From Neobacillus sp. PS2-9 (GTDB lineage Bacteria; Bacillota; Bacilli; Bacillales; Cytobacillaceae): a stretch of DNA of 64,000 nt. Under the pieces are notes generated by a model. It did not search any database, was not told the origin of the DNA, and saw only the letters and a list, made by a program, of their open reading frames with translations. The stretch spans positions 4,680,001-4,744,000 of the forward strand of contig NZ_CP133269.1 of NCBI RefSeq assembly GCF_030915525.1, written 5' to 3'. Shown in pieces: positions 1 through 64,000 of the stretch; position 1 is the stretch's first letter; each line of letters begins with the position of its first letter. The position numbers and the translations under genes were made by a program.

Positions 1-1173
1 TCCTGCACTGATTGCTGCTTGACCAATGATTAATCCCCCGACTACTGATAAGGTTTGTCCAAATGGGGTAGGCATTCGTAGACCCGCTTCTTTAAAAAGT
101 TCAAAGAGTAACGCCATGATCATCACTTCTACTGGAACAGGTAAGGGAACACCTTGACGACTAAGCAGGATGGTTGCCAATAAACTATAGGGTAATTGAT
201 CAGTATGATAGGACATGAGCGCTAACCAGAATCCTGGCAAGAATAATGAGATAATTAAAGATAAATATCGGATAGCTAGACCGAACGAACCTAAAAGGAA
301 TGGACTGTGGGCATCCTCTGGTGATTTTAATAAAAACGACAAGGTGGTTGGTCCAATAATCGCAGTGGGTAAGCCATCAATGAGAACGGTAAATCTTCCA
401 TGTAACAGCGCGTCTACAACAAAGTCTGGTCTTCCCGTATACATAAACATCGGAAACAATTTTTTATTTCCATTTATCAGTTCAGTTAGTTGATCTGTTG
501 AAATGATCCCATCGTAATTTATCTTCTTGATTTTCTCTTTAATGTTCGATATTAAATTGGGGTCAGCAATATCCGATATATAGAGTATACCTATTCTTGT
601 ATTCGAGCGTTCTCCGACCACAATCTGCTCATATTTAAAGGTGTTTGACTTCAATCGTTTTCTAATCAATGCAATATTTATAGATAATGTCTCGATGAAC
701 CCTTCTTTTGGCCCTTTAATGGATACCTCCGTATTTGGCTCTTCAATAGACCTTTTTGGTATGTTACAAAAATTAAAAAGATAAAATGCGTCTAATTCTT
801 TAATGAAGAAAATAAGGTTCCCACTAAAAACCTCAAACATAATACTGCTTTCAATATTGGTAGAATCCATTTTTTTAATCGGAAATTCTAATACCTCTTC
901 TAATGAATCCGAAGTGACTGGATTATTCTTTAAAACAAATGTTATGTGAGGAATAATGGTTTCCACTGCTTTTTGATAATTACATAATTCCTCGCAATAG
1001 ATGATGTTTAAATGAAAATCATTTTCCCCCACAATATGTTTCTTGAGAATGTGAACGTCGCTGCACTGTTCAAACAGCTTACGAAGGGTATCCATCGTCT
1101 TATCAGGCGGATCCTTCCTTTCAATTGAACTAGAGTGATTTTTTGGTTTTAATACTAATTTCTTACGCTTCAT
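1..1173 (-). CDS. GerA-family spore germination receptor subunit A (partial, 3' end outside window)
   Basis: Subunit A of a nutrient germinant receptor in the spore inner membrane. 391 codons are visible. The N-terminal soluble part (about residues 1-250) leads into the family's hallmark stretch PMFMYTGRPDFVVDALLHGR, then VLIDGLPTAIIGPTTL, and the first membrane helices (SLIISLFLPGFWLALMSYHT; RQGVPLPVPVEVMIMALLFE). The C-terminus lies beyond position 1. The chosen ATG overlaps the end of the upstream gerB-type gene by 11 bases, so the two are probably translationally coupled. Gene order here is B then A, whereas A-B-C or A-C-B is more usual; whether a gerC follows cannot be seen. Confidence 0.93.
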   Translation of the reverse strand, partial: MKRKKLVLKPKNHSSSIERKDPPDKTMDTLRKLFEQCSDVHILKKHIVGENDFHLNIIYCEELCNYQKAVETIIPHITFVLKNNPVTSDSLEEVLEFPIKKMDSTNIESSIMFEVFSGNLIFFIKELDAFYLFNFCNIPKRSIEEPNTEVSIKGPKEGFIETLSINIALIRKRLKSNTFKYEQIVVGERSNTRIGILYISDIADPNLISNIKEKIKKINYDGIISTDQLTELINGNKKLFPMFMYTGRPDFVVDALLHGRFTVLIDGLPTAIIGPTTLSFLLKSPEDAHSPFLLGSFGLAIRYLSLIISLFLPGFWLALMSYHTDQLPYSLLATILLSRQGVPLPVPVEVMIMALLFELFKEAGLRMPTPFGQTLSVVGGLIIGQAAISAG

Positions 1174-2260
1174 CAATGACCATTTCACCTCTTTTTCGTT
1201 TAAATAAGGAGATGGTGAAAAGAAAAATTGAAACTCCAAAAATTAACCAGAATGATACTGGCAAAACCCAATCCTTAAGTAATTGAAAGTAGACAATATC
1301 ACTTATTGGCATAAGTACAATAAGTGCAAGGACTGCATATAGACCAATTAGAAAAAAGACTCTCCTTTTTTCCTTTTCAACATTTAAGAGATTAGGAACT
1401 AAGAAAATGAAAAAAGAAATCCGTATGTAGGCGCCAGATAACCATTGATAAAAGGCAAGAAAGTCCAAATGTTCAATATATACCCCTAAGGAAACTAAGC
1501 GCCATTCTTCAAAGGCAGGAAACCGTTGACTCTTCGAATTAAACGGACCGAATTCTGCAATGGCTCCTGTTAATGGACCAATAATTAGTCCCATTAATGC
1601 AATGCATAAAATAAGTAAGTATTTAAAGCGTAGCTTCTGATTTAAATGTTGCTGTACGAACAGAATGGTGACTATTTCTGTTAACCCTGCAAGAACGCTG
1701 ACCACCCCTTTCCAGATGGGGGTATATCCATTTTCTAAGTAGGGCTTTAACAGGGAATAATCCTTGTTTTCCATATTTGCAGTCATAACAAAAAAGCCGA
1801 AGATTACAATGGCCGGCAATAAAATGCCTGATATTAATCCTATTGATCTTATCCCTTTGTAGCTGTTATAAAAGCAGACTAATAAGATGGTTGTGATGAC
1901 CACGATTTTCGGTGTTAATTCTAAGTAGAATGTATTAATAAAACTAAACGTATCAAGTAAAGTAACGACGGCTAGTACAAATACGTAAATACATAAAGGT
2001 ACAATCAGGACATAGGCAAATAGGGTCCCCACTCTTTCTTTCAACCATAGGAATAGGTGTTTACCAGCTAATTTTTTGTATATGTAAAAGATGATTGCAG
2101 ACCAGGCTAGAAAGGGGGCTCCTGCTACAAGAACTGTAATCCAAGCATCCCGCCCAGACTTATCTAGGAGAACCGGGATGACCATCACATGATTCATTAG
2201 TCCGGTGCTAATCATAATAATGAAAAATAACTGCAAGACCGTAATCTTTTGACTTATCAT
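1163..2260 (-). CDS. GerB-family spore germination permease-like subunit
   Basis: Subunit B of a germinant receptor, an APC-superfamily-like integral membrane protein thought to bind the germinant. About 365 residues with ten or so hydrophobic helices. The N-terminus (SQKITVLQLFFIIMISTGLM, then VIPVLLDKSGRDAWITVLVAG) is typical of GerAB/GerKB proteins, as is FNSKSQRFPAFEEWRLVSLG. I chose the ATG at 2260 rather than the one at 2269 because GGAGAG sits 8 bases before it. It overlaps the following gerA-type gene by 11 bases. The truncated gerB relic near 8.5 kb has the same N-terminal motif. Confidence 0.92.
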   Translation of the reverse strand: MISQKITVLQLFFIIMISTGLMNHVMVIPVLLDKSGRDAWITVLVAGAPFLAWSAIIFYIYKKLAGKHLFLWLKERVGTLFAYVLIVPLCIYVFVLAVVTLLDTFSFINTFYLELTPKIVVITTILLVCFYNSYKGIRSIGLISGILLPAIVIFGFFVMTANMENKDYSLLKPYLENGYTPIWKGVVSVLAGLTEIVTILFVQQHLNQKLRFKYLLILCIALMGLIIGPLTGAIAEFGPFNSKSQRFPAFEEWRLVSLGVYIEHLDFLAFYQWLSGAYIRISFFIFLVPNLLNVEKEKRRVFFLIGLYAVLALIVLMPISDIVYFQLLKDWVLPVSFWLIFGVSIFLFTISLFKRKRGEMVIDEA

Positions 2261-2350
2261 CCCATCCACTCTCCGTTCTATGATATGTTTTCCAAAATCT
2301 GAGTAAATATTTAGGATAGAGGTTGGTTAAATAGCAAAGTATCCTGAATT

Positions 2351-3646
2351 TTACGTATCTATTGATACGGTTTTTAGTTCCACCTTCATTTTTGTTGTAG
2401 ATTGTAAAATAAAAAGAAGAAACAATCCCCCACCTATCATTTGAATCATATACGATGGTATAAGAGTTAATAGAATCCCTGAGGTCACCAGAGCCAATGG
2501 GAGCATGGCCTTTCCAATACTTATACCAATGCTTAAAACCCGTCCTCTAAATTCTTCTGGAATCTCATTTTGCATGATATATGATAAAGGGATGTCAATT
2601 AGAGCAACAATCGCACCAATAAGAAACATGACTATACTGTAAAAAATGACGTAAAAGACTGGAGCGAACTGATATTTTTCAAGAAGGACTGGTAGACCAG
2701 TAATAATCATTAAAGTGGATAATGAAACACTTAAATATCGTAAAAAAGAGGAATAAGGAATCTTCTTTGTAAGTTTTTTTACCATTAGCGCTCCCATAAT
2801 CATTCCTACTGGAAACGAGCCCTGAATAATACCAAAGTTCTTTGAACCAAGCCCCAGGACCGTATTCATGATATAGGGGATTGGAACCGTCACAGTAAAG
2901 CCAAGAAAGAAATTTAATGAAATCAATAGGATAAACAAATTCAGTATTTTCTTTCTTGCCGTTATATAATGAAAACCGTCCTTGATGTCTCTAAGAAAAT
3001 GAATTTTCTCTTTTGGCAGTTCTTCATTGGATTGTTGCTGGAACTGTTTGAAATTAATTAACATCATTGAAATACCTGAAAAGATGAAGGAGATTCCGTT
3101 AATCATAATAAACGTTCTAATGTCAAAGATCGCAAAAACAATCCCTCCTAGCATCGGTCCCATAATGGAGGAAATTGAATCAATAATTTTACTAATGGAA
3201 TTGATGTTCATTAACATGGTCTTAGAGACGATGTTTGGCTTTGCTGATTCCAGCGCTACTCCAAAAAAGGTGCTAAACACTGTCATTAGGATGGTCGTAA
3301 CATAAATAATCCAAAGCTTAAATCCTATAATATTACTTAGCACATAAACCGCAACTAACAGCACTCCGTTTAACAAATCCATTGAAACGATTAATCTCTT
3401 CTTGTTGAATTTATCGGCAATGACTCCCGCAAACGGATTGATCACAATCATCGGAATGATCCCTAATATAAGGGTAGCAGCAAAGCTTATCGCCGATCCC
3501 GTCAACTTTAAAACGTACAGACCTAACGCAAATTGATAAATCGCTGTACCAAATATAGAAACCGTCTTCCCAGTTGAAAAGAGAAATAAGTTTTTTATTT
3601 CAGTTCTGTTTTTCCCTTCATTAACACTCACTTGTAATGTAGTCAT
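2351..3646 (-). CDS. MFS efflux transporter
   Basis: Twelve-helix major facilitator of the macrolide-efflux/enterobactin-exporter type (MFS_3-like), 431 residues. The loop between helices 2 and 3 carries the MFS motif A variant GVIADKFNKKRLIV, and the second half has LIDIPLSYIMQNEIPEEFRGRV. It probably expels a drug-like compound; the substrate is unknown. A perfect 9+1+9 dyad lies 19 bases before the start, in the position expected for a MerR-type operator, and the next gene upstream encodes a MerR-domain protein, so drug-responsive control is plausible. Confidence 0.88.
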   Translation of the reverse strand: MTTLQVSVNEGKNRTEIKNLFLFSTGKTVSIFGTAIYQFALGLYVLKLTGSAISFAATLILGIIPMIVINPFAGVIADKFNKKRLIVSMDLLNGVLLVAVYVLSNIIGFKLWIIYVTTILMTVFSTFFGVALESAKPNIVSKTMLMNINSISKIIDSISSIMGPMLGGIVFAIFDIRTFIMINGISFIFSGISMMLINFKQFQQQSNEELPKEKIHFLRDIKDGFHYITARKKILNLFILLISLNFFLGFTVTVPIPYIMNTVLGLGSKNFGIIQGSFPVGMIMGALMVKKLTKKIPYSSFLRYLSVSLSTLMIITGLPVLLEKYQFAPVFYVIFYSIVMFLIGAIVALIDIPLSYIMQNEIPEEFRGRVLSIGISIGKAMLPLALVTSGILLTLIPSYMIQMIGGGLFLLFILQSTTKMKVELKTVSIDT

Positions 3647-3664
3647 AAATCATCCACTCCACTT

Positions 3665-3683
3665 CACTTTAATAATTAAAGTG
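3665..3683 (-). promoter_or_regulatory. 19-bp dyad, candidate MerR-type operator of the MFS gene
   Basis: Perfect inverted repeat CACTTTAAT-A-ATTAAAGTG between the MFS start codon (3646) and the end of the neighbouring MerR-domain gene. MerR proteins bind dyads of about this size lying between -35 and -10. The assignment to the neighbouring MerR fusion protein is inferred from position only. Confidence 0.45.
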
Positions 3684-3745
3684 TAAGTGGTTGAGTGAAC
3701 CCTATATCAATGGCATTAATGAAATGATTTTTAATGAAAAAACAT

Positions 3746-3772
3746 AAAAAGGTAGGGTTAACCCTACCTTTT
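3746..3772 (-). terminator. Rho-independent terminator of the MerR-methyltransferase gene
   Basis: Hairpin AAAAGGTAGGG-TTAA-CCCTACCTTTT; its right arm overlaps the stop codon of the gene ending at 3764. On the minus strand the stem is followed by a short T-rich tail. Confidence 0.7.
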
Positions 3773-4981
3773 GCCAAAAAATAAATAACTAAATATTTCT
3801 TCTCCCTGAACAAAAAAATCTTCGTACTTTCCGCCTTTATCGATTGATTCAGAAACCCGTTCCTCGAGGGTAATATACTTTAACTCCCTAATGTTTTTCT
3901 TAATTTTACTGACTGTAAAATTATCTCGATATTTGACTTCGATTTTGCCTTTATGGCTGAAATTTTTAAAAGCTAAATAGGACCCCAATAAATATCCATC
4001 TAATTTAATTAGAGAATCCACTTCTCGGAGTAAAAACGTTTCATGTTCAAAGCTATAATTGCTAGTGCCTGAATGATCAATCACTAAATCAACCGTTTGT
4101 TTGGATATTGGTATGTCTAGAAAGTCTGCACAAATAAAAAGTATGTTTCGCTTAGAACCGGTTCTCTCAAGTAGGCTTTTTAGAAACTGATGTCTCTCTA
4201 GATTATGATCAACTGCAATGTACAGGCAATCATCCGGTAAATCTTGATACATATTCCGTAGAAAAAAACCGACTCCAGACCCTAATTCGAGGATTACTTT
4301 TTTGTGCAAATCAATTTGACCCAGTTTCCTTTTTGACCAGTGCAGCCCTTTGTTCATATTTTCCAAATAAAGCGGATCCGTTTCCTGAATATACTCTGGA
4401 ATATTATTTAAAAGAAAAATTTGACTGTCTGGCCGCATTGCGCCGCCTACTTTTAGTATGCCTGATTCAATAAGGTACACTTGGTCACAGTGACAGGTCA
4501 ATTTGCCTTCAACAATTTGATTTTTCTTGATTATTCCGTCTTGAAGAGTGAGAGATTCAGCACATTTATTACATTTGAGAATATCTAGTACGCTTAAATC
4601 AATACCTAACGTATTACTTGAGCCAGAAGATGAAGTTGATAGCTGGTCTACTTTTCGTTTAAGCCTGTCTTTCATTTCTATTAAATTCGTTATTTCCTGT
4701 TCTAGCTTTTCATATTTATCCAAGAACAGGGATTGATAAAAGGCATCTCTTTCATATTCGGTCAATTGTCCAAGGTTCTTATAGTGAAAAATCATCTTAA
4801 TTTCATTTAAATGAAAGCCCATTCCTTTTAACTCTAGAATAAGCTCTAAATCTTTTTGACAGCTCGTATCAAAAAAATAATGTCCGCCTTGCTTTTCAGG
4901 CACGATCAACCCCAAATCCATATAGTGTCTAATGGTATCATGACTTATTTCATTCACTTTTCCGAACTGACCAATTCTCAT
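3764..4981 (-). CDS. MerR-type regulator fused to a zinc-ribbon and SAM methyltransferase
   Basis: Three parts in 405 residues. Residues 1-70 are a MerR winged helix (MRIGQFGKVNEISHDTIRHY, then a GFHLNEIKMIF turn), followed by a coiled coil (about 85-115). Residues about 133-175 form a Trm112-like metal-binding piece with CNKC and CHC cysteines. Residues about 225-340 are a class I methyltransferase: motif I VILELGSGVGFFL, an acidic VDH after strand 2, and CADFLDI. Single-domain MerR proteins are about 120-270 residues, so the fusion is unusual. The methyl acceptor is unknown; the C-terminal domain may instead sense or modify an antibiotic. The gene is followed by its own terminator and then the MFS exporter. 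Confidence 0.85.
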   Translation of the reverse strand: MRIGQFGKVNEISHDTIRHYMDLGLIVPEKQGGHYFFDTSCQKDLELILELKGMGFHLNEIKMIFHYKNLGQLTEYERDAFYQSLFLDKYEKLEQEITNLIEMKDRLKRKVDQLSTSSSGSSNTLGIDLSVLDILKCNKCAESLTLQDGIIKKNQIVEGKLTCHCDQVYLIESGILKVGGAMRPDSQIFLLNNIPEYIQETDPLYLENMNKGLHWSKRKLGQIDLHKKVILELGSGVGFFLRNMYQDLPDDCLYIAVDHNLERHQFLKSLLERTGSKRNILFICADFLDIPISKQTVDLVIDHSGTSNYSFEHETFLLREVDSLIKLDGYLLGSYLAFKNFSHKGKIEVKYRDNFTVSKIKKNIRELKYITLEERVSESIDKGGKYEDFFVQGEEIFSYLFFGKR

Positions 4982-5065
4982 TGTCTCATCACCAGTACTT
5001 GTGTATTTCTATATGACTAGTTCTCCATTTAATTTAAAAAATCCTACAAAACTATGAATCTTTTT

Positions 5066-5992
5066 TCAATCTCTATTCACCTCGACATACTCATGTGCGG
5101 TGACAGGCACCGGTCGATGACGGTTGCCACTCTGCACAAGAACAGTCCCCAAAGTAACCGTTAAAGCACCTATACCAGCTTCCCAGGAAAGATATTCATG
5201 ATAAAACACCACTCCTAGTACCAGCGCAATGAGAGGAGAAATGAAAAGCCACGTAGCAGGAAAAACAGGATTAGTTTTCGATACTAGCCAGTAAAAGAGA
5301 GTATGGCCTATCATAGAACCAAAAATGATTAAGTAGAGAAACGAACCAATGGAGGCTGTACTAGTCATGCTCGTAAACTGTATATTCTCAGTAAATAGAG
5401 ACAAAAGAATGAGTAAAATTCCCCCGTGCATCATTTGAGCTGCATTTAATGCGATGGGAGAAGTTGTTTCAAATTTTTCAATGACATGTTTCGAATAAAT
5501 GGCCCCTGAAGCATAGAATACCTCCCCAATGACAATTAAGAGACAACCCATCAACCAGAACCTTCCTCCCTGAAGAGTAAAGCTTGGTAGAATGAGTAGA
5601 GCCACACCTACTATACCTACAAGGCATCCTATAAAGGAAATTCGGCTTACTTTTTTCTTTAAGATAAGAGTTTGAATTAATAAAATCATCATCGGACCAG
5701 TGGCGGACAATACAGCCGCTGCACCTGACGTCACATATTGCTCTGCCCAATATAAAGTTGCAAATGTACCAAAGGTTAAGCCAATCCCTGTAATCAGCAT
5801 TTCCTTACGAAACAACAAACCAATCGTGGTTTTTCTACGTAAGACCATGAGCCCAAAAAGAATCAAACCAGCAATAAAGAATCGAATTCCAGCCGAGAAA
5901 AAGGGGGGAATTCCTGCATCAATCCCTATTTTTATTGCTAAAAAGGTCGTACCAAAAATCAAACACATGACCAAATATCCAAATATCACCAT
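5066..5992 (-). CDS. EamA/DMT-family transporter
   Basis: Ten-helix drug/metabolite exporter of the EamA (RhaT/YdcZ-like) type, 308 residues with two EamA repeats (about 5-140 and 150-290). Typical signatures are FGTTFLAIKIGI near the N-terminus and YWLVSKTNPVFPATWLFISP in the second repeat. It is divergent from a MocR-type regulator 117 bases away, an arrangement in which such regulators usually control the exporter. The last residues (about HRPVPVTAHEYVEVNRD) are encoded by GGTGCCTGTCACCG-like sequence resembling the dispersed palindromes of this genome, which suggests the tail has been extended by a repeat fragment. Confidence 0.88.
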   Translation of the reverse strand: MVIFGYLVMCLIFGTTFLAIKIGIDAGIPPFFSAGIRFFIAGLILFGLMVLRRKTTIGLLFRKEMLITGIGLTFGTFATLYWAEQYVTSGAAAVLSATGPMMILLIQTLILKKKVSRISFIGCLVGIVGVALLILPSFTLQGGRFWLMGCLLIVIGEVFYASGAIYSKHVIEKFETTSPIALNAAQMMHGGILLILLSLFTENIQFTSMTSTASIGSFLYLIIFGSMIGHTLFYWLVSKTNPVFPATWLFISPLIALVLGVVFYHEYLSWEAGIGALTVTLGTVLVQSGNRHRPVPVTAHEYVEVNRD

Positions 5993-6033
5993 AAATAATT
6001 CCTCCTTTTTTATCCATTATAGGAGGAGGAGAA

Positions 6034-6062
6034 TAGAACAGATGAATATCACTAGAACAGAT
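6034..6062. promoter_or_regulatory. Direct-repeat pair, candidate MocR operator
   Basis: TAGAACAGAT occurs at 6034-6043 and again at 6053-6062, a spacing of 19 bp, in the divergent region between the exporter and the MocR gene. Several MocR proteins (GabR, PdxR) bind directly repeated sites rather than palindromes. The link to this MocR is inference. Confidence 0.45.
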
Positions 6063-6108
6063 TCAAAAGAAATCGTGATACAATCAAGGAGAGAAAAGGG
6101 GGACCGGC

Positions 6109-7515
6109 ATGGCAAATGGGGAATATCTCTTTAAACAAGTTTATGATTATGTATTAAATAGGATAGAAAGCAATGAGTGGCAGGAAGATGAAAAGCTTCC
6201 CTCAGTAAGAAAATTAGCTGACGAAATGAAGGTTCATCGCTTAACTGTATTAAAAGCCTATCAGTTACTTAAGAAACAAAATAAAGTATATGTCAAAGAT
6301 AAATCGGGTTATTATGTTCAATTAAGTGGCCGAGAAAAACTCGATAACCCAGATTCCCCTCTTTTTTCAGCAAACTTACAAAAAAATCAATTAGCTGAGA
6401 TTCATAAAGTTCCGGTTTCCTATAATTTTTCCCAGGCGTTAATCGACCCCAACCTTTTGCCTAATCTCTTTTTATCCGATTATGTGAAACGGGTGTTTGA
6501 TCTCTACCCCAAAGTGCTAGCAACCTACTCAACCGTTCAAGGAGATCAGGAACTGCGCGAAGCACTCTGCGCCTACTTTATTGAGCAGTATAAAACGTTT
6601 ATTACAGCGGATAACCTGTTAATCACCACAGGGTCTCAACAAGCGATTTATCTCATTGCTCAAGCCTTTGTTAAACCAAGAGATACCATATTAATCGAAA
6701 AGCCGAGCTATAGTGCAGCCATTGATACGTTTAGAGCACGAGGAGCAAATATTGTACCAGTTGACATCCATCCAGATGGGTATGATTTAGAGCAGGTAGA
6801 ATTGTTAATGAAAACATACAAGCCTCGTCTCTTTTATTTGAATCCAACCTTTCATAATCCAACTGGATACACAGTCTCAGCTGCACAAAGGAAGCAATTA
6901 GTTCAATTAGCCGAACAATATCGATGTCTCTTAATCGAAGATAACGCCTATCACGATATTTATTTTGACCAGGAGCCGCCTCCTCCCTTTTACACGTATG
7001 ACACAACTGGAATCGTGATTTATGTTAGGAGTTTTTGCAAATATATTTCACCTGGCCTACGAATTGCAGTGGTCTTTGCACAATCACCGCTTATGAATGT
7101 ACTTGTTGGTGCAAAATCATTAGCGGATAACGGATCGCCACTATTGAATCAAAAGATATTCCTTCATTATTTTTCGTCACCAAGGCTGCAGCAACACGTG
7201 GAAAAACTACGAATTGCTTTACAAATAAGAAAGGAAATCATGGAGGAAGAACTAGCTGGAACGGATTGGCACTGGACCAGCCCTGGTGGGGGCTTGAACC
7301 TATGGGTACGGCTCCCTCATCACTTTTCGACAGATGAACTATTAGTTAAGTGCCTTCAACAATCCATTTCGTTTGTTCCTGGTCGTGTTTGTGATCCATT
7401 AAATCAGCCATCCTCATGGGTGCGCTTAAGCTTTTCTTATGCAAACGAACAACAAATTCGCCATGGTATACGAAAATTTATCGATTTAGCAGATAGCTCT
7501 CAACGACAAGACTAA
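6109..7515 (+). CDS. MocR-family regulator (GntR winged helix + aminotransferase fold)
   Basis: PLP-binding transcription regulator, 468 residues. Residues about 8-75 are a GntR winged helix (LPSVRKLADEMKVHRLTVLK). Residues about 110-460 are a fold-type I aminotransferase domain with TTGSQQAIYLIAQAF, NPTFHNPTGY and IEDNAYHDIYF. The PLP lysine is K311 in SFCKYISPGLR. The GTTTACTT-style coding is AT-rich like its neighbours. A GGGGG ribosome site precedes the ATG. By position it probably controls the divergent EamA exporter and itself; the effector is unknown. Confidence 0.93.
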   Translation: MANGEYLFKQVYDYVLNRIESNEWQEDEKLPSVRKLADEMKVHRLTVLKAYQLLKKQNKVYVKDKSGYYVQLSGREKLDNPDSPLFSANLQKNQLAEIHKVPVSYNFSQALIDPNLLPNLFLSDYVKRVFDLYPKVLATYSTVQGDQELREALCAYFIEQYKTFITADNLLITTGSQQAIYLIAQAFVKPRDTILIEKPSYSAAIDTFRARGANIVPVDIHPDGYDLEQVELLMKTYKPRLFYLNPTFHNPTGYTVSAAQRKQLVQLAEQYRCLLIEDNAYHDIYFDQEPPPPFYTYDTTGIVIYVRSFCKYISPGLRIAVVFAQSPLMNVLVGAKSLADNGSPLLNQKIFLHYFSSPRLQQHVEKLRIALQIRKEIMEEELAGTDWHWTSPGGGLNLWVRLPHHFSTDELLVKCLQQSISFVPGRVCDPLNQPSSWVRLSFSYANEQQIRHGIRKFIDLADSSQRQD

Positions 7516-7550
7516 GGCACCTTCCCTTTTTAGGGTAGGTGCCTTAGTTT
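7511..7550. terminator. Convergent terminator
   Basis: Inverted repeat ACTAAGGCACCTTCCCT / AGGGTAGGTGCCTTAGTT placed between the MocR stop codon and the 3' end of the gerC relic, with T-rich flanks, so it may serve both strands. Confidence 0.7.
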
Positions 7551-7552
7551 CG

Positions 7553-8553
7553 CTATTCTAAAGGCAATTTAATCCCTGAATTGATTTTATTGATGCTTTT
7601 TAATGGTCTTACTTTTACATGGATATTTTCTTTTTTTAGAACAGGAAAATCATCTTTTTTCTTAGTTGTCTTCCAGTCCTCGTACATGAATCGATACATA
7701 AAATCCTCGAATTGATAAATATCTCCACCGATTTGATGACTTTTTAAATAGGCTGCGTACACTTCGTTTCTTATTTTTTTCTTTAATCTTCTTTTAATTC
7801 TCGGAGAGAGAACCACCTTTTGTGAAGATTCTCTGATAATGGCTGATATTTTAATATCTAATCCGATCCTCATTTCATTTTGGTCTTTATCAATAACCCT
7901 TTTTACCCTTGGTTTCAATATTTCTATTTGAACGAGATCCTTTTTCCCATCTTTCTCCTCGCTTACAATAACAGGAGAGCGAACTGCCTTGTTATTCACA
8001 CGAATAAAACCTTCAAGATCGTTTTGCGTTAAGAATCCCTTCATTTTTTCATCCTTCATGATATATGCACCATTAACCATGGTGACAGGCAATTTTTCTA
8101 GATTCTGCTTCACAACTTCATCTTTAATAGATATGCTTGGAAGCAATATTGTTTTTGTTTTTTCATTGAATTGATAAATCAGTTCTTGCAGTGAAATAGC
8201 AGGAACGGTCGAATCTTGCTGTTGCATGTACTCCGGCTGATTTATCCTGGAATTTGAGTAAGCATAATTAAACGGAACCTTCGTGGTGAAAATCTCTTCC
8301 ACCTCTTCCTCCGTACCATAGACCAAACCCGTTTGGCGTATATTAAAATTTGTATCTAACGATTTAAGCGTCTTATCTAATCGATGTTCCAATAAAGACT
8401 TTCCAAAAGAATGACGATTGTTAATAAAATGGTGATCCAAGAGCCTCTTTTTGCTGTGGATAAAAGAAAGGGAATAATTTCAACATGTGCAAAAAGGCCC
8501 ACAGAAAGTAAAATAACGTATACAATGGATATAAATCTTAACTTATTCTGCAT
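7553..8553 (-). pseudogene. gerB'-gerC' relic produced by an internal deletion
   Basis: From the ATG at 8553 (ribosome site AAAGGA) the frame encodes 58 residues: MQNKLRFISIVYVILLSVGL, then EIIPFLLSTAKRGSWITILL, the N-terminus of a GerB permease, and stops at 8377. From about 8410 another frame runs to 7553 and encodes the middle and end of a GerC protein: HSFGKSLLEHRLDKTL, KLPVTMVNGAYIMKDEKMKG, a run IKRRLKKKIRNEV, and LKSHQIGGDIYQFEDFMYR. Missing are about 320 residues of GerB and the signal peptide, lipobox and first ~90 residues of GerC. A single deletion joined the two genes out of frame near 8401-8412. The product cannot be a normal lipoprotein, so the receptor is dead unless completed elsewhere. 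Confidence 0.82.
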
Positions 8554-8634
8554 TTATTCGTGTCCTTTTTTACCATATTATTCAACCCTTTATCTGACTC
8601 TATTCAGATATATTTGTATTGAGAGGAGCATTCC

Positions 8635-9570
8635 ATGTACGTTCACCGTGATTACCCCGATTTTTCGTGGTCGAATTCAAGGCATAAGACCTTTTTAGAA
8701 TGTGCGCGAAAGTATTATCATCAATACTATGAATCTCATAATGGCTGGCTGTATGAGTCCCCAGAAGAAAACAAGGCAGCGTACCGTTTGAAAAATATTA
8801 AAAATATCCCGATCCTCTTGGGGGATGAAATCCATAAAGTCATAGACAGGCAGCTCAAGAATTTCCTTAATGGTAAAAGTTTATTGAGTGCAAACGAGAT
8901 GATGGGGTTGGTTACGCAGAATCTTAATAAAGCCTATCTTGATTCCACTAAGTTTCGTCAGCATTGGTTTCAAAAGCCAAAGAGGCATCAAATGCTGCAT
9001 GAAATCTATTACGGGGATGGGCTTAGCTCAGAGGAAGTTAGTGCTGCAAAAATCAAGCTAGAGTTGTGCTTGGAAAATTTTTTCACAAGTAAAACCTATC
9101 AGGATATCCTGACAAAGGTAGAAATGCACGTATTACATTCCGAGGATTTTCAAACGTTTGAAGTTAATGGTGTGGATGTATTCGTGGTGTTGGACTTTGT
9201 GTACAAAGATGTGAGTCAGGAGAAATGGATTGTGGTCGATTGGAAAACCGGGAAAGAGTCAGAAGATGACCGGAAACAGCTTGCGTTTTATGCACTCTTT
9301 CTTTCTAGGGAACACAACATACCAATCGAAGATATTGTATTGCGTAATGAATATTTGTTATCGGGTAAGAGCCAGGAGTATCAACTGACTCCGTTCGAAA
9401 TCGACTCGGAGCAACAACTGATGAATGATAGCATCTATCATATGTTGAACTACTTAGAGGATCCTGTGAAGAATAAACCGCTTGATATAGAGCAGTTTGA
9501 GATGCACCAAACAAAAAGATGTTATAGCTGTAATTTTAGAGAGAAATGTGAAAAAGTCCACCTAAAATAA
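8635..9570 (+). CDS. PD-(D/E)XK nuclease, RecB/Cas4-like with probable Fe-S cluster
   Basis: 311 residues. The nuclease core shows D187 (VVLDFVYKD), D202-W-K204 (IVVDWKTGK) and the helix QLAFYALFL, the usual D...(D/E)XK...Q arrangement, with an upstream GDEIHKVID histidine. Cysteines at 23, 296, 299 and 305 (ECARKYY and CYSCNFREKC) match the C...CX2CX5C set that holds an iron-sulfur cluster in AddB and Cas4-like nucleases. It stands alone, with its own terminator, and no CRISPR or helicase gene is nearby. The role is probably DNA processing or repair. A fragment of a paralogous gene may survive at 22641-22745. Confidence 0.85.
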   Translation: MYVHRDYPDFSWSNSRHKTFLECARKYYHQYYESHNGWLYESPEENKAAYRLKNIKNIPILLGDEIHKVIDRQLKNFLNGKSLLSANEMMGLVTQNLNKAYLDSTKFRQHWFQKPKRHQMLHEIYYGDGLSSEEVSAAKIKLELCLENFFTSKTYQDILTKVEMHVLHSEDFQTFEVNGVDVFVVLDFVYKDVSQEKWIVVDWKTGKESEDDRKQLAFYALFLSREHNIPIEDIVLRNEYLLSGKSQEYQLTPFEIDSEQQLMNDSIYHMLNYLEDPVKNKPLDIEQFEMHQTKRCYSCNFREKCEKVHLK

Positions 9571-9587
9571 CCTTTTGGTGGACTTTT
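9552..9587 (+). terminator. Terminator of the nuclease gene
   Basis: AAAAGTCCACC / GGTGGACTTTT stem with a 14-base loop. The left arm is inside the last codons of the nuclease gene. Confidence 0.7.
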
Positions 9588-9657
9588 AACTTATACGAAC
9601 TAACACTGCTCAAGAATCCCAGTCTCAAGTTATCTTGTACACGGTAAATTGACTCAA

Positions 9658-11274
9658 TTATAAAATTTTATATACTATTGCCTGATATGGTCTCATAATC
9701 AGTTCTTCAGAAGAATCTGATTGATCCTTATAATTGGTGATAATAATTTTCTTTTCTAAGACAGAAACGAATTCCGGCAGTTTCACTTCTACTTGCTGTT
9801 CCGAGATATTTAATACTACCAGCCATCTCTCATTATCCCATTCACGAATGAAAGAATAGATTTGCTCGTGGTCCTCTACGATTTCTTGAAAATTACCATA
9901 TACTATTACTTCATTTTCTTTTCTAAGCTGGATCAGCTTTTTGTAAAAATAAAAAACAGAATCAGGGTCAGCAAGTGCTTGAGCTACGTTTATTTCCTTA
10001 TAATTCGGATTTACTTTTATCCATGGTGTACCTTCAGTAAAACCGCCATTTACTGAATCATCCCATTGGACAGGTGTACGCGAATTATCACGTGAGAGAT
10101 GAAGCAAACTCTCAAACACTTCCTCCGGGTCCCGCCCTTTCCCCACTTCTTCTTTATATTTATTCTTCATGGCAATGTCATGATAATCTTCTATGGAGTT
10201 AAATCGGACCCCAGTCATACCAATTTCTTCTCCCTGGTAAATGTAGGGCATTCCCGGCAGCATGTGTAACAGGACAGCAAAACACTTAGCTGACTCTACT
10301 CTATAGATATTGTCATTACCAAACCGTGTTACTAAGCGTGTGTGGTCATGATTATTTAAAAATTGTGAGTTCCATCCTTTGCCCCACATTCCCATATACC
10401 AACGTCTTTGGATTTCTTTAAACCGCTGCATATCCCAATGAGACATATAATCGCAGACTTCAAAATGGAATAAGGTGTGAAGTTCCCGTCGATCTTCGCC
10501 TACATACAAAAGACCATCCTCAGGTGTAACAAAAGGGATTTCACCAACCGTAAAAATATCATAATGTTGCAATAACACCTCATGCATTTCCTTAAGATAT
10601 TCATGAATGCCAGGGTTATTGCCTAAGTAAGAAATATCCTCCGGGTTTTCCGCATTAGGGAATCCTGTTTGTTTGGCAAGAAGGTTAATAACATCCATTC
10701 GGAATCCATCAATACCTTTATCCAGCCAAAACTTCATGAATGAATACACTTCTTTACGAACCATTGGGTTCTCCCAATTCAAATCTGGCTGCTGAACAGC
10801 AAAAGAGTGAAAATAATACTCTCCCGTCTTTTCGTCTAATTCCCATGTTGACGGGGTAAAGTAAGAACGCCAATTATTTGGTTCCTTTCGCCAAATATAG
10901 TAATCTCTTTTTGGATTATCTATGGACGACCGTGATTCTTTAAACCATGGATGTTGATCTGAAGTATGATTCACGACTAGATCCATGATTAGTTTCATCC
11001 CTCTGTTATGCACTTCCTGAAGAAGTCGATCAAAGGTATCCATCGATCCAGCTTTCGGCATGACAGACTGATAATCAGATATATCATACCCGTTATCAAC
11101 ATCCGGGGAATCATAACAAGGATTTAGCCAAATCACGTCTACACCCAAATGTTGAATATAATCTAGCTTCTGGATCACACCTTCTAAGTCCCCATAACCG
11201 TCCCCATCCGTATCGTAAAAACTTCTCCAATATACCTGATAAACCACCGATTCTTTCCACCAGGTTTTTTTCAT
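9658..11274 (-). CDS. GH13 alpha-glucosidase (oligo-1,6-glucosidase type)
   Basis: Cytoplasmic family-13 glycoside hydrolase, 538 residues, no signal peptide. The (beta/alpha)8 motifs are all present: DLVVNHTS, GFRMDVINL (nucleophile Asp), VGEIPF (acid/base Glu) and LNNHDHTR (third Asp). The N-terminus WWKESVVYQVYWRSFYDTDG is typical of oligo-1,6-glucosidase, sucrose isomerase and trehalose-6-phosphate hydrolase relatives; the exact linkage cannot be fixed by eye. It closes a locus encoding a sugar ABC importer and a debranching-type enzyme, so it probably cleaves imported alpha-glucosides. A GC-rich repeat separates it from the upstream gene. Confidence 0.92.
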   Translation of the reverse strand: MKKTWWKESVVYQVYWRSFYDTDGDGYGDLEGVIQKLDYIQHLGVDVIWLNPCYDSPDVDNGYDISDYQSVMPKAGSMDTFDRLLQEVHNRGMKLIMDLVVNHTSDQHPWFKESRSSIDNPKRDYYIWRKEPNNWRSYFTPSTWELDEKTGEYYFHSFAVQQPDLNWENPMVRKEVYSFMKFWLDKGIDGFRMDVINLLAKQTGFPNAENPEDISYLGNNPGIHEYLKEMHEVLLQHYDIFTVGEIPFVTPEDGLLYVGEDRRELHTLFHFEVCDYMSHWDMQRFKEIQRRWYMGMWGKGWNSQFLNNHDHTRLVTRFGNDNIYRVESAKCFAVLLHMLPGMPYIYQGEEIGMTGVRFNSIEDYHDIAMKNKYKEEVGKGRDPEEVFESLLHLSRDNSRTPVQWDDSVNGGFTEGTPWIKVNPNYKEINVAQALADPDSVFYFYKKLIQLRKENEVIVYGNFQEIVEDHEQIYSFIREWDNERWLVVLNISEQQVEVKLPEFVSVLEKKIIITNYKDQSDSSEELIMRPYQAIVYKIL

Positions 11275-11316
11275 TTCTTTTCATTCCTTTTCATTTTTAT
11301 TAGCTCTGTTAAATTT

Positions 11317-11494
11317 GCCTGTTTATTTTCTCTCCAGGCGCTTCGCTTTCCGCGGTCGGCCCGGGAGAGCCTCCTCGTCGCTACGCTCCTGCGGGGTCTC
11401 CCGTGACACGCTTCTCCTGCAGGAGTCTCGCGCCTTCCGCTCCAATCAACATAGTTTCAAAATCAACAATTATCTTTAACATAGCCTGTTTATT
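11317..11494 (-). repeat. Bacillaceae-type GC-rich intergenic repeat with flanking 11-bp direct repeats
   Basis: A GC-rich block (about 11330-11450) in an AT-rich gap. On the minus strand it reads GGAGCGGAAGGCGCGAGACT, CCTGCAGGAG, CGGGAGACCCCGCAGGAGCG, AGCGACGAGGAGGCTC, CCGCGGAAAGCGAAGCGCC. I recognise this as a repeat seen in many Bacillaceae genomes; its function is not established. GCCTGTTTATT stands at 11317-11327 and again at 11484-11494, flanking the block like a target duplication. It can fold into several hairpins. Confidence 0.7.
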
Positions 11495-11512
11495 AATTTT
11501 TGCTAGTTCTTC

Positions 11513-13609
11513 TTAAACCTGGGCGAGGTGTTGGTTAGCAGAGTAATTGACAGCAAAACCGGTAGTATTTTGAAGAATGTCTACGGTAAACAGATTCTGT
11601 TCCTCTTTATTGCGGAATACTTTTAATGAGAGAAAGCCGGCTCCAATATGTATATTTTCAACCAATAGTTCATCTATAAGATCCGGTAACACTGGAGCTA
11701 AGGTAATTTCCTTTTCTAATGCATTTGGGGTAATCCCAAGCATTGCTTGTAATAATACAATGGAGGTTCCTGCTGACCACGCTTGCGGTGAACAAGTTGA
11801 AGGATATGGAACAGGGTATCCCAGCTCTGATTCATTCCCGCAAAAAAGTTCAGGTAACCGCTGATATTCAAATGACTTAGAAGCCTCTAATAAGCCGGTA
11901 ATCACCATGCTGGATTCAGCCTGATAGCCTAAGCGGCTTAATCCAAGCAGAATCATCGCATTATCATGCGGCCAAATGCTTCCATTATGATAGCTCATTG
12001 GATAATAACCAGTTGCTTCCGTACTCATTGTCCGGATACCGTATCCGCTAAACATATCGCTGGAAAGTAATCTCCCCGTAATTTTATCTGTTCGAACAGA
12101 ACTTGGAAGACCAGAAAACAAAAGATGACCCGGATTAGATGTTACGGATTTTACCTGCTGTTGAGCTCTGTCTAAGGCAATGGCGTAATATTGCTCTTCT
12201 TCCATCCAGAAGGCATTCTCAAATGCACTTTTTAATTCCTCTGCTTCTCGTGCTAATTTTTCCGCTAGGTTTTCTTCACCCAATAAACTAAAAATAGGTG
12301 AAAGACCATTTTTGGCTTGATATACATACCCTTGAACCTCTGCTAAGGCAATCGGTGACTTCGCATATTCACCTGTTTGATGAACAACAGAATTGCTTGA
12401 ATCCTTCCAACCCTGATTAGGGAAGCCCTTCTCCGCCTCTTGATGGTACGTTAAGAAGCCAGACTCTTTCATCACATCATCCATACATTCCAAGGCAAGT
12501 AAAATGTTTGGCATTAATTCCTTAATAAGTGACAAGTCACCTGTCCAGCGGTAATATTCTCCCGCCAATACAAGGAATAATGGGGTAGCATCGACAGATC
12601 CATAATAAGGAGCAAAGGGTGACTGATTAGTATTCACGAGCTCCCCAAATCTTATTTCATGCATGATTTTACCAGGCTGCTCATCCCTCCAAAGGTCTGT
12701 ACTAGATCCTTGATAGGCTGCTAATGTTCTCAAGGTACCTTTTACTTTTTCCGGATTTAGTGGAAGCATAAATAAAGATGTAATGAGACTGTCCCGGCCA
12801 AATGGGACCGCAAACCACGGTAGTCCTGCTACAGGTGTTTCACCGTAACCAACATCCGTCATTAACATCCGTAAATCCTGGCTTCCGCGCTTGTACAATT
12901 CGTTGAAAACTGGGGAATTCGTCGTTACCGATGTAGTTTCCTCGTACCATTTTTGATATGAATTTTCCAGCTGTCGATAGGCTTCCTCAAAGGACAGGAC
13001 ACTGCCAGATGTTCCGTTGATAATCGGGACAATGAAAAAGCAGATACTTTCCTCTTCCTTTGGCTCCAGGGTAAGCGAAAAATGAATATTTCCATCACGA
13101 TCAATCTGTGCATCTTTTTTATTCCAATGAATTTTCGTCTCTCTTAGTACCTCGTCAGCCCCCTGATATCGGATAGACCAAGCCTGCGCATCCACTTCTT
13201 TACTGATAATTTCGCCTACATTACCCGTACGGTATTTTCGAACGATAAACATATCCTGGAAGTCAGCATCAAAAGCTATTGAGAAATCAAAGGTTGTTGT
13301 ACGTGGGAAGAAATTAGTAAAGGAAAGCTTCTCATACAGCACACCATCATAAATCAAACGGTCTCTTATAATCTCAATCGCACCGTCATCCTTTTTGTCC
13401 TTAATTAATCTGAAGGTGGCTACATAGCTTTTATCTGCTGTTGACGAAAGCAGTGAAGGCTTTTCTCCATCAATAGTAATTTCCATGCGGCTTAAAAAGC
13501 GGGTATCCTTAGTATATAAACCGTTGCCTTTGTCATCATAGCCTGTAATATCGCCGTTTTTATCAGTAAGGACAAAAAAATCGCCTTCTTTAATCACTTG
13601 ATAATCCAT
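11513..13609 (-). CDS. Glycogen-debranching-type enzyme (amylo-alpha-1,6-glucosidase family)
   Basis: 698 residues. Residues about 5-195 form the N-terminal beta domain (GDFFVLTDKNGDITGYDDKG, then LYTKDTRFLSRMEI). Residues about 230-680 form an (alpha/alpha)6 catalytic domain with GLPWFAVPFGRDSLIT, GSVDATPLFLVLAGEYY and SYHNGSIWPHDNAMI; the acidic residues around these strings are the likely catalytic ones. No signal peptide, so it acts in the cytoplasm. It lies 61 bases after the MalG-type permease gene and is probably in the same operon. It likely trims alpha-glucan or related oligosaccharides brought in by the ABC importer. Confidence 0.88.
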   Translation of the reverse strand: MDYQVIKEGDFFVLTDKNGDITGYDDKGNGLYTKDTRFLSRMEITIDGEKPSLLSSTADKSYVATFRLIKDKKDDGAIEIIRDRLIYDGVLYEKLSFTNFFPRTTTFDFSIAFDADFQDMFIVRKYRTGNVGEIISKEVDAQAWSIRYQGADEVLRETKIHWNKKDAQIDRDGNIHFSLTLEPKEEESICFFIVPIINGTSGSVLSFEEAYRQLENSYQKWYEETTSVTTNSPVFNELYKRGSQDLRMLMTDVGYGETPVAGLPWFAVPFGRDSLITSLFMLPLNPEKVKGTLRTLAAYQGSSTDLWRDEQPGKIMHEIRFGELVNTNQSPFAPYYGSVDATPLFLVLAGEYYRWTGDLSLIKELMPNILLALECMDDVMKESGFLTYHQEAEKGFPNQGWKDSSNSVVHQTGEYAKSPIALAEVQGYVYQAKNGLSPIFSLLGEENLAEKLAREAEELKSAFENAFWMEEEQYYAIALDRAQQQVKSVTSNPGHLLFSGLPSSVRTDKITGRLLSSDMFSGYGIRTMSTEATGYYPMSYHNGSIWPHDNAMILLGLSRLGYQAESSMVITGLLEASKSFEYQRLPELFCGNESELGYPVPYPSTCSPQAWSAGTSIVLLQAMLGITPNALEKEITLAPVLPDLIDELLVENIHIGAGFLSLKVFRNKEEQNLFTVDILQNTTGFAVNYSANQHLAQV

Positions 13610-13670
13610 ATTTTCTATACCTCTTTATTAAAAAATTTTTTCGAAAAGGGGAAAATTCAATTCATCGAAA

Positions 13671-14504
13671 TTAACCTTTAATCCCAGAGTTTGATATACC
13701 TTCGATATATTGTCTTTGGAAGATAAAGAAAAAGATTAAAATCGGTAACGTGGATAGAACAACTCCAGCCATTATTAATGGTGTATTTTCAAAAGCCATA
13801 TCTTTCACACTATTTAATCCAACCACTAATACATATTTTTCAGGGACATTCGCTAAGGTACTTGGAATAAGATAACTGTTCCATGTGCCCGCAAACGCAA
13901 GAATGGACATGGTAATCAGAGATGGCTTGGCTAATGGATAGACAATTTTCCAAAAAGCCCCCATTTTCGTTAAACCATCAATTCTAGCTGCCTCAATTAA
14001 CTCGTTCGGCACACTTCTAAAAAACTGTCTAAGCATAAAGATATAGAGGCTTTGGTATAAAAATGGCACCGTCAACGCTAAAAAGGTGTTTAACCAGCCG
14101 ATTTTCGCCATATTTACATATACAGGGATTAAAATCATATGATACGGAATCATCATCGTAGCAACGACAATCCATTCGATTACCTTTTTTCCTTTGAAAT
14201 TTAACTTTGCTAGTGCAAAGGCCGCCATTGGATTAATAATCAGGTTACCGATGATAACCACACCCGTCATGATGACCGTATTAAGCAGCCACTTGGGCAC
14301 ATTATAAGCATCGTTTGTAAAGAAGGTTTTGTAATTATCTATAGTCCAGCGTCCGACTCCGACCACTTTATTAACGTCTTCCATCTTCAAGAACGAAGTG
14401 TAGATAGTATATAAGAATGGCAAGATAAAAAAGAGTCCTAATATGATAATGATCGTGTAATTACTCAGTTTAAAGAATCTAGCTCTTGTCTCCAATGATG
14501 TCAC
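13671..14504 (-). CDS. Sugar ABC transporter permease (MalG type)
   Basis: Inner-membrane permease of the CUT1 carbohydrate importer group, 277 residues and six helices. The EAA loop that contacts the ATPase is ELIEAARIDGLTKMGAFWKI. Its ATG overlaps the stop of the MalF-type gene by four bases (14501-14504), so translation is coupled. No ATPase gene follows; in Bacillus such importers use the shared MsmX ATPase. Confidence 0.93.
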   Translation of the reverse strand: MTSLETRARFFKLSNYTIIIILGLFFILPFLYTIYTSFLKMEDVNKVVGVGRWTIDNYKTFFTNDAYNVPKWLLNTVIMTGVVIIGNLIINPMAAFALAKLNFKGKKVIEWIVVATMMIPYHMILIPVYVNMAKIGWLNTFLALTVPFLYQSLYIFMLRQFFRSVPNELIEAARIDGLTKMGAFWKIVYPLAKPSLITMSILAFAGTWNSYLIPSTLANVPEKYVLVVGLNSVKDMAFENTPLIMAGVVLSTLPILIFFFIFQRQYIEGISNSGIKG

Positions 14505-15466
14505 TCCTTTTCATCCAGGAATTTTTTTTGCAGGAACGTAACAAACATAATAATGAAGAAGAATAAGATAACAGCCGCGGAGCCGTATCCAATATTCATA
14601 TAGCGAATACCATGCTGATAAAAGTAAGTAACAACCGTACTAGTTGCTCCTGCTGGCGATCCTAATGCACCATACCTCGAAATCGCTGCGATTTGGTCGT
14701 ATATCTGGAATCCTAGAATAGTAGAAACGGAGACAACAAAAAAGGTGATAGGTTTTAATGATGGTACGGTGATGTACCGGAATTGATTCCATTTAGAAGC
14801 TCCGTCCATTTCACTTGCTTCATATAATTCTTTCGAAACCTCCTGAAGTGCAGACAAATACACAATCATACTAAATCCAGCCTGTTGGAAAATAAATAAT
14901 ATACAGACAAATAACAATGCATAATGTGTATCTGCGAACCAGGTGGTATTACCAAATCCAAAGATAGAGAAAAACTTTGTTACAAATGTTCCTTCTTTAA
15001 AAAGCATCATAAACACTGTTGTAATTGCGATTTGAGAAGTAATATACGGGATAAAGAAAACAGTCCTGAAAAGACCCTTTCCTTTAATTTTCTGATTCAC
15101 AAGTAAAGCCATTAATAGTCCAAGAATCGTTTGTACTGGAACAGCTACAACAACAATCTTCAAAGAGTTTAAAACGGCTCGATAAAATTCAGGATCGTTC
15201 AAAATCTTAATATAATTTCCAAAGCCGATAAATTTCGCCTCATTAAGAGCTGCAAAATTCACATCCTGAAAACTTCTGATAAAAGACTCAATAAACGGAT
15301 AGAAAAACCACCATCCCCATAGCACTAAAAACGGCAGTGTGAACACCCATCCAACAAATTGATCTGAATCAGCTGCAGTGCGGAACCATGACTTTTTTAT
15401 CTTTTCTTTGCTGTTTATATGTCCACTGATGTTTACTCCTACACTACTACTTGTATTGTTAGCCAT
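14501..15466 (-). CDS. Sugar ABC transporter permease (MalF type)
   Basis: 321 residues with six helices; the first is preceded by a cytoplasmic N-terminal tail of about 35 residues. The EAA loop is KELYEASEMDGASKWNQFRY. It pairs with the overlapping MalG-type gene and the upstream binding protein to form one CUT1 importer. Confidence 0.93.
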   Translation of the reverse strand: MANNTSSSVGVNISGHINSKEKIKKSWFRTAADSDQFVGWVFTLPFLVLWGWWFFYPFIESFIRSFQDVNFAALNEAKFIGFGNYIKILNDPEFYRAVLNSLKIVVVAVPVQTILGLLMALLVNQKIKGKGLFRTVFFIPYITSQIAITTVFMMLFKEGTFVTKFFSIFGFGNTTWFADTHYALLFVCILFIFQQAGFSMIVYLSALQEVSKELYEASEMDGASKWNQFRYITVPSLKPITFFVVSVSTILGFQIYDQIAAISRYGALGSPAGATSTVVTYFYQHGIRYMNIGYGSAAVILFFFIIMFVTFLQKKFLDEKE

Positions 15467-15556
15467 CTTAATCCTCCTATAGCTTTCAGTAACATCCTCT
15501 TGTATAGATGATAAAAGTATTCCCGATGCCAGTGTGGAATCGGGAACTCAATATGA

Positions 15557-16780
15557 CTAAAATTGTTTTTGTATACTATCAAGTATTTCTTTAGCAGATT
15601 TATCATTACCGCCTAAAATAACATCCTCAAGCTGCTTAATCAATTCGTCATTGAATTTCTTAGTTTCCTTTGGATAACCGAAGTCTGTGCTATACTCAAT
15701 CGCTTTTTGAACTTCCTTAAACTCTGGATTTTCTACAAAGTATTGGGCAGACAAGCTAGGAATAGATGGGTTAACACCAGTCTTCATGAAATCTTTCTGA
15801 ACGTTTTCGTTTGTTAAATAGTAAGCAGCCTGGAGTGCTTCTTTTTTATGCTTTGTATCTTTTAACACTACATATGCATCAGAAATCATCGTACTTGCAT
15901 TTACAGTCCCTTTAGGAATAGGGATAACAGCATATTTCAAATTAGGATTTGCATCTTTTAAATACCCTTTATACCAGTTACCGCCAGTTGTCATTGCTGC
16001 TTTACCGTTAGCGAACACTTCACCGTCCCAGCCATACCCTAATGTTTTCGGCGTTACAGCTAAACCTTTTTTGTATAAATCTAAGACCTTTTGTAAGCCT
16101 TCAATATTTTCAGGCGAATTGATTGTTTTCCCATTACCCCAGTCACCACCGTAACTTTTTGTTACGTTGGTAATATGTAATGGATGAAGATTCAATCCAA
16201 GTCCATAAACATCTTTTGTTTTAAGCTTTTTAGCAGCTGCCTCAACTTCATCCCATGTTTTTGGATATCCACCAAGGCCTGCTTTCTTCCACATTTCTGT
16301 ATTGATAAAGAACATAGCAGGCATCTGGTTAAATGGAAGACCGTATTGCTTTCCATCAACTTTCCAAATATCAGCTCCAGCCTGATTGTAACGCTTCATG
16401 TCTACCTTAGCTGATGCTGTTAAATCATCCAGTGATGCAAATAAGCCTTTATTAATATACTCATACGCACCTTCGTTAGAGATTTTAATAAAATCAGGTG
16501 CTACTCCTGCTGCAATTTCACCAGGAAGGTTGTTCCAAAACTGTTCACTGCTTGGATACTGTTTTACTTTTAGCTCAATATTGGGATATTCTTTTGAAAT
16601 ATCCTTAGCAGCTTTTGTATATACTTTTAAATCCTCTGCTGCACCCCAAAATCCAAATGTTATAGTAGTTTTCCCACCGGATTTATTTCCGCTGCCGGAA
16701 GCAGTTTCACTTTTTCCACAGCCTACTAAAGAGATAACTAATGTCAAAATAACTAATAGAGTTACTGCAAACCTTTTCAT
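15557..16780 (-). CDS. Sugar ABC transporter substrate-binding lipoprotein
   Basis: 407 residues. A signal peptide ends in the lipobox LVGC (Cys21), so the mature protein is anchored outside the membrane. The body is a type-1 extracellular solute-binding protein (TITFGFWGAAEDLKVYTKAA; GLPFNQMPAMFFINTEMWKK). It is the first gene of the importer operon and is preceded by a candidate cre site and an AT-rich palindrome. Oligosaccharide is the likely substrate given the adjoining hydrolases. Confidence 0.93.
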   Translation of the reverse strand: MKRFAVTLLVILTLVISLVGCGKSETASGSGNKSGGKTTITFGFWGAAEDLKVYTKAAKDISKEYPNIELKVKQYPSSEQFWNNLPGEIAAGVAPDFIKISNEGAYEYINKGLFASLDDLTASAKVDMKRYNQAGADIWKVDGKQYGLPFNQMPAMFFINTEMWKKAGLGGYPKTWDEVEAAAKKLKTKDVYGLGLNLHPLHITNVTKSYGGDWGNGKTINSPENIEGLQKVLDLYKKGLAVTPKTLGYGWDGEVFANGKAAMTTGGNWYKGYLKDANPNLKYAVIPIPKGTVNASTMISDAYVVLKDTKHKKEALQAAYYLTNENVQKDFMKTGVNPSIPSLSAQYFVENPEFKEVQKAIEYSTDFGYPKETKKFNDELIKQLEDVILGGNDKSAKEILDSIQKQF

Positions 16781-16821
16781 TTATATCCTCCTTATTGCTA
16801 AGTGTTTATTTGATAAGGAAA

Positions 16822-16836
16822 TAATAACGCTTTCAT
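16822..16836 (-). promoter_or_regulatory. Candidate cre site (CcpA)
   Basis: ATGAAAGCGTTATTA on the minus strand, 42 bases before the binding-protein start codon, fits the cre consensus WTGNAANCGNWNNCW with one mismatch (T for the second-last C). Catabolite repression of a sugar importer would be expected. Confidence 0.45.
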
Positions 16837-16846
16837 TCTCAAAAAA

Positions 16847-16871
16847 AAATTAATCATATTATGATTAATTT
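16847..16871 (-). terminator. 25-bp perfect AT palindrome followed by a T-run
   Basis: AAATTAATCATA-A-TATGATTAATTT on the minus strand, then nine T. It lies after the YesN-type regulator gene and before the importer operon, so it may terminate the regulator transcript. The same dyad could equally be an operator for the importer promoter; the sequence alone does not decide. Confidence 0.45.
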
Positions 16872-16950
16872 AAGAAAAAAACACTTTCACTCTATTCTTT
16901 ATTCAGCCAAAATTACAGTCTTTAAGGAAATGTACTTTTCTTTATTTAAA

Positions 16951-18483
16951 TCACACTCTCTCTTTTCTAAAATCCTTCGGAGACATCCCTTCATACTTAT
17001 TAAAGACAATCGCAAAATGAACCTGGCTTTTAAAACCAACCATTTCTGCAACTTCATAAATTTTATATTGATAGTCTTTTAAAAGAGCTTTTGATTTTTG
17101 AATTCGTATCTCATTAAGGTAATCAAATAATCCTATCCCTGTCTCTTTCTTAAATAATCTGCTAATGTAATTGGGACTGACATGGAATTCTTCTCCCAAA
17201 CTCTTTAATGAAATGGATTCATGATAATTGAGTTCTAGAAACTCAAGGATAATTTTAATGATGGGGCTATATCCCTTATTTTTAAAGGTTACCCTACCTG
17301 AGAGGATTTCCTCAAAAACCTGATGATATAAACCTGACAGCTCGGCAAACGATTCGATTGGTTCAAATTTATCAATATATCCTAGATATTTATCTGTTTC
17401 TTCCATCATGAACAATAACCCTTCATATATTTTTCTGACCTCTTCCTTACTAATGGTCTTCTTGTTTTGAAGGTACTGTTCCCATTCTTTTACTGTGTTA
17501 AAAAATTGCTTAAATTTTTCTTCTCTTAACTCTTTTTTCATTTTCTTAATGAAGGCTTCTTCCTGCTCATCGGCACTTACATCCTCTAAGTTTTGAAAAT
17601 ATAAGATTGACTGGTCCGAGTTATAAAATGCATGGTCGAGTGCATGTTTCGCCTGTTTAAATGCGTGTTTTATATTGCTAAACTTATCTGCTGGCTTACT
17701 GATTCCATATACTGTTTCAATATTCAAGAATCTCTTTAATGATTGGTTTATGTGATGTACTTTTTCATAAATGATTGTGTAGGTGTTTTGTGCACTTTTT
17801 ATGTCACTATTACTGAAAATGAGTGAAAACAAGTTATGCTCTATTTGTAAAAATTCTACTTCCTTATCTTTAACTAACAGTTCCTTTAACAAATTCAGAA
17901 TCGAATTTTGCAATAATGCTGCGTCATTTTCACGATATCTTTCAAGGATTTTTTTATATTCCTTCACCTTAAATAACACGACTAAGATGTTATTCCCTTT
18001 AAAGTTCAACTGCTCCACTGCTTTTTGTTTTCCTATTAGTAAATTTCTAATACTGGCTTCCATTGGTTTTGAATCATGGTCATAGTTTTTTTCTTTCTCC
18101 GTTTGTTCGACCGACAATTCTTCTTGTATTTTGGAAACCACCTTCAAAATTTGCTGATCATTCATATTCGGTTTATGAAAATAATCATCGGCCCCTAATT
18201 TCATTGCCTTTTTTACCGTTTCGAGGTCATCAAAACTACTTAATATGATCACTTTGGAATGGATTCCTCGTTCTTTCATCTCTATTAAAACTTCCAATCC
18301 ATCCTTTTTAGGCATTTTTATATCCAATAAAACAAGATCTGGATTTTGCTCCAGCATGAGCTGAATAGCTTCCTCCCCATCTCCTGCTTCGCCAACAATA
18401 CTTATTCCATACGACTGCCAATCAATTGACGACTTTATTCCGATCCGTACTAAAGGTTCATCATCTACAATTAGGATTCTCAT
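16951..18483 (-). CDS. YesN-type response regulator (receiver + AraC DNA-binding domain)
   Basis: About 510 residues. Receiver domain at 1-120 with the acidic pair DDE, the phosphorylation site in VLLDIKMPKKDG, and the lysine in DYFHKPN. A long middle region is followed by an AraC HTH at about 410-510 (HVSPNYISRLFKKETGIGLF; YEVAEMVGFKSQVHFAIVFN). I chose the ATG at 18483 because AAAAGGTG lies directly upstream; an in-frame GTG at 18492 is less likely. The gene follows the cognate kinase by 26-36 bases and probably activates the sugar importer operon directly downstream. Confidence 0.93.
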   Translation of the reverse strand: MRILIVDDEPLVRIGIKSSIDWQSYGISIVGEAGDGEEAIQLMLEQNPDLVLLDIKMPKKDGLEVLIEMKERGIHSKVIILSSFDDLETVKKAMKLGADDYFHKPNMNDQQILKVVSKIQEELSVEQTEKEKNYDHDSKPMEASIRNLLIGKQKAVEQLNFKGNNILVVLFKVKEYKKILERYRENDAALLQNSILNLLKELLVKDKEVEFLQIEHNLFSLIFSNSDIKSAQNTYTIIYEKVHHINQSLKRFLNIETVYGISKPADKFSNIKHAFKQAKHALDHAFYNSDQSILYFQNLEDVSADEQEEAFIKKMKKELREEKFKQFFNTVKEWEQYLQNKKTISKEEVRKIYEGLLFMMEETDKYLGYIDKFEPIESFAELSGLYHQVFEEILSGRVTFKNKGYSPIIKIILEFLELNYHESISLKSLGEEFHVSPNYISRLFKKETGIGLFDYLNEIRIQKSKALLKDYQYKIYEVAEMVGFKSQVHFAIVFNKYEGMSPKDFRKERV

Positions 18484-18518
18484 AAAAATCACCTTTTTCT
18501 AATCCTCTATTAAAAAGA

Positions 18519-20309
18519 TTACTTTATTATTGGAACAATCAATTTGGCCAATGTCCCGCCTGTCTCTTGGGAGGTTATCCATAATCCGTAGTTTTCTCCA
18601 AAATTCAACTGAATTCTTTTTCTAATGTTACTTACCCCGATTGAATTCAACTGGTCACTACCTTCTTTATTCAACAGTTCATTGTCGAAATCACCATCTG
18701 TTATCCCCCTGCCATTATCACAAATCTTCATAACAATGTCTTGGGAATCTTCATAAATCTGAATAGTTATTTTTCCTTTATAATCAATATCATCAAAAGC
18801 ATGAAAGACAGCATTTTCAACTAATGGTTGAAGAAGAAATTTGATGGTCTTATATTCCAATACAGAAGGTTCAATCTCGAATGAAACTTCAAACTTATTA
18901 AAATATCGAAATTCCAATATCTTAGTATAATTTTTAATAAATTCTACTTCCTCTTTGATTGTCACCCGTTCATTTACTGTTTTAGCTGTCAGCCTAATGA
19001 CAGAAGAAAAAGCACTTAAAGCCTCTTCAATACCGCTGGCTCCCTGAATTTTGGCCATCCACTTTATGACATTGATGGTGTTATACATAAAATGAGGTCT
19101 AATTTGCGATTGAAGTGCCATTAATTCCAACCTTCTTTTTTCTTCCTCTTCTTTATAGATTTTTCCAATTAACACTCGAATCTCAGTTAACATGATATCG
19201 ATCGTCTTGCTTATTTTACCGATTTCACCATGCTCAATGTCCATTTTCACATTCATATTTCCATCAGAAACTTGTCTCATTTTTCCCTCTAGAATGGATA
19301 ATGGCTTTGTAATGCTTGTCGCTATGTAAAATGACATCAACACGGCTAGTAATAGAAAGACAACGCTTGTAATGACGATGATCTTTAACATGGTGGAAAG
19401 ATAATCAAACAATTCGTTTTTTGGAATAATAGTTACTGCTTTCCATTTGGATGTGTTGGAAGTAGCCGTAATTAAATACGAGTCCTTATTTTCTTTTGTT
19501 TCCTTTCTAAATCCATCTATATACTTAAAATTCTCCCCTAATATAGTAGCAGCCTTGCTTCCTATCTCATTTTTATTTTTGCTATAGATAATATTTTTTT
19601 GGTCATCCACTAGATAAAATTTTGTATGTTTCGTAAAGTGTATATCACTCCACAAGTTCTTTAGCTTATCGATACCTATATTAATGATAATTAGACCTAA
19701 CTTCTCTTTGGTATAAGGATTAACAATTGCTCGTCCAATAGAAACGACTGGCTCATCTTTGTAAGAAAAGAGTTTATTAGGATGAACTCCAACGGGAACA
19801 TATACGCCTCCCTTTTTTACTATCTCTTGTATATAGGGCTCCTTGATGAACTCCTTTTCAAAATAAGCGTGGTCCATGTACTCCAGGTTACTCCGTCCTA
19901 CAATGAAGTGATTCTTGCTCTGATAAATAAATGCAGAGTCTATGATTTTACTATATAAAAAGAAATCACTTTGAATTTTACCATTAACAGTGGAAAAATC
20001 CCGTTGCCTTTCGTATAAGGGATACTTAAACGTTGAGTAATCCTTTCCCATAATCTGATAAATTTGTTGATCCTGTAGTGGATACATTGATAAGGAAAGT
20101 AATGGATGTAGTGCGGTATCAATGTTTTTGACAATTTGTCGATTGCTCTCAACAGCCGCATCCAATAACATATCCCTATTAGAATTGACAAATAACCAAG
20201 ACAAACTTCCACCAATAATCGTAAAAGATAAAATAAGTAAACTGGAGAATGAGATTACTAGCTTATATCTTAAGTTCAAATGTAAAAACCATTTCTTCAT
20301 ACTTTTCAT
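18519..20309 (-). CDS. YesM-type sensor histidine kinase
   Basis: About 596 residues. One helix near the N-terminus, an extracellular sensor domain (about 40-300, Cache-like), a second helix (about 310-335), a HAMP segment, then the His_kinase motif LQSQIRPHFMYNTINVIKWM with the phospho-accepting His, and an ATPase end with VENAVFHAF and DNGRGI. It probably senses an extracellular sugar or the loaded binding protein. The start is uncertain: in-frame candidates are at 20321 (GTG), 20309 and 20300. Confidence 0.92.
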   Translation of the reverse strand: MKSMKKWFLHLNLRYKLVISFSSLLILSFTIIGGSLSWLFVNSNRDMLLDAAVESNRQIVKNIDTALHPLLSLSMYPLQDQQIYQIMGKDYSTFKYPLYERQRDFSTVNGKIQSDFFLYSKIIDSAFIYQSKNHFIVGRSNLEYMDHAYFEKEFIKEPYIQEIVKKGGVYVPVGVHPNKLFSYKDEPVVSIGRAIVNPYTKEKLGLIIINIGIDKLKNLWSDIHFTKHTKFYLVDDQKNIIYSKNKNEIGSKAATILGENFKYIDGFRKETKENKDSYLITATSNTSKWKAVTIIPKNELFDYLSTMLKIIVITSVVFLLLAVLMSFYIATSITKPLSILEGKMRQVSDGNMNVKMDIEHGEIGKISKTIDIMLTEIRVLIGKIYKEEEEKRRLELMALQSQIRPHFMYNTINVIKWMAKIQGASGIEEALSAFSSVIRLTAKTVNERVTIKEEVEFIKNYTKILEFRYFNKFEVSFEIEPSVLEYKTIKFLLQPLVENAVFHAFDDIDYKGKITIQIYEDSQDIVMKICDNGRGITDGDFDNELLNKEGSDQLNSIGVSNIRKRIQLNFGENYGLWITSQETGGTLAKLIVPIIK

Positions 20310-20581
20310 CTTATAATCCACTCTTTAACCTAAATTTTGCTACATAAATCATATTCAATTATAACATGTATATACAACTTACATAAAACGGTTTCAGGCA
20401 CCCGATTATAGGTAATTTTTAATAATGCGTTTTTTCTTGGTATAATAGATAATGTTTTTCAGATAACACTTGAGGTGACGTTGAAATAGAAAGATTAAAG
20501 TATGATAACGAATTAGATATTACCCAAAAAAAAAGAACGACCTATATATACACTTACGCCTATTCTGAGGATGAACGCTCC

Positions 20582-21469
20582 TTGTGTGCTTTGGAAATGC
20601 GCTCATTATTCGGAGAGGAGTCTCAATCACATGTCTTGGAAAGCATCGTAAAAATTAACCCTAGCCGAAGCCCTTTTATTAAGGAAAGAATTACTCTGTT
20701 ATTTGAAGCAGAAATCCTTGAGGATCTTTTTATACAGGTGAATACTTTACAACTATGCGGGGCCACGTTTAAAGTCACTTATGTGAAAAATAGCGGTCAG
20801 AAAAAAAGTGAAAGAGACGGATTCGAGAAACGACGTGCAATTGAACGAGAAATTGGATTACACATCGTTGGTAAGGCCGACCTTCGTCATCCCGATCGAT
20901 TGTTTTGCGTGATGAAGGTCAATGGCAGATGGGTATTCGGTGAATATAAGAAAAGTGAGTCGGTGTGGTTTCGACATCAGCAGAAACCCAATAGCTACTC
21001 CACTGCACTCAGCACGCGTGTGGCTAGAGCGGTCGTAAACATTTCCATCCCAAAACCAGAAGGAATTAAGGCCATCGATCCTTGCTGCGGAATTGGAACT
21101 GTCCTAGTTGAAGCACTTTCAATGGGAATTGATATGGTTGGAAGCGACCGAAATCCGTTGATTCTCCCTGGCGCTCGAGAAAACATCGCACACTTTGGTT
21201 TTGATGGAGAAATAACCTTAGCAGATATTCGCGATATTACTGGTCATTATGATGTAGCGATTATTGATTTGCCTTATAATTTGTGTTCGGTGATATCCCC
21301 CGAAGTACAATTGGAAATGCTCCAAAGTGCACGAAGGATTGCAGAAAAAGTAGTCGTGGTGACCGTTGAACCCATCGATGAAATTCTGATAAAAGCTGGG
21401 TTTTCTATTATAGATCGTGCGGTTGCGAAAAAAAGTGTATTTATTCGAGAAGTGATCGTTTGTAATTGA
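20582..21469 (+). CDS. TRM11/UPF0020-type RNA methyltransferase
   Basis: SAM-dependent N-methyltransferase probably acting on tRNA or rRNA guanosine. Visible: an N-terminal THUMP-like part, RHPDRLFCVMKVNGRWVFGE, SAM-binding motif I AIDPCCGIGTVLVEA, and the catalytic loop DLPYNL in place of the usual DPPY. The TTG at 20582 is a conservative start, but the same frame stays open back to 20474 and the residues before it (RTTYIYTYAYSEDERS) look like genuine family sequence. No ATG, GTG or TTG exists in that extension; only an ATT at 20519. A run of nine A at 20526-20534 may hide a length error or slippage site. Confidence 0.82.
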   Translation: MCALEMRSLFGEESQSHVLESIVKINPSRSPFIKERITLLFEAEILEDLFIQVNTLQLCGATFKVTYVKNSGQKKSERDGFEKRRAIEREIGLHIVGKADLRHPDRLFCVMKVNGRWVFGEYKKSESVWFRHQQKPNSYSTALSTRVARAVVNISIPKPEGIKAIDPCCGIGTVLVEALSMGIDMVGSDRNPLILPGARENIAHFGFDGEITLADIRDITGHYDVAIIDLPYNLCSVISPEVQLEMLQSARRIAEKVVVVTVEPIDEILIKAGFSIIDRAVAKKSVFIREVIVCN

Positions 21470-21556
21470 TTCAGCTCCATATAGAGCCTATTCACTTTAT
21501 ATAAAGGAATCTGATTGGTAAATGTAAGTTTTATTTTTATGAAATGAGGGGAACGT

Positions 21557-22624
21557 ATGAATAAAGAGTCCATATATGGATTAACTATAAATCAATTGAC
21601 AGCATGGCTTATCGAGCACGGTCATAAAAAGTCAAGAGCACAACAAGTTTGGGAATATCTTTATCGAGAGCGTGTAACAGCTTTCTCGGATATGACGGAT
21701 GTAAATCAAGCTTGTGTTCAATTGCTGTCAGAAAACTTCGCAATCCAAACCTTACAGGAGCATATCAAGCAAGAATCAGCCGATGGAACGATTAAATTTT
21801 TGTTCAAGTTGCAGGATGGCAACTTGATTGAAACGGTCTTAATGCGCCAAAAATATGGCCTTTCCGTTTGTGTGACAACGCAAGTAGGCTGTAATATCGG
21901 CTGCAGTTTTTGCGCGAGTGGTTTATTAGCGAAAAGCCGGGATTTATCCAGTGGGGAAATCGTCGAGCAGATTATGAACGTTCAACTGCACCTGGATAAA
22001 AAGGTTCAAGGTGAAACCGTCAGTCATGTGGTTGTGATGGGGATTGGTGAACCCTTTGATAATTTTGAAAACCTCATAGACTTTATCAAGGTGATTAAAG
22101 ATGATAAAGGGCTTGCGATTGCTGCTAGACGGATCACCGTATCCACCAGCGGGCTCGCGGACAAGCTCATTGAGTTCACGGATATGGGGCTGCAGGTAAA
22201 TTTGGCCGTTTCCTTGCATGCGCCAAATAATGAACTTCGGACGCGTATTATGAAAATTAACCGTGCGATTCCGATTGAAAAATTGATGCAGGCGATGGTG
22301 TATTATGTAGATAAGACCAACCGTCGGATTACGATTGAATATATTCTGTTGCGAGATGTCAATGACCATAAGCAAGAAGCCGAGCAGCTCGCAGAACTTC
22401 TGCGTCCTCTAGGGCAGAAAGTCTATGTAAACTTAATTCCATATAATCCGGTCGATGAACATAGTCAATATCAAAGAAGTGAACAGGAATCGGTACTGTC
22501 ATTTTATGATACGTTGAAAAAGGGCGGGATTAATTGTAAAATTCGCCAAGAACATGGAACAGACATTGATGCCGCGTGCGGACAGTTAAGAAGCAAACAA
22601 ATCAAAAAAACAGAAGCACGGTAA
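21557..22624 (+). CDS. rlmN: 23S rRNA (adenine-2503-C2)-methyltransferase, RlmN-type
   Basis: Radical SAM methyltransferase, 355 residues. The iron-sulfur motif CX3CX2C is C112, C116 and C119 ([13 protein letters not shown]). The mechanism's second cysteine is C341 ([10 protein letters not shown]). [16 protein letters not shown] matches RlmN rather than Cfr. Start ATG follows GAGGGGAAC. Bacilli usually keep their main rlmN beside other housekeeping genes (prkC, rsgA region); this copy next to an orphan methyltransferase gene may be a second paralogue. Both genes plausibly modify ribosomal or transfer RNA. Confidence 0.9.
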
Positions 22625-22640
22625 CTTCTACCAAATCTCC

Positions 22641-22745
22641 ATGGAAATGGCCTTTGCCCAATATGAAATCAACACTACAAAAATAAAGTTAGAAATGTGT
22701 GTGAACAACTTTTGTTTCAGCAAAACCGTTCTATTTAGTGCCTGA
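22641..22745 (+). pseudogene. Fragment resembling the PD-(D/E)XK nuclease gene
   Basis: Open stretch of 34 codons whose product contains NTTKIKLEMCVNNFCFSKT. The nuclease encoded at 8635-9570 has SAAKIKLELCLENFFTSKT at about residues 138-157. Nothing else of the gene remains here, so it looks like a decayed paralogue fragment rather than a functional peptide. Confidence 0.45.
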
Positions 22746-22746
22746 T

Positions 22747-22778
22747 CCCCGATACGTTAATGCATTAACGTATCGGGG
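22747..22778. repeat. Perfect 32-bp GC-ended palindrome
   Basis: CCCCGATACGTTAATG followed at once by its exact reverse complement. It lies between rlmN (+) and the end of the ribokinase gene (-), where it could terminate both. It has the CCCC...GTTAA...GGGG plan of the dispersed palindrome family seen elsewhere in the window. Confidence 0.7.
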
Positions 22779-22838
22779 GTAAGTAATCAGCAATTAACTA
22801 TCATGGGAATTTCTTTTTGTTACAATCGTTTAGATTTT

Positions 22839-23747
22839 TTATAACACCAGTTTTGATGCATTCAGTTCATAAAATTTTTCCAATTCCTCAACATATGGCA
22901 TTCCCGTTTGAGCTCCCATTTTCGTGACTGATATGGTTGCAGCCATTGTGGCAAATAAAACAGCGTCCTTTAGATTCTTATTTTTGCTAAGTTCCACTGC
23001 AAGAGCCCCATTAAAGGTATCCCCTGCACCAGTTGTATCAACAACCTCCACTTTCACCCCATTCAATGTAATTCTTTGGTTATGAAATTGAAATTCAACC
23101 CCATCTTCCCCTTTTGTCACGATACTTTTTGCTATAATTTGATCTTTCTCTTCTCCTGAGGCTTCATCTAATAGTTGACTATACTCATGCTTATTTGGTG
23201 TGAGGTATGTGACTCCATCTATGAGTTTTTTTGGTAGCTTTTGATACGGAGCAGGATTTAAAATGACAGGAACTTGATACTTATTTGCAATTTCTGTTAT
23301 TTTTATGACCGAATCTAATGGGATTTCTAATTGTAACAATAATAAATTACTATTTATTATTGTTTCTTCATGTGCTATAACCCATTCAGGTGTTACTTCA
23401 CTATTTGCTCCTGGTACTACGATAATTCGATTGTCCTGTCCAGAAATAATGATAGAAGCAGTACCCGTTTCTTTAATAGTGGCAATTTCAACAGATTCCT
23501 CATTCACACCCTCTTGCTGAAGTACTTCTTTAAGTTTCGTTCCAAAAAGATCTTTACCTACTTTTCCGAGCATATGAACTTCTGCTCCAAGTCTAGCTGC
23601 CGCAACAGCTTGATTGGCCCCTTTTCCACCAGGATATGTTGAAAACGATTGACCAGTTATTGTTTCACCTTGTAAAGGCGTTCGGTCTGTAACAGTAACT
23701 AGATCCATATTTAAACTTCCAATTACAGTAATGATAGGCTTTTTCAT
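22839..23747 (-). CDS. rbsK: Ribokinase (PfkB family)
   Basis: 302 residues. Phosphorylates ribose or a close sugar on O5. PfkB signatures are STYPGGKGANQAVAAARLGA near the N-terminus and VVDTTGAGDTFNGALAVEL with the catalytic Asp near the C-terminus. It is the last gene of the LacI-controlled TRAP operon, 73 bases after dctM. Partner enzyme RpiB is encoded at the other end of the same operon, which points to a pentose or pentose-like substrate entering the pentose phosphate pathway. Confidence 0.92.
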   Translation of the reverse strand: MKKPIITVIGSLNMDLVTVTDRTPLQGETITGQSFSTYPGGKGANQAVAAARLGAEVHMLGKVGKDLFGTKLKEVLQQEGVNEESVEIATIKETGTASIIISGQDNRIIVVPGANSEVTPEWVIAHEETIINSNLLLLQLEIPLDSVIKITEIANKYQVPVILNPAPYQKLPKKLIDGVTYLTPNKHEYSQLLDEASGEEKDQIIAKSIVTKGEDGVEFQFHNQRITLNGVKVEVVDTTGAGDTFNGALAVELSKNKNLKDAVLFATMAATISVTKMGAQTGMPYVEELEKFYELNASKLVL

Positions 23748-23820
23748 ATTTTAACCACCTTGCATTCGAGAGAATAAATTTGTATTAAAAGAAAAAGGGT
23801 ACCAAAAACAGGCCCCTTTC

Positions 23821-25098
23821 TTATTTCATCAATAAATTAGGTACATAAAGAACAATTTCAGGAACTAATGCAAATAGAATTAGTAACGCTATTAACATTA
23901 ATAAAAACGGCCAAATTTCCTTTGTAAATTCAACTACCGAACATTTAGCTATGCTTATAGCTACATACATAATCGTACCTACTGGCGGTGTAACTGTTCC
24001 AATCATCACATTAATAGCTAAAATAACACCGAAATGCAGGGGATCTATGTTATATTGGGTTAATAATGGTAAGATCACTGGAGTGGTAATAATGATAATA
24101 GCCATTCCATCTAAGAAGCACCCTAATATAAGAAGAATTAACATTAATAATAACAAAGCAACGTTGGTGGAATTGGCAACATTCTGAAACATGGCCAATA
24201 CTTTTGCAGGACCTTGTGCGTATGCTAGAACCCAAGCAAACGGTGCAGAAGCGGCAATAATAATTCCTATTGATGAAGACATTGTTACAGTTTCTAATAT
24301 TTTTTTTGGTAATTCATTTATCTTTAAATCCTTATAAACAAAAAGTCCAATAATTAACGAATAAATAACAGCAATAACGGCAGATTCAGTCGCTGTAAAT
24401 ATGCCCGAAAATATCCCTCCAACAATGATAACTGGCATAAGTAGTGCCCAAAAGGATTCTTTTAACGCTATTACAATCTCCTTAAATTGGGCTCTCTGTC
24501 TTTTTTCGAATCCTCTTTTTCTTGCAATAAAATAGGAAACGATCATTAATGAACCGCTCATCATTATGCCAGGAAGGGCACCGCCTAGAAACAACTTACC
24601 TATAGACACACCTGCAAGACTCCCATAAATTATCATCGGAATGCTCGGAGGAATAATCGGACCTACCGTTGCACTTGCACCTAAGATTGCTGCCGCAAAC
24701 CCTTTCCCATAACCTCTTTTTACCATGGTTGGAATTAACGCAGATCCAGTGGCGGCGGCATCCGCTACCCCAGACCCCGATACCCCACTCATAAAAACAT
24801 TTGATACGACCGAAACATGTGCTAAACTTCCTCTTATATGCCCCACTAGCACTTCCGATAAGTGGATCAGGCGTTTTGTTATACCGCCTGCTTCCATTAT
24901 CGTCCCTGCCAAAATAAACAGTGGAATAGCTAGCATCGGAAAAGAATCCAAGCCCAAGGCGAGTCTCTGTGGAATGGCCTGCAAAGGAATCGTATCTTGT
25001 AAAAAAATTGTTAGTAAAGATGCTCCAACTAGAGAGAATCCAACAGGAACACCAACAAGTAGAAGAGCCAATAAACAAATAATAAGTATAATCAGCAT
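23821..25098 (-). CDS. TRAP transporter large membrane subunit (DctM type)
   Basis: 425 residues, about twelve helices, in the inner membrane. Typical strings: DSFPMLAIPLFILAGTIMEA, SGVSGSGVADAAATGSALIP and GTVTPPVGTIMYVAISIAK. It works with the DctQ-type subunit and the DctP-type receptor encoded directly upstream as a sodium-driven, binding-protein-dependent importer. Confidence 0.94.
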   Translation of the reverse strand: MLIILIICLLALLLVGVPVGFSLVGASLLTIFLQDTIPLQAIPQRLALGLDSFPMLAIPLFILAGTIMEAGGITKRLIHLSEVLVGHIRGSLAHVSVVSNVFMSGVSGSGVADAAATGSALIPTMVKRGYGKGFAAAILGASATVGPIIPPSIPMIIYGSLAGVSIGKLFLGGALPGIMMSGSLMIVSYFIARKRGFEKRQRAQFKEIVIALKESFWALLMPVIIVGGIFSGIFTATESAVIAVIYSLIIGLFVYKDLKINELPKKILETVTMSSSIGIIIAASAPFAWVLAYAQGPAKVLAMFQNVANSTNVALLLLMLILLILGCFLDGMAIIIITTPVILPLLTQYNIDPLHFGVILAINVMIGTVTPPVGTIMYVAISIAKCSVVEFTKEIWPFLLMLIALLILFALVPEIVLYVPNLLMK

Positions 25099-25115
25099 TC
25101 AATTGTTCTTCCTTC

Positions 25116-25592
25116 CTATGTTAGATTGCTATCCCTCTTGAAGGTGGTTTGGTAAAGATCTTTGATCGTATAAATAATCAATAGAAAACTTGATAATGGT
25201 ACTGACATATATATAAGCCCTGTTGGTATCTGTAAACTGGTTGTAGGCACGTTCCATGTTTGCAGAGTTAACGTCCATCCATATTTTACAAGAGTGAAAA
25301 ATAAGATAAGTAGCGCCCCATGAATGAGAACATAGATTATTTGATTAATAGATTTTGAAAATACATTTCCTATTAAATCAATAGCTATATGCTTTTTGTG
25401 TTTAAATGCCACCACAGTCCCTAGGAGCACTGACCAAATAAAAGTATACCGAGCCAACTCATCTGTCCAAACTAAAGCTAGTTCAAAGAATCTAGCAAAT
25501 ACTCCAAGGGCTACCGAGGTACACATGATGATAAAAAGGAAACTGCTTAAAATCTCCTCGATATTTGTTATTAATAACTTCGCACTCTTCAT
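25116..25592 (-). CDS. TRAP transporter small membrane subunit (DctQ type)
   Basis: 158 residues, four helices. The conserved region LVWTDELARYTFIWSVLLGT followed by KHKKHIAIDL is characteristic of DctQ. It is separated by 17 bases from the DctM gene and 32 bases from the DctP gene, so all three are one transcription unit. Confidence 0.92.
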   Translation of the reverse strand: MKSAKLLITNIEEILSSFLFIIMCTSVALGVFARFFELALVWTDELARYTFIWSVLLGTVVAFKHKKHIAIDLIGNVFSKSINQIIYVLIHGALLILFFTLVKYGWTLTLQTWNVPTTSLQIPTGLIYMSVPLSSFLLIIYTIKDLYQTTFKRDSNLT

Positions 25593-25624
25593 ACTTCAAT
25601 CACTCCAAAAATGATGTATATTCT

Positions 25625-26677
25625 TTATTTTTGAGCAGCAATAATTTTTTCGTAATATCCCTTTCCTGCCTTATCCTCAAAAGTTTTATAGGTATCCGCT
25701 GTTGCTTTTTTAAAGGCCTTTAAATTAACTTCTACTACTTCCATTCCTGCATCTTTTAATTTATTTAATTCCTCTTCATTAGCTTTTAATTGGAGCTCTG
25801 ACATATATTTTCCAGACTCATTCATTGCTTCAGTTACAATTTTCTTCTGCTTATCACTAAGGCCTTTCCACCATTGCAAACTAACAACTGGAAGTTCGTT
25901 TTGTGTCATATGCCCAGTCAAATTAACGTACTTTTGTACTTCATAAAATTTATTGGTATAAATTTGATTTATGGAGTTTTCTTGAGCCTCGATTGTCCCT
26001 GTCTTTAATGACATATATACTTCAGAAATATTCATCGGAGTTACGTTTGCTCCCATTATCTTAAATGGCTCTGTATGGGCAGTTGCATCAGGCGTTCTGA
26101 TCTTTAATCCTTTTACATCTTCAGGTGTCTTTACAGGTTTTTTACTAGTTGTTACATGACGATCGCCTACCCACCATACTGCTTCAGGAAATGCAACCAA
26201 ATTAACGGTTTCTGCTTCAGTGCCAATTTCTTTATAGGCATCTGTCTTAGCGAGTTTAACAAAAGTTTGATATTTTTCACGTTCATTATTACCTTTTATC
26301 ACATATGGTAATGTTAATACAGAAGCTTTAGGTACAAAATTAGAAAGTACAGCAGACGAAGGAATTGTAATTTGAACAGTTCCTATTTGCGTGCTTTCAA
26401 TTAGATCTTTTTCACTACCTAACTGTCCGCCAGGTATAACTTCAACTTCCATCTGACCATCCGATTTTTCTTTCACCAATTCTGCAAACTTTACAGCACC
26501 CTTATGAATAGCAGATTGATCATTTGTTACGTGAGCAAGTTTAATTTTCATTACTTCATCAGATTTTTCATTTGAAGAGTTTGAATTTGTAGAGGATTCC
26601 TGTGTTTCACTGCATGCAACTAAACTCAACATTAATAGAGAACTAGCAACAAATGTTAGCGCTTTCTTAATCTTCAT
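25625..26677 (-). CDS. TRAP transporter substrate-binding protein (DctP type)
   Basis: 350 residues. Signal peptide with lipobox LVAC (Cys22), so a surface lipoprotein. DctP-family strings include QIGTVQITIPSSAVLSNFVP, GLKIRTPDATAHTEPFKIMG and MTQNELPVVSLQWWKGL. The Arg in KIRTP usually salt-bridges a substrate carboxylate, which would suggest a sugar acid rather than a neutral pentose; this tension with the ribokinase is unresolved. Its ATG overlaps the rpiB stop by four bases. Confidence 0.92.
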   Translation of the reverse strand: MKIKKALTFVASSLLMLSLVACSETQESSTNSNSSNEKSDEVMKIKLAHVTNDQSAIHKGAVKFAELVKEKSDGQMEVEVIPGGQLGSEKDLIESTQIGTVQITIPSSAVLSNFVPKASVLTLPYVIKGNNEREKYQTFVKLAKTDAYKEIGTEAETVNLVAFPEAVWWVGDRHVTTSKKPVKTPEDVKGLKIRTPDATAHTEPFKIMGANVTPMNISEVYMSLKTGTIEAQENSINQIYTNKFYEVQKYVNLTGHMTQNELPVVSLQWWKGLSDKQKKIVTEAMNESGKYMSELQLKANEEELNKLKDAGMEVVEVNLKAFKKATADTYKTFEDKAGKGYYEKIIAAQK

Positions 26678-27165
26678 TCTTTTATCCCCCTAAATTTTTT
26701 TACTTCTACTAATTGATTGGCATATTCCTTTTCCATTAAGCTAAGCTTTTCTACTCTGCGTCTGAATTCTTCAGCTGTGCTAAACTCAGCAGTTAAAAAA
26801 GAATGAACTAGTTCCTTCACTAAGGCTGGACCAATAATTTGAGCACCTATACACATTACATTGACGTCATCATGCTCAACACATTGATGAGCAGAATAAA
26901 TATCATGACAAACCGAAGCGCGAATGCCAGGAATTTTATTCGCTGCAATTGAAGCGCCTACACCTGTTCCACAAACTAGAATCGCCTTTTCCACTTCGCC
27001 ACTTCGGACTTTTTCGCATACGACCTTTGTAATATCCGGAAAGTCGACTGGATTTGGATCAAAACTACCACAATTTGTTACTTCGTGCCCTAATTCCTTT
27101 AAAACATCAATCACATGTCCTTTTAATGGAAAACCTGCGTGATCCCCGCCAATAGCTATTTTCAT
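26674..27165 (-). CDS. rpiB: RpiB/LacAB-family sugar-phosphate isomerase
   Basis: 163 residues; the first structural gene after the operators. Start MKIAIGGDHAGFPLKGHVID has the family His/Asp pair, and VCGTGVGASIAANKIPGIRA has the catalytic Cys. The family interconverts ribose-5-phosphate/ribulose-5-phosphate or allose-6-phosphate/allulose-6-phosphate. With ribokinase in the operon, ribose-type chemistry is most likely. The C-terminus is about 15 residues longer than in short RpiB proteins. Confidence 0.9.
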   Translation of the reverse strand: MKIAIGGDHAGFPLKGHVIDVLKELGHEVTNCGSFDPNPVDFPDITKVVCEKVRSGEVEKAILVCGTGVGASIAANKIPGIRASVCHDIYSAHQCVEHDDVNVMCIGAQIIGPALVKELVHSFLTAEFSTAEEFRRRVEKLSLMEKEYANQLVEVKKFRGIKE

Positions 27166-27199
27166 TTTTACCCCACCCTTATTTTTTCTATATATATAT

Positions 27200-27245
27200 T
27201 TAAACGTTTAACTATAATTTTAAAAAAATATTGTTAAACGTTTAA
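27200..27245 (-). promoter_or_regulatory. Two LacI-type operators
   Basis: TTAAACGTTTAA occurs perfectly at 27200-27211 and 27234-27245, centres 34 bp apart, between lacI and rpiB. LacI/GalR proteins bind such CG-centred dyads. A third, imperfect site lies before lacI itself. Confidence 0.75.
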
Positions 27246-27255
27246 ATAGCAATGT

Positions 27256-28269
27256 TCAACACCCACATGATTTTCTTATTATCATGTTTGGGTCTAGATA
27301 CTTAATTTCTCTTATTTCTGGACACGTACCCTGTATAGTATCTATCATCTTTTGGGCAGCATATACACCTAACTCAAAAGCAGGCTGTGTTATACCAGAT
27401 AATGGTGGATCAACAACATCCGCCCATTCTGGATCGTCAAACCCATACAAAGCAATATCTTGAGGAATCTTTAAGCCCTGTTCTTTAATATATTTATATG
27501 ATCCTAAAGACATAGAGTTATTAGAAATAAAAATAGCGTCTATTTTCATTTTTGACTCTATTATTTCTTTCGTTAATTCGTAACCGCTTTCAATAGTGAA
27601 ATCACCTTCTAACACAAGCTCATCATGGTAGGAAATAGCATAATCCTCTAGTGCTCTTTTATAACCGATATATCGATCCCTTCCAGTACTATACTGCATA
27701 GGCCCTGTAATAATAGCAATTTTTTTATACCCATGTTTAATTAAATGCTCAGTAGCCATGTAGGCCCCTTTAATATTATTCGTCATGACCATATTAGAAG
27801 GAAGATGTTCCGGACAGCGATTTAAAAAAACAAGAGGAACTTTTGCTTTCAATAAATCATCATAATGATTTCCTCCCCCTGAAGAAGAAATGATTAAACC
27901 ATCTATCCTTTTCCCCATTAATACCTTTAGATATTCTTTTTCTTTCTCCACATCTGAATCTGTACTACATAAAAGAACATTATATCCTTTCTCGGACAAT
28001 GTACTTTCAATTCCCTTTACTACTTTTGAAATAAAGCTATTTGAAATATCTGAAATCAATATTCCTATTAACCTTGATTGTTTGACCTTGAGACTTTTAG
28101 CGATTTCGTTGGGTTTGTAATTAAGCACTTTCATTGATTCGTAAACCTTTTTTTTCAAATCTTCACTTACATGTTTAGTATTATTAATAACATTGGACAC
28201 TGTTGCTGTTGATACATTAGCAAGTTGGGCAACCTCTTTCAGTGTGGCATCTTTCAATTTCTTCACCAT
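27256..28269 (-). CDS. LacI-family transcriptional regulator
   Basis: 337 residues. HTH and hinge helix at 1-60 (ATLKEVAQLANVSTATVSNV; KPNEIAKSLKVKQSRL) and a periplasmic-binding-like effector domain (about 65-337) including KRIDGLIISS and GFDDPEWADV. It heads the TRAP/RpiB/RbsK gene cluster, separated from rpiB by two TTAAACGTTTAA operators, and probably represses the operon until its sugar is present. It ends in a CGC motif (KSCGC). Confidence 0.93.
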   Translation of the reverse strand: MVKKLKDATLKEVAQLANVSTATVSNVINNTKHVSEDLKKKVYESMKVLNYKPNEIAKSLKVKQSRLIGILISDISNSFISKVVKGIESTLSEKGYNVLLCSTDSDVEKEKEYLKVLMGKRIDGLIISSSGGGNHYDDLLKAKVPLVFLNRCPEHLPSNMVMTNNIKGAYMATEHLIKHGYKKIAIITGPMQYSTGRDRYIGYKRALEDYAISYHDELVLEGDFTIESGYELTKEIIESKMKIDAIFISNNSMSLGSYKYIKEQGLKIPQDIALYGFDDPEWADVVDPPLSGITQPAFELGVYAAQKMIDTIQGTCPEIREIKYLDPNMIIRKSCGC

Positions 28270-28276
28270 CTCTTTA

Positions 28277-28290
28277 GTTAATCGTTTAAC
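28277..28290 (-). promoter_or_regulatory. Imperfect LacI-type operator before lacI
   Basis: GTTAATCGTTTAAC, one base pair away from the symmetric operator found downstream. It sits eight bases before the lacI start codon, consistent with autoregulation. Confidence 0.55.
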
Positions 28291-28455
28291 TGAATTATAT
28301 TGGGATTTTTATTTAATGTCAATAATTTTCAGAGAATTCTTTTAACTGTTTTATTCAAATCAATTGGATCCTGTTAACTCTAATAAATAGATATTTAAAA
28401 CATTACAATTTAGTTCAAATGATACTAAAAATATGTTTAGCCATGCATCGTGCAC

Positions 28456-28503
28456 AAAGGGTCAGCCCCCATCACTTTTACCACGATAGGGAGCTGACCC
28501 TTT
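28456..28503 (-). terminator. Hairpin downstream of the tubulin-like gene
   Basis: AAAGGGTCAGC (28456-28466) pairs with GCTGACCCTTT (28493-28503), with further partial pairing of CCCCCATC against GATAGGGAG inside. It is a member of the dispersed GGGTCAG/GGGGACAG palindrome family and lies six bases after the stop codon. Confidence 0.6.
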
Positions 28504-28509
28504 CATTCA

Positions 28510-29619
28510 TTATCTCTTATACTTCGATAACTTGGAAGTTACCGATCCGGTCTGTCTTTGAGGTGTTTTCGCTTTTAAGTTGGATGCCCATGATATTTTT
28601 GAATCATATTTCTGGGTATGTTCCTTGTTAACTAGGCTTTGTAAACGCTCTTTATTCTTCTCAAGTGATCCCTCAAGAGCCCTCATCCGGCGGGTAGGAA
28701 ATGAAAGTCCCGCTAAAATCGAGGTTATTGTGGGGTCTGATTCTGAGATATAGGTTCCTTCGAACAATTCAAGAGGTTCTCCCACCCTTTCAAAAACCAA
28801 TGGGACGTTAACTAGCTTTGCCATTTTCTCTGGACCTTCATAAATTAAACCTGCTCGAATCACACCTATTGATTCAACAGGACAAAATATCGAGTTTCCC
28901 CAAGATTGTTCAATTTTACTAGCTACTTCTGTGGTCGTCTTAGCGTCTGTAAGCGTGGTTGAAGATATAATCGTGACGCCTCTTGTATTCAGTATATTCA
29001 TAAGATCCGTTTCATCGAAGTTTCCGTAAAAGGAACTCTTTTTCGTTACTTGCAGTACGTTCTTAATGGCCTCCATGACTTGATGATTAGAAGAAAGGTA
29101 GATTTCATGTTTACTGGATTGTGGGTTCAACTTGCGCATCTGATCATTGTCTACAAGGAACACAGATGAAAGCGAGTCAATCTTAGAAATTTCTTCAATA
29201 CATTCAACCGCATTGATTCGATTACCAGCCAATACATTACGATCAGGCACAATCGCAATAGCACCTATGTTGACACCTGGGAGTTGGTCTAATAACAGAT
29301 CTATTAATATCGGGCTCATACCTGATCCAGTACCACCGTCCGTAGAAAAGGCCACCAACAAAAGCCTTATGTTCTTAAAGGACCGCTGTACAAAGTCAAT
29401 GATCTCTTTATAGTTTTCATTAACCGCTTTTAATCCTATTGATCGATCCTGCCCAGCACCATTATACCCTGGGATGAAATACTTCTTTTCCACCCTCGTA
29501 TTTACTAAGCCATCTCGCTGGTTCGTATTGATAAGCGCTGTTTCAAAGCCCATACTTGATGCTATTTCAGCTATATTCCCGCCTGCTTGGCCTACGCCCA
29601 AGATTCCAATTGATTTCAC
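28510..29619 (-). CDS. Tubulin/FtsZ-superfamily GTPase (TubZ-like)
   Basis: 369 residues from the GTG at 29619, chosen because GAGGAGGGGA lies eight bases upstream (an in-frame ATG at 29655 lacks this). Residues: N-terminal nucleotide loop GILGVGQAGGNIAE; tubulin signature GGTGSG at 95-100; NAVECIEEI helix; T7-like catalytic loop NFDETD at 200-205 with both acidic residues. So GTP binding, polymerisation and hydrolysis look intact. The tail is basic (TSKLSKYKR) and lacks the FtsZ peptide that binds FtsA/ZipA-type partners. No ftsA, minCD or tubR gene adjoins. It is not the housekeeping FtsZ; filament function (DNA partitioning, phage-like or membrane role) is unknown. Confidence 0.85.
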   Translation of the reverse strand: MKSIGILGVGQAGGNIAEIASSMGFETALINTNQRDGLVNTRVEKKYFIPGYNGAGQDRSIGLKAVNENYKEIIDFVQRSFKNIRLLLVAFSTDGGTGSGMSPILIDLLLDQLPGVNIGAIAIVPDRNVLAGNRINAVECIEEISKIDSLSSVFLVDNDQMRKLNPQSSKHEIYLSSNHQVMEAIKNVLQVTKKSSFYGNFDETDLMNILNTRGVTIISSTTLTDAKTTTEVASKIEQSWGNSIFCPVESIGVIRAGLIYEGPEKMAKLVNVPLVFERVGEPLELFEGTYISESDPTITSILAGLSFPTRRMRALEGSLEKNKERLQSLVNKEHTQKYDSKISWASNLKAKTPQRQTGSVTSKLSKYKR

Positions 29620-29758
29620 TAAATCCCCTCCTCTTCTTTTTAAAATAATACTCATATTTTATTAAATTAGACTTTTTCATATGAAATTACATGAAAATAG
29701 TTAGATAAGAAAATCGGGCAAAAACCTTTTTTGTTTAGCGAATATCCGATATTTTGTT

Positions 29759-29811
29759 GAGCTGTTGCTAAGAAAAGTCTATTTATTCGAGAAGGATTGT
29801 TTGTAATTGAT
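29759..29811 (+). pseudogene. 3' fragment of a TRM11-type methyltransferase gene
   Basis: This stretch nearly repeats 21419-21470, the end of the methyltransferase gene: TATTTATTCGAGAA and GTTTGTAATTGAT are identical in both, with a one-base length difference between them. Translated it gives AVAKKSLFIREG beside the real gene's AVAKKSVFIREV. Nothing upstream is recognisable, so it is a remnant of duplication or rearrangement. Confidence 0.55.
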
Positions 29812-29840
29812 AAGTCCTACCAGCCTCAAGGTCTCCATTC

Positions 29841-30018
29841 ATTTAATTAAACGTTTGATTAGTTTTTTCAGCCCATACGCACCATAACTTCCTGCAATTT
29901 AATCAAACGACGTACCATGGACTCCGACGATTTAATCAAACGTTTGATTAGTTTTCTCAGCCCTTGCGTACCATGGCCTCCAGCGATTTAATCAAACGTT
30001 TGATTAGGTTTTTCAGCC
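29841..30018. repeat. 56-bp tandem array carrying AATCAAACGTTTGATT palindromes
   Basis: ATTTAATCAAACG-type unit starts lie at 29841 (one mismatch), 29897, 29930 and 29986. Two units are 56 bp; the second is shortened to 33 bp by loss of its TTTGATTAG...CAGCCC part. Complete units contain the dyad AATCAAACGTTTGATT followed by AGTTTTTTCAGCCC and a CGTACCATGG-like spacer. The array fills the gap between the tubulin-like gene (-) and the NUDIX gene (-), starting 222 bp upstream of the former. The same dyad appears once more at 49192-49219. It could be stacked terminators, an operator array or a partition site. Confidence 0.8.
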
Positions 30019-30021
30019 ATG

Positions 30022-30048
30022 AAAAAAGACCTTCCTATTCGAAAGGTC
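30022..30048 (-). terminator. Terminator of the NUDIX gene
   Basis: On the minus strand GACCTT-loop-AAGGTC followed by six T. The stop codon (30035-30037) lies in the loop. Confidence 0.75.
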
Positions 30049-30499
30049 CATTAGAGGATCGTAGAAAATTTTCAATCATCATCCTAACTAAAGGAGTTGT
30101 ACTGTCCGGTAATTGGTGTAAAGGGAAAAATCCAGCATCAATCGACTCTTCCCCATCAATTTTAATAGTACTACTTTTAATATCTTTTGATATATAAGCA
30201 ATCGTCACTGGGTAGAATTCATCGCCATTAGCAAGCCTTCGGAAATACTGCTCACCCGAAAAAACTTCCACTAACTTAAGTTGCCCAATTTCAACGCCTG
30301 TTTCTTCAAAAACTTCCCTTCGTCCAGCATCCTCAACAGACTCCCCTAATTCTAACAAACCACCTGGAAGACCCCAGACGCCTTCAGGTCTTTTTTGCAA
30401 AAGAATTTTTCCATCCTCATCAACTACACCCACAACAGCGCCAACTAAAATGAGCGGCCGGGTTCCAATTATTTCTCGTAACTCCTCAATATAGCCCAT
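30035..30499 (-). CDS. NUDIX hydrolase
   Basis: About 154 residues. The Nudix box is complete: GGLLELGESVEDAGRREVFE then ETGVEIG, matching GX5EX7REUXEEXGU, which holds Mg2+ for cleaving a nucleoside-diphosphate-linked compound. Substrate unknown. In-frame TTG, ATG, ATG open the gene; I chose the second ATG (30499), six bases after GGAGG. It is encoded singly and ends in its own terminator. Confidence 0.92.
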   Translation of the reverse strand: MGYIEELREIIGTRPLILVGAVVGVVDEDGKILLQKRPEGVWGLPGGLLELGESVEDAGRREVFEETGVEIGQLKLVEVFSGEQYFRRLANGDEFYPVTIAYISKDIKSSTIKIDGEESIDAGFFPLHQLPDSTTPLVRMMIENFLRSSNGPFE

Positions 30500-30624
30500 C
30501 ATCAACCTCCATATATTTCTCCTTTATAAGTAATCTCTACATTCATTCAGGAAATGGACATCATTCCCCTCTGTTAATCGTTGAGAATTAGTATACTAAA
30601 TCATCTATCACTAAGTAAAAATAC

Positions 30625-30660
30625 AGTTCCCCACCAACGCTTTAATGCATCGGGGGACCG
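30625..30660. repeat. Degenerate member of the GC-rich palindrome family
   Basis: AGTTCCCCACCAACGCTTTA then ATGCATCGGGGGACCG: the CCCC...GCTTTAA...GGGGGA plan of the family, with decayed arms. It lies in the 254-base gap before the peptidase gene, which otherwise shows only promoter-like AT-rich sequence. Confidence 0.4.
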
Positions 30661-30753
30661 ATCCCAAAAGTTGGTAAATAAAAACATGAAACAATGGTGC
30701 TGTGCTTTACGTCTTAGATATGAAGACATTTTATATACGAGAGGAATACAGTT

Positions 30754-31338
30754 TTGAAATTAAAACGAATAGGAAGTTTATTGTTTATCATTTCTTTTGC
30801 TCTTATTATCATCCTTCTCTTTATGGAAGAGAATCCTATATCCGATTTGAATACAAACCAGTCTGTTTCTTTTCCAACTGAACTCCATCCAATTGTAAAG
30901 GAACGCAGCGATCAATTAATTCAAAAATCGGCACGTAAAAGAATTAGGGTCGTGATTACGGATGGTTTTCGAAGTGCGGAAGATCAGGATCGGCTATATG
31001 AGCAAGGCCGATCGACCGAAGGAACTATTGTAACGTATGCAAAAGGAGGAGAGTCTTATCACAATTTTGGTCTTGCCATTGATTTTGCGCTAAAGGATCC
31101 TTCAGGGAATGTCATTTGGGATATGAACTATGATGGAAATAAGAATGGGAAAGCCGATTGGACTGAGGTTGTAGTAATGGCAAAAGCTTTAGGGTTTGAT
31201 TGGGGCGGTGATTGGGCTCAATTTAAAGATTATCCTCATTTACAGATGGATTTCGGTTTGACAGTTGCCGACTTACAGAATGGGGAGAGACCTGCTGACT
31301 CATCCATGACCGTAGATACAAATCAGGGCAAACCATGA
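30754..31338 (+). CDS. M15-family peptidase (CwlK/VanY-like cell-wall endopeptidase)
   Basis: 194 residues. An uncleaved signal-anchor helix (about 6-25) exposes the catalytic domain outside. Zinc-site motifs: TDGFRSAEDQDRLY, SYHNFGLAIDF (His and Asp ligands) and PHLQMDF (third His). These match the L-Ala-D-Glu or D,D-peptidases that cut peptidoglycan stem peptides. The start is TTG, eight bases after GAGAGG. About 30 C-terminal residues after the domain look unstructured. Confidence 0.88.
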   Translation: MKLKRIGSLLFIISFALIIILLFMEENPISDLNTNQSVSFPTELHPIVKERSDQLIQKSARKRIRVVITDGFRSAEDQDRLYEQGRSTEGTIVTYAKGGESYHNFGLAIDFALKDPSGNVIWDMNYDGNKNGKADWTEVVVMAKALGFDWGGDWAQFKDYPHLQMDFGLTVADLQNGERPADSSMTVDTNQGKP

Positions 31339-31418
31339 TTCACCCTAATACACTGCATCCCTAACGAAAGGGCAGCGTATAGGTTTCGTATAAGCTTCAA
31401 TTCAGGAAAAATAGAATA

Positions 31419-31452
31419 AAACGCTCAGAGAGAAATTTTGCTCTGAGCGTTT
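31419..31452 (+). terminator. Terminator after the M15 peptidase gene
   Basis: Perfect 12-base stem AAACGCTCAGAG / CTCTGAGCGTTT with a ten-base loop, between convergent genes; probably bidirectional. Confidence 0.75.
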
Positions 31453-31482
31453 CATTTATATGGATATAAGCTAGAGTGTTAA

Positions 31483-31869
31483 TTACACTGAATGAGGATC
31501 TTTACCAGATAGCTCATTAATTTTACCAATCCAATCCTTAAAGCTTCCAAATTCATGTGGATCGAAGCCGAAGTACTCCTTAATGATGCGGACAGATTCA
31601 CTTTCATGTTCATGAAATACTCCATCTGAATAAATCAATTTCAAGAGTTCTGTTAAGACGATGTTTTTAGATCGTTCGGATTGAAATATCGCTAAAACGT
31701 CCTCAATTTCCTGACCTTTTATTTTATAATCCTCAAGCCCAACTTCCTTCTTAAACTTTTTTAGAACTGTATGTTCATATATAGATAATTTGCCATCAAT
31801 GGTTGATATCAGCGTAGCAAGTTCAAGAAACGCCTCTTTCTCCTCAGGCTTCAGTTCTGCTAAGAACAA
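31483..31869 (-). CDS. TerB-like helical protein
   Basis: 128 residues from a TTG at 31869 that follows AAGGGAG; the frame is open upstream but without a ribosome site. The product is all-helical and acidic (LKPEEKEAFLELATLISTID, then LLKLIYSDGVFHEHES), like TerB/DjlA-type domains that carry acidic residues in paired helices. Exact function unknown. A palindrome of the dispersed family lies just upstream of the coding region. Confidence 0.65.
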   Translation of the reverse strand: MFLAELKPEEKEAFLELATLISTIDGKLSIYEHTVLKKFKKEVGLEDYKIKGQEIEDVLAIFQSERSKNIVLTELLKLIYSDGVFHEHESESVRIIKEYFGFDPHEFGSFKDWIGKINELSGKDPHSV

Positions 31870-31945
31870 AATTCCACAACTCCCTTTAATCTTTGTACTA
31901 TTTATACGAATGAAAACAAAATAAGTTCCAACTTGGCCCAAAAAA

Positions 31946-31998
31946 GGTGCCTGTCCCCCGGCCTATTAATGTGTTAAAGCGGCGGGGGACAGGCAGCC
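31946..31998. repeat. Dispersed palindrome, GCCTGTCCCCC type
   Basis: GCCTGTCCCCC (31949-31959) pairs with GGGGGACAGGC (31984-31994) around a GTGTTAAAGC-containing centre. It abuts the stop codon of the ASCH gene and can serve as its terminator on the minus strand. Confidence 0.7.
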
Positions 31999-32423
31999 TA
32001 AATTGGATGCTCCCATAATCCTAGTTTTCCCTTTGCTGGGATCCACTCTTCTAGTAGTTTCATCTCTTTCACTTCCCAGGCATATCCACCTACTCGAAAG
32101 TCCCCGAGAAAAAAGTCATTTCCTTCTACGATTCGTCCATCCTCCAGGACGGCCCATGTTTGGTTATTCTCCGTTACTTTTATGCAATTGACGAGTTCAC
32201 ATATAGCAATAATTTTTCCGGTTGGAAGATTTTCAGTTGTGTATCCATGTTTACCAAGCAACTTCTGAATGGCAATATGTTTGCACACAGCCTTATCTAT
32301 TTTTAAACTAGTGTGAATGGCCATTGGGCCACGATAATTTGTCTTCCATGACCTGGTTTCGTATTGGTTCTCTCTAAGTACAAAAAGACTTGCCCATGGT
32401 TGGATCATCGATAGAACCTTCAT
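31998..32423 (-). CDS. ASCH-domain protein
   Basis: 141 residues, one ASCH domain: MKVLSMIQPWASLFVLREN, YETRSWKTNYRGPMAIHTS and the C-terminal WEVKEMKLLEEWIPAKGKLG. ASCH folds resemble PUA RNA-binding domains and some are RNases or amidohydrolases on modified nucleosides. It stands alone. The stop codon touches the palindromic repeat that follows. Confidence 0.88.
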   Translation of the reverse strand: MKVLSMIQPWASLFVLRENQYETRSWKTNYRGPMAIHTSLKIDKAVCKHIAIQKLLGKHGYTTENLPTGKIIAICELVNCIKVTENNQTWAVLEDGRIVEGNDFFLGDFRVGGYAWEVKEMKLLEEWIPAKGKLGLWEHPI

Positions 32424-32660
32424 TTTATTTGCCCCTAACAGTTAAAGTTCTTTTCTATAGCGTATCCCTTTCAAAAGTTACTATGACTGGTTAATTTCAA
32501 CTGAACGGTATCTATAGATATTTATACTTAAAGCTGTGCTTATTTCAGACAGCTTTATAAATTAATTAACAGCTATTGCGTAAACAAGTTCTCTAACAAG
32601 CTTTCAAATGAATATAAATGGGTATATAGAGATAGAAAACACTAGAAAGGAGATATGCCG

Positions 32661-32777
32661 ATGGATATGGATGTTTGTATTTCATGTGGAAAGGAATTGT
32701 CTAAATTTGAGAGGAACAGATGTGAATGTTGGGAATGCATGGACACGACTACTGAAGCCTATACAGAAGATGATTAG
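32661..32777 (+). CDS. 38-residue zinc-ribbon-like protein
   Basis: Small gene preceded by AAAGGAG at ideal spacing. The product begins MDMDVCISCGKELSKF and continues NRCECWECMD, giving CX2C ... CXCX2C, then an acidic tail ending in TEDD. Four or five cysteines could hold one zinc ion. A large terminator palindrome follows eight bases after the stop. Function unknown; similar tiny CX2C proteins are common in bacilli. Confidence 0.6.
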   Translation: MDMDVCISCGKELSKFERNRCECWECMDTTTEAYTEDD

Positions 32778-32784
32778 ATATGAC

Positions 32785-32844
32785 AAAAGGTGCCTGACCC
32801 CCAGCGTGGTAATGCGTTAACGCGGCGGGGGTCAGGCACCTTTT
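32785..32844. terminator. Bidirectional terminator, dispersed palindrome family
   Basis: AAAAGGTGCCTGACCCCC (32785-32802) pairs perfectly with GGGGGTCAGGCACCTTTT (32827-32844); the centre includes GCGTTAACGC. It separates the small zinc-ribbon gene (+) from the monooxygenase gene (-) and carries A/T runs on both sides. Confidence 0.85.
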
Positions 32845-32845
32845 T

Positions 32846-33139
32846 TTATTTTAGTGGTTGCCCTTCGAATGCTTTTACATCTAGTGGTGCAGTGAGGTAT
32901 TTTTTTACCGTTGCCACAAATGTGGTGAACGGCTCACTTGCGTTATGACTTGCTACGGCCTCTTTATCCTGCCACACTTCCACCATGGTAAAGATGTTTT
33001 CACTTTCTACATCCTTTTGAAGACGGTAGGAGATGTTTCCCGCTTCTGCTCTTGATGCAGCAATTAACAGTTGAATTTCTTCTAAAAATTGATCCTGCAT
33101 AGACGGATTAATATGAAATGTAGCATGAATAATAATCAT
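32846..33139 (-). CDS. Putative quinol monooxygenase (ABM domain)
   Basis: 97 residues, one antibiotic-biosynthesis-monooxygenase (ABM/YgiN-like) domain: MIIIHATFHINPSMQDQFLE, EAGNISYRLQKDVE and FTMVEVWQDKEAVASHNASE. These dimeric ferredoxin-like proteins act on quinols or heme-like compounds. It follows a nitroreductase gene by 43 bases on the same strand, so the two are probably one operon for quinone or nitro-compound stress. Confidence 0.88.
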   Translation of the reverse strand: MIIIHATFHINPSMQDQFLEEIQLLIAASRAEAGNISYRLQKDVESENIFTMVEVWQDKEAVASHNASEPFTTFVATVKKYLTAPLDVKAFEGQPLK

Positions 33140-33182
33140 CGTTAGGTCATCCTCTCATTTATTAATGGTCTAGTCTCTTTCC

Positions 33183-33833
33183 TTACTTCCATTGTGCGAC
33201 TTGATCGACTGGGAGACGTACGGATGGATACCCAGTATCTGCTGCTTTTCCGATGGAAATAAGCATAACTGGAACATAACGATCTTTATCTAAACCGAAT
33301 GCTTCTGCAATTTGGTCTTTTTCATAACCGCCAATAGGGTTTGTATCATATCCAAACGCACGAGCTGCTAGCATTAACTGCATGGAGACAAGGCCACCAT
33401 CAACTAACACGACGTCCTTCATATCTTCACGTGAAATGTTTTCATAATACCCGGCGAAAGATGTTAGGATTTGCTCTTTTACATCTTGTGGCATGAATCC
33501 CTTTTCTACCGCTGCTCCGTAGATAGCTTCCGCCTTTTCAAAATTGTTCAAATCACCAAATACAGCAATGATAGCTGATGAACTCTCAACCTGTGTTTGA
33601 TTGAATTTAGCAAGTGGTGCCAGTGTAGCTTTTGCCTCAGGACTTTCAATTACAAGGAAGCGCCATGGCTGCATATTTACAGAAGATGGAGCCAGTGTAG
33701 CTAACGTTATGATTTCAGTCATTTCCTCATGGCTAATTTTTACTGATTTATCATAATTTTTAATAGACCGGCGACCTTTAAGAATTTGGTTAAAGTCATT
33801 TATGAGTTGTCTTGATGCTGTAGCTGTAGTCAT
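33183..33833 (-). CDS. Nitroreductase-family protein
   Basis: 216 residues, FMN-dependent NAD(P)H oxidoreductase. RRSIKNYD near residue 30, LAPSSVNMQPWRFLVIE (FMN phosphate binding), and the C-terminal half ALGYDTNPIGG-like string AFGYDTNPIGGYEKDQ. Divergent from a TetR-type gene; the intervening region has a nested dyad. Probably reduces quinones, nitroaromatics or flavin-like substrates. Confidence 0.92.
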   Translation of the reverse strand: MTTATASRQLINDFNQILKGRRSIKNYDKSVKISHEEMTEIITLATLAPSSVNMQPWRFLVIESPEAKATLAPLAKFNQTQVESSSAIIAVFGDLNNFEKAEAIYGAAVEKGFMPQDVKEQILTSFAGYYENISREDMKDVVLVDGGLVSMQLMLAARAFGYDTNPIGGYEKDQIAEAFGLDKDRYVPVMLISIGKAADTGYPSVRLPVDQVAQWK

Positions 33834-33914
33834 AGGTGTATTCTCCTCTTCTGTTCATGTGAATGTAATATAATCTATTCTTATCTTGCCCAAGCTCTCT
33901 AACTTCCATGGGTT

Positions 33915-33988
33915 TAAAGTATTTTACTGATTTTATTTTAGACAAAATAATCACTTAACGTCTAAAGTGTTAACAATGGAATACTTTA
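33915..33988. promoter_or_regulatory. Nested dyad between nitroreductase and TetR genes
   Basis: TAAAGTATT (33915-33923) and AATACTTTA (33980-33988), and inside them TTTAGAC (33937-33943) and GTCTAAA (33960-33966). Both pairs share the same centre at 33951.5. This symmetry suggests an operator read by the divergent TetR protein, though a hairpin is also possible. Confidence 0.5.
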
Positions 33989-34090
33989 CTCCTCTTTTTC
34001 ATTTTTGTAAACTAAAAAAACTCGGCTTCGATGTAAAGAATTTCCCAATTGGTTTATGTTATAATTCTTGATGGAAAGAGAGTGTGGACT

Positions 34091-34756
34091 ATGAGAAAAA
34101 TATCAACTGAAGATCGATTACTAATGAGACAATCCCATATTAAGAAGATACTAAAAGTGATTCGTACTCAGGGATTTTTATCTTTATCTATCCAAGAAAT
34201 TGCTCAGTTGATGAACATGAGTCGAGCCTCTCTGTATAACTATTTCTCTTCAAAAGAAGACATCCTTATGGAGTTAAATGATTTTTGCATTTCCTATATT
34301 TATGAAGCAGGTCAAATGATTTCAAATACAGAGCTTTCCTATTCCCAACGTCTTCAAAAGGTCTTCGAACATGCCGTTTTGTCAGCTGCCTTTTCATCTG
34401 AGATTTTTTTGAAAGACCTTCAGATTAGTTGCATGTCACTTTATGAAAAAAAGAAGCAGGCGCGAAAAGAACAAATGGCCACCATTCATACGTTTTATCA
34501 AAATGGAATGGAGGCAGGATTCTTTAATGAATTAAATCCTACCCTTCTTATGATGCAAGACGAAACCGTCTTAAATAAGCTAATCAATACCTCGTTTTTA
34601 ATGGATGAGGAACTGACCTTAGAACGTGCTCTATATGATTACTTCTTGGCGAAATGCTTCCAAGTGCTACGACCCGAATTATTAATAAACATAAATCACA
34701 AAGAAATACACTGCATGGTGAAAGACATCCTCCACAAACTGTCGCCAATATTATAA
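34091..34756 (+). CDS. TetR-family transcriptional regulator
   Basis: About 221 residues. TetR HTH at about 15-60: SLSIQEIAQLMNMSRASLYN followed by YFSSKEDILMEL. The rest is a helical ligand domain. I place the start at the ATG at 34091, after GAAAGAGAG; upstream in-frame sequence contains a TATAAT-like promoter (34059-34064) and is not coding. Divergent from the nitroreductase/monooxygenase pair and probably their repressor. Confidence 0.9.
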   Translation: MRKISTEDRLLMRQSHIKKILKVIRTQGFLSLSIQEIAQLMNMSRASLYNYFSSKEDILMELNDFCISYIYEAGQMISNTELSYSQRLQKVFEHAVLSAAFSSEIFLKDLQISCMSLYEKKKQARKEQMATIHTFYQNGMEAGFFNELNPTLLMMQDETVLNKLINTSFLMDEELTLERALYDYFLAKCFQVLRPELLININHKEIHCMVKDILHKLSPIL

Positions 34757-34760
34757 AAAC

Positions 34761-34802
34761 GTGCCTGTCCCCCAACGCTTTAAAGCGATGGGGGACAGGC
34801 AC
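34761..34802. terminator. Convergent terminator, dispersed palindrome family
   Basis: GTGCCTGTCCCCC pairs with GGGGGACAGGCAC around AACGCTTTAAAGCGAT, followed by eight T. It lies between the TetR gene (+) and the kinase gene (-). Confidence 0.85.
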
Positions 34803-34809
34803 CTTTTTT

Positions 34810-36057
34810 TTATTTATGTAATGGAAAGACGATTGTAACGGTAGTTCCTTTGTTGAGTTCACTTTTATACTCGATGGAGCCGTTCATTTCGCGAATGAGT
34901 TTGTTGGTTACCATACTGCCAAGGCCTGTTCCTTTTGTTTTGGTTGTATAAAAAGGTAGCCCGATTTGTTTTAACTGCTCTGGTGTCATCCCTCTTCCGT
35001 TGTCTTCAATTCTAACTTCCACTTGATTCTTCATGTAATCTGCTTGAAGCACAATCTTAATCTTTCCTTGGTTAACGATGGACTCAATTGCATTTTTGAT
35101 GACATTCATAAGCGCTTGCTTTAAATGCGGTTCATCTCCATTGATATAGAATCGCTGTGTATTTTCATAGTCGATGATGACATTTGAATACGAAGCAAGG
35201 GGTCTCAATAGTTGGACACAATCACTTAAGACATCTTGTAAGGAGACAACAGTTAATTGAAAGGGTTCAGGCTTCGCCACTTTCAAATAGTTAGTAATTA
35301 TACTGTTCGTCCGGTCAAGTTCTTCAAGAATTAAGGGGGAGTATTTCTTCAATTGCTCATCCTTTGTATCTGTACTTAAAAATTGTATAAAACCTCGAAC
35401 GGTTGTCAGTGGATTTCGAATTTCGTGTGCAATCGAAGCCGTAAGCTGGCCAACCATAGTCAGCTTATCCATATACACCATTTCTTCAAACTGCTTATTA
35501 ATTTTTATCAGACTTTCAATCACAAAGATTAGGGCTATGGTGGTTAAATAAAAGGCAGTAAAGTAAGTTAAATAAAAGTGTAATTCTAAAAAATGAACAC
35601 TAAAATACAGAATGGTAATATAAACAACAAGATAGCAAACAATGACAATTGATCCCGCCGCAAGTCTAGCCTTTGCTTTTAAAAACATCCACCTAAATAC
35701 TAACGCACAGAAAAAAGCGACAACACATACTAGGATACCCGTGAAAAAAAACTTTCCACCAATGAAATAACGGATCAAACAGGTGCTAACTAAAATAAGG
35801 CTACCAGGTAGCCAGCCAGCATATAAAGTAAGGATGATGATGGCAACCATCCTGAGATCAAAATGCGTCTCACCTAAGGTACGAATGGGATAAAACATAC
35901 AGAAAAGTGCTCCTAAGGCACCCACCAACCCATAAATGACTTTTTGTTTTAGTGATAGAGGAGCTTTCGATTGAAACGGAAAAAACAAATTCATATTAAA
36001 AGTAAAAGATAATAATATCGTAATGTTAACAATCAGTGGTTTGATGAGAGTAATCAA
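34810..36057 (-). CDS. KinB-like membrane sensor histidine kinase
   Basis: 415 residues. The first ~185 residues hold five to six membrane helices of the LytS/5TM type (YGLVGALGALFCMFYPIRTL; DLRMVAIIILTLYAGWLPGS). Then a dimerisation helix with the phospho-site ASIAHEIRNPLTTVRGFIQF, and ATPase motifs NVIKNAIESI, DNGRGM and GTGLGS. HEIRNPLTT plus RGFIQ are typical of the sporulation/phosphorelay kinases, and the architecture is that of KinB. No response regulator is adjacent, as for kinases that feed Spo0F. Role in sporulation is inferred. Confidence 0.88.
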   Translation of the reverse strand: MITLIKPLIVNITILLSFTFNMNLFFPFQSKAPLSLKQKVIYGLVGALGALFCMFYPIRTLGETHFDLRMVAIIILTLYAGWLPGSLILVSTCLIRYFIGGKFFFTGILVCVVAFFCALVFRWMFLKAKARLAAGSIVIVCYLVVYITILYFSVHFLELHFYLTYFTAFYLTTIALIFVIESLIKINKQFEEMVYMDKLTMVGQLTASIAHEIRNPLTTVRGFIQFLSTDTKDEQLKKYSPLILEELDRTNSIITNYLKVAKPEPFQLTVVSLQDVLSDCVQLLRPLASYSNVIIDYENTQRFYINGDEPHLKQALMNVIKNAIESIVNQGKIKIVLQADYMKNQVEVRIEDNGRGMTPEQLKQIGLPFYTTKTKGTGLGSMVTNKLIREMNGSIEYKSELNKGTTVTIVFPLHK

Positions 36058-36165
36058 GAAAAATCCTCCACATAAAAATAAGGTGTAATCATATTTATCC
36101 TTGCCTTAGACACAAACAAACTTGCATCATTATAGCGTCTATCCTTGAATCATAACATAAAAAAA

Positions 36166-36209
36166 GGGGACAGTCCCCCACTGCGTTAACGCAGTAGGGG
36201 ACTGTCCCC
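36166..36209 (-). terminator. Terminator of the nucleoside transporter gene, dispersed palindrome family
   Basis: GGGGACAGTCCCC-C-ACTGCGTTAACGCAGT-A-GGGGACTGTCCCC: the whole 44-base element is nearly symmetric, and each outer arm is itself almost a palindrome. It lies 10 bases after the gene's stop codon. Confidence 0.8.
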
Positions 36210-36219
36210 AAAATCCTTA

Positions 36220-37422
36220 TTACCAAACGAATAATCCAACAATCATTGCACTTAGTAAGGATACGCCTACACCGCTTACTAGTAGCTTCCACACATTCTT
36301 CCCAATGATATTTGATTTATCTTCACCCAGAATGGAGTTAAACGTACCATAGATCATACCGACTGTGCTAAAGTTTGCAAATGATGTTAGGAACGTGACC
36401 GCCACCGCCACCGTATGCGGAGCCAATCCACTTAGCTTACCCTTTAAGTCCATCATTGCAACAAACTCATTAGTAGCAAGCTTGATTCCCATTAACTGTG
36501 CCACATACATCGCATCATCTCCCCCTAAACCAAGCAAGAAGGCAAATGGACTAAAGATAACCGAGAATATTTTTTGAATGGTTAAGCCCTTCACAATAAA
36601 TCCTAATATTCCATTTACACCAGCGGTTAAGGCCACGTAACCAATGACCATCGCCATAATAACAATAACCATTTTGATTCCGACAAGCATACTGTTAGAG
36701 ATGGTTGAAAAGAAATCTTTCCGCTCTTCCTTAGAAGGAACATACACGATGTCTTCCTCTTTACTCACTTCAACAGGATTCAGCATGTTTGCTATCAAAA
36801 GCGCATTGAAGCAATTCAACGGAATGGCCACGAATACATAGGTGGCTGGAACCATCGTTAAGTACGCCCCGATAATCGATCCGCTGATGCTGCTCATACT
36901 CATGATTCCAAATGTTAATAGGCGATGTTCTTTTAAAACAGTCATTTGTTGACGGATGACAGCCAGTGCCTCCGTATTTCCAAGAAACATCATTTGGATG
37001 GAGAAGAAACTCTCAAGCTTTGGCAAGCCGGATATTTTTGATATGACCCAGCCCACCTTATCAATAATCCAGGTTAAGATTCCGAAATAAGTTAAAATAT
37101 CAAAGAACGTAATAATGAAAATAATCGGCATTAGCGCACTAAAAAAGAAATCTACATGTTCATTCGCCATGACAGATGGGAAAACAAAAGAAATCCCTTC
37201 GTTTGCACAAGAAATTAACCAGGTAAAGAAAGAAGCTATTTTATTAATAATCCATGACCCAATTTTCGTAGATAACATAAACCACGTAATCGCCAATTCA
37301 GCAACCAACAAGGTCAAAATGGACTTCCATTTTACGTTTCTTTTATTAGGTGAGCATAAATAAACGAGGCCCATAACAACTAGTACTCCAACTACATTCA
37401 ACAAAAAATACACGCTACTCAC
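36220..37422 (-). CDS. Concentrative nucleoside transporter (NupC/CNT family)
   Basis: 400 residues in the inner membrane, ion-coupled import of nucleosides. Family strings: IQMMFLGNTEALAVIRQQM, FGIMSMSSISGSIIGAYLTM, MGIKLATNEFVAMMDLKGK and TFLTSFANFSTVGMIYG. The leader carries a guanine-type riboswitch and terminator, matching the known control of purine nucleoside importers such as NupG in B. subtilis, so guanosine/inosine uptake is likely. Confidence 0.93.
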   Translation of the reverse strand: MSSVYFLLNVVGVLVVMGLVYLCSPNKRNVKWKSILTLLVAELAITWFMLSTKIGSWIINKIASFFTWLISCANEGISFVFPSVMANEHVDFFFSALMPIIFIITFFDILTYFGILTWIIDKVGWVISKISGLPKLESFFSIQMMFLGNTEALAVIRQQMTVLKEHRLLTFGIMSMSSISGSIIGAYLTMVPATYVFVAIPLNCFNALLIANMLNPVEVSKEEDIVYVPSKEERKDFFSTISNSMLVGIKMVIVIMAMVIGYVALTAGVNGILGFIVKGLTIQKIFSVIFSPFAFLLGLGGDDAMYVAQLMGIKLATNEFVAMMDLKGKLSGLAPHTVAVAVTFLTSFANFSTVGMIYGTFNSILGEDKSNIIGKNVWKLLVSGVGVSLLSAMIVGLFVW

Positions 37423-37463
37423 TCCTTTTGTTTATCATTTCCCAAAACGTTTATTTCCAATAG

Positions 37464-37525
37464 AAAAAGTCCTTCCCTTTTCATACCTTCCGCCACCAGA
37501 CAGAAAGCATGAAAAAGTAAGGACT
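37464..37525 (-). terminator. Riboswitch expression-platform terminator
   Basis: On the minus strand AGTCCTTACTTTTTCAT pairs with ATGAAAAGGGAAGGACT, then five T. It lies between the purine aptamer and the nucleoside transporter gene, so guanine binding should favour premature termination. Confidence 0.8.
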
Positions 37526-37588
37526 GTTTTTTTTACAGAACCCATTCATCTAAGCCAACCTGACATAAGACTACGTTTCTTCATACTT

Positions 37589-37658
37589 CCTTGTAGTCCG
37601 GCATTTTGCGGCTGCCAGGTAGAAACTATCAGACCAACGACACTGATATTATACAAGG
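37589..37658 (-). promoter_or_regulatory. Purine riboswitch aptamer (guanine type)
   Basis: On the minus strand: P1 CCTTGTA...TACAAGG, J1/2 TAAT, J2/3 AGTTTCTACC, P3 TGGCA...TGCCG with loop GCCGCAAAA, then GACTAC. The core pyrimidine before TAC (position 74 in xpt numbering) is C, which pairs with guanine or hypoxanthine; adenine switches have U. The P2 loop is GTCGTTGG instead of the usual GATATGG, so the loop-loop contact must differ. The 247 bases beyond it up to the next gene hold no recognised element except the presumed promoter. Confidence 0.88.
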
Positions 37659-37905
37659 ATAACAATGTTATAAATATTTAAGGAATAGATATCATTCTAA
37701 TTCAGGTTGTGTTTTGCTTCAATAGGTTTCATTAATGTTGTAATTATTATACTTATAACAATCTTAAGGCAACTTTAGATATTCCTGAGATGATAATAAA
37801 GAATCCCTAAAAGTATACAAGCCTCATTTTATTGTTCTTATAAACAAGCACTTAATGTCACGCATACGATAATGTTGAACAACCATTGACAGGAGGTGAG
37901 TCACT

Positions 37906-38148
37906 ATGGGACAGGATCATGGTAAATGTCATTCTCACTGTAGTATTTTTGGTGTTTTTCTTGGATTTTTAACTGGTGCGATATGGTTGCTACTTGCAGT
38001 TTTAGGGGTCATTTCTGATTTCTTCGAATTACTTAAACTAGGATATTTTGGTCATATTTTAAATATCCTTATTGCGTTAATCGGCTTCCTTGCTTTTCTT
38101 CTCTTTGGGTTATGCATATTCAAGAAAGCTGCGCGCTATTGTAAGTAA
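37906..38148 (+). CDS. Small two-helix membrane protein, unknown function
   Basis: 80 residues with a strong ribosome site (AGGAGGTG). N-terminus MGQDHGKCHSHC is rich in His and Cys, then two hydrophobic helices (about 14-38 and 50-72) and a KKAARYCK tail. Not recognised as a family. The His/Cys cluster may bind metal; the next gene, convergent, is a metal exporter, but no link is shown. Confidence 0.7.
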   Translation: MGQDHGKCHSHCSIFGVFLGFLTGAIWLLLAVLGVISDFFELLKLGYFGHILNILIALIGFLAFLLFGLCIFKKAARYCK

Positions 38149-38157
38149 AATAGAATT

Positions 38158-38189
38158 GGGCGAACAGTATCTTTCACTGCTCGCCCTTT
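38158..38189. terminator. Convergent terminator
   Basis: GGGCGAACAGT / ACTGCTCGCCC with one mismatch, followed by TTT, between the small membrane protein gene (+) and the CDF gene (-), whose stop it touches. Confidence 0.7.
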
Positions 38190-39075
38190 ATCCCCGAACC
38201 TTTTCATAATCTGGCTCTACATGGACATGAACATCATAGACACCATGGTCTCTCATCAAAACTTTTTCTACACGGGTGGCAATGTCATGTGCGGCTCGAA
38301 TATCTAATGTTGACTGAACGAGGATGACCACATCTATGACTTCATTATTGCCGTAGTTTCTCCCTTTCAATTCTTTAATGCCTTTCACGCCGTCTAGTTT
38401 TGTAATGACCTCCTGGTAGAGTTGAATCTTCTGTTCATCGAATCCATCTGAAAGTTCATGAGAAGCTTGCAAAAAAATGCCCCAAGCTGTTTTACAAATC
38501 AAAACGCCGACAATAATTGCCGTTAATGTATCAAGCCAAGGCATATGTAATTGTGACCCTATGATCCCCACAGCCGTTCCTATACTTACCCATGCATCGG
38601 AAAGATTATCTTTGGCAGCGGCCATCACGGCTTTGCTATTAATTCTTATTGCTAATTTTTTATTATAAAAATAAACACCAGCCATGACGATCGCGGAAGC
38701 TACCCCTACATAAGCAGCAATCATATCAGGAGACTCATTCCTCCCCAGGAACATTGAGGGAATGGCATCCGTCAGCACCTGGATACCAACCGCAATCATA
38801 ATAAATGAAGCCACCATGGAGGCAATGGTTTCACTCTTCCAGTGGCCATATCCATGATCGTTATCAGGCGGTCGTTGCGATATTTTTAACCCGATAAGGA
38901 CAGCAATCGATGCAATAATGTCTGTTGTATTGTTAAGTCCATCAGCTCTTAAGGCAGCTGAATCACTCATATATCCGATAACTAGTTTTACGGCTGATAA
39001 AATAAGATAGGCAACAATACTAACCATTGCGCCTCGTTCCCCTAATTTAAGGTCTTTATATTTCTGGTCATCCAT
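38188..39075 (-). CDS. Cation diffusion facilitator (CDF) metal exporter
   Basis: About 295 residues, six helices plus a cytoplasmic ferredoxin-like end. Helix 2 has ALRADGLNNTTDIIAS, the loop has PPDNDHGYGHWKSE, helix 5 has AAKDNLSDAWVSIGTAVGI, and the C-terminal domain includes DVHVHVEPDYE. DGLNN in helix 2 and DHGYGH are as in the Bacillus MneS/YeaB manganese-exporter branch, so Mn2+ export is the best guess. I chose the ATG at 39075, which follows GAGGTCAGGAAA. Confidence 0.88.
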   Translation of the reverse strand: MDDQKYKDLKLGERGAMVSIVAYLILSAVKLVIGYMSDSAALRADGLNNTTDIIASIAVLIGLKISQRPPDNDHGYGHWKSETIASMVASFIMIAVGIQVLTDAIPSMFLGRNESPDMIAAYVGVASAIVMAGVYFYNKKLAIRINSKAVMAAAKDNLSDAWVSIGTAVGIIGSQLHMPWLDTLTAIIVGVLICKTAWGIFLQASHELSDGFDEQKIQLYQEVITKLDGVKGIKELKGRNYGNNEVIDVVILVQSTLDIRAAHDIATRVEKVLMRDHGVYDVHVHVEPDYEKVRG

Positions 39076-39220
39076 TTTCCTGACCTCCCCACAAATTCCT
39101 TCCATATCATATCAACCATGTTATGGGTGGGTCTAGAGCAACCTTTTTGCGCGGACTTATATAAGTAGGCTTTAGATAAGAATGTTTCACGAGGGAAAAA
39201 TATTTTTAGAGAGATTCATA

Positions 39221-39247
39221 AAAAAAAGACCACATTGTGTAATGGTC
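39221..39247 (-). terminator. Terminator of the DUF2935 gene
   Basis: On the minus strand GACCATT..AATGTGGTC hairpin (one bulged base) followed by seven T. Confidence 0.65.
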
Positions 39248-39275
39248 CATTTACTCTATATTCTAAAATTGTCTA

Positions 39276-40124
39276 CTATCTAGGTTGTGGATTACCACTC
39301 GTAAGATGCGCATCAAACATATCAATAATTTCAAGGAATCTATCAGCTTCACGGAAGACATGATCAGCTAAAAGCGGATGAATGATACTCTTAATTTTAC
39401 ATTGCTCAATTAGATCACGAGCCGTTTTCTTGAAATCACGAAGAGAAGAGACTGACACACGATTTTGATCCAGGAATTGATCTAAAAGAGGTACGGTTTG
39501 AGATTGTGGCTTCATAGATTCCAAGTCCCTTGCTTGATACAACAATTGATCAAAGTCATTGCTGAAATTTCTGGCTACATCAATTAGTTTCCGTTCTGAT
39601 GGATCCAACAGATGACCAATAAATTTAGCGTGGTCTGCCATAATCCTTAAGAAGAAAACATTTTCTTTAATAATAGCATCCGGAAGAGCGTTTAATTTAC
39701 CTTCATTTAATTCAAATAATCGTTTTCTAAAATAGTTAGCCTCCCTACTTGTATGGTCAACTAGCAGTGGAAAATTATTTGCCCCTGGCAATTTACATGT
39801 GAGAATCAGTTCTAGTACTTTTCGTTTAAAAACAAAAATATTGGTTGCAGCTTGTTGTACTTCTGAATTAAATCTTCTTATTTGTTCTGGATCAGTTTGA
39901 TTAGTAAAGGCATGTGCAGTTTGTTCAATGTGTTCAAACAACCGGTAAAATTGATTAGCCTCTTGAATTAATTGAGTATCCTCTGCTCTAAAACCTAAAC
40001 GAAGAAATAAAGAATGCTCTTTCATAATTCTAGACCAAAATCGTATTTCATTTAACGATCGCTCAACAAACAATACAGATGTTACACCCGTGTCAGCATG
40101 TAATACGTTCTCATCCCCAATCAA
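39276..40124 (-). CDS. DUF2935 protein (ferritin-like helical, probable metal binder)
   Basis: About 282 residues made of two repeats of a four-helix unit: FVERSLNEIRFWSRIMKEHS...LFEHIEQTAH in the first and LVDHTSREANYFRKRLFELN...RIMADHAKFIGHLLDPSE in the second. Repeated E/H positions (ExxFW...EH; DHxxxEA) look like metal ligands. Structures of this family bind metal, but the role is unknown; it is common in spore formers. I prefer the TTG at 40124, preceded by GGGGGGA; the frame is open to 40205. Confidence 0.78.
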   Translation of the reverse strand: MIGDENVLHADTGVTSVLFVERSLNEIRFWSRIMKEHSLFLRLGFRAEDTQLIQEANQFYRLFEHIEQTAHAFTNQTDPEQIRRFNSEVQQAATNIFVFKRKVLELILTCKLPGANNFPLLVDHTSREANYFRKRLFELNEGKLNALPDAIIKENVFFLRIMADHAKFIGHLLDPSERKLIDVARNFSNDFDQLLYQARDLESMKPQSQTVPLLDQFLDQNRVSVSSLRDFKKTARDLIEQCKIKSIIHPLLADHVFREADRFLEIIDMFDAHLTSGNPQPR

Positions 40125-40297
40125 TACGTATCCCCCCAGAAAAAACTGCATTCGTCCTATTCTTATTAATAAATCCATATAAATATACCGATAACAAAAG
40201 TTCATTGTAGAACTGTTTAGATGGAATTAAACAGCATTCTATTTGCTATAATTAGAATGACAGAGGGCTTATATTATGAATTGAAAGGCATTTTATT

Positions 40298-40996
40298 ATG
40301 AAAAAAAGATTACTATTTGTAGCGACTGGAATTTTGATTATTTTCCTTGTATTATTTGGTACATATAAGTTAATGAATTCGAGAAGTTTCCAGGTGTTTG
40401 GCGGACTTACGGATAAAGTGGAGACCAATCAGAAGGTAGTTGCTTTAACCTTTGACGACGGACCATCGAAAAATGCGAATTCGATTCTTCCATTATTGGA
40501 ACAATACAAGGCAAAGGCTACTTTTTTCCTCATTGGTCAAGATATGGAACAGTATCCAGAGGAAGCGGCGAAAATAGCTGCAGCGGGGCACCAGCTAGGA
40601 AATCACACATTTTCGCATAATCGAATGGTGTTCAAAACACCGTCCTATATTAAGAAAGAGATAGAAACAACAGATTCACTAATCCGTGAAGCAGGATATA
40701 AGGATGAAATTGATGTTCGCCCGCCGAATGGTAAAAAGCTGATTGGATTCCCTTATTACCTTAGCAAGCATCATAGAGACACCATCATGTGGAATCTTGA
40801 ACCAGATAGCTATTTCTCCTCAGCAACTGATAAAATAAATTATGTAAAAAAAAATATAACCCCGGGCTCGATTATTCTGATGCATCCGATGTATGATCAA
40901 ACTGGTGAAGAACTCATAGCAATTGAGGGAATATTAAAAGCACTTACAGATCAAGGGTATACCTTTGTAACTGTAAATGAGCTACAAGAAAAATAG
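40298..40996 (+). CDS. Polysaccharide deacetylase (NodB domain)
   Basis: 232 residues. A signal-anchor helix (about 5-25) places the domain outside. NodB motifs in order: TFDDGPS (catalytic Asp and metal Asp), HTFSHNRM (metal His pair), RPPNGKK, and IILMHPMYD. The enzyme removes acetyl groups from cell-wall glycan or chitin-like polymers. Spaced about 90 bases from the divergent DUF2935 gene. Confidence 0.9.
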   Translation: MKKRLLFVATGILIIFLVLFGTYKLMNSRSFQVFGGLTDKVETNQKVVALTFDDGPSKNANSILPLLEQYKAKATFFLIGQDMEQYPEEAAKIAAAGHQLGNHTFSHNRMVFKTPSYIKKEIETTDSLIREAGYKDEIDVRPPNGKKLIGFPYYLSKHHRDTIMWNLEPDSYFSSATDKINYVKKNITPGSIILMHPMYDQTGEELIAIEGILKALTDQGYTFVTVNELQEK

Positions 40997-41126
40997 ATAT
41001 TTTATTTAGGGTATTTCACATAAAAACTTTGATTATCTTGAAACCTTAAAGTGGCTTCATACGTATGTTCATATAGGCACTAATGTTTATCTGATAATAA
41101 AAATAATAATAGATGGGTGATTTATA

Positions 41127-41408
41127 GTGGGTTCTACGATTTTACTTATAGGAAGTTATGCTTTTGAAGCATATTATTGGCTTATTCTCATATCAATCTT
41201 TGGTTCCTGGTTTCCTCAATTTCAAACTTCAAAAATTGGTGGGTGGGTTTACAAGCTAGTTGAACCATATTTAGGTCTCTTCAGACGGTTTATCCCGCCT
41301 CTAGGACCGATTGACTTTTCACCGATCATTGCCTTATTTGTTTATCGCTATATTGGGGGCTTTGCGATGGAAGGACTACGCCTATCCTTGGATACGATTG
41401 GTATATAA
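41127..41408 (+). CDS. YggT-family membrane protein
   Basis: 93 residues, two helices, with the family strings YYWLILISIFGSWFPQFQ and YLGLFRRFIPPLGPIDFSPI. GTG start after GATGGGTGA. YggT proteins are often near division or cell-wall genes; here it stands alone with its own terminator. Confidence 0.85.
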   Translation: MGSTILLIGSYAFEAYYWLILISIFGSWFPQFQTSKIGGWVYKLVEPYLGLFRRFIPPLGPIDFSPIIALFVYRYIGGFAMEGLRLSLDTIGI

Positions 41409-41415
41409 GACCTTT

Positions 41416-41448
41416 AGCGAACAGTGCCGTACTGTTCGCTATTTTTTT
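41416..41448 (+). terminator. Terminator of the YggT-type gene
   Basis: AGCGAACAGT-GCCGT-ACTGTTCGCT followed by A and seven T. Confidence 0.85.
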
Positions 41449-41516
41449 CGGACTTGTTTCCTATGCGACCATCCCCCTCTTTCTCGTAACCACTTTGTCC
41501 CAGATAATAAAATAAA

Positions 41517-41543
41517 ATAGACCTTCAGTTATTGAAGGTCTAT
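41517..41543 (-). terminator. Terminator of the diguanylate cyclase gene
   Basis: ATAGACCTTCA / TGAAGGTCTAT perfect stem with a five-base loop; on the minus strand it follows the cyclase stop and runs into TTTATTTTA. Confidence 0.75.
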
Positions 41544-41552
41544 CACGCTACT

Positions 41553-42236
41553 TTAGCCTTGTACTTGTGTCTTTACTCCGCTTTTGCGTTTATACATATT
41601 TCGATCCGCAATAATCAATAGTTCCTTCATTTCACAAGCATCACTTGGATAAACGGCTGTTCCGATGGAAACAGAAATATCCATTCCCATTTCTTTAGAT
41701 AATTGAAACAAACCCGCTTCAATCTTTTTCGAAATGCCTCTCGTTCTTTTCGAGTCTGAATACGGCGATACAATAAGGAACTCATCTCCGCCCCATCTAG
41801 CGACAATATCTTGCTCAGTGGTGCTGTTTAAAAGAACTTTGGTAATCCTCGTGAGAATCAAATCCCCGATTTTATGCCCATGCTGATCGTTTATTTGTTT
41901 AAAGTTATTGCAGTCAATTACTGAAATCGTTAAGTTACCTATTTTTTTATCCATTTTTGCTAAAAGCTTTGGGGCACTTTGTGAGATAAAACGCCGGTTA
42001 TATAGACCTGTCAAAGCATCTTTTTGCGAAAGAAATTTCGCTTTATCATATTGAAATCCTAACCACCAAAAAAACGGAGAAAGCAAGGGAATAAAGACTA
42101 AGTCCCATTTATATTGACCATTCTCTATCATAAACACATAGGAACCTTCATAGTCTATTAAAAAATAAAAAGAATGCCAGCCTAAAACTAGAGTGATATA
42201 AATGATAACAATACTAATTCTCCCCGAATATCTCAT
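41553..42236 (-). CDS. Diguanylate cyclase (GGDEF domain)
   Basis: 227 residues. Two N-terminal helices (about 6-28 and 44-60), then the GGDEF domain: DALTGLYNRRF, DCNNFKQINDQHGH and WGGDEFLIV with GGDEF intact at 149-153. It makes cyclic di-GMP at the membrane. No RXXD inhibitory site is seen five residues before GGDEF (the residues there are DIVARW). Sensor input is only the membrane part. Confidence 0.9.
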   Translation of the reverse strand: MRYSGRISIVIIYITLVLGWHSFYFLIDYEGSYVFMIENGQYKWDLVFIPLLSPFFWWLGFQYDKAKFLSQKDALTGLYNRRFISQSAPKLLAKMDKKIGNLTISVIDCNNFKQINDQHGHKIGDLILTRITKVLLNSTTEQDIVARWGGDEFLIVSPYSDSKRTRGISKKIEAGLFQLSKEMGMDISVSIGTAVYPSDACEMKELLIIADRNMYKRKSGVKTQVQG

Positions 42237-42477
42237 CTAGCACCCCCTTTTTCATATGCTAATTTTACTATAAAACAGGAAATTTGTTACACATTTTGTT
42301 AAATTCAAGAAAAAATAATTCTACCTAAACCGACAAAAGTGGACAGGTAACCATGCCTATTAAAATTCACACATAAGAAAATCTTATACCAAAACATAAA
42401 AAAATGTAAATTTTATTAAACGACCCTTCAGGTTATGATTAAGACGAAATAGGAATTAAAAAAAAGAAGGTTATCAC

Positions 42478-43719
42478 ATGAGAGACAGTAAGTACTGGAA
42501 TATAATGATTTCTTCCACTTTATCTTCACTTGGCAGCTCTATGTATTTTATCGCCGTTGCCTGGATTTTATATAAGATGACCTCCAATGCAACCTATACA
42601 GGGTTGATGGTCGGCATGGGGTTCCTGCCTGGAGTAGTGCTCAATTTAGTCTTCGGAGTAATAGTAGACAAACAAAATCGTAAGAAACTGACGGTCATAT
42701 CACTTGGTATTGTCACCATTGCCATGATCATGCTTCTATTAGCCATGACTGGAAATATCCTCAGACCATGGATGATTATCCTTGTACACATGATTGTTCA
42801 GACCTTTTCATCACTGTTTAGAACAGCTCAACAAGCCTTCATCACAGAACTTTATAAGAAAGAAGACATTCCTCGTATCTTCAGTGAAACGGGTTCGGCT
42901 GTTTCTGTCGGTGGTTTAATTGGTACCTCATTATGCGGCGCTATGTTAACTATTTTTCCAGCCAGTATTGTGATGTTATTTGTTTGCCTTACCTTTGCTG
43001 TTGGCACCGTGTGTATGATGCTAATTAAATATGTTCCTAGAGAAAATCATTCAAACAATAGTTTAAAGTCAGGTTGGACCGACCTAAAGGACAGTTTTGT
43101 CTATGTTCATAAAAATCGCCTAATGTATTCCTTATTATTAATTATGTTTGTTGGTCAGCTTGTTGTTCATACTTGTGCAGGTATGTTATCCGTGTACACA
43201 AGCTCTCACTTACATGGCACAAGTACTCTTTATGGAATTTTAGAATGTGCAACTTCCATTGGAGCCATTATTGCCGGTGTAACAGCAACCTCCATATTAT
43301 ATAAAAGCAAAAACTATGTTACTGGTCTGTCTTTCGGGATCACTTCCGTTGGTTTGTTATTGATGATGTTTACTCGAAATAATATCGCTGCTTTTATCGC
43401 AATCCTCTTGATTGGATTGGGTACCACTTGGGTCCGAGTATTGATGCAATCCGTTCAACAGGTGTATACAGAACCCGGCTATTACGGGCGGATGGCAGCC
43501 ATGAGACAAACCATTAATCAAGGGGCCGTAACCATCGGGGCTCCGCTTCTAGGATGGATTGCTGAACATCATGGGGTTAACAATGCTTACGGTTCCCTAT
43601 TAATTCCTGTATTGGCCTTAATGGGATTCTCCCTGTTTTTTGCCACCCAAAAAACGTTTAAGAGTGTCATTGGGTCGATGATTCCGCAAAATCAAGGGGA
43701 CAGCCCCCCGCTGCGTTAA
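42478..43719 (+). CDS. MFS transporter
   Basis: 413 residues, twelve helices; motif A variant FGVIVDKQNRKKLTV, and PGYYGRMAAMRQTINQGAVT near the C-terminus as in MFS_3 exporters. Probable drug or siderophore efflux; substrate unknown. The last eleven residues (QNQGDSPPLR and stop) are encoded by a palindromic repeat, so the original stop codon has been replaced by the repeat's own TAA. Confidence 0.87.
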   Translation: MRDSKYWNIMISSTLSSLGSSMYFIAVAWILYKMTSNATYTGLMVGMGFLPGVVLNLVFGVIVDKQNRKKLTVISLGIVTIAMIMLLLAMTGNILRPWMIILVHMIVQTFSSLFRTAQQAFITELYKKEDIPRIFSETGSAVSVGGLIGTSLCGAMLTIFPASIVMLFVCLTFAVGTVCMMLIKYVPRENHSNNSLKSGWTDLKDSFVYVHKNRLMYSLLLIMFVGQLVVHTCAGMLSVYTSSHLHGTSTLYGILECATSIGAIIAGVTATSILYKSKNYVTGLSFGITSVGLLLMMFTRNNIAAFIAILLIGLGTTWVRVLMQSVQQVYTEPGYYGRMAAMRQTINQGAVTIGAPLLGWIAEHHGVNNAYGSLLIPVLALMGFSLFFATQKTFKSVIGSMIPQNQGDSPPLR

Positions 43720-43739
43720 AGCAGTGAGGGACTGTCCCC
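43696..43739. repeat. Dispersed palindrome forming the 3' end of the MFS gene
   Basis: GGGGACAG-CCCCCCGCTGC-GTTAAA-GCAGTGAGGG-ACTGTCCCC. Nearly the same element as at 36166-36209. It supplies the last MFS codons and stop (43717-43719) and can terminate transcription from both sides. Confidence 0.85.
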
Positions 43740-43744
43740 AATGA

Positions 43745-44383
43745 TTAAGGAATGATAATCTCCAGCTTTCCTTCTTTACTGGTCACTTCGACCACCTTGT
43801 CCACAAACAAATATGGCGTATCGAACCTATCTTGCTTTTTGATATCCGCATAACTATTATTAGCAGTTAGCACTGGGAAAACTGCATTGGTCTTTTTGAA
43901 TAGATTTTGAGCAACCTCGATCTCGGCCATCAAAATAATTTCTTTATTGGAGATTGCAAAGAAAAGCTTTCCTATCTCACTATCATTTTCATCCGTAATG
44001 GAAATCTGCTGTAAAATTGAAATTAGGCAGGTAACAAAATGATTGATTTTCTCATTAGCTACCCCCTCCAGATGACAATCTGCCAGAACTTTATTCAACC
44101 CCGCTCTAATTTCCTTGAAGGAAAACACATCTTCGATTCTAAGCGCAGCTTTCGTCCGACCAAGACTTTCAAACTTTTTCCTTGTCTCATAAAGGTACTC
44201 CTTCATAACCCCATTATACTTGCCACGGTTTAAGACAAATTCAGTGACCTCATTAATCCAGCGTATTTCCTTACCTTGATTTTTGATTAAAAGTAAAAAT
44301 CCATAGATATCCTTCTCATCAAAGGTACCTTCTGTCAATTTTCTATAGTAGTAATTCAGTAATGATTGCTCTTTTATATCCAT
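43745..44383 (-). CDS. Hypothetical cytoplasmic protein
   Basis: 212 residues, not recognised. The first half is helical and charged (NYYYRKLTEGTFDEKDIYGF; ETRKKFESLGRTKAALRIED), the second half more strand-like, ending in KVVEVTSKEGKLEIIIP. No signal peptide or membrane helix. Its start is 167 bases from the catalase gene, divergent. The ordinary base composition suggests a native gene. Confidence 0.7.
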   Translation of the reverse strand: MDIKEQSLLNYYYRKLTEGTFDEKDIYGFLLLIKNQGKEIRWINEVTEFVLNRGKYNGVMKEYLYETRKKFESLGRTKAALRIEDVFSFKEIRAGLNKVLADCHLEGVANEKINHFVTCLISILQQISITDENDSEIGKLFFAISNKEIILMAEIEVAQNLFKKTNAVFPVLTANNSYADIKKQDRFDTPYLFVDKVVEVTSKEGKLEIIIP

Positions 44384-44482
44384 TTCGATTTCTCCTAGAT
44401 GTCATGATACTACCTATTGTACAACAGTTTGAATAACAAACAACGAATTTCATACGATAAAAGATTTGTATCTCAAAATTCG

Positions 44483-44508
44483 TTTCGCCATCTAATAAAT
44501 GGGGTATC
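44483..44508 (+). promoter_or_regulatory. Sigma-B-type promoter before the catalase gene
   Basis: GTTTCG (44483-44488), a 14-base spacer, and GGGTAT (44503-44508). The -10 matches the sigma-B consensus exactly and the -35 differs in its last two bases. B. subtilis katE is a sigma-B gene, so general-stress induction is expected. Confidence 0.65.
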
Positions 44509-44549
44509 GAGAGCAGTAGGTAGATAACATTTACATAGGAGGGAAACGT

Positions 44550-46556
44550 ATGGAAAATAAGAAGATGGCGCAATTACAGCAATCAAAAATCGACAACGAG
44601 CAAAAGGCTGGTTTGACTACTAACCAAGGATTGAAAATGGCGGAAGATGAGATTTCTTTAAAAGCAGGACTACGCGGTCCTACTCTTATGGAGGATTTTC
44701 ACTTTCGCGAAAAAATGACCCATTTTGACCACGAACGGATTCCTGAACGTATTGTTCATGCACGCGGCACAGGAGCTCACGGTGTCTTTCAGCTCTATGA
44801 ATCCTTACAAGAGTACACAAAAGCGGATTTTCTTACTGACACCTCGAAAACAACACCGGTATTTGTACGAATCTCGACCGTACAGGGTTCGAGAGGATCA
44901 AGTGATACCGTTCGCGATGTTCGTGGATTTGCGACCAAATTTTATACAGATGAAGGAAACTTTGATTTAGTTGGAAACAACATGCCTGTTTTCTTTATCC
45001 AGGATGCGATTAAATTCCCTGACTTTGTCCATGCACTTAAACCTGAACCACATACTGAAATCCCGCAAGGAGCCAGTGCACACGATACCTTTTGGGATTT
45101 TATCGGGCAAAATCCTGAATCTGCCCATATGGTCATGTGGGCAATGAGTGACCGAGCGATTCCACGTAGCCTACGTATGATGGAGGGATTCGGTGTCCAT
45201 ACCTTCCGTCTTGTCAACGCACAGGGGAAAGCACATTTTGTCAAATTCCACTGGAAGCCTGTCCTTGGTATGCATTCTCTTGTCTGGGATGAAGCACAGA
45301 GAATTGCCGGTAAAAACCCTGACTTCCATCGTCAAGACCTATATGAAGCCATTGAAAAAGGCGATTATCCGGAATGGGAACTTGGTGTCCAGTTAATTTC
45401 CGAAGAGGATGAATTTAAATTTGATTTTGACGTCTTAGACCCCACTAAATTATGGCCTGAAGAAGTGGTCCCTGTAAAAATCGTCGGTAAAATGACATTA
45501 AACCGCAATGTCGACAACTTCTTTGCCGAAACCGAACAAGTGGCTTTTCACCCTGGCCATTTGGTACCTGGGATTGATTTTTCAAATGACCCACTTTTAC
45601 AAGGTCGATTATTTTCCTATACAGATACCCAGCTTTCTCGATTAGGCGGTCCTAACTTCCATCAGATTCCGATCAACAAACCGGTGTGTCCTTTCCATAA
45701 CAACCAGCGTGATGGTATGCACCAAATGGCCATTCACCGTGGTCAAACAAGCTATCATCGAAACGGTTTAAATGCCAATCAACCGGAGCCAGTGCCTGTC
45801 GAGCAAGGAGGATTTGAGCATTATCAAGAAAAAGTGGATGGACGTAAAATCAGAGGTCGGAGTGAAAGCTTCTTAGACTTTTACTCGCAAGCGAAATTAT
45901 TTTATAACAGTCAGGCTCCCTATGAACAGCAGCATATAAAAGACGCTCTTAGCTTTGAACTTGGCAAGTGTCATTCCGATTTGGTAAAAAATAATGCGGT
46001 TGCCCTTCTTAACCGTATTGATCGAAACATGGCCCAAGAAGTGGCTGAAAATATAGGGGCGGTATTGCCAGAAGAGAATCTCGAAGTCAAATCTGATAAG
46101 AAATCAGCGGCACTAAGCATGGCTAACACAATCAAGAAAACAGATACCAAAAGTGTAGCTATTCTAGTAACTGGCGCACCTAACACAGACCAATTAACTG
46201 AATGGATTAAAGTATTAGCACAGCATAACCTGAATTATAGTATCGTTGCTAATAAGGTCCAACCATTAAATGCTGTTCTTAAAATAACGGACACCTTTGA
46301 TACAGTCGACTCAAGCCTTTTTGATGCCGCATTATTAGTTAGCAGTGAATCCAACCTTCCTACACCTGCTTTGGAGTTCATTGAAACAACCTACAAACAC
46401 TTTAAACCATTGGCGATTTCTGTCAGTGAACCTATTGGATTTGAGTACAGCCGCATTCAATTAGATGAAGCTGGTGTCTTTGATTTAACAAAAACAGATA
46501 TCCAACCATTTATCGAAGGCATTGCCCAGGCTCGTTTCTGGGAACGTAAGCTTTAA
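44550..46556 (+). CDS. katE: Large-subunit (clade 2) catalase, KatE-like
   Basis: 668 residues. Heme catalase domain to about 500: [20 protein letters not shown] (catalytic His), [20 protein letters not shown] (catalytic Asn) and [20 protein letters not shown] (heme Tyr). Residues about 520-668 form the extra flavodoxin-like C-terminal domain of large catalases ([20 protein letters not shown]). It splits hydrogen peroxide in the cytoplasm. AGGAGGG precedes the ATG; a sigma-B promoter lies 40 bases upstream. Confidence 0.95.
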
Positions 46557-46571
46557 TCCTATAAAAGATTT

Positions 46572-46601
46572 AGCCCTAACCTTTTGCTGGTTGGGGCTTT
46601 T
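46572..46601 (+). terminator. Terminator of the catalase gene
   Basis: AGCCCTAACC-loop-GGTTGGGGCT followed by TTTT (one G-T pair). Confidence 0.8.
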
Positions 46602-46678
46602 CGTAGTATTCATTTGAATAGGACTCCATGTTAAAGATAAAGCTAAAAAGAATATATGTCGGTTAAAATGAGGTCAAT

Positions 46679-47155
46679 ATGATAGCCGTTTCACTCTTCT
46701 TTTCTTTCACCTTAATCGGTATTATTTCATTTTTTACGATAAAAAAAGCTACTCATACCTTAACGCTTATTTTTCTATTGATGGTAATAGAGTTCTTCTT
46801 CACCAGTTTTATCTCTGTTATTGTAGACAATGCCAAGCTATGGACTGTCACACAGAGTACTAGATACCTTATTATGTTTCGTGTAACAGAGGTTGTGGTT
46901 TTTCCCTTATTGCTACTTTGGTACATAGAATTGGTTAAAAGAGGGTCTTCCATCTCAAAAAAACTGATGATAAGTGTTTTTTGGGTAGGTGTTTTAGTTG
47001 GAGTAGAGGCGATTTTAAGCCATGTTCATATTTTCACCTATGAAAAGTGGAAGGTTTGGGGTTCCATTATCGTATGGTTCACCTTTCTATCTTTCCTCCA
47101 AATCCTGCAAGGTCTTTTTTGCCGGATCCTTTTTAAAGAGGGGATTAGTAAATGA
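46679..47155 (+). CDS. Membrane protein A of a two-gene module (copy 1)
   Basis: 158 residues, five predicted helices. The end EKWKVWGSIIVW...CRILFKEGISK resembles NWRVWWSFAYW...RRILYKGGNHL in the protein encoded at 52096-52569, so the two are paralogues. The stop codon overlaps the next gene's ATG (47152-47155). No catalytic motif seen; function unknown. Confidence 0.8.
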   Translation: MIAVSLFFSFTLIGIISFFTIKKATHTLTLIFLLMVIEFFFTSFISVIVDNAKLWTVTQSTRYLIMFRVTEVVVFPLLLLWYIELVKRGSSISKKLMISVFWVGVLVGVEAILSHVHIFTYEKWKVWGSIIVWFTFLSFLQILQGLFCRILFKEGISK

Positions 47156-47670
47156 CAATTTTACCATTACCGGAAAAATTCGATGCAAATGAATGGTTTA
47201 TTCTCTTTCATATCCTGGCTTTAGTGATCTTATTATATAAACTGCCAAAGAGATTTCCAACCTCTATCACTATCTTATTACTAATGTTTACGGTAACAGT
47301 AGCAAGGGTTGTTGACCATGTGATCGCAGGTCCACATGTTGATCTTTACGATATCATGGACTCGGGGGACTTTGAGCTTTTTGATTTGTTGTGCTATGTG
47401 CCTTATGCCCCGTTTGGATATGTCTTTATCTATCTCTATGACAAATTCCAATTGAACGGGGTTATCCTTCTTTTATTTATAGTCATACTATCGATTGGAA
47501 GTATTGGATTCGAATGGCTCACAGGTTCAAGCTACATTGGATATTTAAAATATAGCAGCTGGAAACCCATTTATTCCCTACCTATTTATTTAATAGTCCA
47601 GCCATGCACGATACTATTTTTCCACTTAATAAAATCAATCCATGAAAGATCTCTTTCATCAGTAGAGTAA
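47152..47670 (+). CDS. Membrane protein B of a two-gene module (copy 1), CBO0543-like
   Basis: 172 residues, about five helices. Key strings YLYDKFQLNG, IGFEWLTGSSYIGYLKY and WKPIYSLPIYLI recur in the protein at 51596-52099 (YGYDKFQLYG, LFEWITVKNHALTYTG, WKLYYSIPFYPI). I believe this is the family named CBO0543, which has no known function. It overlaps its partner by four bases and precedes ilvA by 17. Confidence 0.78.
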   Translation: MTILPLPEKFDANEWFILFHILALVILLYKLPKRFPTSITILLLMFTVTVARVVDHVIAGPHVDLYDIMDSGDFELFDLLCYVPYAPFGYVFIYLYDKFQLNGVILLLFIVILSIGSIGFEWLTGSSYIGYLKYSSWKPIYSLPIYLIVQPCTILFFHLIKSIHERSLSSVE

Positions 47671-47686
47671 ACAGGAGGTTGTACTT

Positions 47687-48895
47687 GTGAATCTAGATGA
47701 TATTATCATTGCTCGGGAGAAGATGAAGGGAATTGTCCACACCACTCCCCTTGACTATTCCAAGACATTTAGCCGGCTCTCGCATAATGAAGTCTATTTA
47801 AAGCTAGAGAATCTTCAAAAAACAGGATCCTTTAAAGTGAGAGGCTCTTACAATAAGCTGACCTCCCTTTCAAAAGATGAATTAAAAAATGGGGTCGTCG
47901 CAGCGTCAGCTGGGAACCATGCTCAGGGCGTTGCCTATTCTAGTCAGATGCTAGGCGTTCCTTGTAAAATTGTCATGCCTAAAGGCGCTCCTCTTAGTAA
48001 GATAGAAGCCACTAAGCAATATGGGGCCGAGGTTATTTTAGAAGGTGCGGTTTTTGATGATGCCCTCGCGTATGCACTACAACTGAAGGACCAACTGAAA
48101 ACCACATTTATTCATGCTTTTGATGATGAAGCCATTATTACCGGACAAGGAACAGTCGGATTAGAAATCCTTGAACAACTACCAGAAGTTGAGGCCATTA
48201 TTTGTCCTATTGGCGGCGGCGGACTAATAGCCGGGGTTGCGATGGCAGTGAAGGAGAAGAATCCTCATGTATCTGTCTATGGTGTTCAAACAGTTGCCTG
48301 CCCCAGCATGAAAGAGTCCATATTAGCGAATAAACCTGTAATGGTTCAGTCGTCACCCACGATGGCCGATGGAATTGCTGTTAAAAAACCAGGTGAGAAA
48401 ACCTTTGAGATTGTTCAGAAGTACGTGGACGATATTTATTGTGTCGATGAAATGGAAATTGCCCGAACGATGTTGATGCTTTTAGAGAGAAACAAGTTGC
48501 TGGTAGAAGGTTCCGGGGCTACTTCCCTCTCCTCCCTGCTTTTCGAAAAAGTAAAGCTGAAAGAGAAAAAAGTGGTCGCCATTTTGAGCGGCGGAAACGT
48601 GGATATGAGTTTTATCTCAAGAATCATAGAACGTGGTATGGTCGAGGCAGGCAGGTATGCTGATTTTACCATTACCTTAAAAGATAAACCTGGTGAGCTT
48701 CAAAGAGTCCTTAGCACGATTACTGATCTCGACGCCAATGTTCAATCTGTTAATCTCCATCGGATGGGGAAAAATATCTATCCTGGTTTTGCCCAAATCG
48801 AGATTTCGATAGAAACAAAAAATCACGAACATATTGAACAGCTTTATCATGCACTTTTAGAAAAGAGCTATAATGTAATGATGAGGCAATATTAA
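47687..48895 (+). CDS. ilvA: Threonine ammonia-lyase
   Basis: 402 residues. Converts threonine to 2-oxobutanoate with PLP. PLP lysine in KTGSFKVRGSYNKL, phosphate loop PIGGGGLIAGVAMA, then a short ACT-like C-terminal domain (about 325-402; FTITLKDKPGELQRVLSTIT). The length and single ACT domain fit the ~400-residue form (TdcB/IlvA2-like) rather than the long biosynthetic IlvA with two regulatory domains. GTG start after AGGAGG. It follows the two-gene membrane module closely and may be cotranscribed. Confidence 0.92.
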   Translation: MNLDDIIIAREKMKGIVHTTPLDYSKTFSRLSHNEVYLKLENLQKTGSFKVRGSYNKLTSLSKDELKNGVVAASAGNHAQGVAYSSQMLGVPCKIVMPKGAPLSKIEATKQYGAEVILEGAVFDDALAYALQLKDQLKTTFIHAFDDEAIITGQGTVGLEILEQLPEVEAIICPIGGGGLIAGVAMAVKEKNPHVSVYGVQTVACPSMKESILANKPVMVQSSPTMADGIAVKKPGEKTFEIVQKYVDDIYCVDEMEIARTMLMLLERNKLLVEGSGATSLSSLLFEKVKLKEKKVVAILSGGNVDMSFISRIIERGMVEAGRYADFTITLKDKPGELQRVLSTITDLDANVQSVNLHRMGKNIYPGFAQIEISIETKNHEHIEQLYHALLEKSYNVMMRQY

Positions 48896-48905
48896 TTAAG
48901 CAGGA

Positions 48906-48937
48906 AGAACTACGTATTGTACGTTGTTCTCCTTTTT
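48906..48937 (+). terminator. Terminator of ilvA
   Basis: AGAACTACGTA / TACGTTGTTCT stem with one mismatch, then CC and five T. Confidence 0.7.
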
Positions 48938-48943
48938 ATTTAA

Positions 48944-48966
48944 AAAAGCCAGGCGTTTAGCCTGGC
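48944..48966 (-). terminator. Minus-strand terminator hairpin
   Basis: GCCAGGC-TAAAC-GCCTGGC followed by six T on the minus strand; a backstop for transcripts from the gene cluster ending at 49270. Confidence 0.6.
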
Positions 48967-49047
48967 CCAAGTATATTCCTTTCAAATTATTTGTTGATCA
49001 CCTCTTGAAGTACTTTTAAAATTACCTTTTTAATATGATTTCCTTTC

Positions 49048-49160
49048 TTACTCGTCACTTTCGATGATTTACTCGTCAAATATTTGATTTACTCGTCTAT
49101 TTTCTATTTTTCTCGTCAACCTTCATACTTTACTCGTCAATAACTCCATTTTACTCGCCA
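49048..49160. repeat. Short phased array of TTACTCGTCA cores
   Basis: TTACTCGTCA or a one-base variant begins at 49048, 49069, 49089, 49109, 49130 and 49151, spacing 21, 20, 20, 21 and 21 bp. The 10-11 bases between cores differ. No gene overlaps. The regular two-turn phasing puts every core on the same face of the helix. Confidence 0.85.
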
Positions 49161-49191
49161 AATGTATCTTTGTTCCGATCTAAAAATTCAG

Positions 49192-49221
49192 AAAACTAAT
49201 CAAACGTTTGATTAGTTTTTT
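49192..49221. terminator. Perfect 28-bp palindrome AAAACTAATCAAAC + complement
   Basis: AAAACTAATCAAAC and its exact reverse complement, then TT. The central AATCAAACGTTTGATT is the same as in the tandem array at 29841-30018. Here it stands once, in a terminator-like position between ilvA (+) and the SRPBCC gene (-). Confidence 0.65.
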
Positions 49222-49227
49222 CGGACA

Positions 49228-49262
49228 CAAAAAGGGCACCCACTTTTTACGGGTACCCCTTT
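49228..49262 (-). terminator. Terminator of the SRPBCC gene cluster
   Basis: AAAAAGGGCACCC / GGGTACCCCTTT stem (one mismatch) just after the stop codon at 49270, with a T-rich tail on the minus strand. Confidence 0.75.
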
Positions 49263-49269
49263 CATTCTA

Positions 49270-49713
49270 TTACTTACTACACGATTCAAGTATCTCTTTT
49301 ATTTTTTGTAAATCTTTCTCGTTAGCCTTTTTCATCATAGGAGCCATAAACGGTGCAAAGATTTTGGAAAAGCCTGTTGGAATTCCTTTGTTCCTTAATG
49401 TCATTCGTGTTCGATTGCCCTCTAGAGTTTCCCATGTATAGGTCGTCTCCATTGGAAAGGGACCCTGTGAGGTTCTCATCACCAGCTTTTTCTCCTGCTC
49501 AAGCTCAATAATTTCATATATATAGGCAAGCTCTCGCCCAAGAAATTGAGCCTTAAAGGCCACTCGTGAACCCATGGCCAGGGGTTTTTCCGTTTTCCAT
49601 TCAGAGGACTGAATATTAACATACCATTCGGGGGCATTGTCAGGATCCATTGCATACTGTGAAACTTGCCCAACGGGGCAGTCGATGATTATCTCTGTAA
49701 AAACGTCTACCAA
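49270..49713 (-). CDS. SRPBCC-family (START-like) protein
   Basis: 147 residues, a single hydrophobic-cavity fold: [20 protein letters not shown] at the start, NAPEWYV-like string [30 protein letters not shown] and a C-terminal long helix. Family members bind lipids or polyketides or act as Aha1-like proteins. Last of three co-directional genes (quinone reductase, MBL hydrolase, this). Confidence 0.85.
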
Positions 49714-49728
49714 AATATGATACCCCTC

Positions 49729-50544
49729 TTACAAGTATTCCTTCCGAACAATCGCTATGTTGTCATTATGGCATTGCTTCGTAAAGTTAGATGGAAAAGC
49801 CATTTCCTCTTCTAAGGCTGTCATTGCCTCTACATCTTCTTTCGTCACAGACGTAATCAATCGCTCTAGGTAATCTTGAGATACTTGAATCCGGCGCTGA
49901 ATCTCTTGGTGATTTGTTGTCGTTTTACCATGACCTGGAACCAATACAGAAATCTTATGGTTTACGAGAATTTGCTCTGCTTTTTGAAGAGTTTCTTCGT
50001 ATGCTTTAGCACTATCATAAATAAACGGCAATTCAAAATCAGAAAGATAATCCCCCGCAATCCAAAGACCAAGCGGTTCGATCACTGTAAATAACCCATC
50101 ATGCGTATGTCCCTGCGCCAGATAAAAGGTGAGCGTTGACTCTCCAATGACAAGCTTCTGCCCATTTTCACCAATTACAATATCCACCTCTGGAAAGGCA
50201 ATCGGATAAGGGTTGTGTATGTAATAGTCATTATAGAACTGACGAATCATATCTACTTTTTTCTCTTTATCAGGATGCTCTTGTAGTCCTTTGCTACCGA
50301 TGACCTTAGCCCCTTGGAAAGCGAGGTACCCAATGACATGGTCAAAATCTCCATGTGTAAATAAAAGGTAAAGCTCTTTTTCCCCTTGAATGCTAACAAC
50401 ATGTCTTTGTATTTCTTCAATTTCCAGAGGCAGCCAATTTGGGTCTACCACGAGAATAAAATCCTTCGTATCTACAACTGTACATGTCGTCTGGTAGAGT
50501 GCACTTTGAAACACAGTGATGTGTTCATTTTTAAATTGAATCAT
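49729..50544 (-). CDS. Metallo-beta-lactamase-fold hydrolase
   Basis: 271 residues. Metal motif LLFTHGDFDHVIGYLAF (second position Asp instead of His, as in some MBL groups), later ligand strings AQGHTHDGLFTVIE, WIAGDYLSDFELPF and VLVPGHGK. Cytoplasmic. Substrate unknown. 15 bases from the SRPBCC gene and 16 from the quinone oxidoreductase gene, so one operon. Confidence 0.88.
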   Translation of the reverse strand: MIQFKNEHITVFQSALYQTTCTVVDTKDFILVVDPNWLPLEIEEIQRHVVSIQGEKELYLLFTHGDFDHVIGYLAFQGAKVIGSKGLQEHPDKEKKVDMIRQFYNDYYIHNPYPIAFPEVDIVIGENGQKLVIGESTLTFYLAQGHTHDGLFTVIEPLGLWIAGDYLSDFELPFIYDSAKAYEETLQKAEQILVNHKISVLVPGHGKTTTNHQEIQRRIQVSQDYLERLITSVTKEDVEAMTALEEEMAFPSNFTKQCHNDNIAIVRKEYL

Positions 50545-50560
50545 TGCTTCTCCTCTTTCC

Positions 50561-51526
50561 CTAAGGAATTAATACAATTTTGCCGGTGCTTTTTCGGCTC
50601 TCTAGATAACGGTGTGCTTCTTGGGCATCGCTTAGTGCAAAGGTTGTTGGCTCTGCTAATCGTACTTTTCCAACGTGCATCCAGCTGAACAGCTCACTTG
50701 AACGAGCTACCCGCTCTTCACGAGAAGTAAGGACATTCCATAGATCCCCACCGGTCAAGGTTTTTGATGTATCCATTAACATTCTTGGGTCAACCAAAGC
50801 TGGGTCTCCCCCTGCCATTCCGTAAAATACTACCGTCCCACCAATACGTGTCACTTCAAAACTATCTTGAAGCGTCGATCCGACTGATTCATAGACTACA
50901 TCTACACCTTTACCGTTTGTTGCCTCAAGTATTTGCTTCTTCCAATCATCCTTGTACAAGAAAACCTTGGAGGCTCCAGCTTCTTTTGCTACAACTACTT
51001 TTTCAGCAGAAGATGTTAAGCCAATGACCTTTCCTCCGAGCAAATTGACCATTTGTATAAGTAGTTGTCCAACCCCACCTGCTGCCGCATGGACTAGAAC
51101 CACATCATTCTTTTTCACGACATAGCTATCACGTGTTAAATAGTGGGCAGTTAAGCCTTGTAGCATGACGGATGCCGCTTCATTAAATGAAATCGATTCA
51201 GGTACTGGTATTGCTTTTTCAAATGGTACCGCTACTAACTCACCGTTCGCATAAGGCACATCCGCAAAAGCAATCCGATCGCCAACCTGAATTCCTTGAA
51301 CATTCGCCCCGATTTCTTCAACGATGCCTGCTCCTTCATACCCTAGAATATAGGGAGGTTCTCCCGCAAGATGGTAATTTCCTTTTCTTCTATATATATC
51401 AGCAAAGTTCAAGCCAATAGCTTTCATTCTCACCAAAATTTCATTAGGGCCGATGACCGGATTAGGGATTTCCGCATACTCCAGAACTTCTGGCCCTCCA
51501 AATGTATTAAACACAAGTGCTTTCAA
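50561..51526 (-). CDS. NADPH:quinone oxidoreductase (medium-chain reductase)
   Basis: 321 residues, zinc-less MDR family: start MKALVFNTFGGPEVLEYAEI, LGYEGAGIVEEIG, nucleotide loop VHAAAGGVGQLLIQMV, and ESVGSTLQDSFE. Reduces quinones using NADPH. First gene of the three-gene operon; together they may handle a reactive carbonyl or quinone. Confidence 0.9.
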   Translation of the reverse strand: MKALVFNTFGGPEVLEYAEIPNPVIGPNEILVRMKAIGLNFADIYRRKGNYHLAGEPPYILGYEGAGIVEEIGANVQGIQVGDRIAFADVPYANGELVAVPFEKAIPVPESISFNEAASVMLQGLTAHYLTRDSYVVKKNDVVLVHAAAGGVGQLLIQMVNLLGGKVIGLTSSAEKVVVAKEAGASKVFLYKDDWKKQILEATNGKGVDVVYESVGSTLQDSFEVTRIGGTVVFYGMAGGDPALVDPRMLMDTSKTLTGGDLWNVLTSREERVARSSELFSWMHVGKVRLAEPTTFALSDAQEAHRYLESRKSTGKIVLIP

Positions 51527-51595
51527 TTGTATTACCTCATTCTGTAGAATTTTTCATTACGCCTATATTAAATAGAATAATAAAAAGGATTGCAA

Positions 51596-52099
51596 CTAAT
51601 TATCATTTTGAAGCGGAAGCACCAATAGTTTCTTTTTTGTAAAGCGAAAAAGAAGAATTAATAGAACAGCTGTTATCGGGTAGAAAGGAATGGAATAATA
51701 GAGCTTCCAGCCTGTATAGGTTAGGGCATGATTTTTAACAGTAATCCATTCAAATAACAGTGAAAATCCAGTCCAGCCTATAATATACATAAATGTCTTC
51801 TTTCCATAGAGTTGAAACTTGTCATAGCCATATAAAAAGAGTAACGAGGCACATGGATACATAAAAAGATGAAACAGTGCACCTGATGCCTCATAGGTAG
51901 GATTATCACCATAAATATATAGTTTGAAGGGAGTAGCTAAAAGGAAATAGTCAATGGTTGATACAAAGCCAATATTGAATACCCAAATAATAATGATAAT
52001 AACAGTAGGAAAGTATTTACGAATAGGTAAAAATAAAGCAATAATAGCAGCTGTGGTTAAAATGAAATACCAATCATTCCAATCGAAGGTAAAATTCAT
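51596..52099 (-). CDS. Membrane protein B of a two-gene module (copy 2), CBO0543-like
   Basis: 167 residues, five helices, paralogue of the protein at 47152-47670: shared YDKFQL, FEW(L/I)T, and WK..YS(I/L)P(F/I)Y. Overlaps its partner by four bases (52096-52099), exactly as in copy 1. Function unknown. Confidence 0.77.
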   Translation of the reverse strand: MNFTFDWNDWYFILTTAAIIALFLPIRKYFPTVIIIIIWVFNIGFVSTIDYFLLATPFKLYIYGDNPTYEASGALFHLFMYPCASLLFLYGYDKFQLYGKKTFMYIIGWTGFSLLFEWITVKNHALTYTGWKLYYSIPFYPITAVLLILLFRFTKKKLLVLPLQNDN

Positions 52100-52569
52100 A
52101 GATGGTTACCCCCTTTATAAAGAATCCTGCGAAAGACCTTCATACAAACAAGTAACACCGATAGAGTTGCCACCCAATAAGCAAATGACCACCAAACCCG
52201 CCAGTTCTTATGAATCAGAACACCCAATAGGTCTGATAAGTATTCCAATCCTGTTAAAAAGAAGACGAAGCTACCGAATAACAGAAACTTTTTCCAATAT
52301 GTTGTTAAAAAAAGAAAGTAGTGAAGAAAGATGACCATGAGTAGAGGAAAAAGAACTGTACGGTTAATAAAATGGGAAAACTCCAGGCTCTGTTTTTCAG
52401 GGACAATCAATGTTTTAAAATTCATAAAACATATCGCGGAGAAGTTTTGATAGAGATAGGTGCTGATCATCCAATACACGATGATTTCAAGTATATGGAG
52501 CATCTTCTTTTTTTTGATAAAAAGAAATATAGCAAGCACATTTAAGACGATATAAAAGAATAAAACCAT
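52096..52569 (-). CDS. Membrane protein A of a two-gene module (copy 2)
   Basis: 157 residues, about five helices. The third helix region FINRTVLFPLLMVIFLHYFL and the end KNWRVWWSFAYW...RRILYKGGNHL align with copy 1 at 46679-47155. First gene of the pair. Confidence 0.77.
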   Translation of the reverse strand: MVLFFYIVLNVLAIFLFIKKKKMLHILEIIVYWMISTYLYQNFSAICFMNFKTLIVPEKQSLEFSHFINRTVLFPLLMVIFLHYFLFLTTYWKKFLLFGSFVFFLTGLEYLSDLLGVLIHKNWRVWWSFAYWVATLSVLLVCMKVFRRILYKGGNHL

Positions 52570-52729
52570 TCAAGTTGACCCCTTCGATGTTTGCTTATTT
52601 CCTTTACTTATCAATTATCTTGTTCCATTCAAAGGGGATTTATTATACATTGTATTTTCTTACACTTTGAACGAAAAATAGATAAGATTTGCTTGTTTTG
52701 AAAAATAAATGTTTCAATCCCTAATAAAA

Positions 52730-52757
52730 AAATGACAAAAAACATAATTTGTCATTT
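52730..52757 (+). promoter_or_regulatory. Dyad before the AKR-TetR operon, candidate TetR operator
   Basis: AAATGACAAA-AAACATAA-TTTGTCATTT: perfect ten-base arms, followed by a third half site ATTGTCATTG at 52762-52771. It overlaps the -35 of the promoter below, as expected for repression by the TetR protein encoded in the operon. Confidence 0.6.
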
Positions 52758-52784
52758 GATTATTGTCATTGATTTTGCTAGAAT
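52756..52784 (+). promoter_or_regulatory. Sigma-A-type promoter of the AKR-TetR operon
   Basis: TTGATT, 17-base spacer, TAGAAT, 32 bases before the start codon. Confidence 0.5.
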
Positions 52785-52816
52785 AAATTCAACTTATCAG
52801 TGGAGGTATGTAACTT

Positions 52817-53806
52817 ATGCAAAATAAACAACTTGGAAAAAATGGTCCAACCGTTTCTGCTATAGGACTAGGCTGTATGGGAATGTCCGACCTTTATGGG
52901 AAAGCTAACCGGAAAGAAAGTATCGCTACGATTCACGCTGCACTTGAAGCCGGAGTCACCCTGTTTGATACTGGGGATTTCTATGGGGTGGGTCACAACG
53001 AATTACTTTTAAACGAAGCACTAAAAGGAACAAAACGCGATAATGCCTTTATTGCGGTTAAGTTTGGTGCCATGCGTTCTCCGGATGGAGGTTGGGTTGG
53101 CGTTGATACCCGTCCGCAGGCCGTAAAGAACTTCTTATCCTATACGTTACAACGTTTAGGCGTGGATTATATTGACTTGTATCAACCAGCACGTGTCGAT
53201 CCGAATGTTCCTATTGAAGAAACTGTAGGTGCAATTGCTGACATGGTGAAAGCGGGCTATGTGAGAAACATTGGTCTTTCAGAGGCAAATGCAGACACAA
53301 TTCGTCGTGCACATGCTGTTCATCCAATTAGTTGGCTCCAAATTGAATATTCCCTATTTAGCCGTGGTATTGAAAAAGAAATACTACCAACCTTACGTGA
53401 ACTAGGGATCAGTCTTTCCGCATATGGTGTCTTGTCACGAGGATTATTAAGTGGAAAATGGTCGAAGGAGCGCCAGGGAGCACCTGACTTCCGTTCTTTC
53501 GCCCCACGCTTTATGGGTGAAAATTTAGATAAGAATTTAGCATTAGTTGAGGCGTTGCGTGTAATCGCTGAGGAAAAACAAACCAACGTAGCACAGCTTG
53601 CGATCGCTTGGGTTCTTTCACGCGGAGAGGATGTCATTCCGTTAATTGGTGCGCGTAAACAGTCTCAGCTTCAAGATGCCCTTGATGCGGTGAACTTAAA
53701 GTTAAGTCCTGCTGACCTCGAAAGAATTAAAGCGGCTGTTCCACCAGAAGCCGTTGCTGGCACTCGTTATGCTGCAGAACAAATGAACCAACTCGGAGTA
53801 GAATAA
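52817..53806 (+). CDS. Aldo/keto reductase
   Basis: 329 residues, NADPH-dependent (beta/alpha)8 barrel. [19 protein letters not shown], catalytic Asp/Tyr in [14 protein letters not shown], Lys in IAVKFGAM, and the coenzyme end [20 protein letters not shown]. The usual catalytic His position reads LYQPARVD: the canonical H is replaced by P/A, as in some AKR13-like members. It reduces aldehydes or ketones. One base separates its stop from the TetR gene, so they are coupled. Confidence 0.9.
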
Positions 53807-53807
53807 A

Positions 53808-54389
53808 GTGGCTGATCAAATCTTAACCAAAGAAACGATCCTAGATACGGCGGAGGAAGTCCTTCGCCGATTTGGTCCTGAGAAAACCAGTGTGGTTGAT
53901 GTTGCTCGGGCATTAAATGTTAGTCACGGAACTATTTATCGTCATTATCCTAGTAAGGCAGCATTAAAGGAAGCGGTGGCGGAAAGATGGCTTCATAGTA
54001 TTTCGGAACCATTAGCGGCTGTTTTTAAACAGAATTGCTCTGCAACCGAGCGTTTATATTTATGGGTAAAGACGCTGATTCAGATTAAACATTCCAAGGT
54101 GAAGGAAGACCCGGCGTTATTTGCCATGTACTCGATGCTTGTGGAAGAGTCGGTGGAAGCCGTCGATACCCATATTCAAGAATTGATTGGACAAATCATT
54201 CCCATTGTCGAAGCTGGAATTGCTAGTGGAGAATTTAAATCATCGGATGCTGCAGGCACAGCTAATGGTGTCTTTATGGCAACGGCTCGTTTCCATCATC
54301 CTGCCCTTGCAAAAGAATGGGCCTCACCTACCATTGAGCAGGAATTTGAGATTGTTTGGAATTTGATTCTTTCTGGGATTGTAAAGTGA
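53808..54389 (+). CDS. TetR-family regulator (aldo/keto reductase operon)
   Basis: 193 residues, GTG start one base after the reductase stop. HTH at about 18-50: SVVDVARALNVSHGTIYRHY then PSKAALKEAVAERW. It has a C-terminal ligand domain of the YxaF/TetR_C_33-like kind. Probably represses its own operon through the AAATGACAAA dyad upstream. Confidence 0.9.
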   Translation: MADQILTKETILDTAEEVLRRFGPEKTSVVDVARALNVSHGTIYRHYPSKAALKEAVAERWLHSISEPLAAVFKQNCSATERLYLWVKTLIQIKHSKVKEDPALFAMYSMLVEESVEAVDTHIQELIGQIIPIVEAGIASGEFKSSDAAGTANGVFMATARFHHPALAKEWASPTIEQEFEIVWNLILSGIVK

Positions 54390-54396
54390 TATGTAA

Positions 54397-54440
54397 AGAG
54401 AAAGTGCCATCAGAATTTTTTTCTCGATGTCACTTTCTCT
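54397..54440 (+). terminator. Terminator of the AKR-TetR operon
   Basis: AGAGAAAGTG / CACTTTCTCT with an internal GCCAT...ATG extension; the loop holds seven T, and the tail is T-rich. Confidence 0.65.
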
Positions 54441-54584
54441 AGTTTATCTTACTCATTCCACTTGCCCTGTCCAAATAACCCTTGCATTCAGACTATCCTT
54501 GGTTGTTTTCTGCTTGCTCTGTCCGAATACCAATACTTATAAAAACTCCCAAAAGGACAACATTTGAAATAAACAATTCCTATT

Positions 54585-55418
54585 TTAGAGAATTCCAGGC
54601 TTGATTAAGCTCATGCTAATGTCCCACAGTTTCCGTGCTGATTCTTGGTCTTTTGCAGCATCAGTGGTTTCTGCTTCTTTACAGTTGAAAAAGAACTTTC
54701 CACTTACACCTTCAACAGCGGGAGAGGAAGCAAGATAGACAGGTGTCACTGCACCTTTTTCAGCTCTAGCTGAGAGTGTCTTGAATAATGTCCGAAGACC
54801 CCATGGCATGTCATGCATAAGATTGGATCGAATAATTCCAGGGTGCAGGCTGTTGACGGTAATAGGCTTTCCTGCAAGGCGTTTCGAAAGCTCGTTTGTA
54901 AACAAGATTAATCCTAACTTTGTCGGACCGACCGCTCTGAAAAATGCATAGTTTTGCTTGGTCATGAGGTCATCAAAGTTCATTTTAATCCCATTATGTT
55001 TAGATGCTACATTAATAATGCGCCCCTCACCGCTTGCTTCAAGCGAATCTAGTAATAGATGTGTGAGGATGAAATGGGATAAATAATTCGTGGCAAAGGT
55101 CGTTTCAATCCCATCTTCTGTTTCAGAACGCTTTGATAAAAAGACAGCAGCATTGTTGATGAGTACATCTAGCTTGTTATACTTTTTCTTAAAATCTTCT
55201 GCAGCTTGTTTAACTGAAAGTTGAGAGGATAAATCTGCAAAAAGCAGGTCTACATGGCTGTTGCCTGTATTTTCAAGGATTTCTTGGCGCGCTTTTTGTC
55301 CTCGTTCTTCATTTCGGCACAACAGAACAATCGTTGCCCCTTTTTTTGCTAATTCCATTGCTGTTGCTTTGCCTATCCCTGAGTTACCGCCTGTAATTAA
55401 ACAAGTTTTCCCCTTCAT
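54585..55418 (-). CDS. Short-chain dehydrogenase (retinol-dehydrogenase-like)
   Basis: 277 residues. Rossmann motif TCLITGGNSGIGKATAMELA, NNAAV after strand 4, and an active-site region where the usual YxxxK reads NYAFFRAVGPTKLG: the Tyr and Lys are not in standard spacing (F/Y...K), so activity may be altered or the alignment shifted. Follows an aldo/keto reductase gene by 26 bases on the same strand; probably one operon. Confidence 0.87.
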   Translation of the reverse strand: MKGKTCLITGGNSGIGKATAMELAKKGATIVLLCRNEERGQKARQEILENTGNSHVDLLFADLSSQLSVKQAAEDFKKKYNKLDVLINNAAVFLSKRSETEDGIETTFATNYLSHFILTHLLLDSLEASGEGRIINVASKHNGIKMNFDDLMTKQNYAFFRAVGPTKLGLILFTNELSKRLAGKPITVNSLHPGIIRSNLMHDMPWGLRTLFKTLSARAEKGAVTPVYLASSPAVEGVSGKFFFNCKEAETTDAAKDQESARKLWDISMSLIKPGIL

Positions 55419-55444
55419 GGAATTCTCCCCTTAAACTATTCTAA

Positions 55445-56473
55445 TTAGTAAGTTCTTTTTTCAATTTTCCCATACGTTTTGCCATGAATCGCATTTAACA
55501 CAGGTTCGGATGCAAGGAAATCATGAGGAAACCCTAGTTCAATTTTGCTTGCGTCACTTAGTTGGCTAAGATGTTCATCTGAAAGCTGGAAGGATAAACT
55601 TCCCAAATTATCTTTCATTTGTTTTTCGCGTTTTGCCCCAATTAGTGGAATCACAGTTCCTGACTGCTGGTGCACCCAGTTTAATGCTACTTGGGCAGGT
55701 GAAACGTTAAGTTCCTTCGCCACTTCTTCCACGACTGCAGCAATCGCTCGGTTTCTTTCATTTAATCGTGTACTTTGCGGAGATAATCTACCGTTTTCAG
55801 CGGAAGGGTTATTATATTTTCCTGTTAATGCACCACCTGCCATCGGCGCCCAAGCAGTCACACCTATATCAAGTGCTCGCGCCATAGGTAATAAATCTCT
55901 TTCTGGAGTCCGTTGCAATAAATTGTATTCTACCTGCAAGCCGATAAATGGAGTCCATCCACGTAAGGAGGCTAACATATTGGCTTGAGAAACAATCCAA
56001 GCAGGCGTATCTGAGATTCCGATATAAAGGATTTTTCCTGAACGAACTAAATCATCAAGTGCTCTCATTACTTCTTCTACAGGAGTCATGAAATCCCATG
56101 CATGGAGCCATAGTAAATCAATGTAATCTGTCTGAAGCTGCTTTAAGCTCTTTTCAACGGATTGGACAAGATTTTTCCGATGGTTTCCGCCCCCATTCGG
56201 ATCGTTTGGACGAGTGTTGAGTGTATATTTTGTTGCCACTACATATTGCTCTCGTTGTTCGCGGATAAACTCTCCCACATATTTCTCACTGGTTCCATTC
56301 GTATAATTTACTGCCGTATCGATAAAATTCCCACCTGCTTCTACGAATGCTTGAAAGATTTTTTGACTTTCTTCCTTTGACGCACCAAAACCCCAATCTT
56401 CCCCAAACGTCATTGTACCTAATGCTAACTCTGATACTCTTAATCCGCTTTTGCCTAGTAATTTATACTTCAT
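55445..56473 (-). CDS. Aldo/keto reductase
   Basis: 342 residues. LALGTMTFGEDWGFGASKEE, catalytic Asp/Tyr in FIDTAVNYTNGTSE, Lys in VVATKYTL, His in LLWLHAWD, and coenzyme end GTVIPLIGAKREKQ. A complete AKR active site, unlike the reductase at 52817. Likely cotranscribed with the following short-chain dehydrogenase gene. Confidence 0.92.
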   Translation of the reverse strand: MKYKLLGKSGLRVSELALGTMTFGEDWGFGASKEESQKIFQAFVEAGGNFIDTAVNYTNGTSEKYVGEFIREQREQYVVATKYTLNTRPNDPNGGGNHRKNLVQSVEKSLKQLQTDYIDLLWLHAWDFMTPVEEVMRALDDLVRSGKILYIGISDTPAWIVSQANMLASLRGWTPFIGLQVEYNLLQRTPERDLLPMARALDIGVTAWAPMAGGALTGKYNNPSAENGRLSPQSTRLNERNRAIAAVVEEVAKELNVSPAQVALNWVHQQSGTVIPLIGAKREKQMKDNLGSLSFQLSDEHLSQLSDASKIELGFPHDFLASEPVLNAIHGKTYGKIEKRTY

Positions 56474-56535
56474 GAAACAGCCCTCTTTTCGTATACGTTG
56501 TTGCTCTCTATCAATTTTTGTTCCTCATTTAAAAG

Positions 56536-56665
56536 TAACTTCTGACAAGGTTGATAAATTTTTGATCAACACTGTCAGAACATGAGCCAACTTCTGACTG
56601 GGTTAATGAATTTTTTGGTCAACTCTATCAGAACATGAGCCAACTTCTGACAGGGTTGATGAATC
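56536..56665. repeat. Tandem 52-53-bp hairpin repeat, 2.5 copies
   Basis: AACTTCTGAC begins at 56537, 56589 and 56642. Each full unit folds on itself: TTCTGACA.GGTTGAT pairs with ATCAAC.CTGTCAGAA, then ACATGAGCC links to the next. The third copy lacks its second half. It lies in the 233-base gap between the aldo/keto reductase start and the next gene's end. Confidence 0.8.
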
Positions 56666-56706
56666 TAATATTAATAACAACAAACTTCGCGAAAACAGCC
56701 AAAAGA

Positions 56707-57231
56707 TTAATATGAAGCTTTTAACTGTTCTACTAATTTTTCCGCGCTTTCTCGAACTTGCTCGCTAGTTAGGAAACGGACACCTTGTGCTGTATATGTT
56801 GGTAAAAAGCGCATTCCTGTCAGGTTTGCAGTGGCTTGGAATGGCTTCGTTAACTCACTCATGCTGTAGTGATTGTAGCCTCCTGCTTGATAGGCTGCTT
56901 CCGGTCCGCCAGTAGAAATCGCCAGCATAAATTCTTTTCCACGTAATTTTGTTCCTTCTGAGCCATATGCCCATCCGTAAGTGAGAACAACATCCTGCCA
57001 CTCCTTTAATAGAGAAGGACTGCTGTACCAGTAGAATGGGAACTGGAAGACAATTCTGTCGTGATCAAGCAATAGTTTTTGTTCATGAGCGGCGTCAATT
57101 TTTCCATCAGGGTAGGCTGCGTATAATTCATGCACCGTAATATCTTTTTCTTGATGTAATCGATCAGCCCACATTTTGTTTATGACTGAGTTTTTTAAGT
57201 TTGGATGTGCGACAATAACTAATGTCTTCAT
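56707..57231 (-). CDS. NAD(P)H oxidoreductase, flavodoxin-2 fold (copy 1)
   Basis: 174 residues, NQO/KefF-like: VIVAHPNLKNSVINKMW, IVFQFPFYWYSSPSLLKEW, YGWAYGSEGTKLRGKEFMLA and STGGPEAAYQAGGYN. FMN or FAD-dependent quinone reduction. A TTTGTATATACAAG operator lies 18 bases before the start, shared with the neighbouring genes. Paralogue of the next gene upstream. Confidence 0.9.
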   Translation of the reverse strand: MKTLVIVAHPNLKNSVINKMWADRLHQEKDITVHELYAAYPDGKIDAAHEQKLLLDHDRIVFQFPFYWYSSPSLLKEWQDVVLTYGWAYGSEGTKLRGKEFMLAISTGGPEAAYQAGGYNHYSMSELTKPFQATANLTGMRFLPTYTAQGVRFLTSEQVRESAEKLVEQLKASY

Positions 57232-57248
57232 GATGAATTCTCCTTTAT

Positions 57249-57264
57249 ATTTGTATATACAAGT
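57249..57264 (-). promoter_or_regulatory. MarR-type operator, copy 1
   Basis: ATTTGTATATACAAGT, one base from a perfect dyad; precedes the NAD(P)H oxidoreductase gene at 56707-57231. Confidence 0.7.
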
Positions 57265-57322
57265 GATTGTTTAAAAAATATAGGTGAGGTATTTTTTATC
57301 AAAACACCTCTATTAAAATGGT

Positions 57323-57862
57323 CTAAGCTTCAATTAATGACGGTTGAAGAACGTATTCTACGTATTCTTTTGCGCTTTGTGCCAGCTGTTCATCTGTAAC
57401 ATAGGCAACACCATTCAACACGAATAACGGCATAAATCGTGTACCAATTAAATTACTTGTTTGTTGTAAAGGTGTGGTTAATGTCTCCATCGTAAAATGA
57501 TTGTATCCTGTCGGCTGATAAGAATCTGCTGGACCAAAGGTAGAAATCGCAAGTCCTAGTTCTTTTCCGTGAAGCTTGTCGCCGCCTTCTCCATATGCCC
57601 ATCCATAGGAAAGCACTTCATCCAGCAATTGCTTTAACAACGGTGGTGTGCTGTACCAGTAGAATGGAAATTGAAGAATAATACGATCATGCGCCTCTAA
57701 TAGTTTTTGCTCATTTTCAACATTTATTTTTCCATCAGGGTATGCTTCATAAAGTGTATGGATGGTTAACTCTTCATGCTTTTCCAACTCTTCCATCCAT
57801 GCACGATTAATTCTAGATTGCTCAAGATTAGGGTGAGTAATAATTACAAGTGTTTTCATCAT
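57323..57862 (-). CDS. NAD(P)H oxidoreductase, flavodoxin-2 fold (copy 2)
   Basis: 179 residues, closely related to the gene downstream: VIITHPNLEQSRINRAWMEE, ILQFPFYWYSTPPLLKQLLD, SYGWAYGEGGDKLHGKELGL. Has its own copy of the shared operator at 57928-57943, 66 bases before the start. Probably a local duplication with divergence. Confidence 0.9.
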   Translation of the reverse strand: MMKTLVIITHPNLEQSRINRAWMEELEKHEELTIHTLYEAYPDGKINVENEQKLLEAHDRIILQFPFYWYSTPPLLKQLLDEVLSYGWAYGEGGDKLHGKELGLAISTFGPADSYQPTGYNHFTMETLTTPLQQTSNLIGTRFMPLFVLNGVAYVTDEQLAQSAKEYVEYVLQPSLIEA

Positions 57863-57927
57863 TTAGTCTCCGTTATCATCCGAATAATTTAGTTTGTCTT
57901 TCTTTACAATGTTTTAGTTAGCAGTAT

Positions 57928-57943
57928 GTTTGTATATACAAAT
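57928..57943 (-). promoter_or_regulatory. MarR-type operator, copy 2
   Basis: GTTTGTATATACAAAT; precedes the gene at 57323-57862. Confidence 0.7.
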
Positions 57944-57960
57944 GAATGGTTAAAAAAATA

Positions 57961-58608
57961 TTACTTTTCTTCAAAAATTACTTCCACTTCTTTTTTTGTT
58001 TCATACATGCTATAAAAAGTATCTGCAATATTTTCAGGTGAGTAGTACGTTCCTTCTTTAACAAACCCTTTAATTGTTAGAGTTCCGACATAAACACCTT
58101 TGACACTTAATTCTTGATGTAAGCTATGTGCTAAGCTGCGAATGCCTGCTTTGCCAATCGCTAAGGATGCATAATCAGCAAATGGATGAATCGCCAACCC
58201 TCCGCCAGTTAAAAGGATCGTTCCGTTTTCAAGGTAAGGAAGGACTTCTTTTACACTTGAAAGGGCCCCAGCCACATTGATTTTAAAATCTTTAACTAAG
58301 TCATCTATGCTTAATGTTGTCGGCTTACCTAGTCTAACTGCTGCCGCGTTGTATAATAGAACATCAATTTTTCCGTAAACTTTAATCACTGAGTCTATTG
58401 CTGCTTTTAAAGATACTTCTGATGAAACATCCCCCGGAAAGACATTTGCCGTAATTCCTTCAGCTCGTAGCTCTTCTTCGTACTTCTGTAAAGCATCTAT
58501 ACGTCGTGATACAAGGGCAATTTTAAAGCCTTCCTTGCCGAATTTCTTTGCAGTACTTAAGCTAATTCCAGGCCCTGCACCGACAATCAACAATACTTTT
58601 TCTTTCAT
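57961..58608 (-). CDS. Short-chain dehydrogenase
   Basis: 215 residues. Glycine motif VGAGPGISLSTAKKFGKEGF, acidic GDVSSEVSLKAAI, and YNAAAVRLG for the NNAG position. The active-site string is DYASLAIGKAG (Y...K spacing YxxxxxxK, longer than usual), and the protein is about 30 residues short of typical members at the C-terminus. An operator copy lies at 58646-58661, 38 bases before the start. Confidence 0.85.
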   Translation of the reverse strand: MKEKVLLIVGAGPGISLSTAKKFGKEGFKIALVSRRIDALQKYEEELRAEGITANVFPGDVSSEVSLKAAIDSVIKVYGKIDVLLYNAAAVRLGKPTTLSIDDLVKDFKINVAGALSSVKEVLPYLENGTILLTGGGLAIHPFADYASLAIGKAGIRSLAHSLHQELSVKGVYVGTLTIKGFVKEGTYYSPENIADTFYSMYETKKEVEVIFEEK

Positions 58609-58645
58609 AAAATGGCCTCCATATTCAAGTTTCTAAACCAGCTAT

Positions 58646-58661
58646 ATTTGTATATGCAAAT
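58646..58661 (-). promoter_or_regulatory. MarR-type operator, copy 3
   Basis: ATTTGTATATGCAAAT, one base pair variant; precedes the gene at 57961-58608. Confidence 0.7.
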
Positions 58662-58676
58662 CATAGGGCAAAAAAA

Positions 58677-59111
58677 TTATAGTTCTTTTTCTAACTTATT
58701 GCTTGCTTCATGAAGCATCTTGCTTAAATCCATACTGAATTCTCGTCCTAAAATGTCGGAATAACCCAAGAACAATTCTTTTAATGAAACACGGAATTGA
58801 TGGTATACTTTTTCTCCTTCATCTGTTAAAGAGATATGCGTTTGTTTTCCATCCATTTTTCGTGTAACCAGCTTAAGTTTTTCTAGTTTATCTATAAACC
58901 GCGTACTGGTCGAAGGAGCAATGGAAAGCTTATGGCATAAATCTTTTTGATTGATCTCGGGATGGAATTTTACAATCATAATCATGTATAAATAAGAAGG
59001 TGCAAGTTCCCCGAAATCGAACGTCTTCTCTGCCAATTTTGAAATATTACGAGCAAAACGGCTTGCTGTAAAATATAAACAATGAATTAATATTTGTTCT
59101 TCTTCATTCAT
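58677..59111 (-). CDS. MarR-family transcriptional regulator
   Basis: 144 residues. Winged helix at about 50-115: KDLCHKLSIAPSTSTRFIDK, then GKQTHISLTDEG in the wing. Helices at both ends form the dimer. Its own leader has the operator at 59133-59148, which also faces the divergent quinone oxidoreductase gene. It is the best candidate reader of all four TTTGTATATACAAA sites and thus controls the two flavoprotein reductases, the dehydrogenase, itself and perhaps the divergent oxidoreductase. Its inducer is probably an electrophile or quinone; inferred from the targets. Confidence 0.9.
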   Translation of the reverse strand: MNEEEQILIHCLYFTASRFARNISKLAEKTFDFGELAPSYLYMIMIVKFHPEINQKDLCHKLSIAPSTSTRFIDKLEKLKLVTRKMDGKQTHISLTDEGEKVYHQFRVSLKELFLGYSDILGREFSMDLSKMLHEASNKLEKEL

Positions 59112-59132
59112 TATTGCTCAGTCCCTCTTTTC

Positions 59133-59148
59133 ATTTGCATATACAAAT
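59133..59148. promoter_or_regulatory. MarR-type operator, copy 4
   Basis: ATTTGCATATACAAAT in the divergent region between marR-type gene (-) and the quinone oxidoreductase gene (+). Confidence 0.7.
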
Positions 59149-59263
59149 TAACATGGATTATCATTTTAGTCAACTAAGAAAAGTTCAGTTTTCTTGTGAC
59201 AGTATATATTATTAACTATGTTGGAAAAATTAGATTAACAATTTTTAACAAAGGATGATCTTG

Positions 59264-60244
59264 ATGAAAGCATTGCTTATACATGAAAAAGGTCTTTGGA
59301 AAGAGATGAAGGTAGAAGAAATAGTTATTCCGAAACCAAGTGCAGGTGAGTTATTGATTGAGGTTCATGCAGTAGGACTCAATCCGGTTGATTATAAAAC
59401 GGCAACAGGCGGTAATCCAAATTGGACATACCCTCATATTCTAGGATTAGATGTTGCTGGGGTAGTTGCAGAAGTAGGCGAAGGTGTAACTAGTTGGGCA
59501 AAAGGCGATCGAGTAGTCTATCATGGTGACCTGACGAAAAAAGGCGGATTTGCTGAATACGCAGTGACAACTGCTCATACCGTTTCACGGATTCCAGATC
59601 AAGTAACATTCGAAGATGCTGCGGCTTTGCCGACAGCCGGATATACTGCTTATCAATCCTTATTCCGTAAGCTTCCAATGAACCACATTGATACCCTTCT
59701 GATTCACGGCGGTGCTGGTGGTGTAGGTGGTTTTGCAGTTCAATTAGCGAAGTGGGCCGGTAAAACAGTTATCTCAACGGCTTCTCGCCATAATCACGAG
59801 TATGTGCAATCACTTGGTGCGGACTATGTTATCGATTATCGGGAAGAAGATGTGAAGGCGCAGGTAATGGAAGTCACCAATGGCCGTGGGGTAGATGCCG
59901 TTATTGATGCAGTTAGCCGTCAAAGTGCCACCGATTCATTGGAAATGCTCGCCTTTTTAGGACATATCGTTCATATTTCTGGTGCCCCTGATTACACACA
60001 GGTGAAGCCTTTTACCAAAGCAATTTCTTTTCATGAGATTGCGCTTGGACCTGCCCATCAATCCGGTGATCGAAAGGCACAAGAGGATTTAGGAGTGATG
60101 GGGAACGAAATGCTGGCATTATTGGCAGAAGGAAAAATTTCTTCTATGTTAAAAGAAGTAGTCACACTTGAACAAGTACCTGAAGCACTATCCCGTCTCT
60201 CCGAACGACATGTGAAGGGGAAGATTGTAGCGAAAATAAAGTAA
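59264..60244 (+). CDS. Zinc-less alcohol dehydrogenase / quinone oxidoreductase
   Basis: About 326 residues, MDR family: MKALLIHEKGLWKEMKVEEI, LGLDVAGVVAEVG, VVYHGDLTKKGGFAEYAV, nucleotide loop HGGAGGVGGFAVQLA, and DAVIDAVSRQSA. ATG at 59264 chosen because AAAGGATG is spaced correctly (an earlier in-frame ATG at 59255 overlaps that site). Divergent from the MarR gene and probably part of its regulon. Confidence 0.9.
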   Translation: MKALLIHEKGLWKEMKVEEIVIPKPSAGELLIEVHAVGLNPVDYKTATGGNPNWTYPHILGLDVAGVVAEVGEGVTSWAKGDRVVYHGDLTKKGGFAEYAVTTAHTVSRIPDQVTFEDAAALPTAGYTAYQSLFRKLPMNHIDTLLIHGGAGGVGGFAVQLAKWAGKTVISTASRHNHEYVQSLGADYVIDYREEDVKAQVMEVTNGRGVDAVIDAVSRQSATDSLEMLAFLGHIVHISGAPDYTQVKPFTKAISFHEIALGPAHQSGDRKAQEDLGVMGNEMLALLAEGKISSMLKEVVTLEQVPEALSRLSERHVKGKIVAKIK

Positions 60245-60255
60245 GAAGCTGAGTT

Positions 60256-60284
60256 AGGCGAACAGTTGTATTCTGTTCGCCTTT
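60256..60284 (+). terminator. Terminator of the quinone oxidoreductase gene
   Basis: AGGCGAACAG-TTGTATT-CTGTTCGCCT followed by TT. Confidence 0.8.
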
Positions 60285-60306
60285 AAAATTTGTGGTGTTA
60301 AATTGG

Positions 60307-60361
60307 ATTCGCTGATAAACAGCCTGAATTCGCCGATAAACCTATGAAATTCGCCGATATG
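60307..60361. repeat. Phased array of ATTCGCCGATAAA cores, 21-bp period
   Basis: ATTCGCTGATAAA at 60307, ATTCGCCGATAAA at 60328 and ATTCGCCGATA at 60349: spacing exactly 21 bp, with variable 8-9-base linkers. It lies between convergent genes. Confidence 0.8.
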
Positions 60362-60417
60362 GTGTAATTTTACACTAACTATCACAGAGAAACTAACCTA
60401 AAACTACGAAAAAACAG

Positions 60418-61643
60418 CTATTTTTTATTAAATGCAGCCGCAGATCGACTCTGATGATACAGACTCATAGCAGAATGGGCCCCTTTTGCTATAACATCTC
60501 TCAAAATTTTTGCCATTCCCCCGCTGTATACAAGTCCATTATCTCCATTGCAAATACAAAATAACAATTGGGGAACTCATCATATTGCCCAATCATAGGC
60601 AAGCCATCATGTGTCCCACCGTAAAAGGCTCCTAAATAGTATTCTGGATATACCTCGATAGTAGGAAAAAGTTTGTTAAACTCCTCAATTAACTTATCTT
60701 TCTTATGCATAATCTTAGAATCGCGATCATCAGCATAGGTGGTATTGTCATCTAATCCACCAATAATCACTCGGTTATCTCCCGTCGTTCGCATATAAAT
60801 ATAGGGGCGTGCTGTCTCCCAAATAAGAGTTTGCTTATACCAATCTGTAAAGCTCTCTACCTGATTAGTAACAACTGCAAACGAGCTTGATATAACCGCA
60901 TTTTTATCTTTCATAAATTCCAATCCCTCGTATCCTGCAGCAATAATGACGTGTCGCGCCTTTATGGAATAGCCATTTTCAGTAAAAAAGGTGGCACCAT
61001 CTTTTTGAAATTGTTTCCCATTGATTCTTGTTTTCTCAAAGATCCGAACTCCCTTTTTCTGAGCTTCTAAAAGGAGTCCATGATTATACTTAAGTGGATT
61101 AATTTCACCATCATGATATAAATATAGAGCCGCTTCTTTTTTGAAGGGGTAGCGTTCACTAATCTGCCTCTCTGTTAGGTAATCCACTTTAAATTTATGT
61201 TTTTGCAAGTAATAGAACTCTTTATTAAGTTTATCTATCCCTGCCCGATCACTCGCATAATAGAGACTATCCCTCCTATAAAATTCAGGGTCCATATCCA
61301 TCCTTTGAGACGTTCGTTCTATATCATTAATCGCTTCTTCGCACAGCTTTGTATGATGAATTGCAGTTTCCTCTCCAAAGGTATTTACTAATTCAAATAG
61401 CATTTTATCTCCCAAATACTGAATAAGAGCCGTATTTACACTTGTACTTCCCGTACCAATAATACGTTTATCGACCACTACAACATCTAGGTCTGTCTCA
61501 CTTAGATAGTAGGCACATTGCGCCCCAGAACTTCCGCCTCCTATGATAAGAACATCGCAGCATATGTCTTCCTCTAAAACAGGATATGTAGTGGTATTTG
61601 GTAAGGTTGTTTCCCAATAAAACTTTCCACTTTGTAAGTCCAT
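60418..61643 (-). pseudogene. FAD-dependent oxidoreductase (DAO family), frameshifted near the 3' end
   Basis: Residues 1-360 read as a glycine-oxidase-like flavoprotein: dinucleotide motif CDVLIIGGGSSGAQCAYYLS, STSVNTALIQY, and the C-terminal FYGGTHDGLPMIGQYDEFPN. At about 60543-60548 the frame breaks: the uninterrupted frame ends FAMEIMDLYTAGEWQKF and stops at 60501. In the next frame the sequence continues FAMGDNGLVYSGGMAKILRD and KGAHSAMSLYHQ to a stop at 60418. Adding one G after ATG restores the family's GDNGLVYS motif. Either a real one-base deletion or a sequencing error. Confidence 0.8.
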
Positions 61644-61724
61644 TTAGACACTCCTTCAAATTCAACTCGAATGCTTGTAGTATCTCCTGTGAAAAAGTAA
61701 ACCATCCTTTGAAAAAAGGACATA

Positions 61725-61754
61725 CAAAAAAGGCAAACCATACTAGTTTACCTT
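61725..61754 (-). terminator. Terminator of the glyoxalase-like gene
   Basis: On the minus strand AAGGTAAAC / GTTTGCCTT with a seven-base loop (one mismatch), then six T. Confidence 0.65.
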
Positions 61755-61770
61755 CTACACTCCCTCTAGG

Positions 61771-62568
61771 TTATTGCACCCTCCATACTCCACCGAACAT
61801 CTCAAACATACCAGTCTGACTTGTTCCCTCAAGATTTAATAGGAAAGGAGTCTCTCCTTTTTCCTCTAATACCTTTTTGGCTGGTCCCTCTCCAAGTGGT
61901 GTACAGAACAATAGACTTGTGCCTGAAAGGTCTAGTTTTTGGCATCTAGCATTCATGGCAGCATCAATAAATTCCTCACACGGCTGAAGCTTTAATAATT
62001 CCCCCCACTTGGTTATGGTATTTTCTAAGTTATGAACCACAAAGCCTACACTTTTAAAAGCTGGGTTACCTATTAATTCTTGCTCTTTTAAATCTAAAAA
62101 CCTCTCTTCATCAGACTTTTCCCATTCGATGAAAAATGGCATGGTAAGTTCATTGGGGTTATTTTCTAAAAATAAAAGTGACCACTTAATTATTTGCCCA
62201 TCAACTCGAACCCGTTCACCAGGGAATGGACCATACACTGTACGTCCCTCTGCTTTGAGCTTTGTAGCTAATTGTTGAATCTCTCTTGTTCGAATCGCTA
62301 TTTTAGCAGGACCCTCATGCCCTTGTTTTGAGAGTTTCTCCACAATTTCTGTAATCAATCGATTATTTCTTTGTTTCACCGCAATTGATAAATCTTCAAT
62401 TCCTAAAAATTCAATATAGCTTAACCCAAAATAGGATAAAGAGTTATAGGTTCCCCACCATTGATGATGACCCCCATTAATCGCATGAATTCCTTTCTCG
62501 TATAAAGGTACTAGTGCCTCCTCTGGCTTTTTTAGAAATACCACTAAGTGATCGAAGGAAAATGACAT
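61771..62568 (-). CDS. VOC/glyoxalase-like domain protein
   Basis: 265 residues, two VOC-type halves. N-terminal MSFSFDHLVVFLKKPEEALV with a His in the metal position, GIHAINGGHHQWWGTYNSL, YIEFLGIED (Glu), and second half SVGFVVHNLENTITKW. It matches the glyoxalase-like PF13468 type. Reaction unknown. Confidence 0.85.
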   Translation of the reverse strand: MSFSFDHLVVFLKKPEEALVPLYEKGIHAINGGHHQWWGTYNSLSYFGLSYIEFLGIEDLSIAVKQRNNRLITEIVEKLSKQGHEGPAKIAIRTREIQQLATKLKAEGRTVYGPFPGERVRVDGQIIKWSLLFLENNPNELTMPFFIEWEKSDEERFLDLKEQELIGNPAFKSVGFVVHNLENTITKWGELLKLQPCEEFIDAAMNARCQKLDLSGTSLLFCTPLGEGPAKKVLEEKGETPFLLNLEGTSQTGMFEMFGGVWRVQ

Positions 62569-62694
62569 CTGGAATAGCTCCTTTCTTCTTAATTAAAATT
62601 GAGCTGTTGAATAGGCAATTGGAATGTGGCTTGCATAAGATACGCTAATAACAAATATGATTAAAATAAGAATCCTAAAAAAGGGGTCGGTTGA

Positions 62695-62883
62695 ATGAAT
62701 ATTTTCAATAAAATTGCTTTATTTTTTGTCATATTATACTCTGTTACCATTATCGTAAATACCTATTTAGGAGAAACTGAACGGGTACAGTCCAATGTTA
62801 TTTACTTTTTAATGAATGGGTTTGCTTACATTGTATCAGCATTAGAAGTGGAAAGAGAAAAGGAACTACTCGAGGCAGCTTAA
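62695..62883 (+). CDS. Small membrane protein, unknown function
   Basis: 62 residues: MNIFNKIALFFVILYSVTII (helix 1), YLGETERVQSNV, a second weak helix (IYFLMNGFAYIVSALEV) and an acidic end EREKELLEAA. Ribosome site AAGGGG. A terminator follows directly. Not recognised. Confidence 0.65.
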   Translation: MNIFNKIALFFVILYSVTIIVNTYLGETERVQSNVIYFLMNGFAYIVSALEVEREKELLEAA

Positions 62884-62905
62884 AATTTGAATTGAAATAA
62901 ACACA

Positions 62906-62938
62906 AAAAAAGCGACTGCTTAATAGCAATCGCTTTTT
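62906..62938 (+). terminator. Terminator before the tRNA cluster
   Basis: AAAAAGCGA-TGCT / AGCA-TCGCTTTTT stem with small bulges; it can end both the small gene and, on the minus strand, the tRNA transcript. Confidence 0.75.
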
Positions 62939-62948
62939 CCTTTTCTAG

Positions 62949-63022
<74 letters not shown>

Positions 63023-63027
63023 CTAAA

Positions 63028-63101
63028 TGGAGCGGGTGATGGGAATCGAACCCACTACATCAGCTTGGAAGGCTGAGGTTTTACCAGTAAACTACACCCG
63101 C
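63028..63101 (-). tRNA. tRNA-Gly (TCC)
   Basis: Acceptor GCGGGTG / CACCCGC, anticodon loop CTTCCAA, CCA encoded. Confidence 0.95.
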
Positions 63102-63129
63102 ATATTTAGATTTAATATATCTAGAAAAA

Positions 63130-63206
63130 TGGCGGTCTGGACGGGACTCGAACCCGCGACCTCCTGCGTGACAGGCAGGCATTCTAACCAACTGAACTAC
63201 CAGACC
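63130..63206 (-). tRNA. tRNA-Asp (GTC)
   Basis: Acceptor GGTCTGG / CCAGACC, anticodon loop CTGTCAC, CCA encoded. Confidence 0.95.
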
Positions 63207-63209
63207 ATA

Positions 63210-63283
<74 letters not shown>

Positions 63284-63406
63284 ACAATAAAAATATTACA
63301 TTTTGTGCATACCCTTAGTTTGAAGACCGCCCCGATTTCGGAAAGCATATTCAAGCTGTGGCTCAATCGTTGCGCTGTAGATCATTCGAAGAAGCTTATT
63401 CGAACG

Positions 63407-63426
63407 TGCTCCACCCCGCGACAATA
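63407..63426 (-). other. Duplicated fragment of the initiator tRNA 5' end
   Basis: The 20 bases TATTGTCGCGGGGTGGAGCA (minus strand) are identical to those at 63270-63289. After GAGCA the fragment continues into unrelated sequence (CGTTCGAATAAGCTTC...), so it is not a tRNA. The 137-bp offset between the two copies encloses about 120 bases of unrecognised sequence. Confidence 0.75.
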
Positions 63427-63450
63427 GAATATTGTTTTGTAAAAATATAA

Positions 63451-63543
63451 TGGAGGAGGAAGAGGGATTCGAACCCCCGCGCGGTATGACCCGCCTGTCG
63501 GTTTTCAAGACCGATCCCTTCAGCCAAACTTGGGTATTCCTCC
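63451..63543 (-). tRNA. tRNA-Ser (TGA)
   Basis: 93 bases with a long variable arm; acceptor GGAGGAA / TTCCTCC, anticodon loop CTTGAAA, CCA encoded. The discriminator base reads T, where bacterial tRNA-Ser usually has G. Confidence 0.93.
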
Positions 63544-63552
63544 GTACATATA

Positions 63553-63629
63553 TGGTAGCGGCGGAGGGGATCGAACCCCCGACCTTACGGGTATGAACCG
63601 TACGCTCTAGCCAGCTGAGCTACACCGCC
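63553..63629 (-). tRNA. Elongator tRNA-Met (CAT)
   Basis: Acceptor GGCGGTG with a 3' CGCCGCT-like partner, anticodon stem ACGGTTCATACCCGT, CCA encoded. Confidence 0.93.
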
Positions 63630-63650
63630 AAATATAAAATTTAATTAAGG

Positions 63651-63723
63651 TGGAGCCTAGCGGGATCGAACCGCTGACCTCCTGCGTGCAAGGCAGGCGC
63701 TCTCCCAGCTGAGCTAAGGCCCC
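63651..63723 (-). tRNA. tRNA-Ala (TGC)
   Basis: Acceptor GGGGCCT / AGGCTCC including a G-T pair as usual in tRNA-Ala, anticodon loop CTTGCAC. CCA not encoded (CCT follows). Confidence 0.95.
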
Positions 63724-63745
63724 AAAATTATTAAATAGTTAGGAC

Positions 63746-63822
63746 TGGTCGGGAAGACAGGATTCGAACCTGCGACCCCTTGGTCCCAAACCAAGTGCTC
63801 TACCAAGCTGAGCTACTTCCCG
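63746..63822 (-). tRNA. tRNA-Pro (TGG)
   Basis: Acceptor CGGGAAG / CTTCCCG, anticodon loop TTTGGGA, CCA encoded. Confidence 0.95.
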
Positions 63823-63828
63823 TTAAAG

Positions 63829-63902
63829 TGCGCCCTGAGAGATTCGAACTCCCGACCTTTTGATTCGTAGTCAAACACTCTATCCAGCTGAGCTAAGGGC
63901 GC
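63829..63902 (-). tRNA. tRNA-Arg (ACG)
   Basis: Acceptor GCGCCCT / AGGGCGC, anticodon loop CTACGAA. CCA not encoded. Confidence 0.95.
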
Positions 63903-63921
63903 GAATAAATGAAAAGTAAAG

Positions 63922-63997
<76 letters not shown>

Positions 63998-64000
63998 ATG

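Follow-up and report, generated by a model that had tools for sequence, protein, structure and literature searches.

The TubZ proteins described in the literature consulted act on plasmids and phages together with TubR and tubC, and it is to such TubZRC partition systems that those with solved structures are assigned there, namely the proteins of Clostridium phage c-st (3V3T, 4XCQ), Bacillus cereus (4EI7) and B. thuringiensis (2XKA). According to two papers on the c-st protein, the tip of its C-terminal tail (C-tail) acts in assembly and GTPase activity and binds TubR and TubY (PMC5322520, PMC5016525). Nearer to the protein reported here are the TubZ of plasmid pBM400 (Priestia megaterium), encoded in an overlapping tubR-tubZ pair, and gp138 of Bacillus phage G, which has a TubR-like ORF (gp137) directly upstream. 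The two phage genes (L081:4689-6116) resemble a tubR-tubZ pair, and gp138 is annotated only as a putative FtsZ-like protein.

The chromosomal gene of Neobacillus sp. PS2-9 described in this work, hereafter the orphan, resembles pBM400 TubZ in size (~370 aa), in sequence (~30% identity over 96%) and in its basic C-tail tip, whereas the latter is plasmid-borne and has a T7 loop without the N. With gp138, a phage gene, it shares 28.6% identity over 99%, the T7 motif N-x-D-x-x-D and the style of the C-tail. Identity to the solved TubZs is 17-19% in the fold alignments, and unlike them the orphan has no adjacent tubR.

The gene and its protein family

The window, a stretch of 64,000 nucleotides (4,680,001-4,744,000), belongs to a single contig of 5,192,194 bases where dnaA (at 35 kb), ftsA and FtsZ are also found, so the tubulin gene is chromosomal, as a previous sequence-only reading had claimed, and does not reside on an extrachromosomal element. 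That reading had reported the open reading frame 28510-29619 with no strand. The frame proved real, since translation of the minus strand gives 369 uninterrupted codons; stops occur throughout the plus strand, and the gene could thus be assigned to the minus strand (28510..29619, 369 aa). A GTG start at 29619 is favoured because a GGAGG-like ribosome site (GGAGGGG, 29625..29633, minus strand, read from the sequence) precedes it and ATG, GTG or TTG occupies this position in 27 of 30 aligned genomes, the other three (L012, L015, L025) having GCG there and ATG one codon upstream. An in-frame ATG extension (29620..29655, minus strand) would yield an alternative protein of 381 aa, but is probably 5′ untranslated region; bearing on this choice, homologues are mostly 368-371 aa long among the matches listed. 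Past the stop codon, an inverted repeat detected by eye (28457..28504, minus strand) is a likely terminator, and the gene appears to be monocistronic.

The protein matches the Pfam Tubulin model (E 5.4e-12) and has the GTPase fold and T7 motif of FtsZ, but scores 55.4 bits with the FtsZ model TIGR00065, below its cut-off of 295.2, and carries a TubZ-like T1 loop (GVGQAGGN) where the FtsZ of this genome has GVGGGGNN. Alignment with that FtsZ also revealed that the FtsZ-type C-terminal peptide (DIPTFLRNR in the genome's own protein) is absent. The main FtsZ gene adjoins ftsA (L002), and the chromosome holds a second, separate FtsZ of 398 aa with the C-terminal peptide, which is not by ftsA (L003:1462-2658; G000:C1:2406893) and whose copies in 14 genomes, own included, are 70-100% identical to the one in this genome. 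Altogether, the previous claims that the protein is not an ordinary FtsZ, lacks the FtsZ peptide and is encoded away from division genes agree with the profile score, the alignment and the gene neighbourhood.

In comparisons of both sequence and predicted fold, TubZ came ahead of FtsZ and, apparently, of CetZ, with the four TubZ entries cited above as the best solved structures and CetZ as the next best fold match; the AF2 confidence of the model is low in the C-terminal domain and tail. PhuZ and BtubAB lie outside the 50 entries of the main fold list, an absence that is no evidence against either. A search of a viral fold library gave phage 'FtsZ' or cell-division proteins at the top and PhuZ-like proteins lower. 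Among phage protein families, phrog_17961 ranked first (E 9.1e-14) and phrog_4733, the PhuZ family, second (E 3e-10), so that PhuZ is not the best match in this set of profiles. As for the FtsZ-like proteins, their description depicts FtsZl1 as an N-terminal FtsZ domain plus a coiled-coil and FtsZl2 as the same plus a C-terminal region of ~300 aa (PMC2875224), layouts for which 369 aa appear too short in a comparison with these descriptions. The TubZ/FtsZ-like nature proposed before could be narrowed by profile searches, predicted fold and trees to the TubZ group, a membership that we hold, jointly with the descent discussed below, with high confidence on the basis of these sequence comparisons.

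The conserved loops were followed in 63 intact orthologues, which comprise the window and 62 of 63 close loci (L140 was dropped). Mean column identity is 0.842 overall and rises to 0.988 in T1 (residues 8-15; 29575..29598, minus strand), where residues 8 and 10-15 are identical in all 63 sequences, to 0.998 in the T4 loop DGGTGSG (residues 94-100; 29320..29340, minus strand) and to 0.982 in the T7 catalytic loop GNFDETDL (residues 199-206; 29002..29025, minus strand), with N200, D202 and D205 identical in 63 of 63. The GGTGSG and NFDETD signatures noticed in the sequence-only reading are thus present, as DGGTGSG and GNFDETD (199-205), and near-invariant, leaving the GTP-binding T4 loop and the catalytic T7 loop both intact. 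Among the plasmid relatives, those closest to the orphan, from pBM400, B. pumilus and B. velezensis, have no N in T7, so its activity may differ from theirs. A basic tip, K-L-x-K-Y-x-[KR], is conserved at the end of the C-tail (residues 358-369; 28513..28548, minus strand): mean identity in the last 12 residues is 0.69 versus 0.58 in the preceding linker, K363 and K366 reach 0.95 and 0.98, and the commonest ending is KLSKYQK (16/63). Comparable tips occur in the TubZ of pBM400 and of the B. pumilus and B. velezensis plasmids, and in gp138 of phage G. Judging from a median dN/dS of 0.081 (243 of 2016 pairs with usable dS), the gene is under strong purifying selection.

Distribution and descent

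The gene occurs in 34 of 35 sampled genomes of the genus, at 75-88% identity, and no close copy was detected in 24 genomes from other families of the order (best E 2.7e-9). A wider sample of the order gave a match at 1e-12 in six of 397 genomes (own included), which come from three of 135 genera, one of the six (G309) having a remote protein of 26% identity, and none in the 13 other same-family genomes listed in it. A pattern scan of 84,980 species genomes found 64 loci, 63 close ones and one remote in a Ruminococcus MAG; the close loci are titled mostly Neobacillus or 'Bacillus sp.', with single ones from Mesobacillus, Peribacillus, Niallia and Paenibacillus. Moreover, protein distances track those of FtsA (15 genomes; Mantel r 0.653, with 0 of 5000 permutations as high). 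The neighbours of the gene are unstable: only 15 of 120 genome pairs (16 loci) have a common gene within 3.5 kb, compared with 59 of 91 for the second FtsZ (14 loci) and all 171 for FtsZ (19 loci).

In one sister genome, G027, a block comprising ribokinase, TRAP transporter, rpiB, lacI and the tubulin gene (22983..29910) is absent at the matching place. Its sequence corresponds to window positions 8599-22982 (95-98%) and 29911-36132 (90-93%), the two ends being contiguous, as well as to 1-5065 at 84-86%; for 22983-29910 there is no match of at least 150 bases at that place, the one exception being an rpiB-like sequence (73%) that lies a few kb off. A lacI-rpiB-TRAP operon adjoins the gene in the window (22839-29655) and in two distant relatives (L134, L139), and the other inspected loci differ. 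In N. pocheonensis (L140), the frame of the orthologue runs into a stop after 37 codons and so reads as broken, all other close loci being intact. With one genome lacking the gene and another carrying a broken copy, the gene is not strictly required.

Searches with tblastn in 50,697 phage records yielded only phage G (2e-44; two records of one phage), and in 72,556 plasmid records 29 matches, first of all plasmids of B. pumilus, B. velezensis and Priestia megaterium at ~30%. Viral contigs scanned with an alignment of phage G, plasmid and orphan proteins gave 49 loci, many on contigs of 120-135 kb, and no close relatives when scanned with the orphan alignment alone. In a midpoint-rooted tree of 61 rows, made with 28 of 103 proteins, 4 further homologues and 9 of the 49 viral loci, and leaving out Pmeg2, RuminoMAG, Desul, Cetob and Ross as overlong or duplicate rows, the chromosomal orphans form one group (support 100/100). 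They fall within a 53-row group (100/99) that includes phage G-like, plasmid and viral proteins, apart from the FtsZs of this genome and the more remote plasmid TubZs, and together with plasmid and phage rows they make a 40-row group (97/90); the nearest join of the orphan clade, with P0176, is weak (89/62). An earlier tree of 24 rows had also recovered the orphans as one group (97/100), the deeper forks not being settled there.

A second chromosomal tubulin, that of G309, is likewise a solitary TubZ-group gene, about 26-28% identical to the orphan, but it sits on a separate branch of the 61-row tree with the protein of a Pontibacillus megaplasmid. This gene (L089:1474-2538) is flanked by an apparent spoVK-like AAA ATPase gene and hflX.

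Upstream region and neighbouring repeats

We inspected 14 of the 31 plasmid and phage matches, and in 13 of them a small gene (annotated as 90-114 aa) lies directly upstream, ending at most ~45 bases from the tubulin start and often overlapping it; the exception is the Pontibacillus megaplasmid. The product of the pBM400 small gene is 100% identical to a crystallised TubR (PDB 4ASN), and a profile of four small genes also matches TubR 6TEY (4e-4). A profile of the 13 members recovered all of them in a leave-one-out test (E 1.5e-32 to 8.5e-4, with one near-identical pair among them) and found an adjacent match in 40 of the 49 viral loci, many being near copies, and none in nine. As the sequence-only reading had noted for this gene, no tubR is recognisable beside it, nor in any of the 62 informative chromosomal loci, where the 12 best profile matches (E 0.0017-1.6) are all non-adjacent; the remaining locus, L134, is uninformative because its upstream sequence ends after 21 bases. 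A same-strand ORF of 60-160 aa occurs near the tubulin start in 14 of the 63 chromosomal loci. Elsewhere in eight genomes, a four-sequence profile (A2) gave nothing convincing (best E 0.0028 overall and 0.0034 in this genome), and G027, which has no tubulin gene, gives a similar match (0.0046); given the few sequences in A2 and the shortness of wHTH domains, a diverged adaptor could escape this search.

From these comparisons, chromosomal loci as a rule have no TubR, while plasmids and phages lack it only exceptionally. The divide is not absolute, because TubR is also missing in one of the 14 plasmid/phage loci and nine of the 49 viral ones. With neither a recognisable adjacent tubR nor extrachromosomal residence, the orphan is a TubZ protein by group but not a type III (TubZRC) partition system. 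Regarding a tubC counterpart, the clear multi-copy family among the upstream repeats (20 listed of at least 60) is a palindrome found genome-wide, in a search that short imperfect tubC-like repeats could escape, and a simple repeat search in the plasmid relatives gave tubC-like iterons too few and short to guide the identification of counterparts here.

Ahead of the ribosome site lies a block of ~45 bases (GTCTAA..GAGTATTATTTTAG) that 23 of the 30 aligned genomes retain and that has diverged in the other seven. It contains GTCTAA-N13-GAGTATTAT (29645..29672, minus strand), conserved among the aligned genomes and probably a promoter. A search of six genomes allowing up to three mismatches found the gene's own copy in this genome, G005, G010 and G024, with one further three-mismatch site each in this genome and G005 only, and no match in G027, where the gene is absent, or in G033, whose copy is more diverged. 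The block is gene-specific and probably serves the gene as promoter and operator of its own. The pair GTCTAA-N13-GAGTAT resembles the sigma-B consensus. Of 63 upstream regions, which are not independent loci, 36 contain it in exact form, with a z of 12.2 relative to single-letter shuffles, and eight other sigma patterns gave z from -3.2 to 2.8. A sigma-B promoter was nonetheless rejected: sigma-B scores above the cut-off in nine of 12 genomes, and the block persists in the three without it, unaltered in G005 and G024 and with a single change at -35 in G033. Upstream of sigB, at a spacing that suits rsbV, the sites read GTTTAG-N13/14-GGGTAT in eight of nine loci, the ninth having GGTTAT.

Next to the gene there are three copies of an 18-bp palindrome, TAATYAAACGTTTGATTA (29844..30006; starts 29844, 29933 and 29989). 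In this genome the palindrome TTAATCAAACGTTTGATTA has 47 forward matches with up to two mismatches (control 0), and 48 site positions group in 25 clusters. Every cluster is 401-723 kb away from dnaA, with ten located on one arm and 15 on the opposite arm. As TAATCAAACGTTTGATTA, it occurs single or arrayed with a period of ~54-56 bp, with a further site in the window at 49196-49214. The 18-bp form has 29-49 copies in each of 12 same-genus genomes and 1-15 in each of five from other families (controls 0-2). Among the sites listed for G010 and, in part, for G015, most lie within several hundred kb of dnaA on both arms; the exceptions in G010 are five sites 213 kb and a single site 4.09 Mb distant, and in G015 one ~1 Mb away.

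The sequence-only reading had hinted that this array goes with the gene, a link that comparison with relatives did not bear out: a palindrome (up to two mismatches) lies within 1.5 kb of the gene in only one of 29 relatives, and G027 has 31 palindromes and keeps the array with no tubulin gene. Since the array persists there and the sites flank oriC genome-wide, it was rejected as a centromere of the gene and is not part of the tubulin system. In B. subtilis, one paper describes RefZ-binding motifs, two per arm and one near oriC, in positions conserved across Bacillus (PMC6657595). By analogy of layout, the palindromes may possibly be a greatly expanded set of RefZ-type motifs.

Possible roles in the cell

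The explanation that we consider fairly probable as a whole is that of a domesticated, TubR-less chromosomal TubZ that forms GTP-driven filaments and binds a partner through its C-tail tip. Its ancestor would have been a tubRZ module of Bacillaceae plasmids and phages, the jumbo phage G included, captured by the chromosome and now passed on together with it by Neobacillus and a few neighbours, where it would be kept for a cellular task. The protein is expected to bind GTP and polymerise head to tail, each T7 loop filling in the GTPase site of the adjoining subunit, to give a treadmilling cytoplasmic filament as in TubZ; from the conserved loops, filament formation is likely. The basic tip, the part with which TubZ touches the TubR-DNA complex, may have been re-used to dock a partner encoded elsewhere, and an unlinked, non-TubR adaptor is about as likely as not. 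The filament would then position some cellular cargo or serve as a scaffold. As its nearest relatives move plasmids and phages and its partner gene is missing, the orphan looks like a cytoskeletal protein of mobile DNA taken over by the cell.

The sequence-only reading had spoken of a domesticated partition filament. The domesticated part stands, for the protein nests among plasmid and phage TubZs and the gene is near-core and under purifying selection. The partition part does not: there is no TubR adjacent, or convincing in eight genomes, no gene-linked centromere was found and the position is not fixed. The gene is not a self-contained, plasmid-type partition cassette, but it could still be the motor of a chromosomal partition or positioning system with an unlinked DNA-binding adaptor and centromere, for example the oriC-flanking palindrome arrays. 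In this line, the gene of this genome is placed among the palindrome clusters of the left arm; in five of the ten genomes with dnaA and the gene on one contig (G030 if circular) the two are 449-661 kb apart, and the C-tail tip is conserved. The other five genomes, in which the gene is either 1.3 Mb away from dnaA or located in the terminus half, together with the scarcity of palindromes near its relatives, their abundance in the gene-less G027 and the failure of the TubR search, make such a motor unlikely.

Interference with incoming TubRZ phages or plasmids, by co-polymerising with their filament or titrating it, would suit a solitary gene at changing loci with its nearest relatives in Bacillaceae plasmids, viral contigs and phage G. 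We regard it as quite unlikely: most defence genes are not near-universal in a genus and under purifying selection, as this one is, its catalytic loop is kept, identity to the plasmid and phage TubZs is only ~30%, and the protein had no PADLOC match at E 0.01. A CetZ-like role in division or cell shape, in which the orphan would assist FtsZ or the second FtsZ, is suggested by the presence of FtsZ and, in many cases, the second FtsZ in the same genomes, and by CetZ as next best fold match; very unlikely in our opinion, it has against it the missing FtsZ peptide, the distance from division genes and the better match of TubZ in sequence and fold. The unstable neighbourhood and the 6.9-kb block missing with the gene in G027 could also speak for a recent plasmid or phage insertion or a decaying relic, an idea contradicted by the presence in 34 of 35 genomes, a dN/dS of 0.08 and a divergence that tracks FtsA, and almost certainly wrong.

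Within the reading of a domesticated TubZ, a bolder version would see a new host cytoskeletal system, a TubR/tubC-free filament with a different adaptor on the C-tail tip, devoted to chromosome- or spore-related positioning as a third host tubulin beside the two FtsZs; this we find possible but doubtful. No description of a genus-wide chromosomal TubZ or of a bacterial tubulin of Neobacillus was found in the titles and abstract openings of the full-text literature covered, most subscription papers being outside its scope. If this picture holds, a near-core TubZ with no recognisable TubR, strongly selected throughout a genus, would provide direct evidence that hosts can domesticate the cytoskeleton of a mobile element. 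One gene in environmental bacilli, with G027 as a natural null sister, would moreover offer a tractable set for the role of a tubulin filament once freed from plasmid segregation.

Two minor observations concern other parts of the window. A 53-bp tandem repeat (2.4 copies, 86% matches) occupies positions 56537-56664, and the NUDIX-type protein encoded next to the tubulin gene (30035-30505) matches part of PADLOC PDC-S07 (2.9e-9).
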